From contig NZ_LT160639.1 in NCBI RefSeq assembly GCF_900048895.1, forward strand, positions 191,001 through 255,000: 64,000 nt of DNA. The letters run 5' to 3'. This DNA is from Neglectibacter timonensis (GTDB lineage: Bacteria; Bacillota; Clostridia; Oscillospirales; Acutalibacteraceae). The notes beneath the pieces are model-generated. The model did no database searches. It saw nothing but the letters and a program-made list of their open reading frames with translations, and had not been told where the DNA came from. Every line of letters begins with the position of its first letter. Position 1 is the first letter of the stretch. The translations under genes were made by a program, and so were the position numbers. Shown here piece after piece: positions 1-64,000 of this stretch.

Positions 1-112
1 CTATTTTTTATATTTTATCATATGAAATTGTCCTTCTCAAGGCTGTTTGGTGAAGCTGACGGAATTTTTACCAGCAACGCTTATCTACAGCAGGGGCTTT
101 CAAAGCATTTAA

Positions 113-140
113 TTGTTTTTTTCGAAAAAAGTGCTATAAT
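113..140 (+). promoter_or_regulatory. Sigma-A-type promoter for the small ORF
   Basis: A TTGTTT -35 (113-118), a 16-bp spacer and a perfect TATAAT -10 (135-140) precede the ORF that starts at 180. This is seen directly; activity is inferred. Confidence 0.6.
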
Positions 141-179
141 ATGATTATAAAAACCGCTCTGCGACGGAGGTGAAAAAAA

Positions 180-355
180 TGGCAGAAGCAAATTTTGATT
201 ATTCAGTTGCGGCAGAGGCCAAAATGCTGGCGTTGGAGTATATGCGCCAGAAGAGCCTGACCGATGATTCTCCCGAAGACATTGCCCGGGAATACAGGAT
301 GGTAGAACAGAAAATCAAGGCCGCACTTGATTCTCTCAACGGCGTGACTCTCTAA
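180..355 (+). CDS. Small acidic helical protein, unknown function
   Basis: This 58-residue protein begins at ATG 180, nine bases after a GGAGG at 166-170. An upstream GTG at 170 lies inside that ribosome binding site and is an unlikely start. The protein is charged, probably all-helical, and has no membrane segment, cysteine pair or recognised motif. It has its own promoter and is followed by hairpins, so it looks like a free-standing gene rather than an operon member. I do not recognise the family and infer no function. Confidence 0.6.
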
Positions 356-366
356 ATTCCAAACTG

Positions 367-399
367 AGCGCGCCACAGCTTCATTGGCAGCGGCGCGCT
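367..399. terminator. Weak inverted repeat after the small ORF
   Basis: Eight-base arms AGCGCGCC (367-374) and GGCGCGCT (392-399) can pair across a 17-base loop. Only two T residues follow, so termination at this point would be weak. The stronger hairpin at 469-519 lies just downstream. Confidence 0.35.
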
Positions 400-468
400 T
401 CCCATCACCCCTGTACACGGACCTGCCGGTTTTGCAGCAGTCTGATTGCATAATCGGCACAGATAACG

Positions 469-519
469 AAAAGCCCGCGTTGGGCCGGACACTATGGTAT
501 CCGGCCGGCGCGGGCTTTT
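469..519. terminator. Bidirectional terminator
   Basis: Arms AAAAGCCCGCG (469-479) and CGCGGGCTTTT (509-519) pair perfectly, with an inner GGCCGGA/TCCGGCC stem. The A-run at the left and T-run at the right suit termination in both directions. It would serve the small ORF on the plus strand and the beta-helix gene ending at 632 on the minus strand. The 276 bases between these genes otherwise hold nothing recognisable. Confidence 0.75.
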
Positions 520-631
520 CTATTCTCCTGGAATTCGTCAGGGGTGAACGTATGTGCAAAGCCTTCTTTGCCGTGCTTCCCATTGGATATAGTTTTGATT
601 CCTGTTGAAACAATTTGGATTTTTTCTGTTG

Positions 632-3523
632 TCAGAGTTTCACCGCATACAGGGAGCCTCGGGCTGTAACAGCCAGATAGGTTCCGCCTGCCGACGCCAA
701 AAGGCAGGTAGGCCGTTCCGGGAGAGAAAGCTTCCGAAGTTCCTCCCCTTCTTCATTGAAAACATAGAGGTGTCCGTCCGCCACGCAAATGCTGTTTCCC
801 GCACGCACTGCGCTGAACTCACCGTGTTCTGCAAAATCCTCCTGCCGGGAAAGTGTGCCGTCCTTTTCAACATGCATCCGGAGCACCCTCTTATCATATT
901 CGTCCACAGCATAGAAAAACTCGCCGGGGACAGCCGCCTGAAGCGATACTGCACGTCCAAGGTCAAAACTGTCTGCCAGCAGGGTCTTTCCGTCAGGCGC
1001 GGTGTAGAAGGAACTGTAGCGATACATAACAGCTTCCTTAAAATCATGGGCATCGTGCCAGCGATGGGCAGGATAATAGACAGCGGCCGGGTTTTCTGTT
1101 TTGGCAGGGCCTGCTTTCAAAACCACCATAGACGCCTCCGGCGCGTCAGGGTCTATCGCATAGACGCCGACAGCCTGATCACGCATATACCAATGATAGG
1201 AGGAACCCCGGGCTTCCTCTGGAACCGGCTCACCGTAGGGATGCTGCTCCGGTTTCGGAAGTTTACGGTAAGCCACTACCACAAGCCTGTCTTCCGAATC
1301 ACAGAACAGGGATAGCGGCTTCAAAGGAAACTTTGCCGCAGGACGCAGCTTTCCGGTTTCCCCTTCATAGGAATAGATTTCCAAGTCGTCACAGAAGTAA
1401 ACAGTGCCCTTCTTATTCGCGCACAGGGCTCCGGCAAAACGGAACCCGTCCGCAAGCTTTGTAACCTCCTGTATGCAAGCTGGTTTGACCGTCCCAGTGC
1501 CGGGCAGCATCAGCCTGGCCAACTCCCAGGGCAGGACCGCCTTCCCCGAATCCCGCTCCAACAGCGTATTGTCAATGGTATAGGGCGTTTGCGTATAGTT
1601 ATGCACATTCAACAGTTCCACGTTCCTGCTCCCCCAGCTCAAAACAGCCTGCGGATAGGGATTCGCCACCCATACTACCCGGAACGTGTAGAGATTGACA
1701 AATAGAAGGTTTTCACAGTCAATGAGTTCCAAAGGTTGGCACTCCGGACTTTCCGCCACCTCTTCCTCCGTCTGCAGCGCATAGAAGCGCCAGTTGGAAA
1801 CCTTTTTCAGCCTTACCTCAGACTGCACATGATGCTCCACAGACACCGCATACATGCGCCCCGGAACCGCTGTATCGGAAAGATAGATACCAGCTTCCGC
1901 ATAGGAACTTGCACTCCATATATCTTTGAAGACACCTCCGCCGTTCTCTGCAATCCAAAGGCTCCAATACTGCGTACTCCAAAGCCTGTCGGGATCTACA
2001 TCGCCTGTACGGCTCTCATTGTATACCGGGGCAAATTCCACCCCCCGGGTCATTTTGCCGTGCCCTCCCACAAATTTTACGTCATTCATATAGGAGTTCC
2101 GGCCGGCAATCCACTTACAGCCCACCGCTCTGGGATTACGTCCGGCCGTATCCAGGCCTATGCCGTTTACCAGGTTGAATCCGGAAGACGTTTCCAGCAA
2201 CGGCTTTGGAGTTCCAAAACCGGAAAATGCAGGCGTATCGTCCCAGAGGACAAGCTGCGTCGAGACAGGGTTCATTCCGATAAAGGAAGTACCCTCAGCC
2301 ATTTTCACGGTGTCCGCGGCACGATAGAAGCCCTGAGGGAAAAACACTGCCTTTCCCGACTGTGCCGCTTGGCATAAAGCATCGGTATCATCGGTCTTCC
2401 CATCCCCCACAGCGCCAAAGGACTTGACACTGATCCATTCCTTTTGGGCAGGCAAGCCAGGAAGGTCGCTCGCCGCCGCATCCGGCCAGAAGTCAATCTC
2501 CTCCGATTCCAAAGCCGTACGAAGTTTAGGCTCCTCTTCAGGAGAATCCATGCACAGGCCGTTGAGAAAACGGTGCACCCGGTAAACTTTTCCTTCTGGA
2601 CAAATCTCTCTTCCGCTCTCCTTCAGCTTTGCCAGCACCGGCGTATCCCTGCAGACCACATTCCGCAGATTGACCTGGGTCATGGCGTTCTTTTCCCGGC
2701 CAAAGAGCAGGGCCGGTCCGGAAATAGCATCAAACCTGCTGTCCTCCAGGTACAGTTTTTCAAAATAGCCATCTTTCACTTCCAACACAGTGGGGCAGGA
2801 AGATACCTCTGTACGGATCAGGACAAGGCCCCCCTCCCTGGAGGAAATAGCCGCCCTGCGCTGCCCCCGGAATGTGCTGTCGGCCAGCAGGAACGGCCAG
2901 CCGGGGGAAGGTTTCCCGGTGATGATTCCGTAATCCCCTCCTGTAAAGGAAAGGTTCTCCATTTCGTTGCCAACCGCAACAATTCCGGCCTTGCCCTCTC
3001 CAATTTCAAAATCGCAGTGAGAGACAAAGCAGTGTTGGGCAAAGTGGGCGCGGATTACAGCGGCACAGGGATTCCCCTCTCTTATTTCAAAATCCAGATT
3101 GGAAACTGCGCTGTAAAAGGTTCCGGGATTGGCGTCTGCAATCTCCTGGGGACCCGCCGGCATGTTATTTGTGAACCAAAACATGTAGTGCGCATCGCCC
3201 AGATCCTCTGGTGCTGGGCTTTGAAAGCCAGGGGAATGGGGACGCAGGACAAATCTCGGCCTGTTTTCCCCATATCCGATCAGCCGGATCGCCTTGGGGA
3301 TATAAACAGTTTTTGTCATGTAATAAATTCGTTCCGGGATATAGAGGACACCGAACCCTCTTTCCCGTTTCAACTCAAATATAGCCTCCTGCAGCGTATC
3401 GCTGACATCCAGCTCCGGATCGCGGAGCGCTGGGTAAAAATCCGCTGTAAAATGATAGGCCTGGGGATCACAAAACGCTTGAGAATATTGAGAAACACCC
3501 CGGCGTTCCAGATGACTCTGCAT
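632..3523 (-). CDS. Double beta-helix (GH55/pectate-lyase-3-like) protein with C-terminal beta-propeller
   Basis: This 963-residue protein has two pectate-lyase-3-type right-handed beta-helix starts. One lies at about residues 40-90 (a pattern of YIPERIYY and TVYIPKAIRLIGYG). The second, at about 365-420, carries the signature GAVGDGKTDDT followed by VFFPQGFY. Tandem helices of this kind are typical of GH55 exo-beta-1,3-glucanases, whose usual length is about 750 residues. The extra C-terminal 270 residues show repeated short beta-strand blades resembling an SMP-30/NHL propeller. No signal peptide is visible, so a cytoplasmic location is inferred. Its ATG lies 20 bases after the GH16 stop, with AAGGAG before it, so the two are co-transcribed. 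Alternatives are another polysaccharide lyase or a GH28-related enzyme; I cannot place the catalytic residues. Confidence 0.75.
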   Translation of the reverse strand: MQSHLERRGVSQYSQAFCDPQAYHFTADFYPALRDPELDVSDTLQEAIFELKRERGFGVLYIPERIYYMTKTVYIPKAIRLIGYGENRPRFVLRPHSPGFQSPAPEDLGDAHYMFWFTNNMPAGPQEIADANPGTFYSAVSNLDFEIREGNPCAAVIRAHFAQHCFVSHCDFEIGEGKAGIVAVGNEMENLSFTGGDYGIITGKPSPGWPFLLADSTFRGQRRAAISSREGGLVLIRTEVSSCPTVLEVKDGYFEKLYLEDSRFDAISGPALLFGREKNAMTQVNLRNVVCRDTPVLAKLKESGREICPEGKVYRVHRFLNGLCMDSPEEEPKLRTALESEEIDFWPDAAASDLPGLPAQKEWISVKSFGAVGDGKTDDTDALCQAAQSGKAVFFPQGFYRAADTVKMAEGTSFIGMNPVSTQLVLWDDTPAFSGFGTPKPLLETSSGFNLVNGIGLDTAGRNPRAVGCKWIAGRNSYMNDVKFVGGHGKMTRGVEFAPVYNESRTGDVDPDRLWSTQYWSLWIAENGGGVFKDIWSASSYAEAGIYLSDTAVPGRMYAVSVEHHVQSEVRLKKVSNWRFYALQTEEEVAESPECQPLELIDCENLLFVNLYTFRVVWVANPYPQAVLSWGSRNVELLNVHNYTQTPYTIDNTLLERDSGKAVLPWELARLMLPGTGTVKPACIQEVTKLADGFRFAGALCANKKGTVYFCDDLEIYSYEGETGKLRPAAKFPLKPLSLFCDSEDRLVVVAYRKLPKPEQHPYGEPVPEEARGSSYHWYMRDQAVGVYAIDPDAPEASMVVLKAGPAKTENPAAVYYPAHRWHDAHDFKEAVMYRYSSFYTAPDGKTLLADSFDLGRAVSLQAAVPGEFFYAVDEYDKRVLRMHVEKDGTLSRQEDFAEHGEFSAVRAGNSICVADGHLYVFNEEGEELRKLSLPERPTCLLASAGGTYLAVTARGSLYAVKL

Positions 3524-3543
3524 ATTGATTCACTCCTTCGATT

Positions 3544-4287
3544 TTAAACCTTCTTTTGAGACACCCTCACAGATTCCACTTCCATGGTAAAGGGCAGCGC
3601 TTCCGCCTCCACTTCACCGCCCCAATCTCCTCCAACCGCAACATTTAGAATTAAGTAAAACGGCTTGTCAAACGGCCAGCCTGTCTTTCCAGTTTCAAAG
3701 CCAGGCTCTTCCCTGTAAAAGCAGGCGATCTCTGCCCCATCATAGCGGAAACGCATAGCCTCCGGCGTCCATTCCAGCTCATAATCGTGGAAAACGCCTG
3801 ACACATCTTCCAAAACTACAGAGCTGCTCCGCTGTGTCTTTCGCCTGTGGTTATAAAGCCCGCTGTGGATCGTGGCATGGACCCGGTTTTGATCCCATCC
3901 CACATGCTCCATAATATCGATTTCCCCGCAGAGCGGCCAGTCCGCATCTCCCCTGCAGTCATTGGGCATCATCCAGATAGCAGGCCAGGACCCCTTCCCT
4001 TTGGGCAGCTTTGCCCGTACCTGCACTTTGCCGTACTGCCAATCAGCTTTACCGGCCGTGGTAAGCTTGGCGGAAGTATAGGCATGCCCGTCACGCTCCT
4101 GTTTCCGTGCGGTGATCCGGAGTTTTCCTCCCTCCACACACACGTTTTCCGGTTCCGCTGTATAAAACTGAAGTTCATGGTTTCCGAACCCTCCGCCGGA
4201 TACCACGCAGTTCCATTTTTCAGGATCCGGCATGCCCTCCCTGTCAAAAGAATCCTCCCAAACCAGGCAGTACTCATCCTTTATCAT
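3544..4287 (-). CDS. GH16 family endo-beta-glucanase (laminarinase/lichenase type), cytoplasmic
   Basis: This 247-residue GH16 domain contains the catalytic motif GEIDIMEH, giving nucleophile E122, D124 and acid/base E127. Upstream are the family landmarks YTAEPENV, YGKVQVRAKLP and WPAIWMMP. Members cleave internal bonds of beta-1,3 or mixed-linkage glucans, though agarases and carrageenases share the fold, so the substrate is inferred. The protein starts straight into the mature domain and has no signal peptide. That fits hydrolysis of oligosaccharides already imported by the divergent ABC transporter. The start is supported by AGGAGGAG seven bases upstream. It is the first gene of a two-gene leftward operon with the beta-helix protein. 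Confidence 0.9.
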   Translation of the reverse strand: MIKDEYCLVWEDSFDREGMPDPEKWNCVVSGGGFGNHELQFYTAEPENVCVEGGKLRITARKQERDGHAYTSAKLTTAGKADWQYGKVQVRAKLPKGKGSWPAIWMMPNDCRGDADWPLCGEIDIMEHVGWDQNRVHATIHSGLYNHRRKTQRSSSVVLEDVSGVFHDYELEWTPEAMRFRYDGAEIACFYREEPGFETGKTGWPFDKPFYLILNVAVGGDWGGEVEAEALPFTMEVESVRVSQKKV

Positions 4288-4486
4288 ACAATCTCCTCCT
4301 GTCTAACATTCCTGAAGGGCAGACAGCCCTTCCCTGTTTCTTACCTTAACACGGCCCGGCAGAAAATGAAACGGGGCATATTTCCCTGAAGGTGTCTGTT
4401 TTTTCTCACTGTAGAATTCCACCACTGAAAGACAGTCCCTCTGGGCGCAAGAATAAATTTAGACACCTAATACAAAAAATGACGCA

Positions 4487-4515
4487 TTGTATCCGTCTGT
4501 TTTTGTCCTTATAAT
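4487..4515 (+). promoter_or_regulatory. Promoter of the sugar ABC operon
   Basis: TTGTAT (4487-4492), a 17-bp spacer and TATAAT (4510-4515) lie 44 bases before the first permease start. This sits in the 271-bp divergent region between the GH16 gene and the transporter. No clear minus-strand promoter was found there. Confidence 0.7.
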
Positions 4516-4558
4516 ACTTTATGAACACAATATTAACAAGAAACGGAGGACACAGCTT

Positions 4559-5503
4559 ATGGTATCTGCGCCAGCGAAAGCAGAACGGAAATCCGCCCAT
4601 CCGAAGCTTCAGGGCTTATGGAAGCAGCGGTACCTTCAGCTGATGGTCATCCCCGGCATCATCTGGATGTTTATTTTTAACTACATACCAATGGTCGGGA
4701 TCGTGATCGGATTCAAAAACTTCAAAATCACCAAATCCATCTGGGAAGCGCCCTGGGTGGGGTTCGAACATTTCGCCGCCTTTTTTCAGGACGAAAGTTT
4801 CGGGAACATTATGGTGAATACCCTGGGAATCGCTCTATTGAAGCTTCTGATCTGTTTCCCGCTCCCCATCCTCTTTGCCATTCTTCTCAACGAGCTCAGG
4901 AGCGTAAAATTCAAGCGCGTGGTGCAGACCATCTCCTATCTGCCTCACTTCTTATCCTGGGTGGTTTTAGGAGGCATCATGATCACTTGGCTCAGCGACG
5001 TAGGCATGATCAATGAAATCCTGGTAGGCGCCGGCATCCTGAAGGAACCCATCACCTTCCTGGCGGAGCCAAAATATTTCTGGGGTCTGGCGGTAATCAG
5101 CGACCTGTGGAAGGAAATGGGCTGGTCCGCCATCATCTACCTGGCGGCAATTTCTGGTATCGACCAGTCCATGTATGAGGCTGCTACCGTAGACGGCGCC
5201 AACAAGATCCAAAAGATCTGGAACATCACGCTTCCCGCCATCCGGGGCACCATTGCCATCATGTTCATCCTAGCGGTCTCCGGCATCATGAATTCCAACT
5301 TTGATCAGATCTTTATTCTGAAAAATGTGCTGAATGCGCCGCGCAGCGAGGTAATCGACACCTACGTTTACCAAATGGGTATGCGTGTGGGCCGCTATTC
5401 CTACGCCACTGCTATTGGTCTCTTCAAATCGGTAGTGTCCATGATTCTGCTTGTAATTGCCAACTTTACCACATCAAAGCTTCAAGGCAGTTCCCTGTTC
5501 TGA
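4559..5503 (+). CDS. lplB: LplB/YteP-type ABC sugar permease
   Basis: This 314-residue membrane protein is an inner-membrane permease of the CUT1 polysaccharide/oligosaccharide importers. It has about six hydrophobic segments starting with IPGIIWMFIFNYIP, and the EAA loop YEAATVDGANKIQKIWNITLP that docks the ATPase. The ATG at 4559 is chosen because GGAGGA precedes it by nine bases; 24 further in-frame codons upstream overlap the promoter. It forms an operon with the second permease (49 bases on) and the binding lipoprotein. No ATPase gene is nearby, as is usual for this family, which shares a MsmX-type ATPase encoded elsewhere. Confidence 0.92.
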   Translation: MVSAPAKAERKSAHPKLQGLWKQRYLQLMVIPGIIWMFIFNYIPMVGIVIGFKNFKITKSIWEAPWVGFEHFAAFFQDESFGNIMVNTLGIALLKLLICFPLPILFAILLNELRSVKFKRVVQTISYLPHFLSWVVLGGIMITWLSDVGMINEILVGAGILKEPITFLAEPKYFWGLAVISDLWKEMGWSAIIYLAAISGIDQSMYEAATVDGANKIQKIWNITLPAIRGTIAIMFILAVSGIMNSNFDQIFILKNVLNAPRSEVIDTYVYQMGMRVGRYSYATAIGLFKSVVSMILLVIANFTTSKLQGSSLF

Positions 5504-5551
5504 GCCCTCTGAGGAAGCTTTCGATATCTTACTAATAAAGGAGAGAGACTA

Positions 5552-6451
5552 TTGGCGGCAGCAACAAAAAACTGGCGTAAGCAGCGCACTACCGGCGAAA
5601 TTATCTTCGATGTCCTGATCGTCATATTGATGTGCGCTATCTGCTTCATCACTATATACCCTATCTGGTATGTCATTGTAAATTCCTTTAACGACGGAGC
5701 CGACGCCATGCGCGGCGGAATTTTCTGGTGGCCCCGCGTGTTTTCCCTGGAAAACTACAAGACCGTGTTCAAAGACAGTTCCATCCTCACTGCTTTCGGC
5801 GTGACGGTGCTGCGAACTCTTGTGGGCACTGTGCTCAATGTTTTTTTCACGGCTATGGTAGCTTACGGTCTGTCGAAGACCCGACTCATCGGGCGCAACT
5901 TTTACCTGACTATGGGAATTATCACCATGATGTTCAACGGCGGTCTGATTCCCACTTTCCTGCTCTACAAAAACCTGAATCTGTTGGACAACTTTCTGGT
6001 GTTCGTCATCCCCGCCATGTTCAGCTTTTATAACGCCATCATTTTCATGAGCTTCTTCCGGGAGATCCCCGCTTCCCTGGAAGAATCTGCTGAAATCGAC
6101 GGAGCCAACGACTTCCTTATTTTTTTGCGGATCATCCTTCCTCTCTCGAAACCGGTGCTTGCCACCATCGCCCTGTTCAGCGGCGTCTACCATTGGAACG
6201 ATTATTTTTCCGGTGTAATCTATATTAACAAGCCTTCCCTTCAGCCCATACAAACCTATCTGTACCGGATGGTGGCGGAGGCGGGTTCCAACCAGATGGC
6301 GGCCCAGACGGCGGATGTGGTAAAATCCACCACCTCCATGTCTCTGAAGCTGGCTACCATGGTAGTCACCACGTTGCCTATTGTCTGTGTCTATCCATTC
6401 CTGCAGAAATATTTCGTCAAAGGTATGATGATAGGCGCAGTAAAAGGATAA
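5552..6451 (+). CDS. lplC: LplC/YtcP-type ABC sugar permease
   Basis: This 299-residue partner permease has a TTG start, preceded by AAAGGAGAGAG. It shows six transmembrane segments, an EAA-loop equivalent (EESAEIDGANDFLIFLRIILPLSKP) and the characteristic C-terminal GMMIGAVKG ending of LplC proteins. With LplB it would form the heterodimeric channel for an oligosaccharide, plausibly a beta-glucan fragment given the adjacent GH16 gene. The binding protein gene follows after 23 bases. Confidence 0.92.
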   Translation: MAAATKNWRKQRTTGEIIFDVLIVILMCAICFITIYPIWYVIVNSFNDGADAMRGGIFWWPRVFSLENYKTVFKDSSILTAFGVTVLRTLVGTVLNVFFTAMVAYGLSKTRLIGRNFYLTMGIITMMFNGGLIPTFLLYKNLNLLDNFLVFVIPAMFSFYNAIIFMSFFREIPASLEESAEIDGANDFLIFLRIILPLSKPVLATIALFSGVYHWNDYFSGVIYINKPSLQPIQTYLYRMVAEAGSNQMAAQTADVVKSTTSMSLKLATMVVTTLPIVCVYPFLQKYFVKGMMIGAVKG

Positions 6452-6474
6452 ATCTCAATCAAAGGAGAATCGCT

Positions 6475-8157
6475 ATGAGAAAGACAAAAAAATGGCTGGC
6501 CGCGCTGCTCGCTGCAGCTCTGCTGGTCAGTACAGCCGCCTGCGGCAGCCCTTCCTCCTCCGGCAGCTCTTCCGAGAGCTCAAAGGGCAGTTCCTCTGCT
6601 TCTTCCGCCGTATCCCAGGAAGGGTCGGAACCCAGCACGGCAGACGTGTCCGACGCCGAGCCTGGCTGGAAGCAGCATGCCGACGAGCCGATCACCCTGC
6701 AGTGGTACGTGAACTATTCCTGGTTCCCGAGAAAATGGGAGGGCTCTAAAGCCACGGAAAAGTACATAAAGGATACCGGCATCAATGTGGAGCTGATCAT
6801 CCCCGCAGGTAACGAGGCGGAGAAGCTCAACACCATGATCGCTTCCGATACCCTGCCCGACCTGATCACTCTGGGCTGCACCGATACCCAAGTAGCTGAA
6901 ATGATCGATGCTGAGATGGTATTGCCTCTGAATAAACTTGCGGATGAGCACGATCCCTATTTCTACAAGGTTGCCAATCAGGAACGTCTGGACTGGTACA
7001 CCCAGGATGACGGCAACGTCTACGGCTATCCCAATGCCTCCTATTCCTTCAGCGACTATGAGAAGTACGGCAACATCCCCTCCAACCAGGTTTACATGGT
7101 CCGCAAGGATATGTACGAAGCGTTGGGCAAGCCCGACATGACTACGCCAGAGGGCTTCGTCAATACTCTGGTTGCGGCGAAAGAAAAGTTCCCGGACGTG
7201 GACGGCAGCCCGCTGATCCCTCTGGGCACCCACGAATTCGGGGACACCGGCTGCTGGGCATTGGAATCATACCTGCAGAACTTCCTTGCCATCCCCTATG
7301 AAGTGGACGGCAAGTGGTATGACCGGTATACCGATCCCGAATACATCACATGGCTGAAAGCGCTGCGCGAATGCGGAGAAAAAGGCCTGCTGGCCAATGA
7401 CATCTTCGTTGACAAGCGTTCCCAGATGGAGGAAAAGATCGTTCAGGGCCGCTACTTCTCCATGCTCTATCAGAGAACAGATATGGCAACCCAGCAGAAG
7501 ATTGTCTATGAAAATGATCCCGAAAAGATCTATATTGCCATTGACGGTCCCAAAAATTCCAAGGGTGACGATTACACCCTGCCCGGCGGCAGCATCCAGG
7601 GCTGGACTCTGACCATGATCGGTGCCAACACGGAACACCCGGACCGCTGTATCCAGTTCTTCTCCTATTTCATGGAGCCTGAAACCCAGATGACCATGCA
7701 TTTCGGCCCTGAGGGCGTCGGTTACACCATGGTTGACGGCAAGCCCAAGTGGATTGAAGAGGCCAAGGAACTCAGCGACAAAGACACCGACGCCTTTGAA
7801 AACCAGATCAACGGCGGCATGTGGATGCTTCTGGATTACGCCATGCAGCTTGAATGGTCTGATCCGCCCAAAGACCCCCTCGGCCAGCTAGAAGAGTGGA
7901 CTTATGACTACGCTTTCAACCCTTCCGTTTACAATATTACAACGCCTGCCGCAGATTCGGAAGAAATGACGATAAAGACCAACATCGAAGCTCTGTGGGG
8001 GAAAACCCTGCCGAAACTGTTGCTCGCTCCTACAGAAGAAGAATTCGATCAGATCTTTGAGCAGTGGAAGAAGGACCGCGACGCTGCTGGATTTGACAAA
8101 TGGATGGCTTATCAGCAGGCCCAATATGAAAAGAATAAGGAAAAGCTTGGTCTTTGA
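6475..8157 (+). CDS. lplA: LplA-type extracellular oligosaccharide-binding lipoprotein
   Basis: This 560-residue solute-binding protein has a lipoprotein signal (KKWLAALLAAALL, lipobox STAAC, lipidated Cys23) followed by a serine-rich linker. The mature part resembles the large family 1 binding proteins, with DTLPDLITLG and aromatic-rich segments suited to sugar stacking. It is the last gene of the transporter operon and would deliver substrate to the two permeases. A strong terminator follows at 8198-8225. Confidence 0.92.
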   Translation: MRKTKKWLAALLAAALLVSTAACGSPSSSGSSSESSKGSSSASSAVSQEGSEPSTADVSDAEPGWKQHADEPITLQWYVNYSWFPRKWEGSKATEKYIKDTGINVELIIPAGNEAEKLNTMIASDTLPDLITLGCTDTQVAEMIDAEMVLPLNKLADEHDPYFYKVANQERLDWYTQDDGNVYGYPNASYSFSDYEKYGNIPSNQVYMVRKDMYEALGKPDMTTPEGFVNTLVAAKEKFPDVDGSPLIPLGTHEFGDTGCWALESYLQNFLAIPYEVDGKWYDRYTDPEYITWLKALRECGEKGLLANDIFVDKRSQMEEKIVQGRYFSMLYQRTDMATQQKIVYENDPEKIYIAIDGPKNSKGDDYTLPGGSIQGWTLTMIGANTEHPDRCIQFFSYFMEPETQMTMHFGPEGVGYTMVDGKPKWIEEAKELSDKDTDAFENQINGGMWMLLDYAMQLEWSDPPKDPLGQLEEWTYDYAFNPSVYNITTPAADSEEMTIKTNIEALWGKTLPKLLLAPTEEEFDQIFEQWKKDRDAAGFDKWMAYQQAQYEKNKEKLGL

Positions 8158-8197
8158 GCCCTGTTTTCCATGTTTCAAAGCTCGTTCTGACAGATAG

Positions 8198-8225
8198 AGA
8201 GCGGCCCGATTTTTCGGGCCGCTCT
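8198..8225 (+). terminator. Rho-independent terminator of the transporter operon
   Basis: Twelve-base arms AGAGCGGCCCGA (8198-8209) and TCGGGCCGCTCT (8214-8225) flank a TTTT loop. They are followed by a T-rich run (TTTCTTTTTTTC). Confidence 0.9.
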
Positions 8226-8304
8226 TTTCTTTTTTTCTAACAAGCAACGACAGTCCCCTATGATTTGATTTTTTATCCAGAACACGATGTCGTTTACTGG
8301 ATAT

Positions 8305-8332
8305 TTGTTGGCTAATATGTTAGAATTATAAC
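8305..8332 (+). promoter_or_regulatory. Likely promoter of the sensor/regulator pair
   Basis: TTGTTG (8305-8310), a 16-bp spacer and TATAAC (8327-8332) sit about 105 bases before the sensor kinase start. The predicted transcript would begin at the edge of the paired hairpins that follow. Confidence 0.45.
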
Positions 8333-8337
8333 TGCCC

Positions 8338-8384
8338 CAGGGGCTTTTCTTTAGAAAAGCCCCTGGAAACGGTATACCGTTTCC
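8338..8384 (+). promoter_or_regulatory. Two abutting perfect hairpins in the sensor-kinase leader
   Basis: CAGGGGCTTTTC (8338-8349), loop TTTA and GAAAAGCCCCTG (8354-8365) form a perfect 12-bp stem. It runs directly into a perfect 20-bp palindrome at 8365-8384 with core ACGGTATACCGT. CCCATTTTTGGGG follows. The second stem plus T5 could act as a terminator or attenuator. A mobile intergenic repeat or a protein operator are alternatives. Confidence 0.6.
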
Positions 8385-8436
8385 CATTTTTGGGGTTCCT
8401 CCCGGTTCACGCATTCCCACCTGTGAGAGTGATACC

Positions 8437-10233
8437 ATGAAAAATCAATACCAAAGGTTCCGTCTGAAATACCAGCTCCTGCTAATCGTGATCATCGTAT
8501 TTCTGGTGCCTACTCTGTTTTTTTCCATTGTCCTGCTGAACAATTATGCCCAGTCGCAGATGGAGCAATCAATTAAATCCGCCCAGTCCGCCTTGGAAAA
8601 AAGTGCGGCACAGGTGGAACAGAATGCTCAGGCCTGCGTACTGACCACCCAGAGTTTTCTGAACAACCAGGGCCTCACGGCAGCCCTCCAAAAATTTGTT
8701 TTGGAAGAAAACACCAACGCCCTGGAACTGCTGGATTTCAAGCTGACAGAGGTCACTGCCAATGACCGGCTGATCAACAACAACCCTTACCTGTATCAAG
8801 CTCGCATCTATATGGACTCTGACAGGATTACCGAGATCATGCCGCTGCTGTACAACAGGCGCCGCATGCAGCGCCAACCCTGGTATCAGAAGGAGCGCAG
8901 CCTGATGGAAGGCTGGCACTTCAATTATTCGGACCGGCTGTTCGACTCTGAATCCTGGAACAATGAGCAGCATCTGGCTTCCCTGGTATCCTGCTGCTAC
9001 AGCTTTGACGGCATGTATCTGGGAATCCTGGAAGTATCCACCCGGATGGATCTGCTGTTCCCCACTTTATTTCAAAATGACAAGGAGACCTGGAACGGCT
9101 TCCTGACCACAGACGGCCGCCTCTATTACAACACCGGGGATGTTCCATGGGAACCTGAAACAACCTCCATTCTCAGCCAGCTGGACGCCAACCGGGCAGA
9201 GCCTCAGCACTCAATCCAAAAGACAGAGAAGGGAACCTACATACTCTGTTACTATCCGTTGTCCGGCCTGCCAGGCGGTCTTGTTACCGCCTCCCGGCTG
9301 GATGAAAAGATGCAGGGAATTAAAACCACGCAAAATCTGCTGGTAACAGGAATTGTGCTTTTAGGAATCTGTTTCTGCCTCTTCATCAGCAAGCTGATAG
9401 ACATGGTGCTGAAGCGGTTTTACAGAGTGGTGTCCGCCATTGAAAGCATTCAGTCCGAAAACCTCAGCGTAGAGATACCTGAGACCGGAAATGATGAAAT
9501 CGGTATTCTCGCTTCCAGTATCCGGCGTATGACAGAGCGCATTCAGGTTCTGGTTTCAGAGAGCGTTCAGAGAGAACGGCTGATCAAAGATTCCGAAATC
9601 AGGGCGTTGCAGAACCAGATCAATACCCATTTTATTTACAACGTGCTGGAATCCATAAAAATGATGGCAGAAATTGATGAGAAGTATGATATTTCCGATG
9701 CGGTCACTTCTCTTGGGAAGCTCCTGCGCTACAGCATGAAGTGGTCCTCTCCTCTGGTGACTGTGGGAGACGAGCTGGAATATATCCGTAACTATATCTC
9801 TCTGATGAGACTGCGGTATGATTACAGCATCTTTCTTACCATTGAAATCCCCAAGGAGCTTTTGGATCAGCACATTCCTAAAATGTCCCTGCAGCCCATC
9901 ATAGAAAACGCGATTTATCATGGGATAGAAGGCTTGCCAGAGGATGCCACGATCAAAATCCAGGGGTACCGCTGCCAAGTGGACAACGAGGACGCTTTCC
10001 GCATTGAAATTACGGATTCCGGCCGTGGCATGACAACTGAACAGCTTACTGCCCTGCAGGACCGCATTGACGGCAGAAGTCCTGACAATCCCAGCTCCAG
10101 TCATGGTATCGGTCTGAAAAATGTACAGGACCGTATCACACTCTTTTTCGGTGCTTCCTACCGGTTGCAGGTAGCGGCGGAAAAAGACCGCTATACCCAG
10201 GTATCCATAACCGTCCCCTTCTGCGAAAACTGA
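8437..10233 (+). CDS. yesM: YesM-like sensor histidine kinase
   Basis: This 598-residue membrane kinase has TM segments at about 13-35 and 302-322, with a large extracellular sensor between. A HAMP domain follows at about 325-380, then a His_kinase (PF06580) box with H398 and a HATPase domain with N-box PIIENAIYHG and GxG motif SHGIGLKNV. Family members sense extracellular sugars or binding-protein complexes and phosphorylate the partner YesN. The H-box reads QINTHFIYN, where most relatives have Pro before His. The ribosome binding site is weak (GAGAG). The gene lies just downstream of the LplABC operon and 75 bases before its regulator. Confidence 0.93.
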   Translation: MKNQYQRFRLKYQLLLIVIIVFLVPTLFFSIVLLNNYAQSQMEQSIKSAQSALEKSAAQVEQNAQACVLTTQSFLNNQGLTAALQKFVLEENTNALELLDFKLTEVTANDRLINNNPYLYQARIYMDSDRITEIMPLLYNRRRMQRQPWYQKERSLMEGWHFNYSDRLFDSESWNNEQHLASLVSCCYSFDGMYLGILEVSTRMDLLFPTLFQNDKETWNGFLTTDGRLYYNTGDVPWEPETTSILSQLDANRAEPQHSIQKTEKGTYILCYYPLSGLPGGLVTASRLDEKMQGIKTTQNLLVTGIVLLGICFCLFISKLIDMVLKRFYRVVSAIESIQSENLSVEIPETGNDEIGILASSIRRMTERIQVLVSESVQRERLIKDSEIRALQNQINTHFIYNVLESIKMMAEIDEKYDISDAVTSLGKLLRYSMKWSSPLVTVGDELEYIRNYISLMRLRYDYSIFLTIEIPKELLDQHIPKMSLQPIIENAIYHGIEGLPEDATIKIQGYRCQVDNEDAFRIEITDSGRGMTTEQLTALQDRIDGRSPDNPSSSHGIGLKNVQDRITLFFGASYRLQVAAEKDRYTQVSITVPFCEN

Positions 10234-10308
10234 CCATGGTTACGGCAGCATTGGAGCAGCAGAATTGCAGGGCAGAAATTTTCCCAACAGAAAGGTGTGC
10301 GTTATTCT

Positions 10309-11766
10309 GTGAAAAGACTTTTGATCGTGGAAGACGAGAAAATGATCAGACAGGGGCTGCGGGTAATGGCGCAACGCTCTCCGGTGGAAATTAGTGAAAT
10401 TCTGGACTGCAAAAACGGAGAGGAAGCACTGGAAATCCTGCGCGGCACAGAGGTGGATGTGATGTTTACCGACGTCCGTATGCCCAATATGGACGGCATT
10501 ACTCTGGTTCAAAGGCTGCAAACCCTCCCCCATCCGCCTCTCACCGTCATCATCAGCGGATATGACGATTTTTCTTATGCTGTGGAGGCGCTTCGCTGCG
10601 GCGCCAAAGAATACCTGCTCAAACCGGTGGAACGGGAGGACATTTCCCAGGTCCTGCAGCGGCTGGAGGGGATGCTGCAGGAATCCCAGAAATCCCGTTC
10701 CCGGCCAAGCCCCCAAGGTGTTGGCTGTCAGCCGCTGAAATATTTTCTTCTCAATCCAAACGTCACTACTTCCGAGCGAGAGGCCGCCAGGGTCCTGTTT
10801 GAATCTTGGGTGGAAAAAGGACCTTACCTTGTGGCAGCCTGCAGGGAGAAGCTTGAATCCCCAGGAGCGGACCTGCCCTTTCTTTGTCTGGAAAACGTGG
10901 ATGATACGGCCTGCCTATATTTGATCCGGGAACCGCAGTGGCCACATCTAGCCGCGACCTGCTTTGCTGGAAAAAGGGCCGGCCTAAGCCGCCCCCAAAC
11001 AGATTTTTCCCAATTGCCGGAAGCCTGCCGCATCGCTGTGGAATGCTGGACCCGAGCTTTCCTTACCGATGCGGAATTGATTCAACCTAACGGGATGCCG
11101 GAACAGGAGGCTCCGCCGCTCTCCCAGGAGGATGCGGCGCGGATAGCACAGCTGATAGGGACAGAAAAGTTGGATCAGGTTCAGGCCTTGCTGGACAAAT
11201 TCTTTCTTTTGGCCGGCTCCGGTAAACTGTCCGGAGTCTCTTTCAGCGGCAGCATTGCCAATCTGCTTCATCAGGTGGAAACCCTGTATCGGAACAAGCT
11301 TGCCAACAGGGTGGACCGGCTTCATCCCCTGTATCATCCTTATTCCTATCCTTCCCTGCAGGACTTTCAGACTGCCCTTTGGAATTTTCTCACAGAAGCC
11401 AACAAAAGTATCCTACAGCAGCACAGCGCCTCTCGCAAGACCGGAAAGATGGAGGAGGCTGTGGCTTATATCCAGCAGAATTACCAAAGGGACCTGAACA
11501 TGGCCATGGTTTCCAACCACATCTCTGTCAGCTATTCCTTTTTCTCCCAAGCCTTTAAAGAATATACTGGCATGAATTTCATCAATTATCTTAAGGATCT
11601 CCGCATTCAGCATGCGAAAGAACTGCTGGTTACCACCGACCTGCACATCGCTGAAATCAGCCTGCAGGCAGGCTTCGAAAATGAAAAGCATTTCATGAAG
11701 GTATTCCGCAGCATGGTGGGCGTTTCCCCTACCGAATACCGCAGGAACACCGGCAAAAAGAGCTGA
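10309..11766 (+). CDS. yesN: YesN-like response regulator, AraC-type DNA-binding domain
   Basis: This protein of about 485 residues has an N-terminal receiver domain with acceptor D55 (FTDVRMPN) and the conserved Lys of YLLKPVE. A long central linker leads to a C-terminal AraC double helix-turn-helix (about 385-480, ending VGVSPTEYRR). The start is taken as GTG 10309, giving VKRLLIVEDE; an in-frame GTG at 10297 is too close to AAAGG to be used. It probably activates the divergent glucanase and transporter promoters. A bidirectional terminator follows. Confidence 0.92.
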   Translation: MKRLLIVEDEKMIRQGLRVMAQRSPVEISEILDCKNGEEALEILRGTEVDVMFTDVRMPNMDGITLVQRLQTLPHPPLTVIISGYDDFSYAVEALRCGAKEYLLKPVEREDISQVLQRLEGMLQESQKSRSRPSPQGVGCQPLKYFLLNPNVTTSEREAARVLFESWVEKGPYLVAACREKLESPGADLPFLCLENVDDTACLYLIREPQWPHLAATCFAGKRAGLSRPQTDFSQLPEACRIAVECWTRAFLTDAELIQPNGMPEQEAPPLSQEDAARIAQLIGTEKLDQVQALLDKFFLLAGSGKLSGVSFSGSIANLLHQVETLYRNKLANRVDRLHPLYHPYSYPSLQDFQTALWNFLTEANKSILQQHSASRKTGKMEEAVAYIQQNYQRDLNMAMVSNHISVSYSFFSQAFKEYTGMNFINYLKDLRIQHAKELLVTTDLHIAEISLQAGFENEKHFMKVFRSMVGVSPTEYRRNTGKKS

Positions 11767-11794
11767 GCCGCAAATCTATCTCCTCCGCTGTGGC

Positions 11795-11842
11795 AAGAAA
11801 ATGCCTGAATTTCCCTCTCGGGGCAACTCAGGCATTTTCTTA
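11795..11842. terminator. Bidirectional terminator between yesN and rlmH
   Basis: AAGAAAATGCCTGA (11795-11808) pairs with TCAGGCATTTTCTT (11828-11841). A/T runs lie on both sides, between convergent genes. Confidence 0.85.
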
Positions 11843-11872
11843 TTCGGAAAGCAGCAGCGGAAATGCTGTCCC

Positions 11873-12343
11873 TTACTTGTGGTATTTGGTATGGTTCAAG
11901 ATCTGAAATGCCCGGTATAGCTGCTCGCAAAGCATTACCCGAGCCAGTTGGTGCGGAAAGGTCATCTCTGACATGGAAAGTCCCTCTCCCGCCTGCTTGA
12001 CATGCGGGGAGAGGCCATAGGAGCTGCCGATTGCCAAGGTAACGGCGCCTGGGGACTGCATGGCTGCAGACAATCGTCTGGCAAACCCTTCAGAACCCGT
12101 CTGTTTTCCCTCGATGCAAAGTGGGATCAATTGCCCGGCCGACTGCTTCAGAATCGCCTCCCCTTCCCGCTCCAGGGCGGCTTGAATTTGGGCGGAAGAA
12201 GGATCGGAAGGCAGCCGTTCTTCCGGAAGCTCCCTGATTTCAAACTTGCAAAACGGCCGCAGGCGCTTTTCATATTCCGCCACCGCCTCACGCCAATAGG
12301 TCTCTTTCAGCTTTCCTACACACACCAGCCTTACAGTGAACAC
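11873..12343 (-). CDS. rlmH: 23S rRNA pseudouridine-1915 N3-methyltransferase
   Basis: This 156-residue SPOUT methyltransferase modifies pseudouridine 1915 in helix 69 of 23S rRNA. Diagnostic features are VCVGKLKE at the N-terminus, the SAM-binding trefoil knot IGSSYGLSP, and the C-terminal FPHQLARVMLCEQLYRA ending in YHK. The start is a GTG (12343) preceded by GGAGGA; the longer ATG-started frame would begin inside that ribosome binding site. WalJ lies upstream, a pairing common in Firmicutes. Confidence 0.95.
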   Translation of the reverse strand: MFTVRLVCVGKLKETYWREAVAEYEKRLRPFCKFEIRELPEERLPSDPSSAQIQAALEREGEAILKQSAGQLIPLCIEGKQTGSEGFARRLSAAMQSPGAVTLAIGSSYGLSPHVKQAGEGLSMSEMTFPHQLARVMLCEQLYRAFQILNHTKYHK

Positions 12344-12501
12344 CAGAAATTCCTCCATCTTCAAACTACTGAAACAAAACCACGCTTTCCACCGGCGTCA
12401 TTTCGCCCCTTTTGTACAGAGATTACAGTCAGACAGGGCCTCCCGTTTTTCTCTGTAAAAGGTTTTTGACCCGCCTGTTTCCACAACAGATTTGGCAATT
12501 T

Positions 12502-13284
12502 CTAAAAGATCATAGTTTTCCCATCCGTATTCTCCGGTCTGGCGGCATCCAGCAAGAAATCTACATTGGGGACATAACCCGCTTCCACAAGCGAGGCAAG
12601 GGCGGTTTCCAGCGCAATGGCACGCGTGTTATTTTCCCTGCTCAAATGCGCCAGCAAAATCCGCTTCGTGCCGCTCCTGGCCAGCTTCGGCAAAAACGCA
12701 GCGCAAGCCGCGTTGGAAAGATGGCCCCGGTCTGACAGGATACGCCGTTTCAGATGATAGGGGTATCCCCCGTTACGAAGCATCTCCACATCATGATTGG
12801 ATTCAATCACTGCGAAATCTGCCCCCAGCAGGTTTTCCATCACTTCCTCTGAAAGGCATCCCAGATCCGTGGACAAGGTAAAACACCTGTCGTCCTCTGT
12901 TTTAATCCGAAATCCCAGGGATTCCGCACAGTCATGAGACGTGTGAAAGGGTGTGACCGTCATATCCGCCAACTGCATCCCCGTTTCCGCCACATGAGTT
13001 TCCGCATCCGCCAAAGCCCCTTCCAATGCCTGCAGGGTCCCCTGGGAGGCAATGATGGGCAGATGATATTTTTTGGCAAACACCCGCACGCCATTGACGT
13101 GATCCGTATGCTCGTGAGTGAGCAGAATTCCCTGAACCGCCAACGGGTCAATCCCGCAGACGCGCAGCATGTTGTCCAGCTGCCGCGCACTGCGGCCGGC
13201 GTCGAGCAGCAAACCTGCGCTTCTTGAACCTATGTAATAGCTGTTCCCTGAGCTTCCGCTGAACAGGGGGCATAACCTTGCCAT
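12502..13284 (-). CDS. walJ: WalJ/YycJ-type metallo-beta-lactamase-fold hydrolase
   Basis: This 260-residue MBL-fold protein has the metal-binding signature THEHTDH at about residue 57, a second His (SHDC) and a downstream Asp. YycJ/WalJ proteins are 5'-3' exonuclease-like and linked to cell wall/DNA replication coordination by the WalRK operon. Here no walRK genes are visible, but rlmH follows as in many Firmicutes. It starts MARLCPLFSGSSGNS, the usual beginning of the family. Confidence 0.92.
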   Translation of the reverse strand: MARLCPLFSGSSGNSYYIGSRSAGLLLDAGRSARQLDNMLRVCGIDPLAVQGILLTHEHTDHVNGVRVFAKKYHLPIIASQGTLQALEGALADAETHVAETGMQLADMTVTPFHTSHDCAESLGFRIKTEDDRCFTLSTDLGCLSEEVMENLLGADFAVIESNHDVEMLRNGGYPYHLKRRILSDRGHLSNAACAAFLPKLARSGTKRILLAHLSRENNTRAIALETALASLVEAGYVPNVDFLLDAARPENTDGKTMIF

Positions 13285-13314
13285 ACAAATATCCTCGTTT
13301 CTGCAATCGCTAAA

Positions 13315-13343
13315 GCAGGGAAACCCAATTCGGGTTTCCCTGC
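13315..13343. terminator. Hairpin between murA and walJ
   Basis: GCAGGGAAACCC (13315-13326) and GGGTTTCCCTGC (13332-13343) pair perfectly over a five-base loop. The run of T is poor on the minus strand, so termination after murA may be partial. Confidence 0.6.
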
Positions 13344-13360
13344 AGGTTTTTCAAATGAAT

Positions 13361-14650
13361 TCAGCCGATCTTGTCCAGTGTACGTTCCGGCTCTTCCATC
13401 CGGTAAATATCAGCGCCAAGCTCTACCAGCTTCTCCACAATGTTCTCGTAGCCGCGCTCGATATACTGTACATCCTCTACCTGCGTGGTGCCTTCCGCTA
13501 CCAAACCGGCAATCACCATCGCCGCGCCTGCGCGGAGATCCAGCGCCCGAACAGGAGCCCCTTTCAGACGGTCCGCACCTTCTACAATGGCCACCTTGCC
13601 ATCCACTGTGATCTGTGCTCCCATCCGTCTGAGCTCGTCCACATATTTAAAACGATTATTTTCCCATACGCTCTCGTTTACCATGCTCGTCCCCTTCGCA
13701 ACGGAGAGAAGCGTCGTGATCTGCGGCTGCATATCCGTAGGAAAGCCGGGGTGAGGCATAGTCTTTACATTGCACTTGCGCAGAGGCCGCTCACATAAAA
13801 CGCGGACAGTGTCGTCCCCTTCTTCTATAGTGACGCCCATTTCCACCAGTTTTGCAGAAATAGATTCCAAATGCTTCGGCGTCACATTTTTCACAACCAC
13901 ATCGCCGCCCGTAGCCGCCGCAGCCACCATGTACGTACCCGCCTCAATCTGATCGGGAATGATGGAATAAGTGACGCCGCGCAGCCGCTGCACCCCATGA
14001 ATCTTAATGGTGTCAGTACCCGCCCCGCGGATATCCGCCCCCATTGTGTTTAAAAAGTTGGCCAAGTCTACAATGTGGGGCTCCCTGGCGGCATTTTCAA
14101 TTACTGTAAGCCCTCTTGCCTTTACAGCAGCCAGCATGATATTCATCGTCGCGCCTACGGTGACCACATCGAGATAGATATTGGCTCCGTGAAGGTCGTT
14201 TTGAGCGGAGACGGAGATCATGCCGTTATCAAGGCTGTAATCACAGCCCAGGGCCACAAACCCCTTCAGGTGCTGGTCAATGGGCCGTACGCCAAAATTA
14301 CAGCCGCCCGGCAGCGGCACCACGGCATTGCGGCAGCGCCCCAGCAGTGCGCCGATAAAGTAATACGAAGCACGGATGCGGCGGGCAATCTCTGCCGAAA
14401 CAGTGTCTGTCATAATGGGACGGGGATCGATCTCCACGGTATGAAGATCCAGGTATTCCACTCTGGCTCCCATTTCTTTCAGGATATAGGTGAGTGTTTT
14501 CACGTCGGAAATATCCGGGATATTCTCGATGCGGCAGGGAGAATCTGAAAGAATCACAGCGGGGAGAATGGCCACTGCTGCATTTTTGGCTCCGCTGATA
14601 TTTACTTCGCCTGTCAGACGGCATCCGCCTTTGATCACGTATTTATCCAA
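13361..14650 (-). CDS. murA: UDP-N-acetylglucosamine 1-carboxyvinyltransferase
   Basis: This 429-residue MurA catalyses the first committed step of peptidoglycan synthesis, adding enolpyruvate from PEP to UDP-GlcNAc. The fosfomycin-reactive Cys is present at C117 in LPGGCNFGVRP, and ISGAKNAA near the N-terminus is also conserved. The start is taken as TTG 14650 (DKYVIKGG), with AGGAAG seven bases before it. A TTG 30 bases upstream has no ribosome binding site. It is transcribed from the promoter at 14732-14760. Confidence 0.95.
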   Translation of the reverse strand: MDKYVIKGGCRLTGEVNISGAKNAAVAILPAVILSDSPCRIENIPDISDVKTLTYILKEMGARVEYLDLHTVEIDPRPIMTDTVSAEIARRIRASYYFIGALLGRCRNAVVPLPGGCNFGVRPIDQHLKGFVALGCDYSLDNGMISVSAQNDLHGANIYLDVVTVGATMNIMLAAVKARGLTVIENAAREPHIVDLANFLNTMGADIRGAGTDTIKIHGVQRLRGVTYSIIPDQIEAGTYMVAAAATGGDVVVKNVTPKHLESISAKLVEMGVTIEEGDDTVRVLCERPLRKCNVKTMPHPGFPTDMQPQITTLLSVAKGTSMVNESVWENNRFKYVDELRRMGAQITVDGKVAIVEGADRLKGAPVRALDLRAGAAMVIAGLVAEGTTQVEDVQYIERGYENIVEKLVELGADIYRMEEPERTLDKIG

Positions 14651-14731
14651 ATTTACACTTCCTAACGACTTTGAGGACAAGTCAGTTTGAAGAACATTTT
14701 TACTTGTTAAATTAGTATTTGACCGTTGTTA

Positions 14732-14760
14732 ATAATAATACATACCGGTCAAAAAGTCAA
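14732..14760 (-). promoter_or_regulatory. murA promoter
   Basis: On the minus strand TTGACT (14760-14755), a 17-bp spacer and TATTAT (14737-14732) lie about 80 bases before the murA start. Confidence 0.65.
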
Positions 14761-14872
14761 TATCAGGAACGCCCAACGCCCTGATACTCACAAAACCTTA
14801 CCGAATCTGCACATAATTTACGTCATCCGACAGCGTTTTGCATTTCGGCGATTTATCTATAAAAGCATGACA

Positions 14873-15598
14873 TCAACTACTTTTTTTGCCAAATACAACA
14901 GGCTTCTCTTCCCCTCTGCGCAGCCGGCCAATATTGGAACGATGTTTGATGAGCACAGTCCCCCCGATAAAGAGCGAGGCCGCCGTTACAAACAGCAGAT
15001 ACCAAAGAGAACGCCCCGCATTGCCCTGCAGCGGACTTCCTGAAAAATCGAAAAAGTAAACCAGGAGAAACGTGTACACAGGGTAGGCCACAGCACAGAC
15101 CACTGAGGCCAGGGACACAATCCGTTTCCAGAGGAACACGAGCAGGAAGGTTCCGATCACCAGCAGAAATGCCCTCCAATCCAGCAGGGCAATCATCGCC
15201 GCGGAAGCAACCACGCCTTTTCCTCCCCGGAAACCGTAGTAAACAGGAAAGATATGCCCCATCACGCAGGCCATCCCTGCTATGTACTGGCCCGCTTTTA
15301 CCAGCTCATAAGAGACGGGCAGGCCCAGCAGAAAAAATGCCAGGTACATAATGAGGTAGGCCAGCAGCACGGCGGCGACACACTTGACAAAATCACCCAC
15401 AAAGGTGAGAATGGCAGGCACCTTCCCGACAGTGCGCAGCACATTGGTCATTCCGGCGTTCCCACTGCCGTATTTGCGAATATCTTCCTTATGTTTAAAC
15501 AGTCTGGTCAAAATGATCGACCAATTGATACTGCCCAGCAAATAACCGGCCACAGCAGCGAGAAGCATGGGCAAAACAAGATATCCCAGATATTCCAT
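14873..15598 (-). CDS. plsY: Glycerol-3-phosphate acyltransferase PlsY
   Basis: This polytopic membrane enzyme of about 241 residues transfers an acyl group from acyl-phosphate to glycerol-3-phosphate, the first step of phospholipid synthesis. The PlsY motifs are present: GYLLGSINWS, SGNAGMTNVLRTVGK and MGHIFPVYYGFRGGKGV. The start is taken at ATG 15598 after GGCGGGAG; another ATG at 15619 is possible. The gene follows der by about 50 bases in the same direction. Confidence 0.93.
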   Translation of the reverse strand: MEYLGYLVLPMLLAAVAGYLLGSINWSIILTRLFKHKEDIRKYGSGNAGMTNVLRTVGKVPAILTFVGDFVKCVAAVLLAYLIMYLAFFLLGLPVSYELVKAGQYIAGMACVMGHIFPVYYGFRGGKGVVASAAMIALLDWRAFLLVIGTFLLVFLWKRIVSLASVVCAVAYPVYTFLLVYFFDFSGSPLQGNAGRSLWYLLFVTAASLFIGGTVLIKHRSNIGRLRRGEEKPVVFGKKSS

Positions 15599-15648
15599 TG
15601 TATAGGCGCTCCCGCCCATTCCCGGGCAGAGCGCTCTTCCCTCCTCTG

Positions 15649-16974
15649 CTATTCTTTATCCTTTCGCTCACGCACAATCATTCTCACCGGGGTCCCTTCC
15701 AGGCCGAACGTATCCCGGATCCGGTTTTCCAGATAGCGCTGGTAAGAGAAATGAAACAATTCTTTATCGTTGACAAAACAGATAAAAGTAGGGGGCTTTG
15801 TGGATGCCTGGGTCATATAATAGATTTTCAGCCGTTTGCCTTTGTCCGTGGGCGGCTGTACCCGTGCAGTAGCCTGGGCCAGGATATCGTTGAGCATTCC
15901 AGTGGTTACCCGCATGGCGTTGCTGGAAGCGACCAAGTGGATCAATTCAAACATCCTATCCAGCCTTTGGCCGGTTTTAGCCGAAATAAACAGGATCGGC
16001 GCGTAGGACATAAAGGAAAAATCCTTTTCAAGCTGTGTGCGCATTTCCTGCATGGTCTTGTCATCTTTTTCCACTGCATCCCATTTATTGACCAGGATGA
16101 TGCAGCCCTTGCCCGCCTCATGGGCAATACCGGCCACCTTGGAGTCCTGCTCAGTGAACCCTACCTCTCCATCAATGAGGATCAGGCATACGTCGGCACG
16201 CTCCACAGCCATCTCAGCACGAAGATTGCTGTAATGCTCAATGGCATCTTCCACCTTGCTTTTCCGGCGCAGCCCAGCCGTGTCGATAAAGGTAAAGGTT
16301 CCAAAGGTGTTTTCAATCGTGGTATCCACTGCATCACGGGTAGTCCCCGCGATATCAGAGACGATGCAGCGGTTTTCTCCCGCAACCTTGTTGACCAGAG
16401 AGGATTTCCCCACATTCGGCTTTCCGATTACGGCAACCTTGATGATCTCGCCCTCTTCCTCCTCTTCTTCCGGGAATTCGATAAGCTCGCAGATCCGGTC
16501 CAACAGGTCGCCGGTACCGTGGCCATGGACAGAGGAAACCATCATAGGATCTCCCAGGCCGAGGTTATAAAACTCATAGAACTCCGCAGGCGGGTCTCCC
16601 ACCTGATCGCACTTGTTAACACACAAAACCACCGGCACGCCGCTTTTGAGCAGCATAGCTGCAATATCGGCGTCCGTAGCGGTGACGCCGGATCGAACGT
16701 CCGTCACCAGCACAATGGCGTCTGCCGCCCCAATGGCAAGCTGCGCCTGCTCCCGCATTTGCGATAAAATGATATCTTTGGAGGCGGGCTCAATCCCTCC
16801 GGTATCCACCACGGAAAATTTTTTTCCGCACCATTCCACATCCCCGAAAATCCGGTCCCGGGTCACGCCGGGAGTATCCTCCACGATGGAGAGCCTCTGC
16901 CCCACAATTTTATTGAAAAGTGTAGACTTTCCCACATTCGGCCTGCCTACAATGGCAACAATCGGTTTTCCCAT
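15649..16974 (-). CDS. der: Ribosome biogenesis GTPase Der (EngA)
   Basis: This 441-residue protein has tandem GTPase domains, each with a complete G1 box (GRPNVGKST and GKPNVGKSS), DTxG and NKCD/NKWD specificity motifs. A C-terminal KH-like domain follows. Der assists 50S subunit maturation in the cytoplasm. The ribosome binding site before ATG 16974 is weak. It lies in a DUF512-Der-PlsY order found in many Clostridia. Confidence 0.96.
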   Translation of the reverse strand: MGKPIVAIVGRPNVGKSTLFNKIVGQRLSIVEDTPGVTRDRIFGDVEWCGKKFSVVDTGGIEPASKDIILSQMREQAQLAIGAADAIVLVTDVRSGVTATDADIAAMLLKSGVPVVLCVNKCDQVGDPPAEFYEFYNLGLGDPMMVSSVHGHGTGDLLDRICELIEFPEEEEEEGEIIKVAVIGKPNVGKSSLVNKVAGENRCIVSDIAGTTRDAVDTTIENTFGTFTFIDTAGLRRKSKVEDAIEHYSNLRAEMAVERADVCLILIDGEVGFTEQDSKVAGIAHEAGKGCIILVNKWDAVEKDDKTMQEMRTQLEKDFSFMSYAPILFISAKTGQRLDRMFELIHLVASSNAMRVTTGMLNDILAQATARVQPPTDKGKRLKIYYMTQASTKPPTFICFVNDKELFHFSYQRYLENRIRDTFGLEGTPVRMIVRERKDKE

Positions 16975-17102
16975 AACTTAGTTCTTACCCCGCTTTCCTG
17001 TCTGCCCGAACGGGGCAGCCTCTCTGTCTCTGTGAGCTCGTCCCGAAAGGGCGGCTCCTGTTCCTGTTTTCCGTCGTGCCTCCCACGCTCAGGCAGAAGC
17101 CG

Positions 17103-18452
17103 TCACTGCCCCGCTCCCTCATAAGGATTATGGCGCGGGGCGTCAGACACATAGTTTCCCGCAATGGCCCCAGCCAGGGCCTCGCCGGTGTTTTCCACCC
17201 GAAAAGAGGGAACCCCCAGCTCCCGGCGCAATTCCTCCAGCGTCATGTCGTCCAGAAAGATATCTTCCCCGCTCTTCATCATGTTGGAAGCCAACAGTAC
17301 GGCATCCCCCAGTTCCCTGCCTTTCAGCACTCCGACAATATCCACGCCAGTGAGAAGGCCGGTCACATCCACTGTACCGCCGAAGAAATCATTGTGCACC
17401 GGCACCAGATCTATAGTTAAATTATGGCATTTTGCGCGCAATCCGTCAAGCATGGAATCTAAAAAAGCATAGCCTGCCTCTCCTGTGGGAATCGTGACTT
17501 TCCGGGGCTGCTCCGGTAACCGCAGTTCCTCCAGCGCCCAGTCAAACTCATCCTGAAGATTCCGCAGCATCCCCACCCCGTTTTCAATCTGCGGGAAATC
17601 CTCATAAAACTCCAAGGGAGGAATGGGCCGTTCCGCCATCAGGTACAGCTCATCAGAGGCAAACACAGTCCGGCTGCCCCGCGCCTTTCTGAATTGCTCT
17701 CCGAAACGCTCAATGAGGTCCAGAACTTCGCCTGCCGTTTCCCTGTTATACGGAGTCAGCGGATACAAGCCCTCCCGATAGCGTGTCAGCCCTACCGGCA
17801 CACAGGCAACGCTCAGGAGACTCTCCCCCAAATCAAACAGCTTATGCAAAGTAGATTCTAACGCCGGGCCGTCATTGACGCCGGGGCAGAGTACAATCTG
17901 GCAGTTCAGCCTGATGCCGCCTTCCGCCAGCCGATACAGATGCCGCAAAGAGTCCCCGGCAAACCTGTTATTCATCATTTTGCAGCGGAGCTCCGGATCC
18001 ATCGTGTGTACCGAAATGTTGATGGGGCTGATATGCATTTTGAGCACACGATCGATCTCACGGTCATCAATATTTGTCAGCGTGATATAATTGCCGAACA
18101 GAAAGGAAAGCCGGTCATCATCATCTTTGAAATAAAGAGTTTCCCGCATTCCAGGAGGAAGCTGATCGATAAAGCAGAAAATGCATTTGTTGCGGCAGGA
18201 CCTCTGCTGATCCATCAGATACGTATCAAAGCAAAGCCCAAGCTGTGCATATTGAGGTTTCACAATCTCAGCACTATATTCTTTCCCACTGCGGCACAAA
18301 TTAAGCCGCACATTCCTCTCCGTTTCAAAAAAACGGTAGTCAAGAACGTCAGTAATTTCATGGCCGTTGATAGCAAGCAATATGTCCCCCGCTCTGACTC
18401 CCGCTTTTTCAGCCCTGCTGTGCGGTTCCACACCGTCAATTTTCACCGCCAT
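17103..18452 (-). CDS. PDZ-radical SAM-DUF512 protein
   Basis: This 449-residue protein starts with a PDZ-like domain (residues 1-65, VRAGDILLAING). It continues with a radical SAM core whose cluster ligands are C86, C90 and C93 (CX3CX2C), and ends in a DUF512 domain (about 230-440). The family is cytosolic and conserved next to der in Clostridia; its reaction is not established. The start follows AAGGAGGAT. Der is 128 bases downstream. Confidence 0.9.
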   Translation of the reverse strand: MAVKIDGVEPHSRAEKAGVRAGDILLAINGHEITDVLDYRFFETERNVRLNLCRSGKEYSAEIVKPQYAQLGLCFDTYLMDQQRSCRNKCIFCFIDQLPPGMRETLYFKDDDDRLSFLFGNYITLTNIDDREIDRVLKMHISPINISVHTMDPELRCKMMNNRFAGDSLRHLYRLAEGGIRLNCQIVLCPGVNDGPALESTLHKLFDLGESLLSVACVPVGLTRYREGLYPLTPYNRETAGEVLDLIERFGEQFRKARGSRTVFASDELYLMAERPIPPLEFYEDFPQIENGVGMLRNLQDEFDWALEELRLPEQPRKVTIPTGEAGYAFLDSMLDGLRAKCHNLTIDLVPVHNDFFGGTVDVTGLLTGVDIVGVLKGRELGDAVLLASNMMKSGEDIFLDDMTLEELRRELGVPSFRVENTGEALAGAIAGNYVSDAPRHNPYEGAGQ

Positions 18453-18576
18453 TGCCTCTCATCCTCCTTCTTCCGCATTTTCAGCGCCATACCGTTTGCG
18501 TCCACATACGGTTTTTTCGAAAAAAGAGAAGGGAGCGCATGGCCGCGTTCCCTTCTCTCCACTCTTTCAGAACAAA

Positions 18577-18759
18577 TTACGCATCTTTCTTCACGACTGC
18601 TCTGCCGTTGTAATAGCCGCAATTGCCGCAAACTCTGTGAGGTGTTTTGTATTCTCCGCACTGAGGGCATTTCATAAGCGCGGGAGCCTGAAGCTTCCAC
18701 ACATTCGAACGTCTCTTATTCTGTCTTGCGCTGGATACCTTACCCTTAGGTACTGCCAT
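18577..18759 (-). CDS. rpmF: 50S ribosomal protein L32
   Basis: This 60-residue protein begins MAVPKGKVSSARQNKRRS and carries the four-cysteine zinc ribbon CPQC...CGNC. The start is the ATG after AGGAGG, three codons into the longest frame. It follows the DUF177 protein, the usual YceD-RpmF pair. Confidence 0.98.
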   Translation of the reverse strand: MAVPKGKVSSARQNKRRSNVWKLQAPALMKCPQCGEYKTPHRVCGNCGYYNGRAVVKKDA

Positions 18760-18792
18760 GAGTAGCACCTCCTTATATGGAAAATTGAGATT

Positions 18793-19308
18793 TCATTTTG
18801 TTTCCGATGAATCCTGCAACAATTTCTTCAGAATTTCCAGCCGGGAATCTGTCTGCTCTTTTTCGCAGGAACAATCCCCTAAATTCAAGTTAAAACCACA
18901 ACTGGGGCACAGCCCTCTGCAGTCTGGTGAACACAAAAATTTGCTGGGCATCTCAAGCAGGACATCCTCAGTGAGAAGCTCGTCCAAATCGAGCCTTTCT
19001 CCAGGTACGAGAATGTAATCATCGTCATCCTCTTCTTCGTTAAGCTCCCGCACCAGCGTGTGGGAAAAACGCACGATCTTTTCCTGTACAGTCTCCTCAT
19101 TGCACCGGTCACAGGGCATCGTCACTGTGTAATGCAAATGTGCTCCCAAGTCCACAGATCCCGCAAAGCTATGAAACACTGCACGCACTTTCACCGGTTC
19201 AAGAAACGGCTTGACACCGTTCACCTCAACCTGGGAAAGATCAAGATCGTATTCGACGGTATCGGACAGGTCATCCGACAAAAAATACTTTTTTAAATCG
19301 ATTACCAT
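18793..19308 (-). CDS. yceD: YceD/DUF177 family protein
   Basis: This 171-residue protein has the DUF177 core with CDRC in the middle and a C-terminal cysteine cluster (CSPDCRGLCPSC), likely a zinc site. An acidic stretch NEEEDDDD lies between. YceD is linked to 23S rRNA accumulation and is co-expressed with rpmF, which lies 33 bases downstream here. The strong promoter at 19335-19363 drives both. Confidence 0.93.
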   Translation of the reverse strand: MVIDLKKYFLSDDLSDTVEYDLDLSQVEVNGVKPFLEPVKVRAVFHSFAGSVDLGAHLHYTVTMPCDRCNEETVQEKIVRFSHTLVRELNEEEDDDDYILVPGERLDLDELLTEDVLLEMPSKFLCSPDCRGLCPSCGFNLNLGDCSCEKEQTDSRLEILKKLLQDSSETK

Positions 19309-19334
19309 AACCCTACCTCATGCCGTACTGATAT

Positions 19335-19363
19335 ATTATAATAAGTTCCATTTCTCTTGTCAA
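19335..19363 (-). promoter_or_regulatory. Consensus promoter of yceD-rpmF
   Basis: On the minus strand the sequence is TTGACA (19363-19358), a 17-bp spacer and TATAAT (19340-19335), an exact match to the vegetative consensus. Confidence 0.9.
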
Positions 19364-19396
19364 GAGTTTTCTCTGGACAAAAGGTACTCCAGAAAA

Positions 19397-19420
19397 GGAG
19401 GCGGCTATTTAGCCGCCTCC
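19397..19420 (-). terminator. Terminator after the P-loop protein gene
   Basis: GGAGGCGGCT (19397-19406) and AGCCGCCTCC (19411-19420) pair over a four-base loop, with TTTT following on the minus strand. Confidence 0.75.
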
Positions 19421-19495
19421 CGGTAAGGGATATTTTCTGTGAAGAATCATGGGGCCATTTTACAGCCCGCTTTTTCCTCACCTGCCCTCTTTTCC

Positions 19496-19909
19496 TTATT
19501 TGGCAACAAACTCAACAACAGACGCCGGAATTTCATCTTCAGCGGCGGAAATCGAAAGTACGAAATTGGTGTTTGCTTCCTCACCAAGCTTCTTGAGCTT
19601 CTCCACCAGTTCCTCCACAACCTCTGCCCCTGTTCCGGTAATCTTCAACGTAGAATCAATCAGAATATCCGTAACATCATAGTTGCCTGCACAAATTCCA
19701 CTGACAAAGCCAAACAGCATATCAGCACTTTGAATTTTATAGGCATCGGCATCCACCAGACGCGCAGCATGCGAAATATCATAGGTAAGCTTGAGGCCCT
19801 TTTCAATCACCACGACGCAGCCCTTCGAAGTTTCGAGCGCAGCATTTGCCAGTTCGATGAGCTTTTTCGTTTTGCCGGAGCCTTTTTTACCAGTTAAAAG
19901 AGTAATCAT
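19496..19909 (-). CDS. Small P-loop NTPase, unknown role
   Basis: This 137-residue protein opens with a Walker A motif GKKGSGKTK (residues 7-15). A hydrophobic strand ending in Asp (VTDILIDS, near residue 85) could be Walker B. The layout recalls the thymidine-kinase or RecA-like fold, but the protein is shorter than known enzymes and no partner domain is present. AAGGAG precedes the ATG. It lies 55 bases after pgi and may be co-transcribed. I do not assign a function. Confidence 0.75.
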   Translation of the reverse strand: MITLLTGKKGSGKTKKLIELANAALETSKGCVVVIEKGLKLTYDISHAARLVDADAYKIQSADMLFGFVSGICAGNYDVTDILIDSTLKITGTGAEVVEELVEKLKKLGEEANTNFVLSISAAEDEIPASVVEFVAK

Positions 19910-19964
19910 ATTGCAACTCTCCTTAATTTATTATTCCGCCCGAAAAGGGCGGGAAGTACCTTGA

Positions 19965-21305
19965 TTACTTCGACAGCCGCTTTTCGAGTTCCGCCTTGGC
20001 AGCCTCATAACCAGGCTTGCCCAGGAGAGCGAACATATTCTTTTTATAGCTTTCCACACCAGGCTGGTCAAAGGGATTCACTCCCAGCAGATAGCCGGAA
20101 ATCGCGCAGGCCTTCTCGAAAAAGTAAATAATCTGGCCCAACGTATCCTCTGAAAAATCAGGGGCATGAATCACCACATTGGGGACGCCGCCGTCATTAT
20201 GCGCCAATACAGTACCTTCAAAAGCCTTTTCATTGATAAACGCCATGGTGCGGCCTTCCAGGTAATTGAGTCCGTCCACATTTTCCGGGTCATTGCCCAG
20301 GGTTATTTCCTGTTTTGGCTGGTCGATGAGCATCACCGTTTCAAACAGAGTACGACGGCCGTCCTGGATATACTGTCCCAAGGAGTGCAAATCGGTAGAG
20401 AAGACGACGGATGCCGGGAAAAGTCCCTTATTGTCCTTGCCCTCGCTCTCTCCGAACAGCTGCTTCCACCACTCGTTCATCATGGCATAGCGCGGCTCAT
20501 AACTTACCATCACTTCGGTGCATTTTCCCTTGTTGTAAAGGATGTTGCGGATTGCGGCATATTTATAACAATCATTTTCTTCCAGAGAAGGCTTTCCATA
20601 CAGTTCTGCCGCTTTGGCTGCACCGGCCATCAGCGCATCGATATCCGCGCCGGCCACCGCAATGGGAAGCAGGCCTACCGCGGTCAGCACCGAGTAGCGT
20701 CCGCCCACGTCATCAGGCACCACAAAGGTCTCATAGCCTTCTTTATCGGCCAGCTGCTTCAGCGTCCCCTTCGCCTTATCGGTTGTACAGAAAATTCTGT
20801 CCTTTGCGCCCTCTTTTCCGTATTTTTTCTCCAGAAGTTCCCGGAAAACGCGGAATGCAATGGCAGGCTCAGTGGTAGTGCCTGACTTTGAAATCATGTT
20901 GATGGAAACATCCTTGCCCTCACAAATGGAAACCAATTCTGCCAAAGCGGTAGAGCTAATGCTATTGCCAGTAAAGTAGATGTTGGGGGTATCCTTTTTC
21001 AGGTCGTTATAACGGTCGGACTTCAAAAACTCAATGGCAGCCCGGGCACCCAGATAGGAACCGCCGATTCCGATGACGATAAAAACATCGGAATTTTTCT
21101 TGATACGCCCGGCCGCAGCCTTAATTCTCGCAAATTCTTCTTTGTCATAATCGGTGGGAAGCGTCACCCAACCGATAAAATCATTGCCCAAACCAGTACC
21201 GGAATGCAACAGTTCATGCGCAGCTTTTACCTGCGGTTCCATAGCTTTATATTCCTGTCCGGAAACAAATCCCTTCAGGTACCCGTCCTCCAGCTTTAAA
21301 GGCAT
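19965..21305 (-). CDS. pgi: Glucose-6-phosphate isomerase
   Basis: This 446-residue enzyme interconverts glucose-6-phosphate and fructose-6-phosphate. The phosphate-binding loop [10 protein letters not shown], the SKSGTTTEP signature and the C-terminal [12 protein letters not shown] region are present. The length matches the short Firmicute Pgi type. AGGAGG precedes ATG 21305, and a promoter lies just upstream. Confidence 0.97.
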
Positions 21306-21345
21306 TGTTAAGACCTCCTGAATTTTTATTTTTCCTGTTTTTTAT

Positions 21346-21374
21346 ATTCTACAATAAGTCAAAGGAATTTGCAA
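21346..21374 (-). promoter_or_regulatory. pgi promoter
   Basis: The minus strand shows TTGCAA (21374-21369), a 17-bp spacer and TAGAAT (21351-21346). Confidence 0.55.
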
Positions 21375-21412
21375 GTTGGCGTCCATGGATATTTACGAAA
21401 AGTTCAGAAAGC

Positions 21413-22549
21413 CTAAAAACTCACAAAACTGCGCAGCAGATAAAAAAAGGAAGAGCCAAATGTGATTTTTTCCGCGTTTCCTGCCGCTGTAATTTCGACC
21501 TCTGCCATTGTCTCCCCATTTACCAGAAACTTTACTTTACCGAGGACATCGCCTTCGTTTACCGGAGCTTCAATCGTTTCCTGCAGCTCCACTTTTTCCT
21601 CAACCGTTCCCTGGTCGCTGGACTTTAACAAAATTTTCGGCATCTCCCCAACTTTAACCTTCACCGTGTCCTGCATGGCCCCTTTCACCGGCACTTCAGG
21701 AAGTTCGGGCGTCTCCGGCACGGTCACGGACCAATTGGCAAAACCGTAATCCAACAGTGCCGCTGCGTCTTTAAACCGGTTATCTGTGCTGTCAGCTCCC
21801 AGTATAACGGAAATCAATCCCAGAGAATTGCGTTCTGCCGTAGCGGTGATGCAGCTTCCAGCCTGAGAGGTCGTGCCGGTTTTCAAACCGGTGATGCCGT
21901 TATAGGTACGGATCAGCTTATTGGTATTTACCAGCTGGGTTTGCCCGTCCCGTACATAGTCGATCCAAGTCAAAGTATAATCGAAAATTTTAGGGTGCGT
22001 CAGCAGTTCCCGGCTCATCAGCGCCACATCATGTGCGCTGGTCACGTGGCCTTCCTCATCGAGTCCATTGCAGTTTTTAAACACAGTATCGTTCATACCC
22101 AATTCCTGGGCTTTCTGGTTCATCCTCTGAACAAAGGCTTCCTCACTGCCCCCCACGTTTTCTGCCAGCACAACCGCCGCATCGTTGGCGCTCATAATCA
22201 CCGTCGCCTTCAGCAGATCGTCCACCGTCATAGCCTCGCCTTCCTTCAGCCAGATATCCGACCCGCCCATGGAAGAGGCGTGGGCCGACGCCGTGAGGGT
22301 ATCTGTCAAGGAAAGCTGCCCGGAGTCAATGGCGTCGAAAGTGAGACATAAGGTCATCACCTTTGTGATAGAAGCACAGGGCCGCACTTCGTGCGAGTTT
22401 TTTTCAAAGAGGACTTTCCCAGTGGACGCCTCCATCAGCACAGCCGACGGAGCTGAGATTTCCACCTCATCCGCACTGGCTAAAACGCCAGGCATGACTG
22501 CTATTCCTAACAGGACTGCCGCCAGAAGCACCGCTATTTTCCGTTTCAT
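21413..22549 (-). CDS. dacF: D-alanyl-D-alanine carboxypeptidase (DacF/PBP5 type)
   Basis: This 378-residue secreted penicillin-binding protein removes the terminal D-Ala of peptidoglycan stem peptides. It has a Sec signal (residues 1-25), the S60xxK63 nucleophile motif, the S120-A-N122 motif and K223-T-G. A C-terminal PBP5_C beta domain ends in FFYLLRSFVSF, a likely membrane anchor. Orientation and spacing suggest a single gene between two terminators. Confidence 0.94.
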   Translation of the reverse strand: MKRKIAVLLAAVLLGIAVMPGVLASADEVEISAPSAVLMEASTGKVLFEKNSHEVRPCASITKVMTLCLTFDAIDSGQLSLTDTLTASAHASSMGGSDIWLKEGEAMTVDDLLKATVIMSANDAAVVLAENVGGSEEAFVQRMNQKAQELGMNDTVFKNCNGLDEEGHVTSAHDVALMSRELLTHPKIFDYTLTWIDYVRDGQTQLVNTNKLIRTYNGITGLKTGTTSQAGSCITATAERNSLGLISVILGADSTDNRFKDAAALLDYGFANWSVTVPETPELPEVPVKGAMQDTVKVKVGEMPKILLKSSDQGTVEEKVELQETIEAPVNEGDVLGKVKFLVNGETMAEVEITAAGNAEKITFGSSFFYLLRSFVSF

Positions 22550-22628
22550 TTCTGTTCCACCTTTCTTCTCTTGCTGCCGTTTTCCAATTTATAGATATGC
22601 ATTTCTCTGCAAAATCATGGCAAAAAAT

Positions 22629-22655
22629 GAGCCATGGAAAGAAATTCCATGGCTC
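22629..22655 (-). terminator. Terminator of the thyX-to-phospholipase operon
   Basis: GAGCCATGGAA (22629-22639) pairs with TTCCATGGCTC (22645-22655). On the minus strand ATTTTTT follows. Confidence 0.8.
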
Positions 22656-22717
22656 GCATATTTGGCAGCAAAATTATTCTTTTTTCCAGAGACCAGCAAA
22701 ATTTTCCGCAGCCAGAC

Positions 22718-23356
22718 TTACAAGGAGGCGTACTTTCTTATAAATCCGGCGGTCCATATAGCGGCGCGCCCCATAAACTCCCGTACCGTTACAACGCCAA
22801 TGTAGCGCAGCGGCAGATGCTTTTCCGGCTGCTGGGCATACCAGTTCAGCGTTCTGTCCTTCCAGAGATCAGCCTCCTGTCCCGAAAGTACTTCCCCCAC
22901 ATCCTGTCCCCGCGCCTGTCTCAGGTACTCCCAGACCCTTTCCCGCCATGGCAGTTCCCGATACAAAAGCAAGTCGATTTGATCCGTGTCGCTATAATAG
23001 GCCTGCCGGACCGTCTGCACCGGAGAGGGATCCGCACCGTACCGAGCGGTATAGGGGCCATAAACCAGTTCGTTCCAATAGGCGTCTGTCAGCACATGCA
23101 CCACATAGCCAAGAAAAAAATCCGCATTCTCTCTGCCTGTATGGCGCTGTAAAAACATGGCGACAGGCGTCAAATCAGACGTATGGCGTGTTCCCAGATG
23201 GGACGCCACCTTAGCTTCCGGTCCTGGATCTTTCCGCATATGTACACCATCCGGCGCTATGCTGCCCAAATAGAATGCGGGAAAATCCCGAACATGCAGC
23301 AGACCTTCCTCTATCATTCCATGAGCAGTTCCCAAATGTACCATGGGCAGCGGCAT
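22718..23356 (-). CDS. Zinc-dependent phospholipase C-like protein
   Basis: This 212-residue protein begins MPLPMVHLGTAHGM and has spaced His/Asp residues (SIAPDGVH, HLGTRH, GYVVHVLTDAYWN). This resembles the Zn_dep_PLPC metal-site pattern of phospholipase C/P1-nuclease-like hydrolases. It lacks a signal peptide, so the substrate is unknown. The start is ATG 23356 with AGGAGG 11 bases upstream; a longer frame would overlap the preceding gene. It is the last gene of its operon. Confidence 0.7.
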   Translation of the reverse strand: MPLPMVHLGTAHGMIEEGLLHVRDFPAFYLGSIAPDGVHMRKDPGPEAKVASHLGTRHTSDLTPVAMFLQRHTGRENADFFLGYVVHVLTDAYWNELVYGPYTARYGADPSPVQTVRQAYYSDTDQIDLLLYRELPWRERVWEYLRQARGQDVGEVLSGQEADLWKDRTLNWYAQQPEKHLPLRYIGVVTVREFMGRAAIWTAGFIRKYASL

Positions 23357-23396
23357 TTTTCTCTTTTCCTCCTGTTTTCCCACATTTTCGATCCCC

Positions 23397-24638
23397 TCAA
23401 GCATTTTCTCTCTTGACTCTCAAATAGGCTCCAGGGACAATAGGAGCTTCTGTTTTCCAAAACACAGTCATCTCCGCATGAGGCGCCACTTCAATCGGTT
23501 CCATCTCCCCATTCCACAGCTCCTGCAGTTCTGCAGTAACTGGATCGGCATGGGGCTGCAGCACATCGACAGTTTCTCCACGGAAAAACCTGCCGCGCTG
23601 CCTTAACTCGATGAAACCGTTCCGACTTCCCACGCAGACAGCCACCACCTCATAATGCCGGATATATCTGTCATTTTCCGGTGTCTGTCCCGGTTCGCCG
23701 CCGAAGTAAAATCCAGTGGAATATTCCCTGTGGCTCAGCTTCTCCGTCTCTTCCACAATGTCCTGCGGCAGGGGAACCCCCGGGTGTTCCCAGTGAAAAT
23801 CTACTGCCCTGCGGTAAGCGGAAGTCGCTGAAGCAACGTAGTAGGCGGATTTAGCCCGGCCCTCAATCTTCAGGCTGGAGATTCCAGCCTCTACTAACTC
23901 CGGGATATGTTCAACCATACATAAATCTTTCGAACTGAACAAATAGGCGCCCTTTTCTTCCTGCACCAGAGAAAACCTCTCTTCCGGACGCCGGCGTTCC
24001 GTGACAAAATATTCCCAACGGCAGGGCTGCGCACATTCTCCCCGATTGGCATCCCTGTCCGTCAAATAGTTGGAAATCAAACATCTTCCAGAGAAGGACA
24101 TGCACATCGCTCCATGTACAAACGCCTCCAATTCCAGTTCCCGGGGCGTATGCTCCCGGATTTCCCGGATTTCCGCCAGCGATACCTCTCTGGCCAGCAC
24201 CACACGTTTGGCTCCCAGTTCGTAAAAGGCGTTGGCCGTCTCATAATTCACCACGCCGGCCTGTGTGGAGACATGCAGCTCCACTCCGGGCGCATACTGC
24301 TTTGCCAGCATCATAACGCCCAGATCCGTCACTATAAAGGCGTCCACGCCTATTTTTGCACAAAACTCCAAAAATACCGGCAGCTCTGCAAGTTCATAAT
24401 TCCGTGGAAGCGTGTTGCAGGTAATATATACCTTCACTCCGTGCTGATGGCAGTACTGAACGGCCCATTGCAGCTCCTCTTCCCCAAAATTAGAGGGAGC
24501 CCGGCGCATTCCAAAATTTTTCCCCGCCAGATACACGGCGTCCGCTCCGTACTGTACAGCCGAGAGGAGCCGCTCCCGGTCCCCGCAGGGAGAGAGCAGC
24601 TCCGGCTTTCTTTCCATCGTTTTTATTGTATCCTTCAT
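23397..24638 (-). CDS. Peptidase U32-family tRNA/RNA hydroxylation-type protein
   Basis: This 413-residue U32 protein has ELLSPCGDRERLLSAVQYGADAVYLAG at its N-terminus and the family signature with conserved cysteines (HGAMCMSFSGRCLISN, ECAQPCRWEY). Although named peptidases, U32 proteins such as TrhP and RlhA hydroxylate RNA, and TrhP/YrrO is the likely relative. The ATG overlaps the mltG stop as TGATG, indicating translational coupling. Confidence 0.88.
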   Translation of the reverse strand: MKDTIKTMERKPELLSPCGDRERLLSAVQYGADAVYLAGKNFGMRRAPSNFGEEELQWAVQYCHQHGVKVYITCNTLPRNYELAELPVFLEFCAKIGVDAFIVTDLGVMMLAKQYAPGVELHVSTQAGVVNYETANAFYELGAKRVVLAREVSLAEIREIREHTPRELELEAFVHGAMCMSFSGRCLISNYLTDRDANRGECAQPCRWEYFVTERRRPEERFSLVQEEKGAYLFSSKDLCMVEHIPELVEAGISSLKIEGRAKSAYYVASATSAYRRAVDFHWEHPGVPLPQDIVEETEKLSHREYSTGFYFGGEPGQTPENDRYIRHYEVVAVCVGSRNGFIELRQRGRFFRGETVDVLQPHADPVTAELQELWNGEMEPIEVAPHAEMTVFWKTEAPIVPGAYLRVKRENA

Positions 24639-25930
24639 CAATCCGTCAGCCCCGCCTCAACCAAATTTGCAAGATGATCCTCTTCATTCGTGGCATAATA
24701 GGCCGTACCGTCGGCGCTATGGCAGAAGTAGAGATATTCTGCAGCATCGCCGTCGGTATTTGGCTGCAGCGCCGCCTTGATGGCGTCCAGGCCCGGATTG
24801 CATATGGCGCCCGCCGGCAAACCTGTGATCTCATACGTATCGTAATTGCCATGGGGCAGTGCGCCCTGTTCCGGAATATCAGCCCGCGTCTTATAGGGAT
24901 AGAACATGGTGGAGTCGCACTGCAGCATCGGCACCCCATAATCCACCCCAAAGCTGAGCCTGTTATGCAGGACCGCGGAGACATTGTACATGTCGTTGGT
25001 ATTGGCAGCCTCAGCTTGAATGATGGAAGCCAGGGTGACAACCTGATCCAGGGACATGCCGGAATTTGCGATTTTGGTCTGCAGATCGTCCGTCAGCCGC
25101 TTTTCAAAGTTCGTCAGCAGCTTGCCCACCACATCAGCCAGCTCTTCCCCTTTATAAAAATCATAGGTGTCGGGGAACAGGTATCCCTCCAGCTTATAAT
25201 ACTTGCCGGAGGCATCCCCCATTTGAGCAACCATCGGGTAGCCGCTGAAATCCCCGCTGTTGAGAATATCGAGGAATTCCTGGGCAGAGCAGACCTCATT
25301 TTCTTCCAGCAGCTGCGCCACCTGCAGCACCGTATAACCCTCAGGGAAGGTCACCGTAACTGTTTCCCTGCTCTCATTGCCGCCCTGAAGCTTGTTAATG
25401 ATATCCTCATAGTCCAAGTTGGTTGCAAGCTCATACGGACCGGGCTGAAAATACTGCATATCAGCAGTCACCTTGCAATAAATGGTGAAGAATTCCTTCT
25501 TGGAAATGACTCCCTTTTGATAGAGGATGTCCGCCAGCTGTTCAGCCGTCACATTGGCAGGAATCACCACTTCCGCTTTTCCCTGGTTCCGGCCCACCGC
25601 AAAGAAATCGTTGGAACCGCCAATGAGATAGCTGGCCAATGTAAACGACACCAGCAGCACCATGGCCAGCCACACCAGGGAAAACACCCGGCGGTTTTTT
25701 CTTGCTTTCAGCTTATTGCGCTTTTTATGGGCTTTTTCCTCCGCCCTGCGTTCTTTTTCCGTATAATAGATTTTTTTGTTCATGGGAGGTTCAGCATAGG
25801 AAGCGGAGGCTTCTCTCTTCCGCTCCGGCACAGGTACAGGACCTGTCGCAAGCTTATTCTCGTCAATATTGAGTTTAAAAGTTCCCGTACCTTTTGGCAC
25901 ATTCCTGTTATTTCTACTGCGATCGTCCAT
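24638..25930 (-). CDS. mltG: Endolytic murein transglycosylase MltG
   Basis: This 430-residue protein has a basic, disordered N-terminal cytoplasmic part and one transmembrane helix (VFSLVWLAMVLLVSFTLASYLI, about residue 85). A LysM-like segment and the YceG catalytic domain follow. Landmarks are LEGYLFPDTY and the active-site glutamate in LASIIQAEA. MltG cleaves nascent glycan strands near the membrane. The start follows AAAGGAAGG. The upstream gene overlaps by 17 bases. Confidence 0.93.
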   Translation of the reverse strand: MDDRSRNNRNVPKGTGTFKLNIDENKLATGPVPVPERKREASASYAEPPMNKKIYYTEKERRAEEKAHKKRNKLKARKNRRVFSLVWLAMVLLVSFTLASYLIGGSNDFFAVGRNQGKAEVVIPANVTAEQLADILYQKGVISKKEFFTIYCKVTADMQYFQPGPYELATNLDYEDIINKLQGGNESRETVTVTFPEGYTVLQVAQLLEENEVCSAQEFLDILNSGDFSGYPMVAQMGDASGKYYKLEGYLFPDTYDFYKGEELADVVGKLLTNFEKRLTDDLQTKIANSGMSLDQVVTLASIIQAEAANTNDMYNVSAVLHNRLSFGVDYGVPMLQCDSTMFYPYKTRADIPEQGALPHGNYDTYEITGLPAGAICNPGLDAIKAALQPNTDGDAAEYLYFCHSADGTAYYATNEEDHLANLVEAGLTD

Positions 25931-26528
25931 AGAATTCCTTCCTTTCCGGGCACTGCGGAGAAACCGCAAAGCTTCCATCCTCCGTGATCAGAATCTGCAC
26001 CCTTTGATCGTGCGGTTCCCGGGGCAGTTCCTGCTGTACCAGCTCCCGATAGCACAGTCCCGCCGCCACGATTTTTTTCCCCGCCAAAAAGCGGTCGTAA
26101 TATCCCTTTCCATAGCCCAACCGGTAGCCCAACCGATCAAAAGCTATGCCCGGCACCAAACAAAGAGCAGTTTGCCAATCCGTATGATCCAGACTTTTCT
26201 TCGGATCCGGCTCCAAAATACCGTACCGGCCCGGTTTCAGTTCCTCTGTTGAATCGATCCGGCAGAAAAACATGGCGCCGTCCCCTGGAGGACAATAGGG
26301 GACACAAACCTCTTTTCCCTGCTCCAGAGCCCGGCGCAGAATAAGAGCAGTGCCCACTTCGCTGGCTCTGCCGATATACAGCAGCAAGCTGGCGGCCCGC
26401 CGGTATTGCGGCAGAGAAAGCAAGTTTTCCGCAATGGCTTCCTCCCGTTCCCTGCGATGTTCCAAACCGTCCCGCACCTCCAGCAGCTTCTTTCGCAGCT
26501 CCTGCTTTGACGGGTTTAGGACTCCCAT
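25914..26528 (-). CDS. 5-formyltetrahydrofolate cyclo-ligase
   Basis: This 204-residue MTHFS-family enzyme converts 5-formyl-THF to 5,10-methenyl-THF using ATP. The hallmark GYGKGYYDRFL is present, with basic N-terminal KQELRKKLL. It overlaps mltG by 17 bases and the DJ-1 gene by 13. Its folate chemistry fits thyX in the same operon, since ThyX consumes methylene-THF. Confidence 0.93.
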   Translation of the reverse strand: MGVLNPSKQELRKKLLEVRDGLEHRREREEAIAENLLSLPQYRRAASLLLYIGRASEVGTALILRRALEQGKEVCVPYCPPGDGAMFFCRIDSTEELKPGRYGILEPDPKKSLDHTDWQTALCLVPGIAFDRLGYRLGYGKGYYDRFLAGKKIVAAGLCYRELVQQELPREPHDQRVQILITEDGSFAVSPQCPERKEFYGRSQ

Positions 26529-27058
26529 TGTATGGAATCCCTAAGCTCGTCGGACTTTTCTTTGGAAATCAGCAGCTCCACCAGCTTCAGGCCGAACTGT
26601 GTGGAAACACCCATTCCCCTTGCCGTTAGTATGTTCCCATCCTGGCAGACATAGTCAGCTGAAAGAACAGCTCCCTCAAGCTCCTGCTGGAATTTCGGAA
26701 ACGCAGTCGCTTTTTTCCCCTGCAGCAGACCCTTATGTCCTAAAATGGAAGGCGCCGCGCAGATTGCCGCAACAAGGACACCCTTCCCCACGCAGTTGTC
26801 GATGCTCTCCTGCACGGCGGAAGAATGCTCCAGGTTGAGAGTGCCCGGCATTCCACCCGGAAGCACAATTGCCTCTGCCTGCGCCATATCCGCCTCTTCA
26901 GCGAGAAGATCCGCCTTTACGGAAATGCCATGGGAACCGGTAATTTCCAGCCCTCCCACGCCTGCTAAGCCAACTTCAAGTCCAGCACGCCGCATGAGAT
27001 CTACGGGAGTTAGGGCTTCAATTTCCTCAAAACCTTCCGCCAAAAATACATAGACCAT
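26516..27058 (-). CDS. DJ-1/PfpI family protein
   Basis: This 180-residue protein has the nucleophile-elbow Cys in VAAICAAPSILG and an N-terminal Glu (LAEGFEEIE) as in DJ-1/YajL. These enzymes act as glyoxalase/deglycase or chaperones. The start is ATG 27058, after GGAAGGAAG, not the far upstream ATG of the open frame. Confidence 0.9.
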   Translation of the reverse strand: MVYVFLAEGFEEIEALTPVDLMRRAGLEVGLAGVGGLEITGSHGISVKADLLAEEADMAQAEAIVLPGGMPGTLNLEHSSAVQESIDNCVGKGVLVAAICAAPSILGHKGLLQGKKATAFPKFQQELEGAVLSADYVCQDGNILTARGMGVSTQFGLKLVELLISKEKSDELRDSIQWES

Positions 27059-27096
27059 ATTTCTTCTTCCTTTCCATTTCATAATATTGCCCGCTG

Positions 27097-27756
27097 TCAG
27101 AGCAGTTCTTCCAGCTCGGAAAGCACTGACTGATGGATTTTCTCCCTCTCCAGGGGAACTCCATTCTCCGAACAGGGAATCACATGCCAATGCAGACGTT
27201 GTGCAGCAAAACGGGCAGTCTGCGCACAGTCCCGCAAAAAGGCCAGATCACTCTCATGAATATCCTTTTTCTCTTCGTCCCCATGATACCTGCCCAAGAG
27301 CAATGCCTGTGAAACTTCTACCGGCATATCGAGAAAAAGCACCAGATCCGGCCTGGGAAGCCCCAACTTGTCATATTCAAAATCCTGCGCCCAGGAGAGG
27401 TAGTTTTCCCACTCTGTCCTGGGCAATTTCCCCAGTTGATAGATCATATTTGAGGTGGTATAGCGGTCGGCCAAAATGGGCACGCCACCTTCATAATCCG
27501 CCTTCCAGTCAATCTGGAAACTGGCATACCGGTCCACCGCATAAAAGGCGCTGGCAGCGTAGGCGTTCACCTCTTCAGGATTCTTTCCAAAATCCCCATT
27601 CAAATACATTTTTACCAAGGCAGAGGAAGGGGAACCGTAATCTGGAAATGTAATTTTCCGCACCCTTCCGTATCTGGCGGAAAGGGCCTCATAGAGGAGC
27701 TGGGCCTGCGTGCCCTTTCCGCTTCCATCCAGTCCTTCCAGCACAATCAGGCTCAT
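27097..27756 (-). CDS. tmk: Thymidylate kinase
   Basis: This 219-residue dTMP kinase has P-loop EGLDGSGKGT, the DRYTTSN segment and the LFLDMPVEVS motif. It phosphorylates dTMP to dTDP. It sits just downstream of thyX, which makes its substrate, an informative functional pairing. The start MSLIVLEG is preceded by GGGGAGAG. Confidence 0.93.
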   Translation of the reverse strand: MSLIVLEGLDGSGKGTQAQLLYEALSARYGRVRKITFPDYGSPSSALVKMYLNGDFGKNPEEVNAYAASAFYAVDRYASFQIDWKADYEGGVPILADRYTTSNMIYQLGKLPRTEWENYLSWAQDFEYDKLGLPRPDLVLFLDMPVEVSQALLLGRYHGDEEKKDIHESDLAFLRDCAQTARFAAQRLHWHVIPCSENGVPLEREKIHQSVLSELEELL

Positions 27757-27816
27757 GAACACACTCTCCCCGAAACAGAATAATTGAACCTGTGAAACAG
27801 CTCCGCCCTTTCAGAC

Positions 27817-28578
27817 TCAAAGCGCTTCAAACTTCTTTCGGACTTCCTGCGGCAGGCCGCAGGACATTTTCCCCTCCGGACAACCGCCCCGCAGGCAGGG
27901 CGGGCCCGCTTTCTGAAAGAGATGGGGTGCCACTGCCTTCACCTCCCGGAGCATTTGGGTAGCCAGCTCACGGATTTCCCACTGCGCCCGGTTGCAGCAG
28001 CGGTGGGTAAAAAAATTCATCAGCGATCTGGCGTTCATGGTACAGATCATTTTAGTAGCACAGGCGTTGGGCAGCACGAAGCGCGCATCCTCTATGGCCT
28101 TTTTTTCCGCCTTGCGGGCCGCGCTCTTTTCATCCTCTCCCTGCGCAAGAAATTCCTTCCGGTGTTTTTCTTTCAGCAGAGCCGTCAGGCGTTCGTAATG
28201 CCGGGCGTCCTCAACCATTGCCTGCAGAAATTCCTCCTTTGCCTCAGGAATACCCTCTATCTCCGGCGGCAGGACAAATTCGAAATCATCCTCCCTGACA
28301 TAGCGCTGGCTCTGCACACTGTAGGAGGCGATGCGGTGGCGCGTAATCTGCGCCAGCAGCGAACGGGATACGCCTTCGATCCCAAAAGTAAAGCTGGCAT
28401 GTTCAATGGGGCTTTCATGCCCGATCTCCCCCAGCATATCCAGGAAGGAGGCGGTCTTTTCCTCCGTGAGCCCCTCCATTACGGTCCCGATATCCGCCGA
28501 GGCATAACAGAGCTTGGCGGCGCAGGCCACCGTTTTTTCCGGTTCTGGCGTATAGGCCAGCAATTCCACATGCAGCAT
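27817..28578 (-). CDS. thyX: FAD-dependent thymidylate synthase
   Basis: This 253-residue flavoenzyme methylates dUMP using methylene-THF and a reduced flavin. The ThyX signature RHRxxSxxxxSxR is complete as RHRIASYSVQSQR. The start is ATG 28578 after GGAGG; the longer frame reads through the promoter. It is the first gene of the operon running to 22718. Confidence 0.96.
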   Translation of the reverse strand: MLHVELLAYTPEPEKTVACAAKLCYASADIGTVMEGLTEEKTASFLDMLGEIGHESPIEHASFTFGIEGVSRSLLAQITRHRIASYSVQSQRYVREDDFEFVLPPEIEGIPEAKEEFLQAMVEDARHYERLTALLKEKHRKEFLAQGEDEKSAARKAEKKAIEDARFVLPNACATKMICTMNARSLMNFFTHRCCNRAQWEIRELATQMLREVKAVAPHLFQKAGPPCLRGGCPEGKMSCGLPQEVRKKFEAL

Positions 28579-28909
28579 AATATGGTTCCTCCAGGGACAA
28601 AATTCTATCTCACCTTTGCAATTGTCTGTTATTATAGCAAAGATTCCATCTCTTCTCAACCCCCGGCTTTTTAAGAAAAGACGGACGCCGTTCCCTTTTC
28701 CTTACAAATACTTCTTTTATGCTTCGGCAAACATTTCCTGCTTTTGCTATTGTTTCATAATGAAAAAGGGATTTTTACGGGCAGAACAAACTGCGGCGCA
28801 GGGTGATTAAGATTCAAAACTTTATCGCTGGCAGAAAAATGCCATGGCTTTCACCCATAAAAGTTCACCGTGTAAAACTGCTGCAGAAGAAAAACTTCTG
28901 CAGCAGTTT
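28579..28909. other. 331-base gap without a gene
   Basis: The region holds the thyX promoter at its left end and the 28874-28910 terminator at its right. The middle 210 bases are T/A-rich with no convincing open frame, RNA fold or repeat. Confidence 0.6.
28631..28659 (-). promoter_or_regulatory. thyX operon promoter
   Basis: The minus strand shows TTGAGA (28659-28654), a 17-bp spacer and TATAAT (28636-28631). Confidence 0.8.
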
Positions 28910-28910
28910 T
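28874..28910 (-). terminator. Terminator of the orphan binding-protein gene
   Basis: AAAACTGCTGCAGAAG (28874-28889) pairs perfectly with CTTCTGCAGCAGTTTT (28895-28910). It touches the stop codon of the solute-binding protein gene and can terminate on the minus strand. Confidence 0.85.
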
Positions 28911-30385
28911 TACCATTTCTTCCCTTCCTGCGCATAGGCGGAATCCCAATATTCCCCCAACCAGGAAAGCAAGTCCTGCTGGGTCATTTTTCCGGAAAGC
29001 AGGTCCCGAAGCTTATCATTAGCCTCCTGCCTGTACCCGGAATATGCTTCGTACCTCTGAGGTTCCGACGCAAACTGATACCAATCGCTGCGCTTCATCA
29101 TCTCCGTGTAAACCGCCCGTTTTCCCTCCAGGAAAAAATCATCCAGTTCATAGGAGGTCAGATGGACAGGCGTGGTATCCGTCACCTTTGACAAATGTGT
29201 ATTGTTGTCTGCGTTGGATAAAAAGCATAGAAAATGAACTGCCGTCTCTGTCGACGCCGAAGCAGCGGACACGCCCCATCCCGCGAAATCATCCGAGAAT
29301 ACGGCCAGACCAGCTCCGCCTCTGGGGTAAGCGGCAACGCCCCACTCGCCCTCCTCCATGTTCTCTTCTAAGAAAGGATATACATCCTCTCCCGCCAGCA
29401 GCAAGGCGGTTTTCCCCTGCTGGAAAGCCTCTGCCGCCTCTGCTTCTTCCCATTGAAGCGCCTCTGCAGGCACAGCTTGCGAAAACACCGACACAAACTG
29501 GCTCATTCCCTTCTGCGCCTGCTCCAGGGAGAAGATACTTTTCCCTTCAAACCCCCGGGAAAAGTAAGCCGCACTGATATCCACCATCCGCCCCACATTG
29601 ACAGAACTCCAGACGACGGAATCCATATAATCCACAAGCCGGTCCTTTCCAGCCACTGCCAAGCCGGCTCCCTGATCAGAAAGAGCCGCGGCGGCCTTTT
29701 CCACCTCTTCCCAGACCCGGGGCACCAGCAGCGTAGACTCCGGATGGGCATCGTTATAGCTTTCAAACCAATCTTTCCGATAGTAGAGGGCATCTTGGGA
29801 CGTACTTGCCGGTAACAAATAAACATGTTCTTCTCCCATGCACCTTGCCCCCTGCTTGGCGGCGGCAGAAAGGGAGTACCATTCGTCCCACACCTCCATG
29901 TAAGGTTTGATATCCGTCAGCATTCCCTTCTCCACATAAGCTGGAACCCATCCGCTGTGCAATTCCAACAGGTCTGTCTGTCCGCCTGCACTCAGGCGAG
30001 CCTCCAGTTCCTGAGCGTTTTTCAGGGTAATAATCTCTATCTCCGTTTTGGGGAAATCAGCCTCGTATTTATCCGCGATCTCCCTCAGGGCGTCGGTGCG
30101 CGCCTGTGATGTTTCGAGCTCCACCAATACCAGTTTTGCTTCTGCCCCGTCATTGCGCAGGCTCACCCGGCTCTGTTCCTCTGAGGATTCCGGCACAGTG
30201 CTGGCTGGCGCCGCACAGCCAGTCAGCAGCATGCAGACGATCCCCCCTGCGCAGGCCCACAGAGCCGCTCTGCGTCTTCTTCCTAACAGACAAGTCTTAC
30301 CTGTTCTATTCCGAAAGCGCCGAATGCGCCCATATGCTTTGTATTTGAAAATTTCCTCTCTTACTTTCCGCAAAAAGTGTCTCAA
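28910..30385 (-). CDS. Orphan extracellular solute-binding lipoprotein
   Basis: This 491-residue lipoprotein has lipobox LLTGC with lipidated Cys57. The ligand-binding part resembles family 1 sugar-binding proteins (AKLVLVELETSQARTDALREIADKYEADFPKTEIEII-type opening, shown here only as pattern). The start is TTG 30385, with GGAGG seven bases before it. This leaves an unusually long basic N-region of about 40 residues before the hydrophobic segment. No permease or ATPase gene is adjacent, so its transporter partner, or a sensory role, is unknown. It has its own promoter and terminator. Confidence 0.8.
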   Translation of the reverse strand: MRHFLRKVREEIFKYKAYGRIRRFRNRTGKTCLLGRRRRAALWACAGGIVCMLLTGCAAPASTVPESSEEQSRVSLRNDGAEAKLVLVELETSQARTDALREIADKYEADFPKTEIEIITLKNAQELEARLSAGGQTDLLELHSGWVPAYVEKGMLTDIKPYMEVWDEWYSLSAAAKQGARCMGEEHVYLLPASTSQDALYYRKDWFESYNDAHPESTLLVPRVWEEVEKAAAALSDQGAGLAVAGKDRLVDYMDSVVWSSVNVGRMVDISAAYFSRGFEGKSIFSLEQAQKGMSQFVSVFSQAVPAEALQWEEAEAAEAFQQGKTALLLAGEDVYPFLEENMEEGEWGVAAYPRGGAGLAVFSDDFAGWGVSAASASTETAVHFLCFLSNADNNTHLSKVTDTTPVHLTSYELDDFFLEGKRAVYTEMMKRSDWYQFASEPQRYEAYSGYRQEANDKLRDLLSGKMTQQDLLSWLGEYWDSAYAQEGKKW

Positions 30386-30430
30386 TTTTTGCCTCCTTCC
30401 TTTCTTCCGCAAGGTAATACGGATGTTCCT

Positions 30431-30459
30431 ATTATATCTGGGAGAGGGCTGAAAAACAA
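30431..30459 (-). promoter_or_regulatory. Promoter of the orphan binding protein
   Basis: The minus strand shows TTGTTT (30459-30454), a 17-bp spacer and TATAAT (30436-30431). Confidence 0.75.
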
Positions 30460-30494
30460 GAAAAAAGCGGCGTGATGTAAAATTTCCAAAAAAA

Positions 30495-30539
30495 AGCCCG
30501 CAGATAAAACAGCGGAAGCTGCCGGAATATCTGCGGGCT
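30495..30539 (-). terminator. Terminator of the nitroreductase gene
   Basis: AGCCCGCAGATA (30495-30506) pairs with TATCTGCGGGCT (30528-30539). On the minus strand a T9 tract follows. Confidence 0.88.
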
Positions 30540-30545
30540 AAGTTC

Positions 30546-31082
30546 TTATTGACGAGATTTCTCAATTTTAACGATATACCCAGGTTTTCTGGGCTTGGGC
30601 TCGGGAGCAGCGCCGTCAGGATATCCCAGGGCAATGGATCCCACTCCCCGCAGCGTTTCCGGCAACCCCCATGTTTTTAGTAAATCCTTTCCTTCCGGAG
30701 AGTCAAACATCTGTCTTTCCCGATGAATCCAGCAGGAACCCAGCCCAAGGGCATGTGCCGCATTCATCATATTGTCCAGCACACAGCTGCCGTCTTCCAC
30801 CCATGTGCCCCGCTCCGGATCCGCCAACACGATAACCAGGGTAGGCGCCCCATAATAGGGATCGCTTTCTGTTCCCATGACGATAGCGTTCATCCGGCTG
30901 AGCAGTTCCCGGGTTTCAGGATCCTGCACCGCCACAATCACCGGGGACTGGGCCCCGATCCCTGTCGGCGCGTAGGTTCCGGCTTCCAGCACGGCATCCA
31001 GTTCCTCTGTTTTCACCTGCTCCGCCTTGTATTTGCGGATACTCCTTCTGGTCTTCAACAATTCCAACAGTTCTTTTGCCAT
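30546..31082 (-). CDS. Nitroreductase family protein
   Basis: This 178-residue flavoprotein has the FMN-binding RRSIRKY start motif, PTGIGAQSP and a C-terminal GSIALGYP segment. Family members are FMN-dependent NAD(P)H oxidoreductases; the substrate is not predictable. It lies 39 bases after the transglutaminase-like gene and probably ends that operon. Confidence 0.9.
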   Translation of the reverse strand: MAKELLELLKTRRSIRKYKAEQVKTEELDAVLEAGTYAPTGIGAQSPVIVAVQDPETRELLSRMNAIVMGTESDPYYGAPTLVIVLADPERGTWVEDGSCVLDNMMNAAHALGLGSCWIHRERQMFDSPEGKDLLKTWGLPETLRGVGSIALGYPDGAAPEPKPRKPGYIVKIEKSRQ

Positions 31083-31121
31083 ACGCTTTTATCCCCTTTC
31101 AAAATGGTGATATCTTCATCC

Positions 31122-33569
31122 TTATTCTTGCAGCATTTCAGACATACGCAGCAACAGCTCTATCGTACCTACATTATATCCACAACAGGCATACCGGATG
31201 CTGCGGCCGTCCGTGAGCAAAACCAGAGGCAAACGCTCCGGATCCACATAGGTCCGTCTGGCCAGAGCCGGAACGTCTGTCTGAAAATCCCCACACCAAA
31301 TTTTCGCCTCCGGCAGAACCGCTCGCGTTCTTCTCAGGGTCGGATCTTCCAGATCTTTTTCGGACTCTACCACCAGATGAACCTGAAGCCCTGCCCTACA
31401 GACGCTGTCAGCAGCCTCCCGAAGTTCATTGAGGATATGCTCTGTGGGCTCCCGGCTGGTTTCCAGCCAGACAGAAATTGCTTTTCCGTTTTCCAGCACC
31501 GCTGCGGCAGAATCTTCTGCTTCCCTCTTTCCAACCGGATGCCAAGGACAGTCCGGCAGCTCATACTGTTCCAGCAGGTCTGCAATCTGTACCTGCCGGA
31601 AGGAGAGGGGCAGAAGGGTTTCCTCTCCCTGCTTCACCGCAATGGTACACTGTTTTGCCAGCTGATTTCCGCCGGGAGTGCGGCTGACAGTGAGGATACG
31701 GTAAACGCCTTGGGGTAGAACAAAAGTTTCCTCCTCCCCAGCAGGGATGTCTGAGGCGCTGAGAAGATGAAAGCCCTGTTCCGTCAGCTCAGACAAGCTC
31801 CAATTCTGTCTGTACAGCCCCGCATGTCCAGCGGGGGCCTGCACCGTCAGCCTCCCTACAGCTTCCTTTGAAAACAGCCTGCGGAAACTGCCGTCCTGAA
31901 AATATTCCGGTTCTTCCCTTTCTCCGGCCAAACGGGCAGGTACCCCCAAAGACCTGCAGAAAGCTACAAACAGAGCTTTTCTGTTTTCCGGGGAAGCCGC
32001 CTTCAGAGCCGCCATCCCTGCGGGAGTAGCAGGGATGGCCTGATAGGTTTCTTTTTCTTCCCTAATTTCCCGGTTCATCCATTCCCAAAGGTTGGCCGGG
32101 TTTTCTGCAAAGGCCTTTCGCAGCTCTTCGGGGACCACAGTTCGAAGCTGGCGCCAGGGCCGCAAGGGCTCTCGCGAAATACGGGATGAAAGTAGGGCCC
32201 TCTCAAATACTTCCGGGAGAAATTTCTCCCGCCATTGGAATGCCGTTTGAGCGTCCTTCCAAACGTCCTCCGGCAGGGGCGCCGCCCGGTCCTTCTCTGT
32301 GAGCAGCGAGAGAAACAGAGCTTCCTCTTCCGTTGCGGCCTCCGCTCCTTGCCGGGCGCGGCCGCTGCGCAGTGCGGCACAGCGGCAAAGCGTTTGTGTC
32401 CGAAGCAGCTTTTGTTCCGCTGTCAAAGAGACAACAGAAAGCGGGTGATCCTCCGGCGCGATAAAGTCAAACTCTGTCCAGCCGGACAGCGGCGGCTTTT
32501 CAGACAGGACAAGTACCGTCTCCCTCTCCTCTGCCGTATTGACCAGCTTTTCTCCCAATAGGCCGTTCGCCGCCGCCACAATCAGAACACTGCCCAAGCC
32601 CAGCCGCAGGCGCACCTCCCCTGCGGCGTCGGCCTCGGCAACAGCCACAGGATGGAAACCCGCCATATTCAGCACTTCAAAACACACTCTTGCACTGGCC
32701 GCAGGCTTTCCGTCTTCCCCCAGCACCCTGACGCAGTGCTGTTCCGTCACGGCATAGCGGGAGGTTACGAGTTCTGTGACCATTCCCTCCCCTACCAGCA
32801 AATCCTCCGGAGAGGAATCCGGAAAGAGGAATGCAAGTTCTTCCTTCGTACCAGGTACGAAGGCTCTCACCTGTTCCGTCATCGCCCGGGAGGCCGCATG
32901 GACAAACCATCCCAGATCCAAGACCGGCTCCGGCTCACAAGCTCCCAGGAAACGCCAGCGCGTCCCGTCGTAAGCCTCTACCCAGGCATGGTTGTCGTCA
33001 CAGTGGGACCACCAAGGGGCATAGACCTGCCTGGCTGCGATGCCCACACTTCTCAGGGCTGCCGTCAAAAAGGCCGATTCTTCCCCGCAGCGGCCGTAGC
33101 CACATTGATAAACCGACAGCGGTGCAGCCGTCCTGTCATCGGTAGAGCGGTAGGTGGCCTGTTCCGCACACCACCGGTTTACCTCCAGCACCGCCTCCTG
33201 CAGGCTTTTACCGCAGACTCTGGGCCAAAGGGATTCATAAAAAAAGTGCCGGCAGGAGCGCAATTCTTCTGTGTTGATCCGCGGCGGCAGCACATAGAGC
33301 AAAAACAGGTGCTCCGGAAGTTCTGCACACCAGGGAACCGCCTCCCGCAGGAACAATCCGTGGCAAACTGTTTCCCGAAACAGTTCTACCGGATAATCTC
33401 CCGCGTCAGACAGCGGCATGGAAATATACAGGTATTTCAGCAGCAGCGCCGCCTCCTCCGTACCTCCGCCTATAGCGGAGAGTACCTCCTGCTGCCTGGC
33501 GCCAAGAACCTCAAACCGGTTTCCCCACTTTGAGTTTACATAATTTTTAAATTCCGTCGATATCTTCAC
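31122..33569 (-). CDS. Large cytoplasmic transglutaminase-fold protein with thioredoxin-like C-terminus
   Basis: This 815-residue protein has a transglutaminase core with a complete triad: C161 (GRCGEE), H194 (DNHAW) and D201 (EAYDG). A carboxypeptidase-regulatory-like beta domain follows at about 295-360, then a long helical part. The C-terminus (about 650-815) ends in a thioredoxin-like pattern (VLLTDGRSIRYACCGYNVG). No signal peptide or membrane segment is seen. The GTG start overlaps the cutC stop as GTGA, so translation is coupled. Proteins of this form in gut Firmicutes are uncharacterised; a protease, ligase or peptide-N-glycanase-like activity is possible. Confidence 0.8.
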   Translation of the reverse strand: MKISTEFKNYVNSKWGNRFEVLGARQQEVLSAIGGGTEEAALLLKYLYISMPLSDAGDYPVELFRETVCHGLFLREAVPWCAELPEHLFLLYVLPPRINTEELRSCRHFFYESLWPRVCGKSLQEAVLEVNRWCAEQATYRSTDDRTAAPLSVYQCGYGRCGEESAFLTAALRSVGIAARQVYAPWWSHCDDNHAWVEAYDGTRWRFLGACEPEPVLDLGWFVHAASRAMTEQVRAFVPGTKEELAFLFPDSSPEDLLVGEGMVTELVTSRYAVTEQHCVRVLGEDGKPAASARVCFEVLNMAGFHPVAVAEADAAGEVRLRLGLGSVLIVAAANGLLGEKLVNTAEERETVLVLSEKPPLSGWTEFDFIAPEDHPLSVVSLTAEQKLLRTQTLCRCAALRSGRARQGAEAATEEEALFLSLLTEKDRAAPLPEDVWKDAQTAFQWREKFLPEVFERALLSSRISREPLRPWRQLRTVVPEELRKAFAENPANLWEWMNREIREEKETYQAIPATPAGMAALKAASPENRKALFVAFCRSLGVPARLAGEREEPEYFQDGSFRRLFSKEAVGRLTVQAPAGHAGLYRQNWSLSELTEQGFHLLSASDIPAGEEETFVLPQGVYRILTVSRTPGGNQLAKQCTIAVKQGEETLLPLSFRQVQIADLLEQYELPDCPWHPVGKREAEDSAAAVLENGKAISVWLETSREPTEHILNELREAADSVCRAGLQVHLVVESEKDLEDPTLRRTRAVLPEAKIWCGDFQTDVPALARRTYVDPERLPLVLLTDGRSIRYACCGYNVGTIELLLRMSEMLQE

Positions 33570-34321
33570 GCCCGATCCAAAGCCTCCCTTGCCGCCCGTA
33601 CGTTCCGCTCCTCCGTACGCCACAGCTCAAATTCGCTGAGAGAGGGCAACCCCATGCTGACCCCCTGCTTCCGGTATTCCATCCCGCTTTGCAGCACGGT
33701 TTTTCCGCTCATATGAAACTGTTTCGCTGCAGGAAGCTCTTCCCGCAGCTGCAGAACAGCTCCTGCGTCCACACCGGCGCCGATCAGGATTTCCGTACGC
33801 TTTGCCGCGGTAAGCAGCTCCCGCAGAAGGGGGATACCCTCCAGGCAGGTATTTTTCTGCCCCGACGTCAGGATCAGATCCACTCCCAGGGCTTCGCAGA
33901 AGGAAAGCGTCTCCATGGGGTCGCGGCACACATCGAAGGCCCTGTGCAGGGTAAAGCAGGCTCCCGCACCATGCGCCAGCTCCACGAGCCGCCGCATTCT
34001 GCTTTCCTCTAGAGCCCCCTGTGGCGTCAGACAGCCGCACACGATGCCGTCCGCCCCCCATTCCAGAAAGGACTCTGCCTCTTCCTGAAGGATGCCAAAC
34101 TCCCGGTCCGTATAGAGAAAATCCCCAAATCTGGGCCGCAGCAGCACATGGATTTTTGCCTTTGTCTCCCGCCTGACCGCCCGAAACAGCGCCGGGCTGG
34201 GGCTGGTCCCCCCGATGATCAGGTTTCCACAGAGCTCAAACCGGTCCGCGCCGCCCTGTTCTGCAGCCAAGGCGGATTCCACACTGTCCACGCAGACCTC
34301 CAGTATCCTTTTCTCACTCAC
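33566..34321 (-). CDS. cutC: CutC family protein
   Basis: This 251-residue TIM-barrel protein has the CutC landmarks LEVCVDSVESALAAEQGGADRFELC, GGTSPS and TLHRAFDV, and ends with GAGVDAG. The name comes from copper homeostasis in E. coli, but that role is disputed and the operon here points to sugar or glycan metabolism instead. The start is GTG 34321. It lies between the GH29 fucosidase (14 bases upstream) and the transglutaminase-like gene (4-base overlap). Confidence 0.92.
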   Translation of the reverse strand: MSEKRILEVCVDSVESALAAEQGGADRFELCGNLIIGGTSPSPALFRAVRRETKAKIHVLLRPRFGDFLYTDREFGILQEEAESFLEWGADGIVCGCLTPQGALEESRMRRLVELAHGAGACFTLHRAFDVCRDPMETLSFCEALGVDLILTSGQKNTCLEGIPLLRELLTAAKRTEILIGAGVDAGAVLQLREELPAAKQFHMSGKTVLQSGMEYRKQGVSMGLPSLSEFELWRTEERNVRAAREALDRA

Positions 34322-34334
34322 AGCTCACACGCCC

Positions 34335-35639
34335 TCATTTCAAGGAAATTTCCAGCACCGTGTCCACCGGATCAGGCAGGACGGGGTCCGGACCCAGATC
34401 CACAAAGGTGATGTTGGGATAATCGCTGTGGACCCAGCTGTCAGAGAGCGGAACCTCCGCCCCGTCAGCCAGCATCCGCACCCGGTCAATTTCCTCTTTC
34501 TGAACCCCGGACAGAGGCAGAGGCCCTACGGTGTTTTCAAAGATATGGAAGTACAGCTTGTTTCCCCGGCGGGTCACCCTGCCCCAGTCCGGCTTTTCGA
34601 TCCCCGCTTTGCCGCAGCCGTAGATGCTTTTTCCATTCTTCCGCATCCAGCCGCCTATCTGCGCCAGAATTTCCATAGATGCAGGCGGAATGGATCCCCG
34701 TGCATCCGGTCCCACGTTCAGCAGCAGATTGCCGCCTTTCGACACACACTCCACCAGCTTCTTAATCAGCATGGGGGCAGGCTTAAAGAAACGGTCTTCC
34801 CGGCAGTAGCCCCAGTGATTGTTCATGGTGACACAGGCCTCCCACGCCAGATCCCTTCCGTTCACATCCTGAATGCCGTTGGGTGGGATGATCTGCTCCG
34901 GGCTTACAAAATCCCCATGATAAGGGGTGGGGTTTCCGGCTGCCAGGGAACCGTAGCCCTCGCCGCTGACCTCCAGCCGGTTATCGATAATCACCTCGGG
35001 CTGGAGAGAACGCACCATCTCGATAAGTTCCGTGCCCTTCCAGGCCTCGCCTCTCAATTCGTCGTAGGAGAAATCGAACCACAGCACATCCAGCTTGCCG
35101 TAATTGGTGCAGAGCTCCCGTACCTGGTTGTGCATGTATTCCAGATAGCGGTTGAAATCCCGGCCCTCATTCCCATAGGCGGGATTGTTGCGCATGGGAT
35201 GCTGTTTGTCCCCATAATGAGGAAAATCCTCGTGATACCAGTCGAGCAGAGAAAAATAGAGCCCCACTTTCAGCCCTTCGGCCCGCACGGCCTCCACATA
35301 TTCCGCCACCAGATCGCGGCCGCACTTTGTATTGGTGGATTTAAAGTCTGTATACTTACTGTCAAACAGGCAAAAGCCGTCGTGATGCTTCGCCGTGAGC
35401 ACCACATATTTCATGCCCGCATCCCTGGCGGCTTTCGCCCACTGTTTAGGGTCAAAATCCACCGGGTCAAATTCCTCAAAGTAACGCATATACTCTTCCT
35501 TCGGAATCTCTTCTATGCTGCGGACCCATTCTCCCCGTGCGGGGATGGCATAAAGGCCCCAATGGATAAACATACCGAATCTGGCATCGGTATGCCAAGC
35601 CATGCGTCTCTCATACTCTTCCCGATTGAATTGATACAT
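34335..35639 (-). CDS. GH29 alpha-L-fucosidase, cytoplasmic
   Basis: This 434-residue GH29 enzyme has the N-terminal signature RFGMFIHWGLYAIPARGEW, the KHHDGFCLFDS motif and the nucleophile Asp in LWFDFSYD. It releases L-fucose from fucosylated glycans such as mucin or milk oligosaccharides. It lacks a signal peptide, implying an imported substrate. The start is taken at ATG 35639 (MYQFNREEYE) after AAAGGA; an ATG four codons upstream is possible. It is the first gene of the fucosidase-cutC-transglutaminase operon. Confidence 0.9.
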   Translation of the reverse strand: MYQFNREEYERRMAWHTDARFGMFIHWGLYAIPARGEWVRSIEEIPKEEYMRYFEEFDPVDFDPKQWAKAARDAGMKYVVLTAKHHDGFCLFDSKYTDFKSTNTKCGRDLVAEYVEAVRAEGLKVGLYFSLLDWYHEDFPHYGDKQHPMRNNPAYGNEGRDFNRYLEYMHNQVRELCTNYGKLDVLWFDFSYDELRGEAWKGTELIEMVRSLQPEVIIDNRLEVSGEGYGSLAAGNPTPYHGDFVSPEQIIPPNGIQDVNGRDLAWEACVTMNNHWGYCREDRFFKPAPMLIKKLVECVSKGGNLLLNVGPDARGSIPPASMEILAQIGGWMRKNGKSIYGCGKAGIEKPDWGRVTRRGNKLYFHIFENTVGPLPLSGVQKEEIDRVRMLADGAEVPLSDSWVHSDYPNITFVDLGPDPVLPDPVDTVLEISLK

Positions 35640-35767
35640 GTGCGGCACCATCCTTTCTTTTCTGAGAAGAAACCAGACTTTCCTATAGACGGCCGGACAG
35701 TCACAGTTTCTTCTTTTTCGTTTTACAGATTCAATCTTACTATAGCATAGCCTGAAAAAGAAAAAAA

Positions 35768-35803
35768 GAGTTTACGGCAAAAAGAAACATTTGCCGTAAA
35801 CTC
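35768..35803 (-). terminator. Terminator of the SLH surface protein gene
   Basis: GAGTTTACGGCAAA (35768-35781) pairs with TTTGCCGTAAACTC (35790-35803). T7 follows on the minus strand. Confidence 0.88.
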
Positions 35804-35836
35804 CAACTCCGAATATTTTAACTGCATCTCCCATGC

Positions 35837-37357
35837 TTAGGCAGCGGGAAGAAAGCCCTCGCTGCGTATGACTGGAGCGGCTGAATCACTCTGAAACCAG
35901 GCGAGCAGCTTTCTGGCCGGGGCATCCTCCGGCGTATCTTTCCGCAGCACGGCATAATAACCGTCTGTCAACGGGTAGCTACCGTCCTTCAGGCTCTCCT
36001 CCGTAGGCGCCACACCGTTGTAGGAGAGCATTTTCAGCTTCTCCGTCACACCACCAGAGGGATCCTCTCTGTAATTGCTCAGATAGGCAAACAAGGTATA
36101 TCCCAAAGCGTAGCAATCCCTGGGTTCTCCGCCGATACCGCCAAACTGAAAATTCGCTACTTGATACAGCATGCCTGGCATGGTCAGCTCCACATAATTT
36201 TCTTCAATTTCCGGGTGCATGGCCTGCCCGTTCAAAACAAGATTGTCCATCTGTGACTGGCTGCCGCTGTTTGCGTTCCGGCAGATGGGAACCAGTTCTT
36301 TGTCCGGCCCTCCCAGCTCCTTCCAATTGCGGATGGCGTAATCCCGGTAAATGGAAACCGCCTGCTCTTGAGTAATACTCTCCGTGGGATTATCTGAGCG
36401 GGTAATAAACACCAGCGCCTCTAAAGCCACCTTGTGGAATTCCAGCCCCACGCCCGCCTGCTCCGCCACATGGAGCACATCGGCTGAAGCATAGGGTACC
36501 AAAATCAAATCCACCTCTCCGGCAATGAGCTTTTCATAGGAGGGCACGGTGCGGGAGGCTGTTTCCGGATGCAGAGAGCTCTCCCAGCTCTGGTGCATAG
36601 TTTCAAAGGCAGACTGCACTAATCCGAGTGTGGAGGTAGAGCCGTCCACCCGTGGATAGTTTTCTCCCGTCAGCCCCCATTGCGCGGCTTCTTTATTCTC
36701 CCGCGCATAGGGCCTTACCATTCTATTTTCCAATAACGGAGCAGCGTTTGACAGCAGCTGTGCCGCCTCAGCCCGGGTAGCGCCGGACCTGGGCCGCACA
36801 TTTCCACCCGGTTCCCCACGCAGAATCCCGCAGTTCCATGCCCAAGCCAAAGCTTCCCTGGCTCCGGCGGAAACCTCCTGAAAATCTGCAGGAAGCGGTT
36901 TCTCTGGAAATCCGGATAGTTCGTTTCCTGTCCTTTCAGCATACCGATACAAAAATTGTGCCATCTGCTCCCGTGTTACAGGCTGCATCGGCTCAAATAG
37001 GTTATCTCCACAGCCGTTCGCCACCCCCGTCAGATATGCCCACCGAGAAGATTCACTATACCATAAGCTGGGATCCACATCGGAAAAGTCGTACCAGTAC
37101 CCCATGAAACTGCTGTCCCGGTTTTCCGTCATACGATAGAGCGCCTGTACAAACATGGCGCGGGTCATTTTCCCTTCCGGGTCAAACCTGTCTTCGCCCT
37201 CGCCGTTCATAATGCCGTTCTCCTGCACGTATTCCACTGCCGGGGCATACCAGGCTGTTTCCGGTATATCCGAAAATGCCGCTGAAACAGAGACGGACAG
37301 GGAAACCGCCAAAACGGCGGTACACAATAAAAGTACGAACCCTCTCCTCTTCTTCAT
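35837..37357 (-). CDS. SLH-anchored phosphate-binding-like surface protein
   Basis: This 506-residue exported protein has a signal peptide (residues 1-27) followed by three S-layer homology domains at about 28-85, 88-150 and 155-205. Each shows an FSD/FEP/TRA pattern (FSDIPETAWY, VTREQMAQFLYRYAE, ATRAEAAQLL). The remainder resembles a PstS-type periplasmic-binding domain (RVDGSTST, then DLILVPYASAD and NSGSQSQMD). SLH domains bind pyruvylated wall polymers, so it would be held on the cell surface. No pst permeases are near, so uptake is not implied. The start follows GGAAAGAAGAGGG. Confidence 0.85.
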   Translation of the reverse strand: MKKRRGFVLLLCTAVLAVSLSVSVSAAFSDIPETAWYAPAVEYVQENGIMNGEGEDRFDPEGKMTRAMFVQALYRMTENRDSSFMGYWYDFSDVDPSLWYSESSRWAYLTGVANGCGDNLFEPMQPVTREQMAQFLYRYAERTGNELSGFPEKPLPADFQEVSAGAREALAWAWNCGILRGEPGGNVRPRSGATRAEAAQLLSNAAPLLENRMVRPYARENKEAAQWGLTGENYPRVDGSTSTLGLVQSAFETMHQSWESSLHPETASRTVPSYEKLIAGEVDLILVPYASADVLHVAEQAGVGLEFHKVALEALVFITRSDNPTESITQEQAVSIYRDYAIRNWKELGGPDKELVPICRNANSGSQSQMDNLVLNGQAMHPEIEENYVELTMPGMLYQVANFQFGGIGGEPRDCYALGYTLFAYLSNYREDPSGGVTEKLKMLSYNGVAPTEESLKDGSYPLTDGYYAVLRKDTPEDAPARKLLAWFQSDSAAPVIRSEGFLPAA

Positions 37358-37483
37358 TTCTATGACCCTCTTCCTTTCCGGACGGCATACGCGCCCGATA
37401 ATCGTCCTGTTCCTGTAAGACCGCCCAAGCTCCTGATTTTCTCCGCGAACTCTCCGTCTCTGTCTTTTATTACCTACAGCTTC

Positions 37484-37512
37484 ATCTTAACACCTTGTTC
37501 TATAAATGTCAA
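37484..37512 (-). promoter_or_regulatory. Promoter of the SLH surface protein
   Basis: The minus strand shows TTGACA (37512-37507), a 17-bp spacer and TAAGAT (37489-37484). Confidence 0.7.
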
Positions 37513-37566
37513 CCTTCATCTTTCCTCTTTTCCTCCACTTTAAAATAGCAGGAAAAGGGAAAAGAA

Positions 37567-37598
37567 AAAAGAGCGTTGCAGCCTCGCAGCGCTCTTTT
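37567..37598 (-). terminator. Terminator of the TIM-barrel epimerase gene
   Basis: AAAAGAGCG (37567-37575) pairs with CGCTCTTTT (37590-37598), extended by TGC/GCA inside. TTTTTTC follows on the minus strand. Confidence 0.8.
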
Positions 37599-37617
37599 AA
37601 AAAATCCAGATTTTCCG

Positions 37618-38439
37618 TCAATGCCGCACTGCGTCCGCTTCCCCGGGAAAGCCAGACAATAGCCGGCCGGCCCCCTCGTACAGCAGCTTCAAGTGTTCCT
37701 GTGGAGTGCGCGTAGGCGGGATCACGTTGCTGTCTCCCTCCAGGGTAAAAGATCCGGCGTATGCGGAATCCCCGATTCCTTGTCGCACAGTCTCCCAATT
37801 CACGTCTCCCTCGCCGATTGGCAGATGCTCATCCTCACGTCCCCGGTTATCGTGAAGATGTACGGCAAAAAGCCTATGGCCATATCGCTTCAGCAAATCA
37901 TAAGGTTTGCCGCTCCATACAAAATCGTGGCCGGAATCGTAGCACAGTCCCAGCATGGGAGAGGGGATTGTGTCGAGAAGCTGCACCAAGGTTTGATTAT
38001 TCCGCACATTTTCCAGGGCCATGCGGACGTTCCTCTTCTCGGCTCTGTCCACCAGAAGCCGAATTCGTTTTAACCCTGCCTCTGTCACCGGAGGCGGAGC
38101 AAAGCCCCGTGTAGGATGCAGCACGGCAACCGGTATATGAAACTCTGCCAATCCGTCAAGGTCGGACAGATACCGTTCCAGCAAAGCCTGCCCGTCCAGG
38201 GTATCCAGCCAAAGGTCATTGGCCCGGTCAAATTGCAGATGGGCGTTTTCAATAGTAAGGCCTCCGCTGCGGATCAGGCAGGCCTGTTCTTCCTTCGAAA
38301 GCCCTTCTTCCTCTCTAAAAGAATCGTCCCACCAGTGCAGAACCGTCTCAAAGCCGGCCTCCCTGATCTGACGGATCCGCTCCGGCACAGGAATCCGATA
38401 CCCATACCAGAGAAAAACTCCCAGCTTCCGATCATTCAT
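37618..38439 (-). CDS. Sugar phosphate isomerase/epimerase-type TIM barrel
   Basis: This 273-residue AP2EC-family protein has the expected metal-binding residues: Glu in ALENVRN, Asp-His in CYDSGHDF, His in AVHLHDN and a C-terminal Glu in FTLEGDSN. Such proteins isomerise or epimerise sugars or cut abasic DNA; the sequence fits the sugar group. It is a single gene with its own terminator. The substrate is unknown. Confidence 0.85.
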   Translation of the reverse strand: MNDRKLGVFLWYGYRIPVPERIRQIREAGFETVLHWWDDSFREEEGLSKEEQACLIRSGGLTIENAHLQFDRANDLWLDTLDGQALLERYLSDLDGLAEFHIPVAVLHPTRGFAPPPVTEAGLKRIRLLVDRAEKRNVRMALENVRNNQTLVQLLDTIPSPMLGLCYDSGHDFVWSGKPYDLLKRYGHRLFAVHLHDNRGREDEHLPIGEGDVNWETVRQGIGDSAYAGSFTLEGDSNVIPPTRTPQEHLKLLYEGAGRLLSGFPGEADAVRH

Positions 38440-38583
38440 GATATCTCCCCCTTTCCCATTCTCCCAATTGCAGTTCCTCTTTAAAAAAGACAGACAGGGC
38501 GTCCGCCGGGGATAAGCAAACCGCTTTTTCCCTTTTTTCAGCAGACCCTGTCTGTTTCCTAAATGCAGCCGGCCGACTGTAGG

Positions 38584-40254
38584 TCAGCTCTCATCCGCTT
38601 TGCGGATCTCCGCTCGCTTGATCTTGCCGCCGATGGTCTTGGGTAGCTCGTCCACATATTCGATCACACGGGGATATTTATAAGGCGCGGTGGCCTTTTT
38701 CACGTAGTTCTGCAATTCCTTGGTCAACTCCGGAGTTCCCTCATAACCCTTTGCCAGCACGACTGTGGCCTTGACCACTTGGCCGCGGATCGGGTCCGGA
38801 GTCCCGGTTATCGCGCATTCCACCACTGCTGGGTGCTCCACCAGGGCCGATTCCACTTCAAACGGGCCGATACGGTAGCCGGAGCATTTGATCACATCAT
38901 CATTGCGGCCCACGAACCAGTAATAGCCGTTGCTGTCCCGCCAAGCCACGTCGCCGGTATCATAATACTGCCCGCCAAGCTTTTCCTTCGTCATCTCTTC
39001 GTTGAGATAATAGCCGGTAAACAGGCCCACCGGCGGATGGTTTTTCACATCCATCACCGCAATGGTACCCTCTTCACCATCCTCACAGACATTGCCTTCC
39101 TGGCTGATTAGCTGGATGTCGTAAAGAGGAGACGGCTTCCCGGTGGAACCGGGGATAGGCTCAAACCACTGGAAGTTCGCCAGCATAACAGAACTTTCAG
39201 ACTGTCCAAAGCCTTCGTAAAGCTTTAATCCCGTCAGTTCATGCCATTTTTTAAATACTTCAGGATTCAGCGGCTCCCCCGCAATACAGCAGTGATGGAT
39301 ACTGGAAAGATCAAACTTCGTCACATCCTCCTGCAGCATAAAGCGGAACATGGTAGGCGGTGCGCAGAAGGTGGTGACCCTGTACTTTTCCAGATGCTCC
39401 AACAGCCGGCGGGGATTGAATTTTCCCAGCATGTCATAACAGAAAATAGCGGCGCCGCAGACCCACTGACCGTAGATTTTACCCCAGCCGAACTTGGCCC
39501 AGCCGGAATCGGAAACGCTCATATGCAATTTATTTTCCTCTACCTGCTGCCAATACTTTGCCGTGACGATGTGCCCCAGCGGATAGGAAAAATTGTGGCG
39601 CACCATCTTAGGCATCCCGGTGGTACCCGAGGTAAAGTAGACCAGCATGGTGTCGTCCCAGCGGGTGGCCTCCGCCCCAGAAGGACGGGGGAATTCCTCG
39701 GAATACTTTTCCAGCTCCTCGTTTAAATCCAGCCAGCCCTCTCGCTTTTCCACAACTAGAATCTTATTTTTCAGGGAGGGGATCTCTTTTTCAGCCGCCT
39801 CTACCTGGGAGATGACAAACGGGTCGTTGACACAGACAACAGCGCAGACCTGAGCGGCATTGCCGCGGTACACGATGTCTTTCTTGGTCAGCTGAAGCGT
39901 GCCGGGAATCAGCACAGCGCCCAGCTTGTGCAGGGCTGTGGCACAAATCCAGTACTCCCACCGGCGGCGCAGAACCAACATGACCACCGAGCCTTTTTTC
40001 ACACCTAAATCCCTGAAAAAATTTGCCGCACGGTTTGACAGGCGCTTGATATCGGTGAAAGTAAAAATTTTCTCCTCGTCCTCTTCGTTGCACCAGACCA
40101 GCGCCTTCTTTTCCGGTTCCGCATCCGCCCAGGCATCCACTACATCAAAGCCGAAATTGAAATCCGCCGGCACGTTCACTTTATAATTTTCTTTGAAATC
40201 CTCATAGGAATCAAATTCGATCCGCGGGAGGAATTTATGTAACAGCATATCCAT
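38584..40254 (-). CDS. Medium-chain acyl-CoA synthetase-type AMP ligase
   Basis: This 556-residue ANL enzyme has the P-loop YFTSGTTGMPK, the YDTGDVAW motif, the hinge region and the C-terminal catalytic Lys in KTIGGKIKR. Length and the AFEGFGQSE-like motif (YEGFGQSES) match AcsM-type ligases that activate medium-chain, branched or aryl acids. The XRE-cupin gene is 129 bases upstream in the same direction, a pairing seen widely in Clostridia. Confidence 0.92.
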   Translation of the reverse strand: MDMLLHKFLPRIEFDSYEDFKENYKVNVPADFNFGFDVVDAWADAEPEKKALVWCNEEDEEKIFTFTDIKRLSNRAANFFRDLGVKKGSVVMLVLRRRWEYWICATALHKLGAVLIPGTLQLTKKDIVYRGNAAQVCAVVCVNDPFVISQVEAAEKEIPSLKNKILVVEKREGWLDLNEELEKYSEEFPRPSGAEATRWDDTMLVYFTSGTTGMPKMVRHNFSYPLGHIVTAKYWQQVEENKLHMSVSDSGWAKFGWGKIYGQWVCGAAIFCYDMLGKFNPRRLLEHLEKYRVTTFCAPPTMFRFMLQEDVTKFDLSSIHHCCIAGEPLNPEVFKKWHELTGLKLYEGFGQSESSVMLANFQWFEPIPGSTGKPSPLYDIQLISQEGNVCEDGEEGTIAVMDVKNHPPVGLFTGYYLNEEMTKEKLGGQYYDTGDVAWRDSNGYYWFVGRNDDVIKCSGYRIGPFEVESALVEHPAVVECAITGTPDPIRGQVVKATVVLAKGYEGTPELTKELQNYVKKATAPYKYPRVIEYVDELPKTIGGKIKRAEIRKADES

Positions 40255-40276
40255 TGGCTTTTCCCATCCTTTCTAT

Positions 40277-40294
40277 ACCTTTCTGAAGAAAGGT
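40277..40294 (-). other. Small hairpin in the intergenic region
   Basis: ACCTTTC (40277-40283) and GAAAGGT (40288-40294) pair over TGAA, upstream of the acyl-CoA ligase start. There is no T-tract, so it may be a leader structure. Confidence 0.4.
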
Positions 40295-40383
40295 ACGCCA
40301 AAGACTTTTTCTTCACACCGTTCGTCCGCTCCAATCCGGCGGTACGTCCGCCTGACTGGAAACAGCTTATCCCATACCCGCCG

Positions 40384-40932
40384 CTATTCCGCAATTACCG
40401 TTATGAAACGGGCTTTTTCTTCCCCGCCGCAGCGCTGCCCGTGGGGGATTGTGGGGTTGAAATAGATGGAATCTCCCGCTGTCAAGGTGAATTCCTTGTC
40501 GCCGATGCAAACTACCACCGTGCCTTCCAAAACCATATTAAATTCCTGGCCTGTATGGGTAATCAGCTTTGCAGGCGTATCTGTGGGCTCCAGGGTCACC
40601 AGCAGCGGCTGCATCACTTTATCGGCATACCGGTAGGCCAAATCCTCAAAGTGGTATTCCGGGTTCCGGTTGACCACCCGGCCATGGCCCCTCTTGACAA
40701 TGTGATAGGTGTCCAGGCGGGCGGGAGTACCGGTGACAATCTCAGCGAAGTCCACGCCGAACTTGTTCGCCACCTCATAGATGACGCTGATGGGGATATC
40801 CCTGCCGTTCTGTTCATAGGAACGGTATACTTCCGGGCTTACGTTCAATTCGGCGGCCAGCTGCTCCACAGTATAATCGCTGGTTTCCCGCAATTCTCGC
40901 AGTCTAGCGCCGATCTCATTGATCTCACACAT
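40384..40932 (-). CDS. XRE-cupin transcriptional regulator
   Basis: This 182-residue protein has an N-terminal XRE helix-turn-helix (residues 10-63, YTVEQLAAELNVSPEVYRSYEQ) and a C-terminal cupin_2 domain (about 110-180, with HTGQEF, PTIPHGQRC). The cupin likely binds a small ligand. It is expected to control the adjacent AMP ligase. A strong promoter lies 42 bases upstream of the start. Confidence 0.93.
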   Translation of the reverse strand: MCEINEIGARLRELRETSDYTVEQLAAELNVSPEVYRSYEQNGRDIPISVIYEVANKFGVDFAEIVTGTPARLDTYHIVKRGHGRVVNRNPEYHFEDLAYRYADKVMQPLLVTLEPTDTPAKLITHTGQEFNMVLEGTVVVCIGDKEFTLTAGDSIYFNPTIPHGQRCGGEEKARFITVIAE

Positions 40933-40973
40933 ATCGCCTGACTCCTTTTCTGAATAATTTCGATATAAAGGAG

Positions 40974-41003
40974 ATTATATCACTTTAAATCGGTATTAGT
41001 CAA
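40974..41003 (-). promoter_or_regulatory. Promoter of the cupin regulator and ligase
   Basis: The minus strand shows TTGACT (41003-40998), an 18-bp spacer and TATAAT (40979-40974). Confidence 0.8.
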
Positions 41004-41217
41004 TCGAAGAGCTGTCATCTCTGTGTCTTATACAGTTTTTTTGTAGTCCCAGAAAATTATATTTGTCATATTTTCTCATTTTGGAAATAAAGCAGAGGTC
41101 TGAAACGAAAAACGGCGCACCGCCAGTTTCCGCAGTGCGCCTAATCCCTTTATCGTGCAGCTCTCACGCCCATTATCCTTCCCCTGCCAAATGGGGCTTC
41201 CGGCATGCCAATCGATC

Positions 41218-42486
41218 CTATTCCTCATCGCCGGCAAGCACAGCCATGGCATTTTCCACTTCCTTCTGCGTCTGCTCCGCATCGAGATAATCGGAGGAGT
41301 AGAGAATCACACCGCTGCATTGCACCTCCCGTGCCGCTTCAATCTGCCGGCTGATAATGTCGCTGTCCATCTGCCAGGTTCCCTCGTCCGCATCGCTGCC
41401 TGCTTTGTAAAGGGCCAGGCCCGCATATACCTTCAAGCCTTCATGCTTTGGCAGGGCCATCCATTCTTTCAAAGCCTCTGAATAACCCAGCGCCTTGTTT
41501 TCAAAGCTATAATAGAGCTGAGGACAGATGTAATCCACATAGCCTTGAACCGCACACCAACTTTTTACATCCGCGCCCATAGCCTCATCGTTTTGAATAT
41601 TCCCCTGAGGAGAAATTCCAAATACCGTGCCGGAATTTGCCTGTTTGACCTTTTCATAGACCTCAGCCACCAAAGCGCTCACATTTGTCCGGCGCCACTC
41701 CTCCAGTGTGAGGGGTGTTTCCACTGTCTGTGCGTACAGCTGGTAAGCTTCCGCATCTAGGGATTCCTCCTGGCTGGGATAAAAATAGTCATCGAAGTGG
41801 ATGCCGTCCACTTCATAGCGCTCCACGATTTCTGCAGCTCCGTCGGCAATCAGGGTACGGATATATGGATAAGCGGGATTGAGATAAACTCCGCCTTCAT
41901 ATTCCATAAAGTAATACGGGGAATCTTCCCGCAGGGAGAGATAAGGGTTGTCAGGTGACAGCGTGGCAGGCGTTTCTGCAGTCTTTATCCGCAGCGGATT
42001 GATCCACGCGTGAAACTCCATTCCGTTCTTATGGGAATATTCCACCATAAATTGGAGCGGGTCGTATCCCGGGTCCTTTCCCTGTTCCCCTGTCAACAAA
42101 TGGGACCAGGGGTAGCGCTCTGAGGGGTATAGGGCGTCGCAAAATGGCCGGACATGAACAAACAGGGTGTTGATCCCTTTTTCTTTCGCAGTATCCGCAA
42201 TCCGTCGAAAATTGTCCTCAAAAGCCTCTTGAGTGTGCTCCTGAGTCGTGAGGGACATATAGGGGACCCAGACTCCTGCCATTTCCTGTTTTTCCTGCTG
42301 CAGGGGAGGGGTCAGGGTGTGCTCTGCCGGAGCAGGGGACGCGCTGTTTTCCCCGCTTGATGAGGAGATGGAAGACGCGCCTTTTCCCTGCTGCATTCCG
42401 CCAAACAGCCATACTCCTCCTACCGTCATCACCAGAGCAAGCCATAAAAAGACATAGCAGTATTTTCTAAAATTGAACTTTCCCAT
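41218..42486 (-). CDS. GHL10 (DUF187) glycoside-hydrolase-like membrane-anchored protein
   Basis: This 422-residue protein has one N-terminal membrane anchor (about 10-30), a Ser-rich linker and a glycoside-hydrolase-like TIM barrel. Landmarks are VWVPYMSL, NTLFVHVRPFCDALY, HAWINPLR, VDGIHFDDYFYP and ICPQLYY. The family is secreted; some members act on wall or exopolysaccharide. It faces the extracellular side. GGAAAGG precedes the ATG. Confidence 0.9.
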   Translation of the reverse strand: MGKFNFRKYCYVFLWLALVMTVGGVWLFGGMQQGKGASSISSSSGENSASPAPAEHTLTPPLQQEKQEMAGVWVPYMSLTTQEHTQEAFEDNFRRIADTAKEKGINTLFVHVRPFCDALYPSERYPWSHLLTGEQGKDPGYDPLQFMVEYSHKNGMEFHAWINPLRIKTAETPATLSPDNPYLSLREDSPYYFMEYEGGVYLNPAYPYIRTLIADGAAEIVERYEVDGIHFDDYFYPSQEESLDAEAYQLYAQTVETPLTLEEWRRTNVSALVAEVYEKVKQANSGTVFGISPQGNIQNDEAMGADVKSWCAVQGYVDYICPQLYYSFENKALGYSEALKEWMALPKHEGLKVYAGLALYKAGSDADEGTWQMDSDIISRQIEAAREVQCSGVILYSSDYLDAEQTQKEVENAMAVLAGDEE

Positions 42487-42501
42487 AGGCGTTCCTTTCC
42501 G

Positions 42502-42530
42502 TTGACAGCTCTTTTATTTTCAGGTATCAT
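42502..42530 (+). promoter_or_regulatory. Promoter with overlapping dyad, DUF1294 gene
   Basis: TTGACA (42502-42507), a 17-bp spacer and TATCAT (42525-42530) lie on the plus strand. An inverted repeat at 42522-42542 (AGGTATCA and ATACCT arms) covers the -10, and a further AATACCT lies at 42562-42568. The dyad is a candidate repressor site. Confidence 0.6.
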
Positions 42531-42685
42531 TTGATAATACCTATGCGCCTTGCTTTGCGTGAATACCTGAAATGGACAGGTTTTCACACAAGTGTAGACA
42601 GCAGCTTTTTCTGCAGGCCTGCCGCCAGATGCCGGTTCCCGGTTACAGGCCCGTGACAGACACACTGAAAGAAGGGGGACAACCC

Positions 42686-42991
42686 ATGCCTTTCCATTTA
42701 TCAGAAACGCTTCTGCTGGGATTTCTGCTGGCTATGAACCTCCTTTCCTTCTGCTTGATGGGACTGGACAAACGCCGGGCAGTGAAAGGACAGTGGAGAA
42801 TATCCGAGCGGGCGCTTCTGCTCTTCGGCTTTTTTGGCGGAAGCTTGGGCGGGCTGTTGGGAATGTTCTTGTTCCGTCATAAGACGAAGCACCGCAAATT
42901 TACAGTGTTGATGCCACTGTTCCTGGCTTTCCACATAGCTCTGCTGTGCCTGCCGCCTTTGGCTGGGTGCTTTCAGGGCGGAATATCATAA
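42686..42991 (+). CDS. DUF1294 membrane protein
   Basis: This 101-residue protein starts at ATG 42686 after AAGAAGGGGGA. It has three or four hydrophobic segments and the DUF1294 pattern MGLDKRRAVKGQWRISERALLLFGFFGG, with GMFLFRHKTKH. Function is unknown; the fold is a small polytopic membrane protein. It is divergent from the GHL10 gene. Confidence 0.85.
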   Translation: MPFHLSETLLLGFLLAMNLLSFCLMGLDKRRAVKGQWRISERALLLFGFFGGSLGGLLGMFLFRHKTKHRKFTVLMPLFLAFHIALLCLPPLAGCFQGGIS

Positions 42992-43206
42992 GCCCGTTCG
43001 CTCTCAAGCCCGCCGCCGTTCCCGGCACGCTGTTGAACCGGCTTTCCACCCTGTTTCTTGGTCCAGCCTGACTTTTGTAACAGACAAAGGTTAAACTGGG
43101 CACTTTCTGTATCTGCACGGCCCATCTCCGGCTATTGCCTGGCTGCAATCTTTTGATTTCCCCTCTTTTCACCCCATGAAAATACCGTTGGAAAGGAGTG
43201 ACTCCT

Positions 43207-43911
43207 ATGAAGCCCTACGACGTTCTCCTGTTTGACCTGGACTACACCCTGCTGGATTTCGACGCGGATATGCTCATGGCTTTTGAGCAGCTGTACCGGC
43301 ACTGCGGGTTCGACAAGCTCATCCCCTATACTCCCGCTATGCTGGAGCTCTACGAAAAGCACAACAACAAGTGGTGGGAACGATTTGAGGCCGGTCAGTG
43401 TGCAAAATCCCAGTTGTTTCTGGGCCGTTTCGCCGATTTTCTTGCTGAGACCGGTTTTTCCGGAAACCCGGCCCAAATGAATGAGGATTACTTCGCGTTC
43501 CTGGGCCAAGGAGGCGTGCTCTATCCCGGTGCAGAGGAAATGCTCCGACTGCTTTCCAGTGAATATCCCCTCTATATCATCACCAATGGGAACGCGGGCA
43601 CGGCCAACACCCGCATCGGTCATTCCGGAATAGGCAGCTACATCAAAGACTATTTCGTATCCGAGGCTGTGGGCGCGGCCAAGCCTGACCCGCTGTATTT
43701 TGAGTATGTCTTCTCCCACATTCCCGGTTTCCAGAAGGAACGGGCCGTCGTGATTGGGGATTCTCTGGCCTCTGACATTCAGGGCGCGCAAAATGCCGGG
43801 CTGGACAGTATCTGGTACCATCCCGACGGTTCCTGGAAAAATCCCGTCTCCGTGCCTTACACCTATGAAGCGAAAAACTACGGGGACATTCTCCGTATTC
43901 TGCTGCCCTGA
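43207..43911 (+). CDS. yjjG: YjjG-type HAD nucleotidase (paralog 1)
   Basis: This 234-residue HAD phosphatase has DLDYT as motif I, ITNG as motif II, and AKPDP plus GDSLASDIQG as motifs III and IV. The helical cap resembles the noncanonical pyrimidine nucleotidase YjjG, which hydrolyses damaged nucleotides. ATG 43207 follows AAGGAG by nine bases. A second paralog follows after 30 bases. Confidence 0.88.
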   Translation: MKPYDVLLFDLDYTLLDFDADMLMAFEQLYRHCGFDKLIPYTPAMLELYEKHNNKWWERFEAGQCAKSQLFLGRFADFLAETGFSGNPAQMNEDYFAFLGQGGVLYPGAEEMLRLLSSEYPLYIITNGNAGTANTRIGHSGIGSYIKDYFVSEAVGAAKPDPLYFEYVFSHIPGFQKERAVVIGDSLASDIQGAQNAGLDSIWYHPDGSWKNPVSVPYTYEAKNYGDILRILLP

Positions 43912-43941
43912 GGAACCCTTGAAGAAAGGAAGCTACCGCTC

Positions 43942-44649
43942 ATGAAACGCTATCAATTCCTGCTGTTTGACGCCGACGGCACCCTTCTGGATTTTGAAAC
44001 AGCCTGTGCCCATGCTTTCCAACGCACTTATTTCGCCCAAGGGTTGGATTTACAAAAGCCCTATTCAGCTCAGCTTTTGGAATCCTACCGGAAGAACAAT
44101 GAAAACTGGTGGGGCAAGCTGGAACGCGGCGAATGTACAAGACCTCAGCTGTATTTGGGCCGGTTTGCCGATTTTCTGCAGGAAAACGGGCTTTCCGGGG
44201 ACCCGCAGGCGCTGCATGAAGCCTACTTCCCGCTGCTGGGAGAGGGTGGGGATTTGCTGCCCGGTGCGGAGGAGCTGGTTAAGCGGCTGAAGGCCGCCGG
44301 ATATTTTCTTTACCTGATCACAAACGGCAAAGCCAGTACCCAGCGCACCAGACTGGAGCGTTCCGGCCTGCAGCCCTATTTTGAGGACTGCTTCATTTCA
44401 GAGGATACCGGGTTTGCCAAACCGGACATCCGCTTTTTTGATTATGTCTTTTCCCGCATTCCCGGTTTTTCTGCTAAAAGAGGCCTGGTCATCGGAGATT
44501 CTCTCTCCTCTGACATCCAGGGGGCTGCCAACGCCGGCCTCGACAGCATCTGGTACGCGCCTTCGGTTGCGGAAAACAAAAACAAGGTCCCCTACACCCT
44601 TCTGGCGCGCAGTTATGAAGAAATTTTGAGGTTTCTCTGCAATGAATAA
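43942..44649 (+). CDS. yjjG: YjjG-type HAD nucleotidase (paralog 2)
   Basis: This 235-residue paralog of the preceding gene has DADGT as motif I, ITNG, AKPDI and GDSLSSDIQG. The two share clear similarity over their whole length, by eye roughly half the residues, including SQLFLGRFADFL/PQLYLGRFADFL. This points to an old tandem duplication. It overlaps the response regulator start by eight bases. AAAGGAAG precedes the ATG. Confidence 0.88.
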   Translation: MKRYQFLLFDADGTLLDFETACAHAFQRTYFAQGLDLQKPYSAQLLESYRKNNENWWGKLERGECTRPQLYLGRFADFLQENGLSGDPQALHEAYFPLLGEGGDLLPGAEELVKRLKAAGYFLYLITNGKASTQRTRLERSGLQPYFEDCFISEDTGFAKPDIRFFDYVFSRIPGFSAKRGLVIGDSLSSDIQGAANAGLDSIWYAPSVAENKNKVPYTLLARSYEEILRFLCNE

Positions 44650-45313
44650 AATTTTTCTGGTGGAAGACGATCCCGTCATCTCCAAAGCGGTTGTAAACCA
44701 TCTCACTATGTGGGGTTACGAAATAAAGGCCGCCGTGGACTTTGGCCGGGTGCTGGAGGAATTTCTGGCCTTTGATCCTCAGCTGGTCCTGCTGGATATC
44801 GGGCTTCCACATTACAACGGATATCACTGGTGCGAGGAAATTCGCAGGCGTTCCAAGGTGCCGGTGGTATTTCTCTCCTCCGCCTCGGACAATATGAATA
44901 TCATCACCGCTATGAATCTGGGCGGGGATGACTTTATTGCCAAACCTTTTGATCTGTCGGTACTGACCGCCAAGGTGCAGGCTGTGCTTCGTCGGGCCTA
45001 TTCCTTCCAGAACAGCATTAATTTTATTGAACACGGCGGCGTCATGCTGAATTTAAGCGACGCCTCCCTCACCTTTCAGGACAGAAAGCTGGATCTGACA
45101 AAAAACGACTTTAAAATACTTCAGATTCTGATGGAAAACGCGGGCCACGTCGTCAGCCGCAGCGACATTATGACCCGGCTTTGGGAAAGCGACAGTTTTA
45201 TCGATGACAATACGCTGACAGTAAATATGACGAGGTTACGAAAGAAGCTGGAGGAAGCTGGGATGCGCGATTTTGTTGTGACAAAAAAGGGACTCGGCTA
45301 CCTGATTCCCTGA
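44642..45313 (+). CDS. bceR: BceR-type OmpR-family response regulator
   Basis: This 223-residue regulator has a receiver domain with D52 (LLDIGLP), conserved Lys in AKPFD, and a winged-helix OmpR DNA-binding domain (about 125-220). It is similar to BceR of B. subtilis, which responds to bacitracin-type peptides. Its start lies inside the preceding HAD gene. The sensor starts 13 bases after its stop. Confidence 0.9.
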   Translation: MNKIFLVEDDPVISKAVVNHLTMWGYEIKAAVDFGRVLEEFLAFDPQLVLLDIGLPHYNGYHWCEEIRRRSKVPVVFLSSASDNMNIITAMNLGGDDFIAKPFDLSVLTAKVQAVLRRAYSFQNSINFIEHGGVMLNLSDASLTFQDRKLDLTKNDFKILQILMENAGHVVSRSDIMTRLWESDSFIDDNTLTVNMTRLRKKLEEAGMRDFVVTKKGLGYLIP

Positions 45314-45325
45314 CGGAGAAATCCT

Positions 45326-46318
45326 ATGAAAATTGTGAAACGTTATGTGAAGGATCACCGGAAACTGCTGTTTGCCCTCTGCATGCTGTTTGCCGTGGCA
45401 GCGCTGGTGTTTTATCTTTATTCCCTCCCGCTGGAGGCTGTGCTTTACACCGCCGCCGTTTCTCTTGTCCTGGCGCTGATCTTCTTTATACTGCCTGACT
45501 TTCTCGCCTATCTGCGCCGGTACCGCATACTGGAGGAATGGAAAGAAAACCTGCTCACTGCCTGGGAAGTCCCCAGCTTTGAGGGAACCCTTTCGGAAGA
45601 ACAGCTGGTTGAACTCTGTTCGGAACTTTGCCGAAAGCTGAGGGAGGTTGAGACACAGTGGGACACAAAGCAGAACGATATGCTGGAATATTATACCCTT
45701 TGGGTACACCAGATCAAAACTCCTCTGGCAGCCATGCGGCTGATTCTGCAGTCCCATCCCGTGGAGACCGGTGAAGTTCTGAAGCAAGAATTATTCAAAG
45801 TGGAACGGTATGTGGAAATGGTGCTGGGCTATCTCCGCCTGGAAACTATGAGCTCTGACTTGAGGCTGGAGCTTCTCCCCGTTCGGGAGGTTGTGAAGCA
45901 GGCGGTCAAAAAATTCGCTCCTCTGTTTATCTACCAAAAACTCTCTCTGGATCTGAAGGAGTTTGAAAACCGGGTGATCACCGACGAAAAATGGCTTCTT
46001 TTCGTGTTGGAGCAGCTTCTCTCCAACGCCCTGAAATATACCAAACAGGGCGGCGTGACCATATGGATGGATCAGGACGACGTGCTCTATCTGCGGGACA
46101 CCGGAGCCGGTATCTCTCCGGAAGACCTGCCCCGTGTGTTTGAACGGGGCTTTACCGGTTATAACGGCAGAAGGGAAAAGACATCTACCGGCCTGGGGTT
46201 GTACCTCTCTAAAGTTATCCTGGATAAACTGCAGAATCGCATCGAAATCGACTCTGAACCCGGAAACGGCACAGAAGTACGGCTCTACCTGCACAGGCCG
46301 AAACTGGGCAGGGAATAG
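45326..46318 (+). CDS. bceS: BceS-type intramembrane-sensing histidine kinase
   Basis: This 330-residue kinase has two closely spaced N-terminal TM helices (about 14-30 and 40-58) and almost no extracellular loop, as in IM-HKs. The His box has H128 in WVHQIKTPL, followed by HATPase N-box EQLLSNALKYT and G-box GLGLYLSK. Such kinases usually take the signal from a BceAB transporter, here at 52202-54989. It is in an operon with bceR. Confidence 0.92.
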   Translation: MKIVKRYVKDHRKLLFALCMLFAVAALVFYLYSLPLEAVLYTAAVSLVLALIFFILPDFLAYLRRYRILEEWKENLLTAWEVPSFEGTLSEEQLVELCSELCRKLREVETQWDTKQNDMLEYYTLWVHQIKTPLAAMRLILQSHPVETGEVLKQELFKVERYVEMVLGYLRLETMSSDLRLELLPVREVVKQAVKKFAPLFIYQKLSLDLKEFENRVITDEKWLLFVLEQLLSNALKYTKQGGVTIWMDQDDVLYLRDTGAGISPEDLPRVFERGFTGYNGRREKTSTGLGLYLSKVILDKLQNRIEIDSEPGNGTEVRLYLHRPKLGRE

Positions 46319-46333
46319 CATCCTTGCCACACG

Positions 46334-46362
46334 TTGACGCCGTTTCTTCTACATGTTATACT
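46334..46362 (+). promoter_or_regulatory. Promoter of the ECF sigma factor
   Basis: TTGACG (46334-46339), a 17-bp spacer and TATACT (46357-46362) lie 36 bases before the sigma start. It is vegetative-type rather than an obvious ECF-type promoter. Confidence 0.7.
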
Positions 46363-46398
46363 TTTAACATTATCAGCAATTTTAAAGGCAGTGGAACA

Positions 46399-46884
46399 AT
46401 GGAAGAACCTTACAGTATTGATGTGGAACAGGCTGTGGAGGAGCATGCCGATATGGTATACCGTCTGGCCCTGCTGAAAACAGGCCAGCCTGCCGATGCA
46501 GACGATGTATTCAGCGAAGTGTTCCTGCGGTTGGTCAAATATCGGCACAAAATCAAATCAGCCGAACATCTGAAAGCCTGGCTGCTGCGGGTCACAATCA
46601 ATTGCTGTCACAGGCATCAAAGCAGCGCCTGGCGCCGGAAGGTTTTCTCCATGGAGACTTATGGCCGGGAAGAGCCTGAACAGCTGCAGGCATTCCCTTC
46701 CGAAAGTCCTGTTTTCCAAGCAGTTCAGGCTCTTCCCCAGGCGTACAGGGACGTGGTGCAGCTCTATTATTTTGAACAGTATACTGTCAGGGAAACCGCC
46801 TCTATTTTGGGGAGGCCGGAAGGTACAGTTAAATCCCTGCTCTCCCGCGCCCGGGGGCAGTTGAAGGATTTTCTGCAGGAATAA
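46399..46884 (+). CDS. ECF RNA polymerase sigma factor
   Basis: This 161-residue sigma factor has region 2 (residues 10-72, with DADDVFSEVFLRLV and AWLLRVTINCC) and region 4 (about 100-158, YRDVVQLYYFEQYTVRETA then PEGTVKSLLSRAR). The start is ATG 46399, after AAAGGCAGTGG. No anti-sigma gene follows directly; an anti-sigma-like gene lies in the convergent operon at 49946-50614. The target regulon is unknown. Confidence 0.93.
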   Translation: MEEPYSIDVEQAVEEHADMVYRLALLKTGQPADADDVFSEVFLRLVKYRHKIKSAEHLKAWLLRVTINCCHRHQSSAWRRKVFSMETYGREEPEQLQAFPSESPVFQAVQALPQAYRDVVQLYYFEQYTVRETASILGRPEGTVKSLLSRARGQLKDFLQE

Positions 46885-46927
46885 AGCAGGAAGCGGAGGA
46901 CTTAACGTCCTCCGCTTCCTGCTTTAT
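46881..46927. terminator. 21-bp perfect bidirectional terminator
   Basis: Perfect 21-base arms at 46881-46901 and 46907-46927 flank the loop TTAAC and contain the sigma factor stop codon. It separates convergent genes and would stop transcription both ways. The core is AGCAGGAAGCGGAGGAC. Confidence 0.88.
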
Positions 46928-46929
46928 TG

Positions 46930-47376
46930 TCACCAGATCCCATTGGTGAACCATGGGGGCAGATAAACCGCCTGGGACAGGATATTCACTACCTTAATCA
47001 GCAGGCCGATTACAGAGATGACAATCCCGGCCACGGCAAGCCCCTTGGTTCTGTCCCTCCGGTACCCAAGGACGGAGGTGACAAGCCCCAGAGGAAGCAG
47101 CAGCACACTGCCCCAAAAACAGCCCATGACGGCTGAAGTAAAACCCAGCACCGTGCAGAGGTCAGCCTGGGTAAAGGGCTTCTGCTTGCGGAAGGATAAG
47201 GGACCGGGATACCGCTGCACAGGCATCATCTGCGGAGCAGGGGGAACAGACGGCATTGACGGCTGTTCCGGCTGAGGCCCGGGTGTGGACGGCGTTCTGG
47301 TAAGATCCGCTCCACAGATCCGGCAGACTGGTCCCTCCTCCTGCCAACAGGTTCCGCATCGATAACATTGTTTCAA
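46930..47376 (-). CDS. Zinc-ribbon DUF4190-type membrane protein
   Basis: This 148-residue protein has a zinc ribbon at the start (CYRCGTCW, CRIC), a Pro-rich linker, and two hydrophobic segments of the DUF4190 type (VLGFTSAVMGCFWGSVLLLPLGLVTSVLGY and GLAVAGIVISVIGLLIKVV, given as pattern). The start is TTG 47376, with AAAGGAGAG before it. It is the last gene of the lipoprotein operon and likely a membrane-bound envelope component of unknown role. Confidence 0.75.
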   Translation of the reverse strand: MKQCYRCGTCWQEEGPVCRICGADLTRTPSTPGPQPEQPSMPSVPPAPQMMPVQRYPGPLSFRKQKPFTQADLCTVLGFTSAVMGCFWGSVLLLPLGLVTSVLGYRRDRTKGLAVAGIVISVIGLLIKVVNILSQAVYLPPWFTNGIW

Positions 47377-47449
47377 TCTGAATCTCTCCTTTCCAAGAGG
47401 ATAGACGGGGCAGTTCAGCAGCGGACCGCCCTGCATTTGGATAAACTGT

Positions 47450-49900
47450 TCAAACTTGCTCCAGGTAGATTACCCCCATCCAAAAGTATCCGCTCAGGCT
47501 TACATCATCCTCCATCAGCCGATAAACCTCCTGGGCGATCTGCTGAAAGCTTCCGTCCGTCAAATCATATTCCGTGCGCAGCGTAGCTTTGCCTTCCGCC
47601 TTCAATTCGGAGGCCAGCTCCTGGGCAATGGCATTCACCGGGAAAAATTTGTCGCTGATATGATAGTATTCCCTGCTGTCCTCACTCCCCAGAGCATAAT
47701 TGGGAATCACACTGTCCAGCACATACTGCTTATCCTCCACCAGGGTCAGGCGGCTGGCTGTTCCGGGGATATTCAACAGGGCGTTGAAAAGTTCTTCGTT
47801 GTCGTTGTTGGTGGAATCCACCACCTCCCATGTCCCGTCGAGCTTCACCTTATTCCAGGCATGAGACATGGTGCCTTCCAGCATGCCGGTAACCACAATG
47901 CTCTCCAGCCCGGCAGAATCAGCCAGCAGCTTAAAGGCCGCTGCATAGCCGGCACAGACGCATTTTCCTTTGAGCAGGGCTCCATAGGCGGTAAAGGAAT
48001 CGTTGAACTCCGGGTCGGTCTTCGCATAATTGTACTGCTCCGCATTCTCCAATGCAGCCATATCGTATTCAATGGTATCGCATAGATAGCTGTTGATTGC
48101 CAGTTCCCTTTCCAGGTCTGTCATTCCGGGAGTGATGATCTCCGCCGTGACCTCGCTTACCTTTGCCTTGATCTCCTGCTGCTTTTTCGCTGCTTCGGCA
48201 GCATCCTCCTCATAGGTGATCTTCAGCTTGGTGGCATCCTTATTGATCCGGTATCCCTGCAGGCCCAGGATCAGCGGGTTCTGGTAATATGCCTCCAGCA
48301 GAGCGTCTGCCACCAGGTCCGCATCACCGCTGCCCGGGACCCCTGTCAGATCGATAAGCCCGGTCCGACCCAGCATGCAGCGCGCCAAGTATTCGCTGAG
48401 CGTACTGTTGGCCGTAACGGTTTCACCGGAAAATTCCCGAACCTGTTCTGCGGCCCCCTCCAGGTCTCCGGCTTCTCCCGTAACCTCTGTACTGCCGGAA
48501 CGCTGGCGCAGGCTTTCCTGACGCTCCCGCAGCGTCTTCATATCCTGCTCTATCGTACTTTTGTCGTAATCCACTACTTCGAGCACATATTCGAACGGAG
48601 CGCCCTCCACCGTATAGGGAATCTGAAGTACATCAAGATCCTCCCCGCTGACATATTCGCCGGTTTCCTCATCGATATTCAAATAGCGGTTGGTCTCCAC
48701 CCTGGCGCTGTCCACCTCATAATTGATCAGTTTCCGGGCAGTAGTACCATCACACATGGTCACCCATACATGGCTGGGCGCCAGGCCGATATCCGCACAA
48801 TCATTGGTAAAGCCATTCTTTTTGGAAATGGCAGCTGCCTCCGCATAGGGCAGATTGGGGGCAAGTTCCTCCGCCTCATACAGATTGCTGAACACAGACG
48901 TACCGTCCTGGCCCAGAGCAATCACACCAAAGCTGTAATTGTTTGAACTGTCGGCAACCGCTTTTCCTTCGGTGAGCCCTTCCTTTTCATAAACGCGGTC
49001 AGCCGCCCAGTCATCCTCAGAATAACGGAACTGGCGGAAATCGCTGTTCACCTGAGAGTAGCTGGAAAAAGTAGGCGCCTCCGATCTCCAGAAGGTCTCC
49101 CCTGTCATGGCAATAGGGGTCACTCCGCCGGAATATCCTCCATCTGCGTCCCTGGATATTTTAAACACCACATAAGCCTGGGCCCCCTTCACCGCATTCC
49201 AGCGAAAACCTGCCAGCCCTGTTTCTGTCGGCTGAAACACAATTCTGGGCGCTTCCAGTTCTCCCTGCGTGGTGACGATCCTCACCACAGGCTTCTCCAG
49301 CTTCTTCCCGGTTTGATCATCCACATACTGAACCAGATAAAATTTACCCACATTGCCCCAGTCCTCATAGGCGCCTTTTGAGAAAAGAGAGATCGTGTCA
49401 TGAGGGTATTCCCTGACCTCTTCCGTGGTCAATGAGCTGACATAAATGCCGCCCACGCTGTACGGCCCAGGCTTCAGAGTCAGTTTCCCGGCCGCTTCAT
49501 CATAGTCATACCGAAAATCCACAGCCTGTGTGAGTTCAGCGTCCCAGAACAGGTTTGCCACCTCACTGTACTTCTCCATGCCGGACTTCTTCAGGTCAAA
49601 CCCCAATTTCAGATCCAGCGTTCCATTCCGCGCAAGTCCGGAAATTGGCTCTCCGTACTCCACCTTACCTTCCTGGCCGCCATATTTCTTTTCCAGCTCT
49701 GTCAGGAGTTCCTCCTGTGTGATATAGCTGCCATTTGCTTTGACGCCGTCTGCCGCAGCAGCGCTTGACACCGCTGTTCCGCCGGAGGAGCTCCCCTCCT
49801 GTGGGCTGCGTTCCGGCGTTCCGGCGCATCCGCTGAGCAGCAGGGCCGCCGTCAGAAGCAATGCCAGGCAGGAAATACCCCTTGTGTGTTTCTTTCCCAT
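47450..49900 (-). CDS. Secreted transglutaminase-fold lipoprotein
   Basis: This 816-residue lipoprotein has signal and lipobox LLSGC with Cys25. After an N-terminal beta-rich part, the C-terminal third carries a transglutaminase-like core with Cys in GKCVCAGYA (about 645), His in MSHAWNK and Asp in VVDSTNNDN. It is extracellular and could act on cell-surface proteins or peptides. It lies 45 bases downstream of the anti-sigma-like gene. Confidence 0.85.
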   Translation of the reverse strand: MGKKHTRGISCLALLLTAALLLSGCAGTPERSPQEGSSSGGTAVSSAAAADGVKANGSYITQEELLTELEKKYGGQEGKVEYGEPISGLARNGTLDLKLGFDLKKSGMEKYSEVANLFWDAELTQAVDFRYDYDEAAGKLTLKPGPYSVGGIYVSSLTTEEVREYPHDTISLFSKGAYEDWGNVGKFYLVQYVDDQTGKKLEKPVVRIVTTQGELEAPRIVFQPTETGLAGFRWNAVKGAQAYVVFKISRDADGGYSGGVTPIAMTGETFWRSEAPTFSSYSQVNSDFRQFRYSEDDWAADRVYEKEGLTEGKAVADSSNNYSFGVIALGQDGTSVFSNLYEAEELAPNLPYAEAAAISKKNGFTNDCADIGLAPSHVWVTMCDGTTARKLINYEVDSARVETNRYLNIDEETGEYVSGEDLDVLQIPYTVEGAPFEYVLEVVDYDKSTIEQDMKTLRERQESLRQRSGSTEVTGEAGDLEGAAEQVREFSGETVTANSTLSEYLARCMLGRTGLIDLTGVPGSGDADLVADALLEAYYQNPLILGLQGYRINKDATKLKITYEEDAAEAAKKQQEIKAKVSEVTAEIITPGMTDLERELAINSYLCDTIEYDMAALENAEQYNYAKTDPEFNDSFTAYGALLKGKCVCAGYAAAFKLLADSAGLESIVVTGMLEGTMSHAWNKVKLDGTWEVVDSTNNDNEELFNALLNIPGTASRLTLVEDKQYVLDSVIPNYALGSEDSREYYHISDKFFPVNAIAQELASELKAEGKATLRTEYDLTDGSFQQIAQEVYRLMEDDVSLSGYFWMGVIYLEQV

Positions 49901-49945
49901 TTTAATTCCTTTCTATGTTCCCAGGGCCACAAGCCCTCCAAACAT

Positions 49946-50614
49946 TCACCCATTCTTCTGCTGGCTTTCCGCCAGACGTGCCACAACCTCTGCAAATGCT
50001 TGCTCCTTCAACTGGTCTGTTTCCAGGAGCCACTGGTTTCCTGCAAGTTCGAATCCGGCCAGCAGACATTCACCAGTCCCCTCACGGGCCAGATAAACCC
50101 GGAGTCCCGCCAACTGCTGCGGCGCTGTAGCAGTGAGCTCCTGCGGCAGGAGCTCCTCCCCCCTGGCTACCGCCACACGGCAGTTTTCATACAGGAAAGT
50201 AGCCCGTCCCGACTCCACCTCCCCGTTTAGGGAACGGACAAGATAAGCGGAAAAATCCTCTCCCTCCAGGGAAGCTGCAGCCGTTTCAAACGCCTGGTCA
50301 AATTCTTCCGCGCTCACATTTCTATGCTGGGGATCCAGAAGCCCGAACTGGGGAGACAGGCTGTTCTGATCCAGTTCCTCTGAAATTACGGCGAAGGCCG
50401 GTTCTTTTCCCCTGAGCCAGAACATCGATACCAGCACAATCAGCACCAAAGCGGCGGCAAGAGCAGCGGCCTGCCGGAGAGGAAAGAAAACCAACGTTTT
50501 TCTTCCGGCCTTCTGAGTCTGCCCCCCGGCTTCCCGGACCTCCCGTTTGGTGCGGTCAATCAGTTCCCGGGGGGCATGGATCTGTTCCATTTCTCTCTGG
50601 TATTTTTTATTCAT
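49946..50614 (-). CDS. Anti-sigma-factor-like membrane protein
   Basis: This 222-residue protein has a short cytoplasmic N-terminus with a helical sequence (KYQREMEQIHAPRELIDRTKREV) typical of anti-sigma factors that clamp ECF sigmas. A single TM helix follows at about 50-70 (AAALAAALVLIVLVSMFWL), then an extracellular domain of about 150 residues. I recognise it only by this layout. Its likely partner is the sigma factor at 46399, which lies convergently 3 kb away. Confidence 0.65.
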   Translation of the reverse strand: MNKKYQREMEQIHAPRELIDRTKREVREAGGQTQKAGRKTLVFFPLRQAAALAAALVLIVLVSMFWLRGKEPAFAVISEELDQNSLSPQFGLLDPQHRNVSAEEFDQAFETAAASLEGEDFSAYLVRSLNGEVESGRATFLYENCRVAVARGEELLPQELTATAPQQLAGLRVYLAREGTGECLLAGFELAGNQWLLETDQLKEQAFAEVVARLAESQQKNG

Positions 50615-50627
50615 ACCGCTCTATGTT

Positions 50628-51914
50628 TTAAGACCGCTTCACGGAGGCAAATAAGGTTTCCAGCGCCTGCGCAGCGGGAAGATCCGCTTCTGTGTCCAAA
50701 GACATCATGACCGACATATAACCCTCTTCGTCAAAAATAAAGTAAGCATTGATTTTAGTACCGTCGCTTCCCATGCTCATCTTGATCGCCATTCCAAAGG
50801 GAGATTTTTCACAGACCTTAAATTCCATATCTCCGGAGAAATCTTCTCCAACAGAGGACTCCATATAGCTTTGAAGAAGGGCTTCCAAAATCTCAGGGTT
50901 TTCTGAAAACATGCTGAGATCAGAGGAGGTCGCTCCGTTATACTGCTGCATGACCATGATTGCGCAGCCGGAAAAAACGGAATCCCCATCCGGCGCGAAG
51001 ACAGCTTCTCCCTCTTCCTGCATTTCCCAGCCGGCAGGCAGACTGAAGGTGATGTTGGAGACGGTAAAGGTACCGTCGGCATTTTTAACTGCCGAAGTAT
51101 CCGCTTCCAGTCCGGCAGAAGCGGGAGCGGACGATGAAGATTCGATTCCCTCCTCCTTTTCATTGGATACTTTGGTTTCGCTCAGTTTCTTTTCTGCTGC
51201 GGCAGAATCCCATTCAGGGCGGAATCCGTAAAAACTCTCGATTTCGTCCAGAAGTTCCGGCAGCTTTCCGGTAGCCTCAATAGAACTGATCTCCGCAGAA
51301 ACCAGCACCTTCAATCCGCTTTCCAGCTGCTTGACAAAATACGTACAGAAATAGGCGGCAGGTTTTTCCTCCACGATATCATACTTGCAATAGCTTACGA
51401 CTGCCTGAGCGCTGTTCGATGCCTTATCTTCCACAGCCTTTCCCACCTCAAGCCCCGCAAAGTCCATATAGTCCGGGTTGTATTCCAACTCCAGATAATA
51501 ATCCAGATTTTCTGCCAAGGTGTAATCGTCTTCCTCATACTGGAAATAGGGCTGAATATCCACTGTAAATTCCATTCCCATTTTTTCCACATAGGCCCTG
51601 GTCCTCTGAACCGAGGCGTAATCACTCTTGGGAAGGTATACCACGACGCTTTCGTTCTCCATCTTCTGGGTTTCTTCATTTTTCTTGGATTCTGTCGCCA
51701 GAGTTTCCGGGTAAAGATACTGGAACCCGTCATATTCTGTATCCGCATTGCCCAATGTGGGAGTCTCTGGCGTTTTGACGACTTCGCTCGCCACAGAAGC
51801 AGCAGAGGAAGTAGACGAGGAGGGCTTTTGCCCCGCATCCTTACATGCCGTAACACTGAAAGCCAGAGCGGCTGCCAAAACCATGCCCGCTGTCTTTCTT
51901 ATCATACTGTTCAT
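50628..51914 (-). CDS. Secreted lipoprotein, unknown function
   Basis: This 428-residue lipoprotein has lipobox SVTAC with Cys24 and a Ser-rich spacer. A central linker rich in Ser/Ala/Glu separates two mixed alpha/beta halves. The second half (about 275-428) resembles small surface beta domains such as DcrB/PsbP, but I am not sure. The start is ATG 51914, with AAGGAG before it. It is the first gene of the operon 51914-46930. Confidence 0.8.
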   Translation of the reverse strand: MNSMIRKTAGMVLAAALAFSVTACKDAGQKPSSSTSSAASVASEVVKTPETPTLGNADTEYDGFQYLYPETLATESKKNEETQKMENESVVVYLPKSDYASVQRTRAYVEKMGMEFTVDIQPYFQYEEDDYTLAENLDYYLELEYNPDYMDFAGLEVGKAVEDKASNSAQAVVSYCKYDIVEEKPAAYFCTYFVKQLESGLKVLVSAEISSIEATGKLPELLDEIESFYGFRPEWDSAAAEKKLSETKVSNEKEEGIESSSSAPASAGLEADTSAVKNADGTFTVSNITFSLPAGWEMQEEGEAVFAPDGDSVFSGCAIMVMQQYNGATSSDLSMFSENPEILEALLQSYMESSVGEDFSGDMEFKVCEKSPFGMAIKMSMGSDGTKINAYFIFDEEGYMSVMMSLDTEADLPAAQALETLFASVKRS

Positions 51915-52078
51915 ACCCATTCTCCTTTTGTATGTTGTTTTTTACCCTTGACGGGTGCTTCTACAGATAACACTCCATGAAGGCGAAATCGGTTGCAAAA
52001 AAATAAAATAATTTTCTAATCCTTCTAAAAAGCCCTGTCTTCCTCTCCTGAAACTTCGGAAAACCGGAGAGCTGCAGC

Positions 52079-52092
52079 TTACAAAAATGTAA
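52079..52092 (+). promoter_or_regulatory. Candidate BceR binding site before bceA
   Basis: TTACA (52079-52083), AAAA and TGTAA (52088-52092) form an exact inverted repeat matching the TNACA-N4-TGTAA consensus, as I recall it, for BceR-like regulators. TGTAAG half-sites recur at 52108 and 52130, spaced 20 and 22 bp, ahead of a TATACT at 52146. Confidence 0.65.
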
Positions 52093-52201
52093 GGTTAAAA
52101 GAAGTTTTGTAAGGCGGGCTTATGGATTTTGTAAGAAACAGAGCCTATACTTTTGACAGAAACAAAAAAACAATTCCAGTCGTCAAAGGAGAGAGAAAAA
52201 G

Positions 52202-52984
52202 ATGGCGCTTTTGAGCGTAAACAATCTGAAAAAGGTGTATACCTCCCGGCTTGGCGGGACTCAGGTAAAGGCACTTTCCAGCGTAAGCTTCACAGTGGAA
52301 AAGGGAGAATTCGTGGCAATCATGGGCGAATCCGGCTCCGGCAAGACCACCCTGCTGAACATCCTTGCGGGGCTGGATAAACCCACAGGCGGCGAAGTGT
52401 TTCTGAACATGCGCAACATCGTCACGCTGGGGGAAAAGGAGATGTCCGCCTTCCGCCGCGACAACCTGGGCTTCGTGTTCCAGGACTTCAATCTGCTGGA
52501 CACCTTCTCTGCACAGGACAACATTTTTCTGCCGCTGGTGCTGGCAGGGAAAAAATACGGCGAAATGAAGAACCGCCTGGATCCCATCGCCCAAAAGCTG
52601 GGCATCACGGACATCCTGCAGAAATACCCTTACGAAATTTCCGGCGGCCAGAAGCAGCGCACGGCCATCGCCCGGGCTATCATCACACAGCCCCAGCTCA
52701 TCCTGGCCGACGAGCCCACCGGCGCGCTGGATTCCCGCTCCTCCGACCAGATCATGAATATTTTCTCCGAAATTAACCAGGACGGCCAGACCGTTCTGAT
52801 GGTCACCCATTCCACACGCGCCGCAAGCTGTGCCAGCCGTGTGCTGTTTATCAAGGACGGCGAGGTCTTCCACCAGATTTACCGTGGCGGCCAGAGCCAG
52901 GATGAGATGTACCAGAAGATTTCCGACACGCTCACCGTACTGGCCACCGGGAATGCGGAAAGGGGCGTTACAGCAAATGGCTAA
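52202..52984 (+). CDS. bceA: BceA-type ABC ATPase
   Basis: This 260-residue ATPase has Walker A GESGSGKTT, signature YEISGGQKQRTAIARA, Walker B LILADEPTGALDS and an H-loop His. The type is MacB/BceA, used for peptide-antibiotic resistance or sensing. AAAGGAGAGAG precedes ATG 52202. It overlaps the permease gene by eight bases. Confidence 0.94.
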   Translation: MALLSVNNLKKVYTSRLGGTQVKALSSVSFTVEKGEFVAIMGESGSGKTTLLNILAGLDKPTGGEVFLNMRNIVTLGEKEMSAFRRDNLGFVFQDFNLLDTFSAQDNIFLPLVLAGKKYGEMKNRLDPIAQKLGITDILQKYPYEISGGQKQRTAIARAIITQPQLILADEPTGALDSRSSDQIMNIFSEINQDGQTVLMVTHSTRAASCASRVLFIKDGEVFHQIYRGGQSQDEMYQKISDTLTVLATGNAERGVTANG

Positions 52985-54989
52985 CAGAAGCAGAGGCTTT
53001 TACTGGAAGCTGGCGCTGACGAACCTGCGCAATAACCGCCGCGTCTACCTTCCCTACATTTTATCCTCCATCGGCATCGCCATGATGTTCTACATCATGT
53101 GCGCCCTGGGTCCCGGAATCGACCAGGAAAACATGTACGGCGGAGCAAGCGTCTCCAGCATGATGTTCCTGGGTTCCATCGTCATCGGAATATTCTCCGT
53201 GCTGTTTCTCTTTTATACCAACAGCTTTATTATGAAACGGCGCAAAAAAGAATTGGGGTTATACAACATTCTGGGCATGGAAAAGCGCCATATCGCCAAG
53301 GTGATCCTGCGGGAGACTTTGATGGTGGCCGTGCTCTGTATCGTTCTGGGACTCGGCCTGGGAATTTTGTTTTCCAAATTGATGTTCCTGGTGCTGGGCA
53401 AAGTACTGGGTCTGGAGCTTCCCATCGCCTTTATCGTTCCCTCCTCCGCTGTTATCTCCACGGTGGCGCTGTTCTTCTGCATCTTCTTTGCCACCATGCT
53501 CTACAATATTCTTCAGGTCCGGCTTGCAAAGCCCATCGAGCTGCTCCACGGCGGCGAGACTGGTGAAAAGGAACCCAAAGCCCACTGGCTGCTGGCAGTC
53601 CTGGGCGCGCTCCTGTTGGGTAGCGGTTACTACATCGCCGTCACCATCACTTCGCCCCTTGACGCCCTGATGTTCTTCTTCATAGCGGTCATTCTTGTCA
53701 TTTTAGGCACTTATCTGTTGTTTATGACCGGTATCACAGCCATGCTGAAAATCCTGAAGAAAAACAAGAAATTCTACTATAAAGCCACCCACTTCACCAC
53801 CGTGTCAGGCATGCTTTACCGCATGAAGCAGAACGCGGCCGGCCTGGCGTCCATCTGTATCCTCTTTACCGCTCTGTTGGTGACAGTTTCCACCACCTTT
53901 TCCCTGTATACCAGCATGGACGACCTCATCCGCACCCGCTACCCCCGCAACATCCTCATCCTCTCCCGCGGCGCCAACGACGCAGCCAAGGAGGCCATTC
54001 AGACTATCGCAGAGGAAGAGTGCGAAAAGGTGGGTAAGGAACCCCTTCAGCTTTTGGAGCGTTCCTATTGGAACTGCTCCATGAACCGGATCGGTAACGA
54101 TTTTACGCCCCTGGAAGGCGCGTACATGTACGATAGTTCCGGCAGCTACAGCACATTTACGCTCTTTACCCTGGAGGAATTCAACCGTTTCTCCGGACAG
54201 AACGAGACCCTGGGGGACAATGAGCTGCTGCTCTCCGACCCCCGAGGCACCTTCCCCGCAGACAATTCCATCACAATCAGCGGAAGGGAATTCTCCATCC
54301 GCCGCACAGACTACAATATGGACGACGGCGAGGGATCCGCCATGATTTACGACATCTACTACGTGGTGGTTCCCAATATGGAAACGGTGGAATTCATCCT
54401 GGAACCCACAGGGAACGTGCTGGATCCCCTTTATTCCTATGATTTTGACATCGACGGCGAACAGGAAGACATCGCCGCGCTGGGTTCCGCCATTCGGTAT
54501 CGTTTCAGCGAGGCGTTCCCCATGGAAGGCGTGGAATTCGACTCGTTGCAAGCGGAGGACTCCGCCAGCTCCTATGAAGACTTTTTCTCCCTTTACGGCG
54601 GCCTGTTCTTCCTGGGGCTGTTCCTGGGCTTCCTGTTCCTGCTGGGCACCGCGCTGATCATCTACTACAAACAGGTTTCCGAAGGCTATGAAGACGCTAG
54701 GCGCTTCTCCATCATGCAGAAGGTGGGTATGAGCCATAAGGAAGTGAAAAAGAGCATCCACAGCCAGATTCTGCTGGTGTTTTTCCTGCCCCTGCTCACT
54801 GCAGTGCTGCATCTGGCCTTTGCATTCCCCATGCTGCAGAAGATCCTGGCAGTACTGAATCTGGTGAACGTACAGCTTATCCTGCTTTCCACTTTGGGCT
54901 GCGTTATCGTATTTGCCATTGCCTATGCCATTATCTACGCCATCACCGCAAAAACCTACTACAAAATCGTTGAATCTGCGGCAGATTGA
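52977..54989 (+). CDS. bceB: BceB-type FtsX-like permease
   Basis: This 670-residue permease has about ten TM segments, the N-terminal MANRSRGFYWKLALTNL signature and a large extracellular domain (about 315-520) as in BceB. With BceA it flips or removes antimicrobial peptides and signals to the BceS kinase. The start is ATG 52977 within the ATPase gene, far downstream of the longest frame. A small membrane protein follows after 60 bases. Confidence 0.93.
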   Translation: MANRSRGFYWKLALTNLRNNRRVYLPYILSSIGIAMMFYIMCALGPGIDQENMYGGASVSSMMFLGSIVIGIFSVLFLFYTNSFIMKRRKKELGLYNILGMEKRHIAKVILRETLMVAVLCIVLGLGLGILFSKLMFLVLGKVLGLELPIAFIVPSSAVISTVALFFCIFFATMLYNILQVRLAKPIELLHGGETGEKEPKAHWLLAVLGALLLGSGYYIAVTITSPLDALMFFFIAVILVILGTYLLFMTGITAMLKILKKNKKFYYKATHFTTVSGMLYRMKQNAAGLASICILFTALLVTVSTTFSLYTSMDDLIRTRYPRNILILSRGANDAAKEAIQTIAEEECEKVGKEPLQLLERSYWNCSMNRIGNDFTPLEGAYMYDSSGSYSTFTLFTLEEFNRFSGQNETLGDNELLLSDPRGTFPADNSITISGREFSIRRTDYNMDDGEGSAMIYDIYYVVVPNMETVEFILEPTGNVLDPLYSYDFDIDGEQEDIAALGSAIRYRFSEAFPMEGVEFDSLQAEDSASSYEDFFSLYGGLFFLGLFLGFLFLLGTALIIYYKQVSEGYEDARRFSIMQKVGMSHKEVKKSIHSQILLVFFLPLLTAVLHLAFAFPMLQKILAVLNLVNVQLILLSTLGCVIVFAIAYAIIYAITAKTYYKIVESAAD

Positions 54990-55049
54990 CTCACCGGAAA
55001 AACCGTCCCCCGGTGAGGTCCACACAGGGACAGAAAGGAGCGCTCCATC

Positions 55050-55325
55050 GTGTTGTCATTTCTCTTTGACCTATTGAGTTCCTTCGTGCACATTGCGGCA
55101 GACGTTCTGAGCTTTCTGGTGCACACAGGGCTGAACGTACTGTCTGGCATTGCCTCTTTGGTGGCATGGCCCATCAAGACAGCGCTTTCCACCCTGAGCA
55201 ATTGGTGGGGCGTTCCCACCCAGTGGACCCCGCTGTACCTCATCGGCGGCGGCATCCTGATATTGCTCCTATTGGCGCTGGCCTTTTGGGCCGCGGCTGC
55301 AAACCGCCGGAAAGGACGGCGATGA
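55050..55325 (+). CDS. Small membrane protein following bceAB
   Basis: This 91-residue protein has two hydrophobic helices. An amphipathic-to-hydrophobic first half (about 1-45) is joined by a Trp-rich loop to a strong TM (LYLIGGGILILLLLALAFW, given as pattern) and a basic tail NRRKGRR. The start is GTG 55050, after AAAGGAG. It probably belongs to the bceAB transcript and I know no characterised relative. Confidence 0.65.
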   Translation: MLSFLFDLLSSFVHIAADVLSFLVHTGLNVLSGIASLVAWPIKTALSTLSNWWGVPTQWTPLYLIGGGILILLLLALAFWAAAANRRKGRR

Positions 55326-55337
55326 AATCGAAATAAG

Positions 55338-55393
55338 AAAGACGTTAAAGGGAGAGCGCGGGCCATTGCCTGCGCTCTCCCTTTAACGTCTTT
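55338..55393. terminator. Long bidirectional terminator overlapping the next gene
   Basis: Perfect 22-base arms at 55338-55359 and 55372-55393 flank a 12-base loop. The right arm includes the last codons and stop of the minus-strand gene ending at 55383. The core is GTTAAAGGGAGAGCGC. Confidence 0.85.
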
Positions 55394-55757
55394 CCTTTTC
55401 TTCCCGAATCGTAATGGCCGCCTGCATGGCAGCGCGCATCACCTTCCCCGTTTTTTTCCGTCCGTACAGCATAGCCAGCACCGCATGGGGGCTGGGCGCT
55501 TTGAGCAGGCGGTTCCCGGTACTTCTGGCGCGTTCCTCTGTGACCAGCCGGCAAAGGGATACGGCATAGGCAACATGCTGCACAATCTCCGCCGCCGTGG
55601 GACGCCGCAGCGGCTGGTCAATCAGCCCCCAGTAGCGCCGGAGGAGCGGGTCCGCAATGTTTTGAATATCCTCCCAAGTATATTCTATCTCCGCACAAAC
55701 GGTAGCTTCATTGGTATCGTACCGTTGCGCGACTTGTTCCAATATTTTGTCTTCCAT
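55383..55757 (-). CDS. Spo0A-C-like short protein, unknown role
   Basis: This 124-residue protein's first half (ILEQVAQRYDTNEATVCAEIEYTW) resembles small Clostridial proteins annotated with a Spo0A C-terminal-like helical domain. The second half is basic and helical (APSPHAVLAMLYGRKKTGK). I cannot confirm DNA binding. The start follows GAGAGG. It is divergent from the XRE regulator across the half-site region at 55813-55876. Confidence 0.55.
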   Translation of the reverse strand: MEDKILEQVAQRYDTNEATVCAEIEYTWEDIQNIADPLLRRYWGLIDQPLRRPTAAEIVQHVAYAVSLCRLVTEERARSTGNRLLKAPSPHAVLAMLYGRKKTGKVMRAAMQAAITIREEKERR

Positions 55758-55812
55758 TTCTTTTCTCTGCCTCTCTTGGAATATTAAGTTCCAATTACAT
55801 GCATATTCTAGG

Positions 55813-55876
55813 ATGTGTTACTAATAACACATGTGTAACTTCTTAGAACTTACGCTTTTATTGTAATCGGTTACAC
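55813..55876. promoter_or_regulatory. Repeated GTGTTA/GTGTAAC half-site cluster
   Basis: ATGTGTTA (55813-55820), CTAA and TAACACAT (55825-55832) form a perfect 8-bp dyad. The related half-site TGTGTAAC lies at 55832-55839 and GTTACAC at 55870-55876. All lie between divergent genes and are a plausible operator. Confidence 0.55.
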
Positions 55877-55924
55877 TTAATATGTCAAATTAATTCGCAC
55901 ATTTTTTAATAAAGGCAGTGTAGT

Positions 55925-56173
55925 ATGGAAGCATACGGAAAGATTGCAATTCACTTGGAAGAACTGCTTGCTGACAGAAAAATAAGTAAGAAAAAATTCA
56001 GCGAGCTGGCGCACATGCAGAGGACCCAGATCAACAATTACTGTAAAAACCGTTTGACACGATTTGATGCAGACGTTCTTGCCAGAATGTGTACCGTGCT
56101 GAATTGCCAGCCCGGAGACATCCTGACTTTCGTTCCGTTTTCCCCGCAGGAGGATTCGGAACAGAAAAACTAA
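55925..56173 (+). CDS. XRE/Cro-CI family regulator
   Basis: This 82-residue protein is a single helix-turn-helix domain (about 8-70). The HTH core is SKKKFSELAHMQRTQINNYCKN and it ends LNCQPGDILTFVP, the pattern of YozG-type regulators. It has no ligand domain. It may autoregulate through the adjacent half-sites. AATAAAGGCAG precedes ATG 55925. Confidence 0.85.
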   Translation: MEAYGKIAIHLEELLADRKISKKKFSELAHMQRTQINNYCKNRLTRFDADVLARMCTVLNCQPGDILTFVPFSPQEDSEQKN

Positions 56174-56180
56174 ATCGGCC

Positions 56181-56224
56181 GACAAAAAAGAGGAGGAAGC
56201 ATGCGCTTTCTCCTCTTTTTTGTC
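56181..56224 (+). terminator. Terminator of the XRE gene
   Basis: GACAAAAAAGAGGAGGAAGC (56181-56200) pairs with 56205-56224, with one G-T wobble, and ends in a T-run. Confidence 0.85.
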
Positions 56225-56257
56225 CCAATTAAACGCCTGAATACATTCCTTTTCCCC

Positions 56258-56288
56258 TTGCATGTGACGCAGCGTCATCAAGTATAAT
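56258..56288 (+). promoter_or_regulatory. MerR-type promoter with 19-bp spacer and operator dyad
   Basis: TTGCAT (56258-56263) and TATAAT (56283-56288) are separated by exactly 19 bp. Inside the spacer lies the perfect dyad TGACGCAGCGTCA (56265-56277). This is the classic geometry of a MerR-activated promoter, autoregulating the operon that starts at 56308. Confidence 0.9.
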
Positions 56289-56307
56289 GATGAACAGGAG
56301 GTATCGT

Positions 56308-57108
56308 ATGGAATATGATAAGAAATTGCCGCAGGACTATATGACCGTGGGAGAGATGGCAAAGAAAATGGGTGTGACGGTCCGCACACTGCAGTACTAT
56401 GACCAACAGGGGCTGCTCTCCCCCTCAGCAGAAAGCGAGGGAGGCCGCAGGCTATACACCGACAGGGATATGATCCTTCTGCATCAGATTCTCTCCTTGA
56501 AGCATCTGGGCTTTTCCCTGGACGCCATCAAAAACCATCTGACCGCGCTGGAAACACCGGCCGACGTAGCCGCAGCGCTTACCGAACAGGCATCCGTTCT
56601 GCGGAGAAAAATCGAGACGCTGTCCGAATCCCTGCAGGCTATAGAGGCTTTGAAGACCGAAGTGCTGCAGATGCAGTCAGTAGATTTTAAAAAGTATGCC
56701 GATATCATCGTGAATTTGCAGATGAAAAACGAATCCTACTGGCTGATCAAGTATTTCGACGACAAAACGCTGGACCATATCCGGAACCACTTTGACAAGG
56801 ACAGCGGCCTCAGGATGATCGCCACCTTTACCCGGCTCAATGACCGGGCAATTGAGCTTCAGGCGGAGGGCATACCGCCTGAAAGCGATAAAGGCCGGGC
56901 GCTTGCCGAAGAATTTTGGAATATGATTCAGGAGTTTACCGCCGGGGATGAGAGCCTTCTGGAAAACCTGATGGAGATCGGCAGCTTCGATGGGCTGGAT
57001 GATGAATGGAAGGCCAGGCAGACCTCTGCCAACGCCTATCTCGGCCCGGCCCTGGACGCCTATCTTACAGAACTGGGAATCAACCCCTTTGAGGAGGATC
57101 GGGAATGA
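56308..57108 (+). CDS. MerR-family regulator with TipAS-like effector domain
   Basis: This 266-residue regulator has an N-terminal MerR winged HTH (about 13-80, YMTVGEMAKKMGVTVRTLQYYDQQGLL, given as pattern), a coiled-coil (about 95-140) and a TipAS-like antibiotic-binding domain (about 145-266, with FDKDSGLR and WKARQTSANAYLG). It would activate the operon when bound to a drug or peptide. ATG 56308 follows ACAGGAGG. Its stop overlaps the ATPase start by four bases. Confidence 0.9.
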   Translation: MEYDKKLPQDYMTVGEMAKKMGVTVRTLQYYDQQGLLSPSAESEGGRRLYTDRDMILLHQILSLKHLGFSLDAIKNHLTALETPADVAAALTEQASVLRRKIETLSESLQAIEALKTEVLQMQSVDFKKYADIIVNLQMKNESYWLIKYFDDKTLDHIRNHFDKDSGLRMIATFTRLNDRAIELQAEGIPPESDKGRALAEEFWNMIQEFTAGDESLLENLMEIGSFDGLDDEWKARQTSANAYLGPALDAYLTELGINPFEEDRE

Positions 57109-57920
57109 GCTATGCCGTGAAGGTTGAAAACCTCAAAAAGAGCTATGGAGATCATACCGTGCTGAAGGGCCTGAGCTTTCACGTGAAAAAAGGCGAAGTC
57201 TTCGCACTGCTTGGAGGAAACGGCGCCGGAAAAACCACCGCCCTGGAATGTGTGGAGGGCCTTCGCCGGTATGACAGCGGCGCCATCGCCGTCAACGGCA
57301 GGGTGGGAATTCAGCTGCAGTCGTCGTCCCTTCCAGCCCACATCCGGCCGCTGGAGGCCGTACGGCTGTTTGCAGAATGGAACCGTGTAAAGGCCGATAC
57401 CGCCACCCTTGCCGCCCTTGGGATCAACAGCTTTGCAAAAAAGCAGTATCTGGAGCTGTCTACCGGACAAAAACGCCGCCTCCACCTTGCCCTGGCACTT
57501 CTTGGCGATCCGGAGCTCCTCTTTCTGGATGAGCCGACCGCCGGGCTGGATGTGGAGGGCAGGGTTTCCCTGCACAGTCAGATCCGCCGCCTGAAAGCAG
57601 AGGGAAAAACCATTCTGCTTGCAAGCCACGACATGGCGGAGGTGGAGAGCTTGTGCGACCGTCTGGCCATTTTAAAAGACGGAAGCCTTGTTTTTTGCGG
57701 CACCGCCGCAGAGCTGACGGCAAAATCCGGCAGCCGCTACACCATCTCCATTAAAACCGAGCAGGGTGACGAAAGCTTCTTCGCCGACAACATTGCAGAC
57801 GCAATGCTGGACCTGCTGGAGGGGTACCGGCAGAAGGGCATCGCCGTACTGGATATTAAAACAGACCGCGGAACGCTGGAACAGCATTTCATGGAGCTGA
57901 CAGGGAGGGAACAGCAATGA
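57105..57920 (+). CDS. ABC transporter ATPase (drug/peptide export type)
   Basis: This 271-residue ATPase has Walker A GGNGAGKTT, signature LSTGQKRRLHLALAL, Walker B LLFLDEPTAGLD and the H-loop in ASHDMAE. The CcmA/DRA class pairs with ABC-2 permeases. ATGA overlaps join it to the gene on either side. It is probably an exporter under the MerR regulator. Confidence 0.93.
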   Translation: MSYAVKVENLKKSYGDHTVLKGLSFHVKKGEVFALLGGNGAGKTTALECVEGLRRYDSGAIAVNGRVGIQLQSSSLPAHIRPLEAVRLFAEWNRVKADTATLAALGINSFAKKQYLELSTGQKRRLHLALALLGDPELLFLDEPTAGLDVEGRVSLHSQIRRLKAEGKTILLASHDMAEVESLCDRLAILKDGSLVFCGTAAELTAKSGSRYTISIKTEQGDESFFADNIADAMLDLLEGYRQKGIAVLDIKTDRGTLEQHFMELTGREQQ

Positions 57921-58633
57921 AGGCTTTTCTCTATGGGACTGCGCTGCAGTGGAGACTGGATCTCCGCAGCAAATCACTTTTGATCACCTGCTATGTGGTC
58001 CCGCTTTTGTTCTATGCCCTGATGGGCGGAATTTTCACCTCTATCAATCCGGAATCCAAAGCCACCTTGATACAATCCATGACTGTGATGGGTGTGTCGA
58101 TGGGAGCGTTGATCGGCCTCCCGCCCTCGCTTGTGGAGCATTACGGCAGTGACGTCAAGAAAATGTACAGTGCCAACGGGGTACCTCTGTATCTGGGAAT
58201 CCTCTCTATGTCTCTCTCTGCATTTCTCCATCTGCTGATCATGTGCGGGGTGATCACGCTTACCGCTCCCTTTGTTTTCGACGCTTCACTTCCCAGAAAC
58301 CTGCCTCTATACTTCGGTTCGCTTGCGGTTTTCCTTGCAGTGTCTCTGAGTGCGGGATGCGCCCTGGGACTGTGCGTAAAAAGCCAGGCCAAGCTCACCA
58401 TGATTTCACAGCTGCTGTTTCTGCCCTCCATCATGCTGTCCGGGATTCTGTTTCCCATCAGCCTGCTTCCTCGTTTTCTCGCATCTGCAGGAAAAATATT
58501 TCCTGCAGCCTGGGGATACCGTCTGATGACGGAGGAAGGCGTTTATTGGCAGAACCTGCTGCCGCTGGCGGTTCTTTTGTCGGCCGCCGTATTACTCTGT
58601 ACTCTTTTGCTGAAAAGACTGCAAAAAGAATAG
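57917..58633 (+). CDS. ABC-2 type permease
   Basis: This 238-residue permease has six hydrophobic segments, with TLIQSMTVMGVSMGALIGLP and the ABC-2 pattern SQLLFLPSIMLSGILFPISLLP. It pairs with the upstream ATPase. The operon ends at the 58665-58710 terminator. Confidence 0.92.
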   Translation: MKAFLYGTALQWRLDLRSKSLLITCYVVPLLFYALMGGIFTSINPESKATLIQSMTVMGVSMGALIGLPPSLVEHYGSDVKKMYSANGVPLYLGILSMSLSAFLHLLIMCGVITLTAPFVFDASLPRNLPLYFGSLAVFLAVSLSAGCALGLCVKSQAKLTMISQLLFLPSIMLSGILFPISLLPRFLASAGKIFPAAWGYRLMTEEGVYWQNLLPLAVLLSAAVLLCTLLLKRLQKE

Positions 58634-58664
58634 AGCGCTTTTTCCGATGGAAAGAAAGGTTGAA

Positions 58665-58710
58665 AGAAGAAGCAGAGGCTGCAATTTGCTTTGCAGCCTC
58701 TGCTTCTTCT
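58665..58710. terminator. Terminator between the ABC operon and leuS
   Basis: Twenty-base perfect arms at 58665-58684 and 58691-58710 flank a 6-base loop. They would stop transcription from both convergent sides. The core is AGAAGCAGAGGCTGCAA. Confidence 0.9.
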
Positions 58711-58779
58711 TATGAATTCAGAAAACGCCTTATGCCTTCCAAACTCTGGTCCGAATCCGTTCCAACCTGCAGGAACAGG

Positions 58780-61194
58780 TTATTTTGCCACAATGTTCAC
58801 CAGCTTGCCGGGGACATAGATCTCCTTGACCACGGTCTTTCCCGCAATTTCCGCGGAAATTTTCGGGTCAGCCTTGGCTGCAGCTATGGCCTCATCTTTC
58901 TGAATGTCAGCGGATACATTCAGGCGGGACCGCACCTTTCCACACACCTGTACCACGATTTCCACCGTATCATCCTTGCACTTCTCTTCATCGTACTCCG
59001 GCCATGTCTGCTGGGCTACCAGGCCCTCGCCCAAGCCGCAGAGCGCCCACATTTCCTCAGTGATATGAGGGGCAAAAGGATTGAGCAGGATGGTGAAAAG
59101 CCGGAGCTCTTCTTTTGTGATATCGCCCTTCTCGCTGACCGCATTCATCAGGGTCATCAGAGCGGCGATGGCAGTGTTGAATTTCAGAATTTCCGTGTCC
59201 TCACTGACCTTTTTGATCGTCTTATGGAACACGCCTTCCAACTCTTTGCGGACGCCCTTTTCCCGGGAAATGATATTCTGCAGGTTCCAGTAACGCTCCA
59301 CAAAGCGGCGGCAGCCCTTGATACCCGCGTTGCTCCAGGGGGCGGCCTTTTCAAAATCCCCAATGAACATCTCGTACAGGCGGAGGGTGTCCGCGCCGTA
59401 TTCGCTGACGATTTCGTCAGGATTCACCACGTTCCCCCTGGATTTGCTCATCTTCTCGCCGTTTTCACCCAGGATCATCCCGTGGCTGGTACGCTTCTGA
59501 TAGGGCTCCGGTGTGGGCACCAGGCCCTGGTCAAACAGGAATTTATGCCAGAAACGGCTGTACAGCAGGTGCAGGGTGGTGTGCTCCATACCGCCGTTGT
59601 ACCAGTCCACCGGGGACCAGTAATCCAGCGCCTCCTTGGAGGCAAAAGCGCCGCTGTTGTGGGGATCCATATAGCGCAGGAAATACCAGGAGGAACCCGC
59701 CCATTGGGGCATGGTGTCCGTTTCCCGCTTGGCGGGGCCGCCGCAGTGGGGGCAGGTGGTATTCACCCAATCTGTCATATGGGCCAGCGGGGATTCGCCG
59801 TTATCCGTGGGCTCGTAGGATTCTACTTCAGGCAGCTTCAAGGGGAGCTCACTTTCCGGCAGCGGGACCCAGCCGCATTTCTCACAATAGACCACGGGGA
59901 TGGGTTCGCCCCAATAGCGCTGGCGGGAGAAGACCCAATCGCGCAGCTTATAATTCACCTTGGAGCGGCCGATGCCGGACTGCTCCAGATATTCGGTGAT
60001 TTTCTTTTTGGCGTCCTCCACGGTCAGGCCGTCGAAAATGCCGGAATTGACCATCACGCCTGTATCGCAGTCTGTGAAAGCCTCCTCCTGCACATTGCCT
60101 CCCTGCACCACTTCGATGATGGGCAGGTCAAACTTCCTGGCGAATTCCCAGTCTCTGGTATCGTGGGCAGGCACCGCCATGATGGCGCCGGTCCCGTAGG
60201 AAACCAGCACATAGTCAGAGATAAAGATCGGAATTTCCTTCCCGGTCAGAGGGTTGACTGCGGAAACCCCTTCAAGCTTTACGCCGGTTTTTTCCTTGGC
60301 AAGCTCCGTGCGTTCAAAATCGGATTTCTTTGCCGCCTGCTCCTGATACGCACGCACTGCATCCAGGTTCTGCAGCTTATCCTCCCATTTTTCAAGATAG
60401 GGATGCTCCGGAGAAACCACCATATAAGTGGCGCCGTACAGCGTGTCGGGACGGGTGGTGTACACAGTGAGCTTGTCCCCTGTGCTAGTGGTAAAATCCA
60501 CCTCCGCGCCGGTGGAACGGCCAATCCAGTTTTTCTGCTGGGCTTTCACCCGCTCCGGATAATCCACCAGGTCCAGGTCGTCGATGAGCCGCTGCGCGTA
60601 TTCGGTAATCTTCATCATCCACTGGCTCTTTACCTTGTGAACCACCTCGCTGCCGCAGCGCTCACACACGCCGTTGACCACTTCCTCATTGGCAAGAACG
60701 CATTTGCAGGAAGTACACCAGTTGACGTTCATCTCTTTCTTATAGGCAAGACCCTTTTTAAACAGCTGCAGGAAGATCCACTGGGTCCACTTGTAATAGT
60801 CGGGATCCGTGGTGCTGAACTCCCTGCTCCAGTCGAAAGAAATGCCCAGGGACTGAATCTGTTTTTTGAAACGGGCTATGTTCTGCTTTGTGACCTCTGC
60901 CGGATGGACATGGTTCTTGATGGCGTAATTTTCCGTGGGCAGGCCAAAGGCATCCCAGCCTATGGGATACAACACATTGTATCCCTGGAGCCTGCGCTTT
61001 CTCGCCACCACGTCCAGCGCGGTATAGGGGCGGGGATGGCCCACATGCAGTCCCTGTCCCGAGGGATAGGGGAACTCAATGAGAGCGTAATATTTGGGCT
61101 TGTCCGAACCGTTTACCGCATGGAAAACGCCGGCCTCCTCCCACTTTTCCTGCCACTTCGGCTCCACGGCCTTGTGTTCATATTTCATATCCAT
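58780..61194 (-). CDS. leuS: Leucyl-tRNA synthetase
   Basis: This 804-residue enzyme charges tRNA-Leu. It shows the HIGH box as [10 protein letters not shown], the zinc cysteines CTSC/CERC and CEKC/CPHC, the editing CP1 domain and KMSKS as GEKMSKSRG. The start is ATG 61194, or possibly the ATG two codons on, since AAAGG sits only four bases before 61194. It lies 86 bases after rsfS and probably shares its transcript. Confidence 0.97.
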
Positions 61195-61280
61195 TCGACC
61201 TTTCCATGATTTATCCTAGTTTTTATCCGATCCTGCGCCTGTCCGGGCGGCAGCGTATACAAACGCACAGCCGCATTCTG

Positions 61281-61631
61281 TCATTCCTCTGACTGCCAAT
61301 CCACCTTGGCTCCGTCCGCCCACAATCTGTCCAGATCATAAAAGTCGCGGGCTTCCTGGGTAAACACGTGAACCACCACATTGCCATAGTCCAGCAGAAT
61401 CCAGGAATTAGAGCGGTAACCCTCCACCCGGGGCTGCAATGCCTCTTCCGCTTTCAGCTTTTCCTCCACCTCATCCGCGAGAGATCTCACATGGGTGCTG
61501 CTGGTACCGGTGGCAATGACAAAATAATCTGCAATGCTGGAAATATCCTCTATTTTGATCACATTGATTCTCTGCGCTTTTTTGTCATCTAAAAGCCGGG
61601 CGGCACGCCCAGCCAATTCCAAAGAATTCAT
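61281..61631 (-). CDS. rsfS: Ribosomal silencing factor RsfS
   Basis: This 116-residue protein of the Iojap/RsfS family binds L14 and blocks subunit joining in starvation. Landmarks are IEDISSIADYFVIATGTSSTHVRSL and SNSWILLDYGNVVVHVFTQEARDFYDLDRLW (given as pattern). The ATG lies 8 bases after AAGGAG. The upstream gene ends two bases before it, and the YqeK-RsfS pair is typical of Firmicutes. Confidence 0.95.
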   Translation of the reverse strand: MNSLELAGRAARLLDDKKAQRINVIKIEDISSIADYFVIATGTSSTHVRSLADEVEEKLKAEEALQPRVEGYRSNSWILLDYGNVVVHVFTQEARDFYDLDRLWADGAKVDWQSEE

Positions 61632-61633
61632 TC

Positions 61634-62212
61634 TCATTTCTCCTTTTCCTTCAGGACGGCAACTGCGTCGTTATAGGCGTCAATGGAAGCAGAAGCCACC
61701 GGTTCCCGACGGCTCATCAATTCCTGCACAGTAAAGGCAACACCCTCGATTATGGCCTCTTCCAGACTTTCCCGAGCCACGGCCCGCAACTCTTCCACAC
61801 CGGGATAGTCCCGGTCGGCGGAGATATAATCCGCCACGAAAAGCACCTTTTCCAGCAGCGTCATATTCTTTCTACCGCTGGTATGGCACCTCACTGCGGA
61901 AAGCAGCTCCCGGTCCCGGATTCCCAGCCCAAACTCGAGAAAGGCGGCGCCGCTGATTGCGTGCCACAGCTTTTGGTTGGCCAGTTCGGTATCGTTCATC
62001 ATTATACCAAAGCCCTGAAGGATTTTCAACTGCTCCTCCGCGGGCGTGTCTTTCAGAATATCGTGCAGAAGCCCCGCCAGCCTGGCCTTTTCCGGGTCCG
62101 CGCCGTAGAGTACGGCCAAACGGACCGCTTCCTCCGCCACACACTGGGAGTGGTAAAAGCGCTTCTCCGACAGCCGCTGACGCACTTCACACTCGCACTG
62201 TTCATAGGTCAT
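61634..62212 (-). CDS. yqeK: HD-domain YqeK, symmetrical Ap4A hydrolase
   Basis: This 192-residue HD phosphohydrolase has the HD motif GLLHDILKD. YqeK hydrolyses diadenosine tetraphosphate, an alarmone-like nucleotide. It is coupled by a 4-base overlap to nadD and followed by rsfS. Confidence 0.94.
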   Translation of the reverse strand: MTYEQCECEVRQRLSEKRFYHSQCVAEEAVRLAVLYGADPEKARLAGLLHDILKDTPAEEQLKILQGFGIMMNDTELANQKLWHAISGAAFLEFGLGIRDRELLSAVRCHTSGRKNMTLLEKVLFVADYISADRDYPGVEELRAVARESLEEAIIEGVAFTVQELMSRREPVASASIDAYNDAVAVLKEKEK

Positions 62213-62832
62213 TCCCGCCGGCCTCCTTTTTCGTAGAGCTTGTGCTCCCGGATATACTTTGCAACTGAAACGGGCGTCATGCCGTTCAGCTCTTCTCCGG
62301 CTGCCGCCATTTTCCGAATTTCTGTGGAAGAAATCTTCCAGTAAGGGATGTCCTCCACACAGCAGCGAGCGCCAAAGCGGTCTTCCAGTTCCCGCTTTTT
62401 CTCCTTCAGCTGTCTGAATCCATCTGCGCTGCGCGGAGAGGCACAGATTTTCGCCAGGGCAAAGATCGTTTCCGGGCGATACCAGCGGTCCACCGTCAAA
62501 AACATGTCTTCCCCCATCAGCAAATAAAACTCATCTCCAGGAAATTCCCGCTTTAACTCTTCCAGGGTCTCTGCCGTATAGCTTTTTCCTTCCCGGGACA
62601 GCTCCAATCGGGAGAGCAGAACAGGCGCCTCTGTGATTTCCTCCGCCGCAAGCCTGCACATTTCCAAACGGTCCTCCGCCTCCGCCAAGGACTCTGCCTG
62701 CTTGTGGGGCGGAATACGGGTAGGGATCAGCAGCACCCGATCTAGCGACAGCCTTCGGATAAATTCCTGCAAAATATGGAGGTGGCCCAGATGGATGGGG
62801 TTGAAGGTCCCCCCGTAGATACCTGTTTTCAA
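62209..62832 (-). CDS. nadD: Nicotinate-nucleotide adenylyltransferase
   Basis: This 207-residue enzyme makes deamido-NAD from nicotinate mononucleotide and ATP. The nucleotidyltransferase motif GGTFNPIHLGHLH and ISSTEIR are present. It overlaps the YqeK gene by 4 bases. Confidence 0.95.
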   Translation of the reverse strand: MKTGIYGGTFNPIHLGHLHILQEFIRRLSLDRVLLIPTRIPPHKQAESLAEAEDRLEMCRLAAEEITEAPVLLSRLELSREGKSYTAETLEELKREFPGDEFYLLMGEDMFLTVDRWYRPETIFALAKICASPRSADGFRQLKEKKRELEDRFGARCCVEDIPYWKISSTEIRKMAAAGEELNGMTPVSVAKYIREHKLYEKGGRRE

Positions 62833-62850
62833 AACACACGCCTCCCGGAT

Positions 62851-63147
62851 TCAGCGGGGCAATACAATTTTCGGATCTTTTTTCTTTCTACGGTACAGCA
62901 CGAATTTCGAACCGATCACCTGCACGACTTCGCTGTCTGTCTTTCCGGCAAGCTCCTCCGCTGCTTCTCTGGGGGAGATCGGCGAGGTTTCCGGCAGCAC
63001 GCGTCCTTTGATCAGCTCCCGCTTTTCCAGGGCGTCGTCCGCCTGCTTGACCACTTCCGGTCCCATGCCGGATTTTCCCACCATCAAAATGGTGTCTTCA
63101 TTGACTGCCAAAGAGCGCAGATACGCCCGTTGTTTACTAGTTAACAT
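62851..63147 (-). CDS. yhbY: CRM-domain RNA-binding protein YhbY
   Basis: This 98-residue protein carries a single CRM domain associated with 50S subunit assembly. Landmarks are LTSKQRAYLRSLA, GKSGMGPEVV and VIGSKFVLYRRKK. AAAGGAG precedes ATG 63147. It lies 19 bases before nadD, the usual order in Firmicutes. Confidence 0.95.
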   Translation of the reverse strand: MLTSKQRAYLRSLAVNEDTILMVGKSGMGPEVVKQADDALEKRELIKGRVLPETSPISPREAAEELAGKTDSEVVQVIGSKFVLYRRKKKDPKIVLPR

Positions 63148-63217
63148 AATTTCTCCTTTTTTCTATCCTACAAATTTACTTTCGGCTGCGTTCGGCACAG
63201 CCAAAGGCACTTCTCCA

Positions 63218-63691
63218 TCACAGCTTTCGTACGCTTACAAATTCTCCCCCACAAACCTCACCGTTTTCCCGGAATCCTGCGCTTCTATATAAGCTTCTCG
63301 CCTTCTCGTTTTCCGGTTCATACGAAAGCCAGCAATACTCTGCTCTTCCGCAGGGATAGGTTCTGAGATACTCCAGAAAGATATCTAAAGCCTTACGACC
63401 TAACCCACGGTGCTGGTAAGCCTTGTCGATCATAAACCGCCAGATACAGTAGTTATTCTTGGCAACAGGGGGAGATTCAGGGTCCTGGCCGTATCCAAAC
63501 ATCACAAATCCCACCGGTACGCCGTCTTCGTAGATGCCAAAGGGGAGAGCAGCAAATCCTGAGGTAACGGCTACGTAGGCTTCGGCAAGGCTTACCACAT
63601 TGGGAGCCACAAAGCTTTCCTGCCCTTTATCCACTTCTAGGGAGAGCATAGCCTCCAAATTGCCCCTATCCACTTTTTTCAATTCCATCAT
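63218..63691 (-). CDS. GNAT family N-acetyltransferase
   Basis: This 157-residue acetyltransferase has the acetyl-CoA loop YQHRGLGRKAL, preceded by the core strand IWRFMID. The substrate is unknown; the similarity is to diamine/spermidine-type members. The start overlaps the rdgB stop by four bases, so the pair is translationally coupled. Confidence 0.88.
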   Translation of the reverse strand: MMELKKVDRGNLEAMLSLEVDKGQESFVAPNVVSLAEAYVAVTSGFAALPFGIYEDGVPVGFVMFGYGQDPESPPVAKNNYCIWRFMIDKAYQHRGLGRKALDIFLEYLRTYPCGRAEYCWLSYEPENEKARSLYRSAGFRENGEVCGGEFVSVRKL

Positions 63692-64000
63692 ACGTTTTCC
63701 TTTTCCAGGCCCTCCAAGTATTCTTTCAGCTTCCTCTCAAATTCCTCAAAAGCCTTGCCTCTGTGGCTGCGGGCATCTTTTTCCTGATCGGACATCTCAC
63801 CAAAGGTCCTGCCATCCTGAACAAAGATAGAATCATAGCCAAAGCCGTTCTCACCCCGGGACTCCTGAGCGATGGCGCCGAAGCACTTCCCCTCGGCATC
63901 AATCCGGTCGCCGTTGGGAAACACACAGCATACGGCGCTGACAAAATGGGCGCCCCGCTGTTCTTCCGGCACGCCGTGCAGTTTTTCCAGCACGGTGAGC
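63688..64000 (-). CDS. rdgB: RdgB/HAM1 dITP/XTP pyrophosphatase, C-terminal part
   Basis: Only the last 104 residues are in the window; the reading frame runs off the right edge, and the GTG at 63993 is internal. The family motifs GENGFGYDSIF, TFGEMS and SHRGKAFEEF are present. The enzyme removes noncanonical purine nucleotides. A relative has Pro where this has Ser in FGYD[S]IF. Confidence 0.93.
   Translation of the reverse strand, partial: LTVLEKLHGVPEEQRGAHFVSAVCCVFPNGDRIDAEGKCFGAIAQESRGENGFGYDSIFVQDGRTFGEMSDQEKDARSHRGKAFEEFERKLKEYLEGLEKENV

Follow-up and report, generated by a model that had tools for sequence, protein, structure and literature searches.

The analysed window covers 64,000 nucleotides of the Neglectibacter timonensis genome (contig NZ_LT160639.1). 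At 632-11766 of the window, a GH16 gene and the gene of a two-beta-helix protein point away from the genes of an LplBCA importer and of a YesMN-type sensor pair, see Table 1. Gene calls and Pfam place the genes in the order and at the coordinates of the original prediction. We use LplABC and YesMN for what we take to be an importer and a sensor pair of these types.

Table 1. Features of the locus, with positions counted from the first base of the window
Feature	Position	Strand	Basis
Terminator after the GH16/GH55-like pair, probable	470..520	-	Hairpin by eye; partly in the program list
GH55-like protein, 963 aa	632..3523	-	PF12708; GH55 profile match; AlphaFold2 fold
Codon E586, at the place of the general acid of GH55 (Glu-614 in MnLam55A)	1766..1768	-	
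Codons E563-H564-H565	1829..1837	-	Alignments to GH55
GH16, laminarinase-like, 247 aa, no signal peptide	3544..4287	-	PF00722; 3iln; EIDIME
LplB-type ABC permease, 314 aa from ATG 4559	4559..5503	+	PF00528; ribosome-binding site
LplC-type ABC permease	5552..6451	+	PF00528
LplA-type lipoprotein solute-binding protein, 560 aa	6475..8157	+	AlgQ1/AlgQ2-type relatives
Hairpin resembling an intrinsic terminator, downstream of lplA (14 pairs, T tail)	8196..8227	+	
YesM-type sensor histidine kinase, 598 aa	8437..10233	+	PF06580, PF02518, HAMP
YesN-type response regulator, AraC-type HTH, 489 aa	10297..11766	+	PF00072, PF12833

The two permeases match PF00528 at 56.9 and 55.6 bits (cut-off 26.4), and the start of lplB is preceded by the ribosome-binding site ggagg at 4545-4549. 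In Pfam, YesM matches His_kinase at 84.4 bits, and YesN matches Response_reg at 89.2 and HTH_18 at 80.3 bits. The GH16 and GH55-like genes are separated by 20 bases. The hairpin after lplA suggests that yesMN may be transcribed separately from lplBCA; the number of terminator-like hairpins in the region (13 versus 14.1 in shuffled sequence) is at chance level. The same is seen for promoter-like sites, 10 in 1-12400 versus 10.5 in shuffles, and none is claimed between the divergent operons. As in a Gram-positive polysaccharide utilisation locus, genes for regulation, oligosaccharide import and glycoside hydrolysis are linked here.

The GH16 protein belongs to its family by PF00722 (79.6 bits, cut-off 22) and is the sole GH16 detected by this model in the whole genome. 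The catalytic motif of GH16 is ExDxxE, and it is intact as EIDIME at residue 122. The search of solved structures gave 46 matches at E 0.001, with the laminarinase 3iln as the best (E 4e-70). Laminarinases and beta-1,3(4)-glucanases are found near the top, e.g. 3iln, 7ww4 (E 5e-60) and 9vmv, while the second and third matches, 6xof and 6xqf, are labelled merely 'GH16 family protein'. The predicted assignment to GH16 is borne out by the intact motif, and the solved relatives point to a laminarinase-type enzyme. An agarase or carrageenase was rejected, as none of the 46 matches in that list is so named.

The 963-residue protein consists of a two-beta-helix catalytic module (~10-675) and a C-terminal propeller (~683-963). 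PF12708 matches at 79.5 bits (cut-off 27), and in the profile search GH55 structures are on top at E 6e-23, the next match having E 6e-10. The AlphaFold2 model (pLDDT 85.3, pTM 0.88) has the two tandem beta-helices joined as one rib-cage unit, as is characteristic of GH55, and its fold matches (VIA) are 3eqn (Z 32.3, 2.8 A, 610 residues), 5m5z (Z 32.1) and 8jhh (Z 30.7). The identity in the aligned part is 16-19% to three fungal GH55 structures and 10-11% to SacteLam55A, a bacterial one that is absent from the 26 sequence matches and was reached by fold alone. A PDB search with residues 380-612 finds MnLam55A at E 5e-9, while the catalytic half alone (517-650) gave just two ribosomal-protein matches at E 0.9. 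A plain GH28 or pectate-lyase identity was rejected since GH55 structures win by both profile and fold; PF12708 is a general beta-helix model, and the listed fold matches outside GH55 span ~18-346 only.

The catalytic residues agree with this. In the alignments, the water-activating Glu and the subsite -1 His of GH55 (Glu-591 and His-592 of MnLam55A; residue roles from PMC10637969) correspond to E563 and H564. In an alignment of 33 rows these two and E586 are kept in all 32 rows that cover them. Q163, kept in 33 of 33 rows, is from the alignment a candidate for the N-domain proton-relay Gln (Gln-172). The Tyr that orients the acid (Tyr-617 in MnLam55A) is instead V589, a position that varies across the clade and is Tyr in two rows. 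Because this assisting Tyr is absent, we call the protein GH55-like. The Trp/Asp pair of subsite -1 (Trp-552, Asp-557) and the aromatic block can be placed in two ways, at W523/E526 by the 33-row alignment, with W523 also in a second alignment, or in the W536 region by the strand order of the model, so it is not certain that subsite -1 takes glucose. The protein shares with GH55 enzymes the fold, both Glu residues and the subsite -1 His, but differs in the lost Tyr, the extra propeller and its cytoplasmic location. By profile, fold and catalytic residues, the GH55-like call of the original prediction reflects a real relationship.

The propeller is modelled at pLDDT 88.7. Its best matches, starting with 3dr2 (Z 17.2) and going down to Z 16.5, are tied among gluconolactonase, NHL-domain and designed Pizza proteins, and SMP-30/gluconolactonase-type proteins are among them. 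The Pfam family SGL is under its cut-off in the window protein (18.3 versus 26.3 bits) and over it in the GH55-like relative of genome G412 (47.8 bits). Proteins combining the GH55-like module and the propeller occur in Bacillota, Bacteroidota and Alphaproteobacteria.

Both enzymes were predicted to lack signal peptides, and the limits of the open frames confirm this. The GH16 frame is 252 residues long against 247 called and the GH55-like frame 965 against 963, so that, with 5 and 2 codons of room upstream, no longer start can supply a signal peptide. These limits support the predicted intracellular site of both enzymes. Action outside the cell, after lysis or by non-classical export, is very unlikely. 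It would fit the closest GH16 relatives from the same genus (G004, G016), which have lipoprotein-like N-termini by eye, and the GH55-like homologues of Bacteroidota and Alphaproteobacteria, which carry signal peptides by eye. However, in the window both enzymes are signal-less together and opposite an importer, and the GH16 of G088 is likewise without a signal peptide.

LplA matches no Pfam family above its cut-off. Its solved relatives are AlgQ1 and GAG-binding solute-binding proteins (E ~3e-13 to 5e-13) and AlgQ2 (~3e-12), to which it is alike over ~390 residues and in size. These are part of a group named Cluster G in a preprint, which describes it as preferring trimers or larger (PMC12710961); DPNGNG, the calcium motif quoted there, is absent from the LplA sequence. 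LplA is also 50% identical to a solute-binding protein near a GH55-like gene in Paraliobacillus. The locus contains neither a transporter ATPase nor a beta-glucosidase, all genome-wide ATPase and GH3 matches being elsewhere. The description of the locus as self-contained must therefore be given up. One UgpC-type ATPase is above cut-off in the genome (C14:806234), and there are seven GH3 genes, two with signal-less-looking starts; the search for finishing enzymes covered the families GH1 and GH3.

We suggest, with somewhat better than even confidence, that soluble fragments of beta-glucan are the target of this Gram-positive glycan-utilisation locus; they would be imported and then cleaved in the cytoplasm. 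The YesMN-type system would sense the oligosaccharide, and the LplA lipoprotein, kin to binders of large oligosaccharides, would pass chains to the LplBC permeases, probably powered by a shared ATPase of the UgpC/MsmX type whose gene lies outside the locus. Inside the cell, the GH16 would act as an endo-enzyme on internal beta-1,3 or mixed 1,3/1,4 bonds, the GH55-like enzyme would trim the pieces, from its fold and catalytic residues probably as an exo-enzyme from the non-reducing end, and cytoplasmic GH3 enzymes encoded elsewhere could finish the degradation to glucose. Plausible substrates, judged from sequence, are beta-1,3- or mixed-linkage gluco-oligosaccharides. No described cytoplasmic GH16/GH55 locus was evident in open-licence PMC, by titles and abstract starts, among the matches listed.

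Several described systems are similar in part. The aldouronate cluster of Paenibacillus sp. JDR-2 also combines an ABC importer with regulators, and uptake precedes cleavage by three intracellular glycoside hydrolases, one of them endo-acting (GH10); it differs in handling xylan fragments with GH67, GH10 and GH43, and the three GH16 enzymes described for that strain are all predicted to be secreted, unlike the one in the window (PMC4765114). The mixed-linkage glucan locus of Blautia producta, another Firmicute, has a GH16, a solute-binding protein with ABC importer and cytoplasmic finishing enzymes. However, its GH16 is anchored outside the cell, a GH94 phosphorylase and GH3 finish the work, and the locus as described is without a GH55-like gene (PMC10318527). 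In the GH161/GH94 loci for beta-1,3-glucan, for example those of Bacillus weihaiensis and Acholeplasma laidlawii, beta-1,3-gluco-oligosaccharides are taken up by ABC importers, most of which lack an ATPase gene of their own, and some clusters contain a GH16; phosphorolysis by GH161/GH94 is found where the window has the GH55-like enzyme (PMC6484121).

The locus is no proof of beta-1,3-glucan as substrate, since the GH55-like protein occurs without GH16 in two other cassettes and the neighbours of its relatives are diverse. Two paralogues in the same genome (50% and 48% identical) lie in YesMN/LplABC cassettes lacking GH16, as do the relatives in G007 and G028, and a GH16 stands beside the GH55-like gene at one of 34 places compared (flanks from a few bases to ~10 kb). 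An alternative that we doubt is a cassette built around the GH55-like enzyme, which would act on a glycan other than plain beta-glucan, with the GH16 as a late addition widening the substrate range. The loss of the assisting Tyr and a GH2 neighbour in G075 also fit; other relatives have class II aldolase and isomerase-like genes nearby. Against this, the adjoining GH16 is laminarinase-type with a gap of 20 bases, and the catalytic Glu residues of GH55 are retained. Furthermore, the GH55-like gene of G412 (L069) adjoins a solute-binding protein fragment and shares a run of genes on one strand with a GH5, and the best solved match of this GH5 is the exo-beta-1,3-glucanase 6zb9 (E 8e-88), which would be an independent link of the GH55-like protein to beta-1,3-glucan. 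A narrower version of the preferred explanation, overlapping with it in probability, is that the locus serves mixed-linkage (1,3;1,4) glucan only. It is in line with a gut Firmicute GH16_3 enzyme that acts on this glucan (PMC10318527), but an exo-acting GH55-like enzyme would be of little use on 1,4 bonds and several of the closest named GH16 structures are laminarinases, so we consider it unlikely.

The propeller and the alphaproteobacterial plasmids raise another idea, which we regard as improbable: the GH55-propeller proteins would free gluconate or gluconolactone, for example where glucan ends are oxidised or once glucose has been oxidised, and their propeller would be a lactonase. A gluconokinase is beside the homologue on all four plasmids, and a gluconate symporter and a FadR/GntR regulator on three each (by record annotation on three plasmids and by tblastn for L109); SMP-30/gluconolactonase-type proteins among the structural matches of the propeller agree with this. 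However, these matches tie with NHL and Pizza, and the plasmid homologues, 'GH28-related' in the three annotated records, are just 31-34% identical and have signal peptides by eye. A search of plasmid sequences with a PcLam55A fragment, for a typical bacterial GH55, gave no match. A tblastn search at E 1e-3 used three queries from L106 (gluconokinase, symporter, regulator) and two from L108 (gluconokinase, symporter); in the other loci compared it gave nothing but a 53-residue match in L073, a GH3 locus. This search would miss other kinase types, and L027 carries an FGGY-like kinase end. It may also be that sphingomonads simply use their periplasmic oxidation on the glucose that is released. 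The literature on gluconate links concerned LPMOs or oxidised cellulose in all the matches listed, by titles and abstract starts.

In the preferred explanation, the locus would be a concrete case of a Gram-positive-type bacterium that degrades beta-glucan fragments by a cytoplasm-first route, in contrast to the Paenibacillus and Blautia systems, where GH16 is placed outside the cell as described (PMC4765114, PMC10318527). The uncharacterised GH55-like clade with its propeller is the more interesting part of the locus. It can be speculated, at long odds, that it is an undescribed group in which a beta-helix glycosidase is coupled to a lactonase-like propeller and acts on oxidised glucan ends to release gluconate or gluconolactone; if so, the version in the window would be cytoplasmic, fed by an importer and partnered by an endo-acting GH16.

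All seven genes of the original prediction are found at matching coordinates. The GH16 gene and the gene of the 963-aa protein form a two-gene minus-strand unit, divergent from lplB-lplC-lplA, and yesM-yesN follows. The start of lplB is the ATG at 4559, preceded by a ribosome-binding site. Two hairpins with T tails suggest three transcription units, with the count of terminator-like hairpins across the region being at the shuffled level. The locus is flanked by genes for an RlmH-type methyltransferase and a metallo-beta-lactamase-fold protein on one side and an alpha/beta hydrolase, an S58 peptidase and a GGDEF protein on the opposite side; none of these five scanned flanking genes encodes a glycoside hydrolase. 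Elsewhere in the window, two plus-strand open frames opposite other frames are probably shadow frames.

Coordinates of features at the locus and at related loci (L handles)
Feature	Source	Position
GH55-like gene, 963 aa	window	632-3523 (-)
GH16 gene, 247 aa	window	3544-4287 (-)
lplB; lplC; lplA	window	4559-5503; 5552-6451; 6475-8157 (+)
yesM; yesN	window	8437-10233; 10297-11766 (+)
Hairpin, T tail, 3' of lplA	window	8196-8227
Hairpin, T tail, 3' of 963-aa gene	window	about 520-470
719-aa frame, opposite 406-aa frame	window	52830-54989 (+)
988-aa frame, opposite 804-aa frame	window	58243-61209 (+)
Ureidoglycolate-lyase-like gene, 139 aa	L040	12372-12791
604-610-aa lipoprotein-like gene directly after GH55-like gene	L031	5005-6819
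same	L032	12941-14770
same	L034	12898-14727
same	L037	12907-14739
Plasmid gluconate-gene cluster with GH55-like homologue	L106	9191-14961
same	L107	1294-5658
same	L108	11300-16229
same	L109	2233-8677
GH55-like gene amid housekeeping genes	L023, L029	around 8726-14486
Homologue broken across two frames	L027	9953-12955

The open frames barely exceed the called lengths (252 against 247 aa for GH16, 965 against 963 aa for the larger protein), so an earlier start cannot add a signal, and both enzymes lack signal peptides, as had been claimed. By eye, GH16 relatives from two genomes of the same genus, G004 (50%) and G016 (46%), have lipoprotein-like signal starts, while the GH16 of G088, from the same order, has no N-terminal signal. 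Homologues of the 963-aa protein with N-terminal signals, again by eye, occur in Bacteroidota (L026, L028), at L025 and in alphaproteobacteria.

The GH16 scores above the PF00722 cut-off, retains the catalytic motif EIDIME intact, and is the only GH16 found genome-wide with this family. Of its 46 solved matches, the laminarinase 3iln ranks first (E 4e-70); next come entries titled 'GH16 family protein' and beta-1,3(4)-glucanase.

A profile built from 15 homologues of this 963-aa protein finds two GH55 structures first, 3eqn and 5m5z (E 6e-23), the next match being at 6e-10; MnLam55A is found at E 3e-8, and the bacterial SacteLam55A is absent from the 26 matches. The AlphaFold2 model (pLDDT 85.3, pTM 0.88) superimposes on 3eqn with Z 32.3 and rmsd 2.8 A over 610 residues at 18% identity, and on 5m5z, 8jhh and SacteLam55A with Z 32.1, 30.7 and 23.1; the remaining listed fold matches span the first helix only. 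In the alignment to MnLam55A, with residue roles as given in PMC10637969, E563-H564 pair with Glu-591/His-592, and E586 with the acid Glu-614. These three residues are conserved in all 32 rows covering them, and Q163, Q221 and F136 in 33 of 33. The position of the assisting Tyr-617 is V589; it is variable in the clade, with Tyr in two rows. For the Trp/Asp of subsite -1, two placements are possible. Since one highly conserved GH55 feature fails, the protein is named GH55-like and is not filed in GH55.

Folded alone, residues 682-963 form a propeller (pLDDT 88.7), whose best row is the gluconolactonase 3dr2 (Z 17.2, 209 residues); designed propellers and NHL domains are level with it at Z 16.5. 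The propeller is an optional module in the GH55-like family, as the tree holds a six-row clade without it (support 100/100). The members of this clade (L101, L102, L103, L104, L105 and L045) are about 660-710 aa long.

At E 0.001 the GH55-like gene is matched in 10 of 99 relatives, with a long match in five (G000, G007, G028, G059, G075); at E 1e-20 it is found in 6 of 391 genomes of the class sample, and the order sample has it in 10 of 394. Own genome is counted each time, and the samples overlap. A public genome scan, its reach limited by peptide patterns, gave 17 loci. In total 34 distinct places were examined (33 tree rows and the partial L038), counting L023 and L029, which are also G197 and G365, once each. 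The window GH16 adjoins the GH55-like gene at one of the 34 (tblastn E 1e-5, with flanking sequence of between a few bases and about 10 kb). YesMN, LplBC and a solute-binding protein (SBP) accompany it at five: the window, L040, L041, L042 and L043. Partial sets occur at L022 (Paraliobacillus; YesMN and an SBP sharing 50% identity with the window LplA), L024 (LplBC and SBP) and L069 (SBP fragment), and L029 has a YesMN-like pair adjoining a different type of ABC system. In L040, a paralogous cassette of the own genome, the ureidoglycolate-lyase-like gene lies between the GH55-like and SBP genes.

Other homologues have different neighbours. In genome G412 (L069), the gene is in a run with TIM-barrel isomerase-like, fucose-isomerase-like and class II aldolase genes and two GH5 genes, one with exo-beta-1,3-glucanases as nearest solved relatives; in G075 (L044) a GH2 lies 3' of it. 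In Lachnospiraceae and a Eubacterium (L031, L032, L034, L037) a lipoprotein-like protein and an aldo-keto reductase follow (both by eye); a scan of the L037 lipoprotein-like protein matched no Pfam family. L026 and L028 have a further, related 650-aa neighbour that matches no Pfam family. In two Clostridiaceae MAGs (L023, L029) the surrounding genes are RecA-like and MurJ-like by eye, and near the broken Chitinophagaceae homologue (L027) lies an ADP-ribosylglycohydrolase-family gene.

Alphaproteobacterial plasmids (two Sphingomonas, Sphingobium, Asticcacaulis) carry homologues that share 31-34% identity with the query along 94-97% of its length; the three annotated records label them 'glycosyl hydrolase family 28-related protein'. 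Gluconokinase is adjacent in 4/4, and a gluconate symporter and a FadR/GntR regulator are each present in 3/4, where L109 neighbours come from tblastn alone and the L107 stretch stops at the record end. In the same three records, TonB receptors lie beside or near the homologue. When gluconokinases (two), symporters (two) and a regulator from L106/L108 were searched against the other loci then in the collection (tblastn E 1e-3, which other kinase types would escape), they gave a single match, 53 residues in the GH3 locus L073.

The locus contains no ABC ATPase, and one UgpC/MsmX-type ATPase above cut-off lies at C14:806234, on a contig of the own genome. A search for finishing enzymes of families GH1 and GH3 gave no GH1 in the genome and seven GH3 genes, all outside the locus, at least two of which (L075, L078) have signal-less-looking starts. 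LplA has 21 matches in the genome including itself, the rest weak. The missing ATPase, the GH3 genes elsewhere and the many LplA-like proteins thus make the locus one cassette of a generalist.

LplA has relatives in AlgQ1/AlgQ2 and in an SBP that binds glycosaminoglycans (E values of about 3e-13 to 6e-12). The preprint PMC12710961 places AlgQ1, AlgQ2 and FusA in Cluster G, preferring trimers or larger, and counts the glycosaminoglycan binder among the structural neighbours that do not belong to this cluster. We suggest that large beta-gluco-oligosaccharides would be taken up intact and the chains then cleaved by an endo-acting GH16 and an exo-acting GH55-like enzyme; uptake followed by internal cleavage is probably the route at this locus. 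The aldouronate cluster of Paenibacillus JDR-2, as described in PMC4765114, likewise imports first and performs endo cleavage inside. The beta-glucan systems described in PMC4765114 and PMC10318527 place GH16 outside, whereas the window GH16 is signal-less, and the beta-glucan loci of PMC10318527 and PMC6484121 are described as finishing by phosphorolysis. Among the open-licence literature matches listed, none describes this gene set. The original interpretation, a self-contained cytoplasmic beta-glucan locus, is plausible in part: the signal-less GH16 and GH55-like pair stands and beta-glucan is a candidate substrate, while self-containment does not hold, as the ATPase and GH3 genes sit elsewhere in the genome. 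The part worth an assay is the GH55-like propeller clade.
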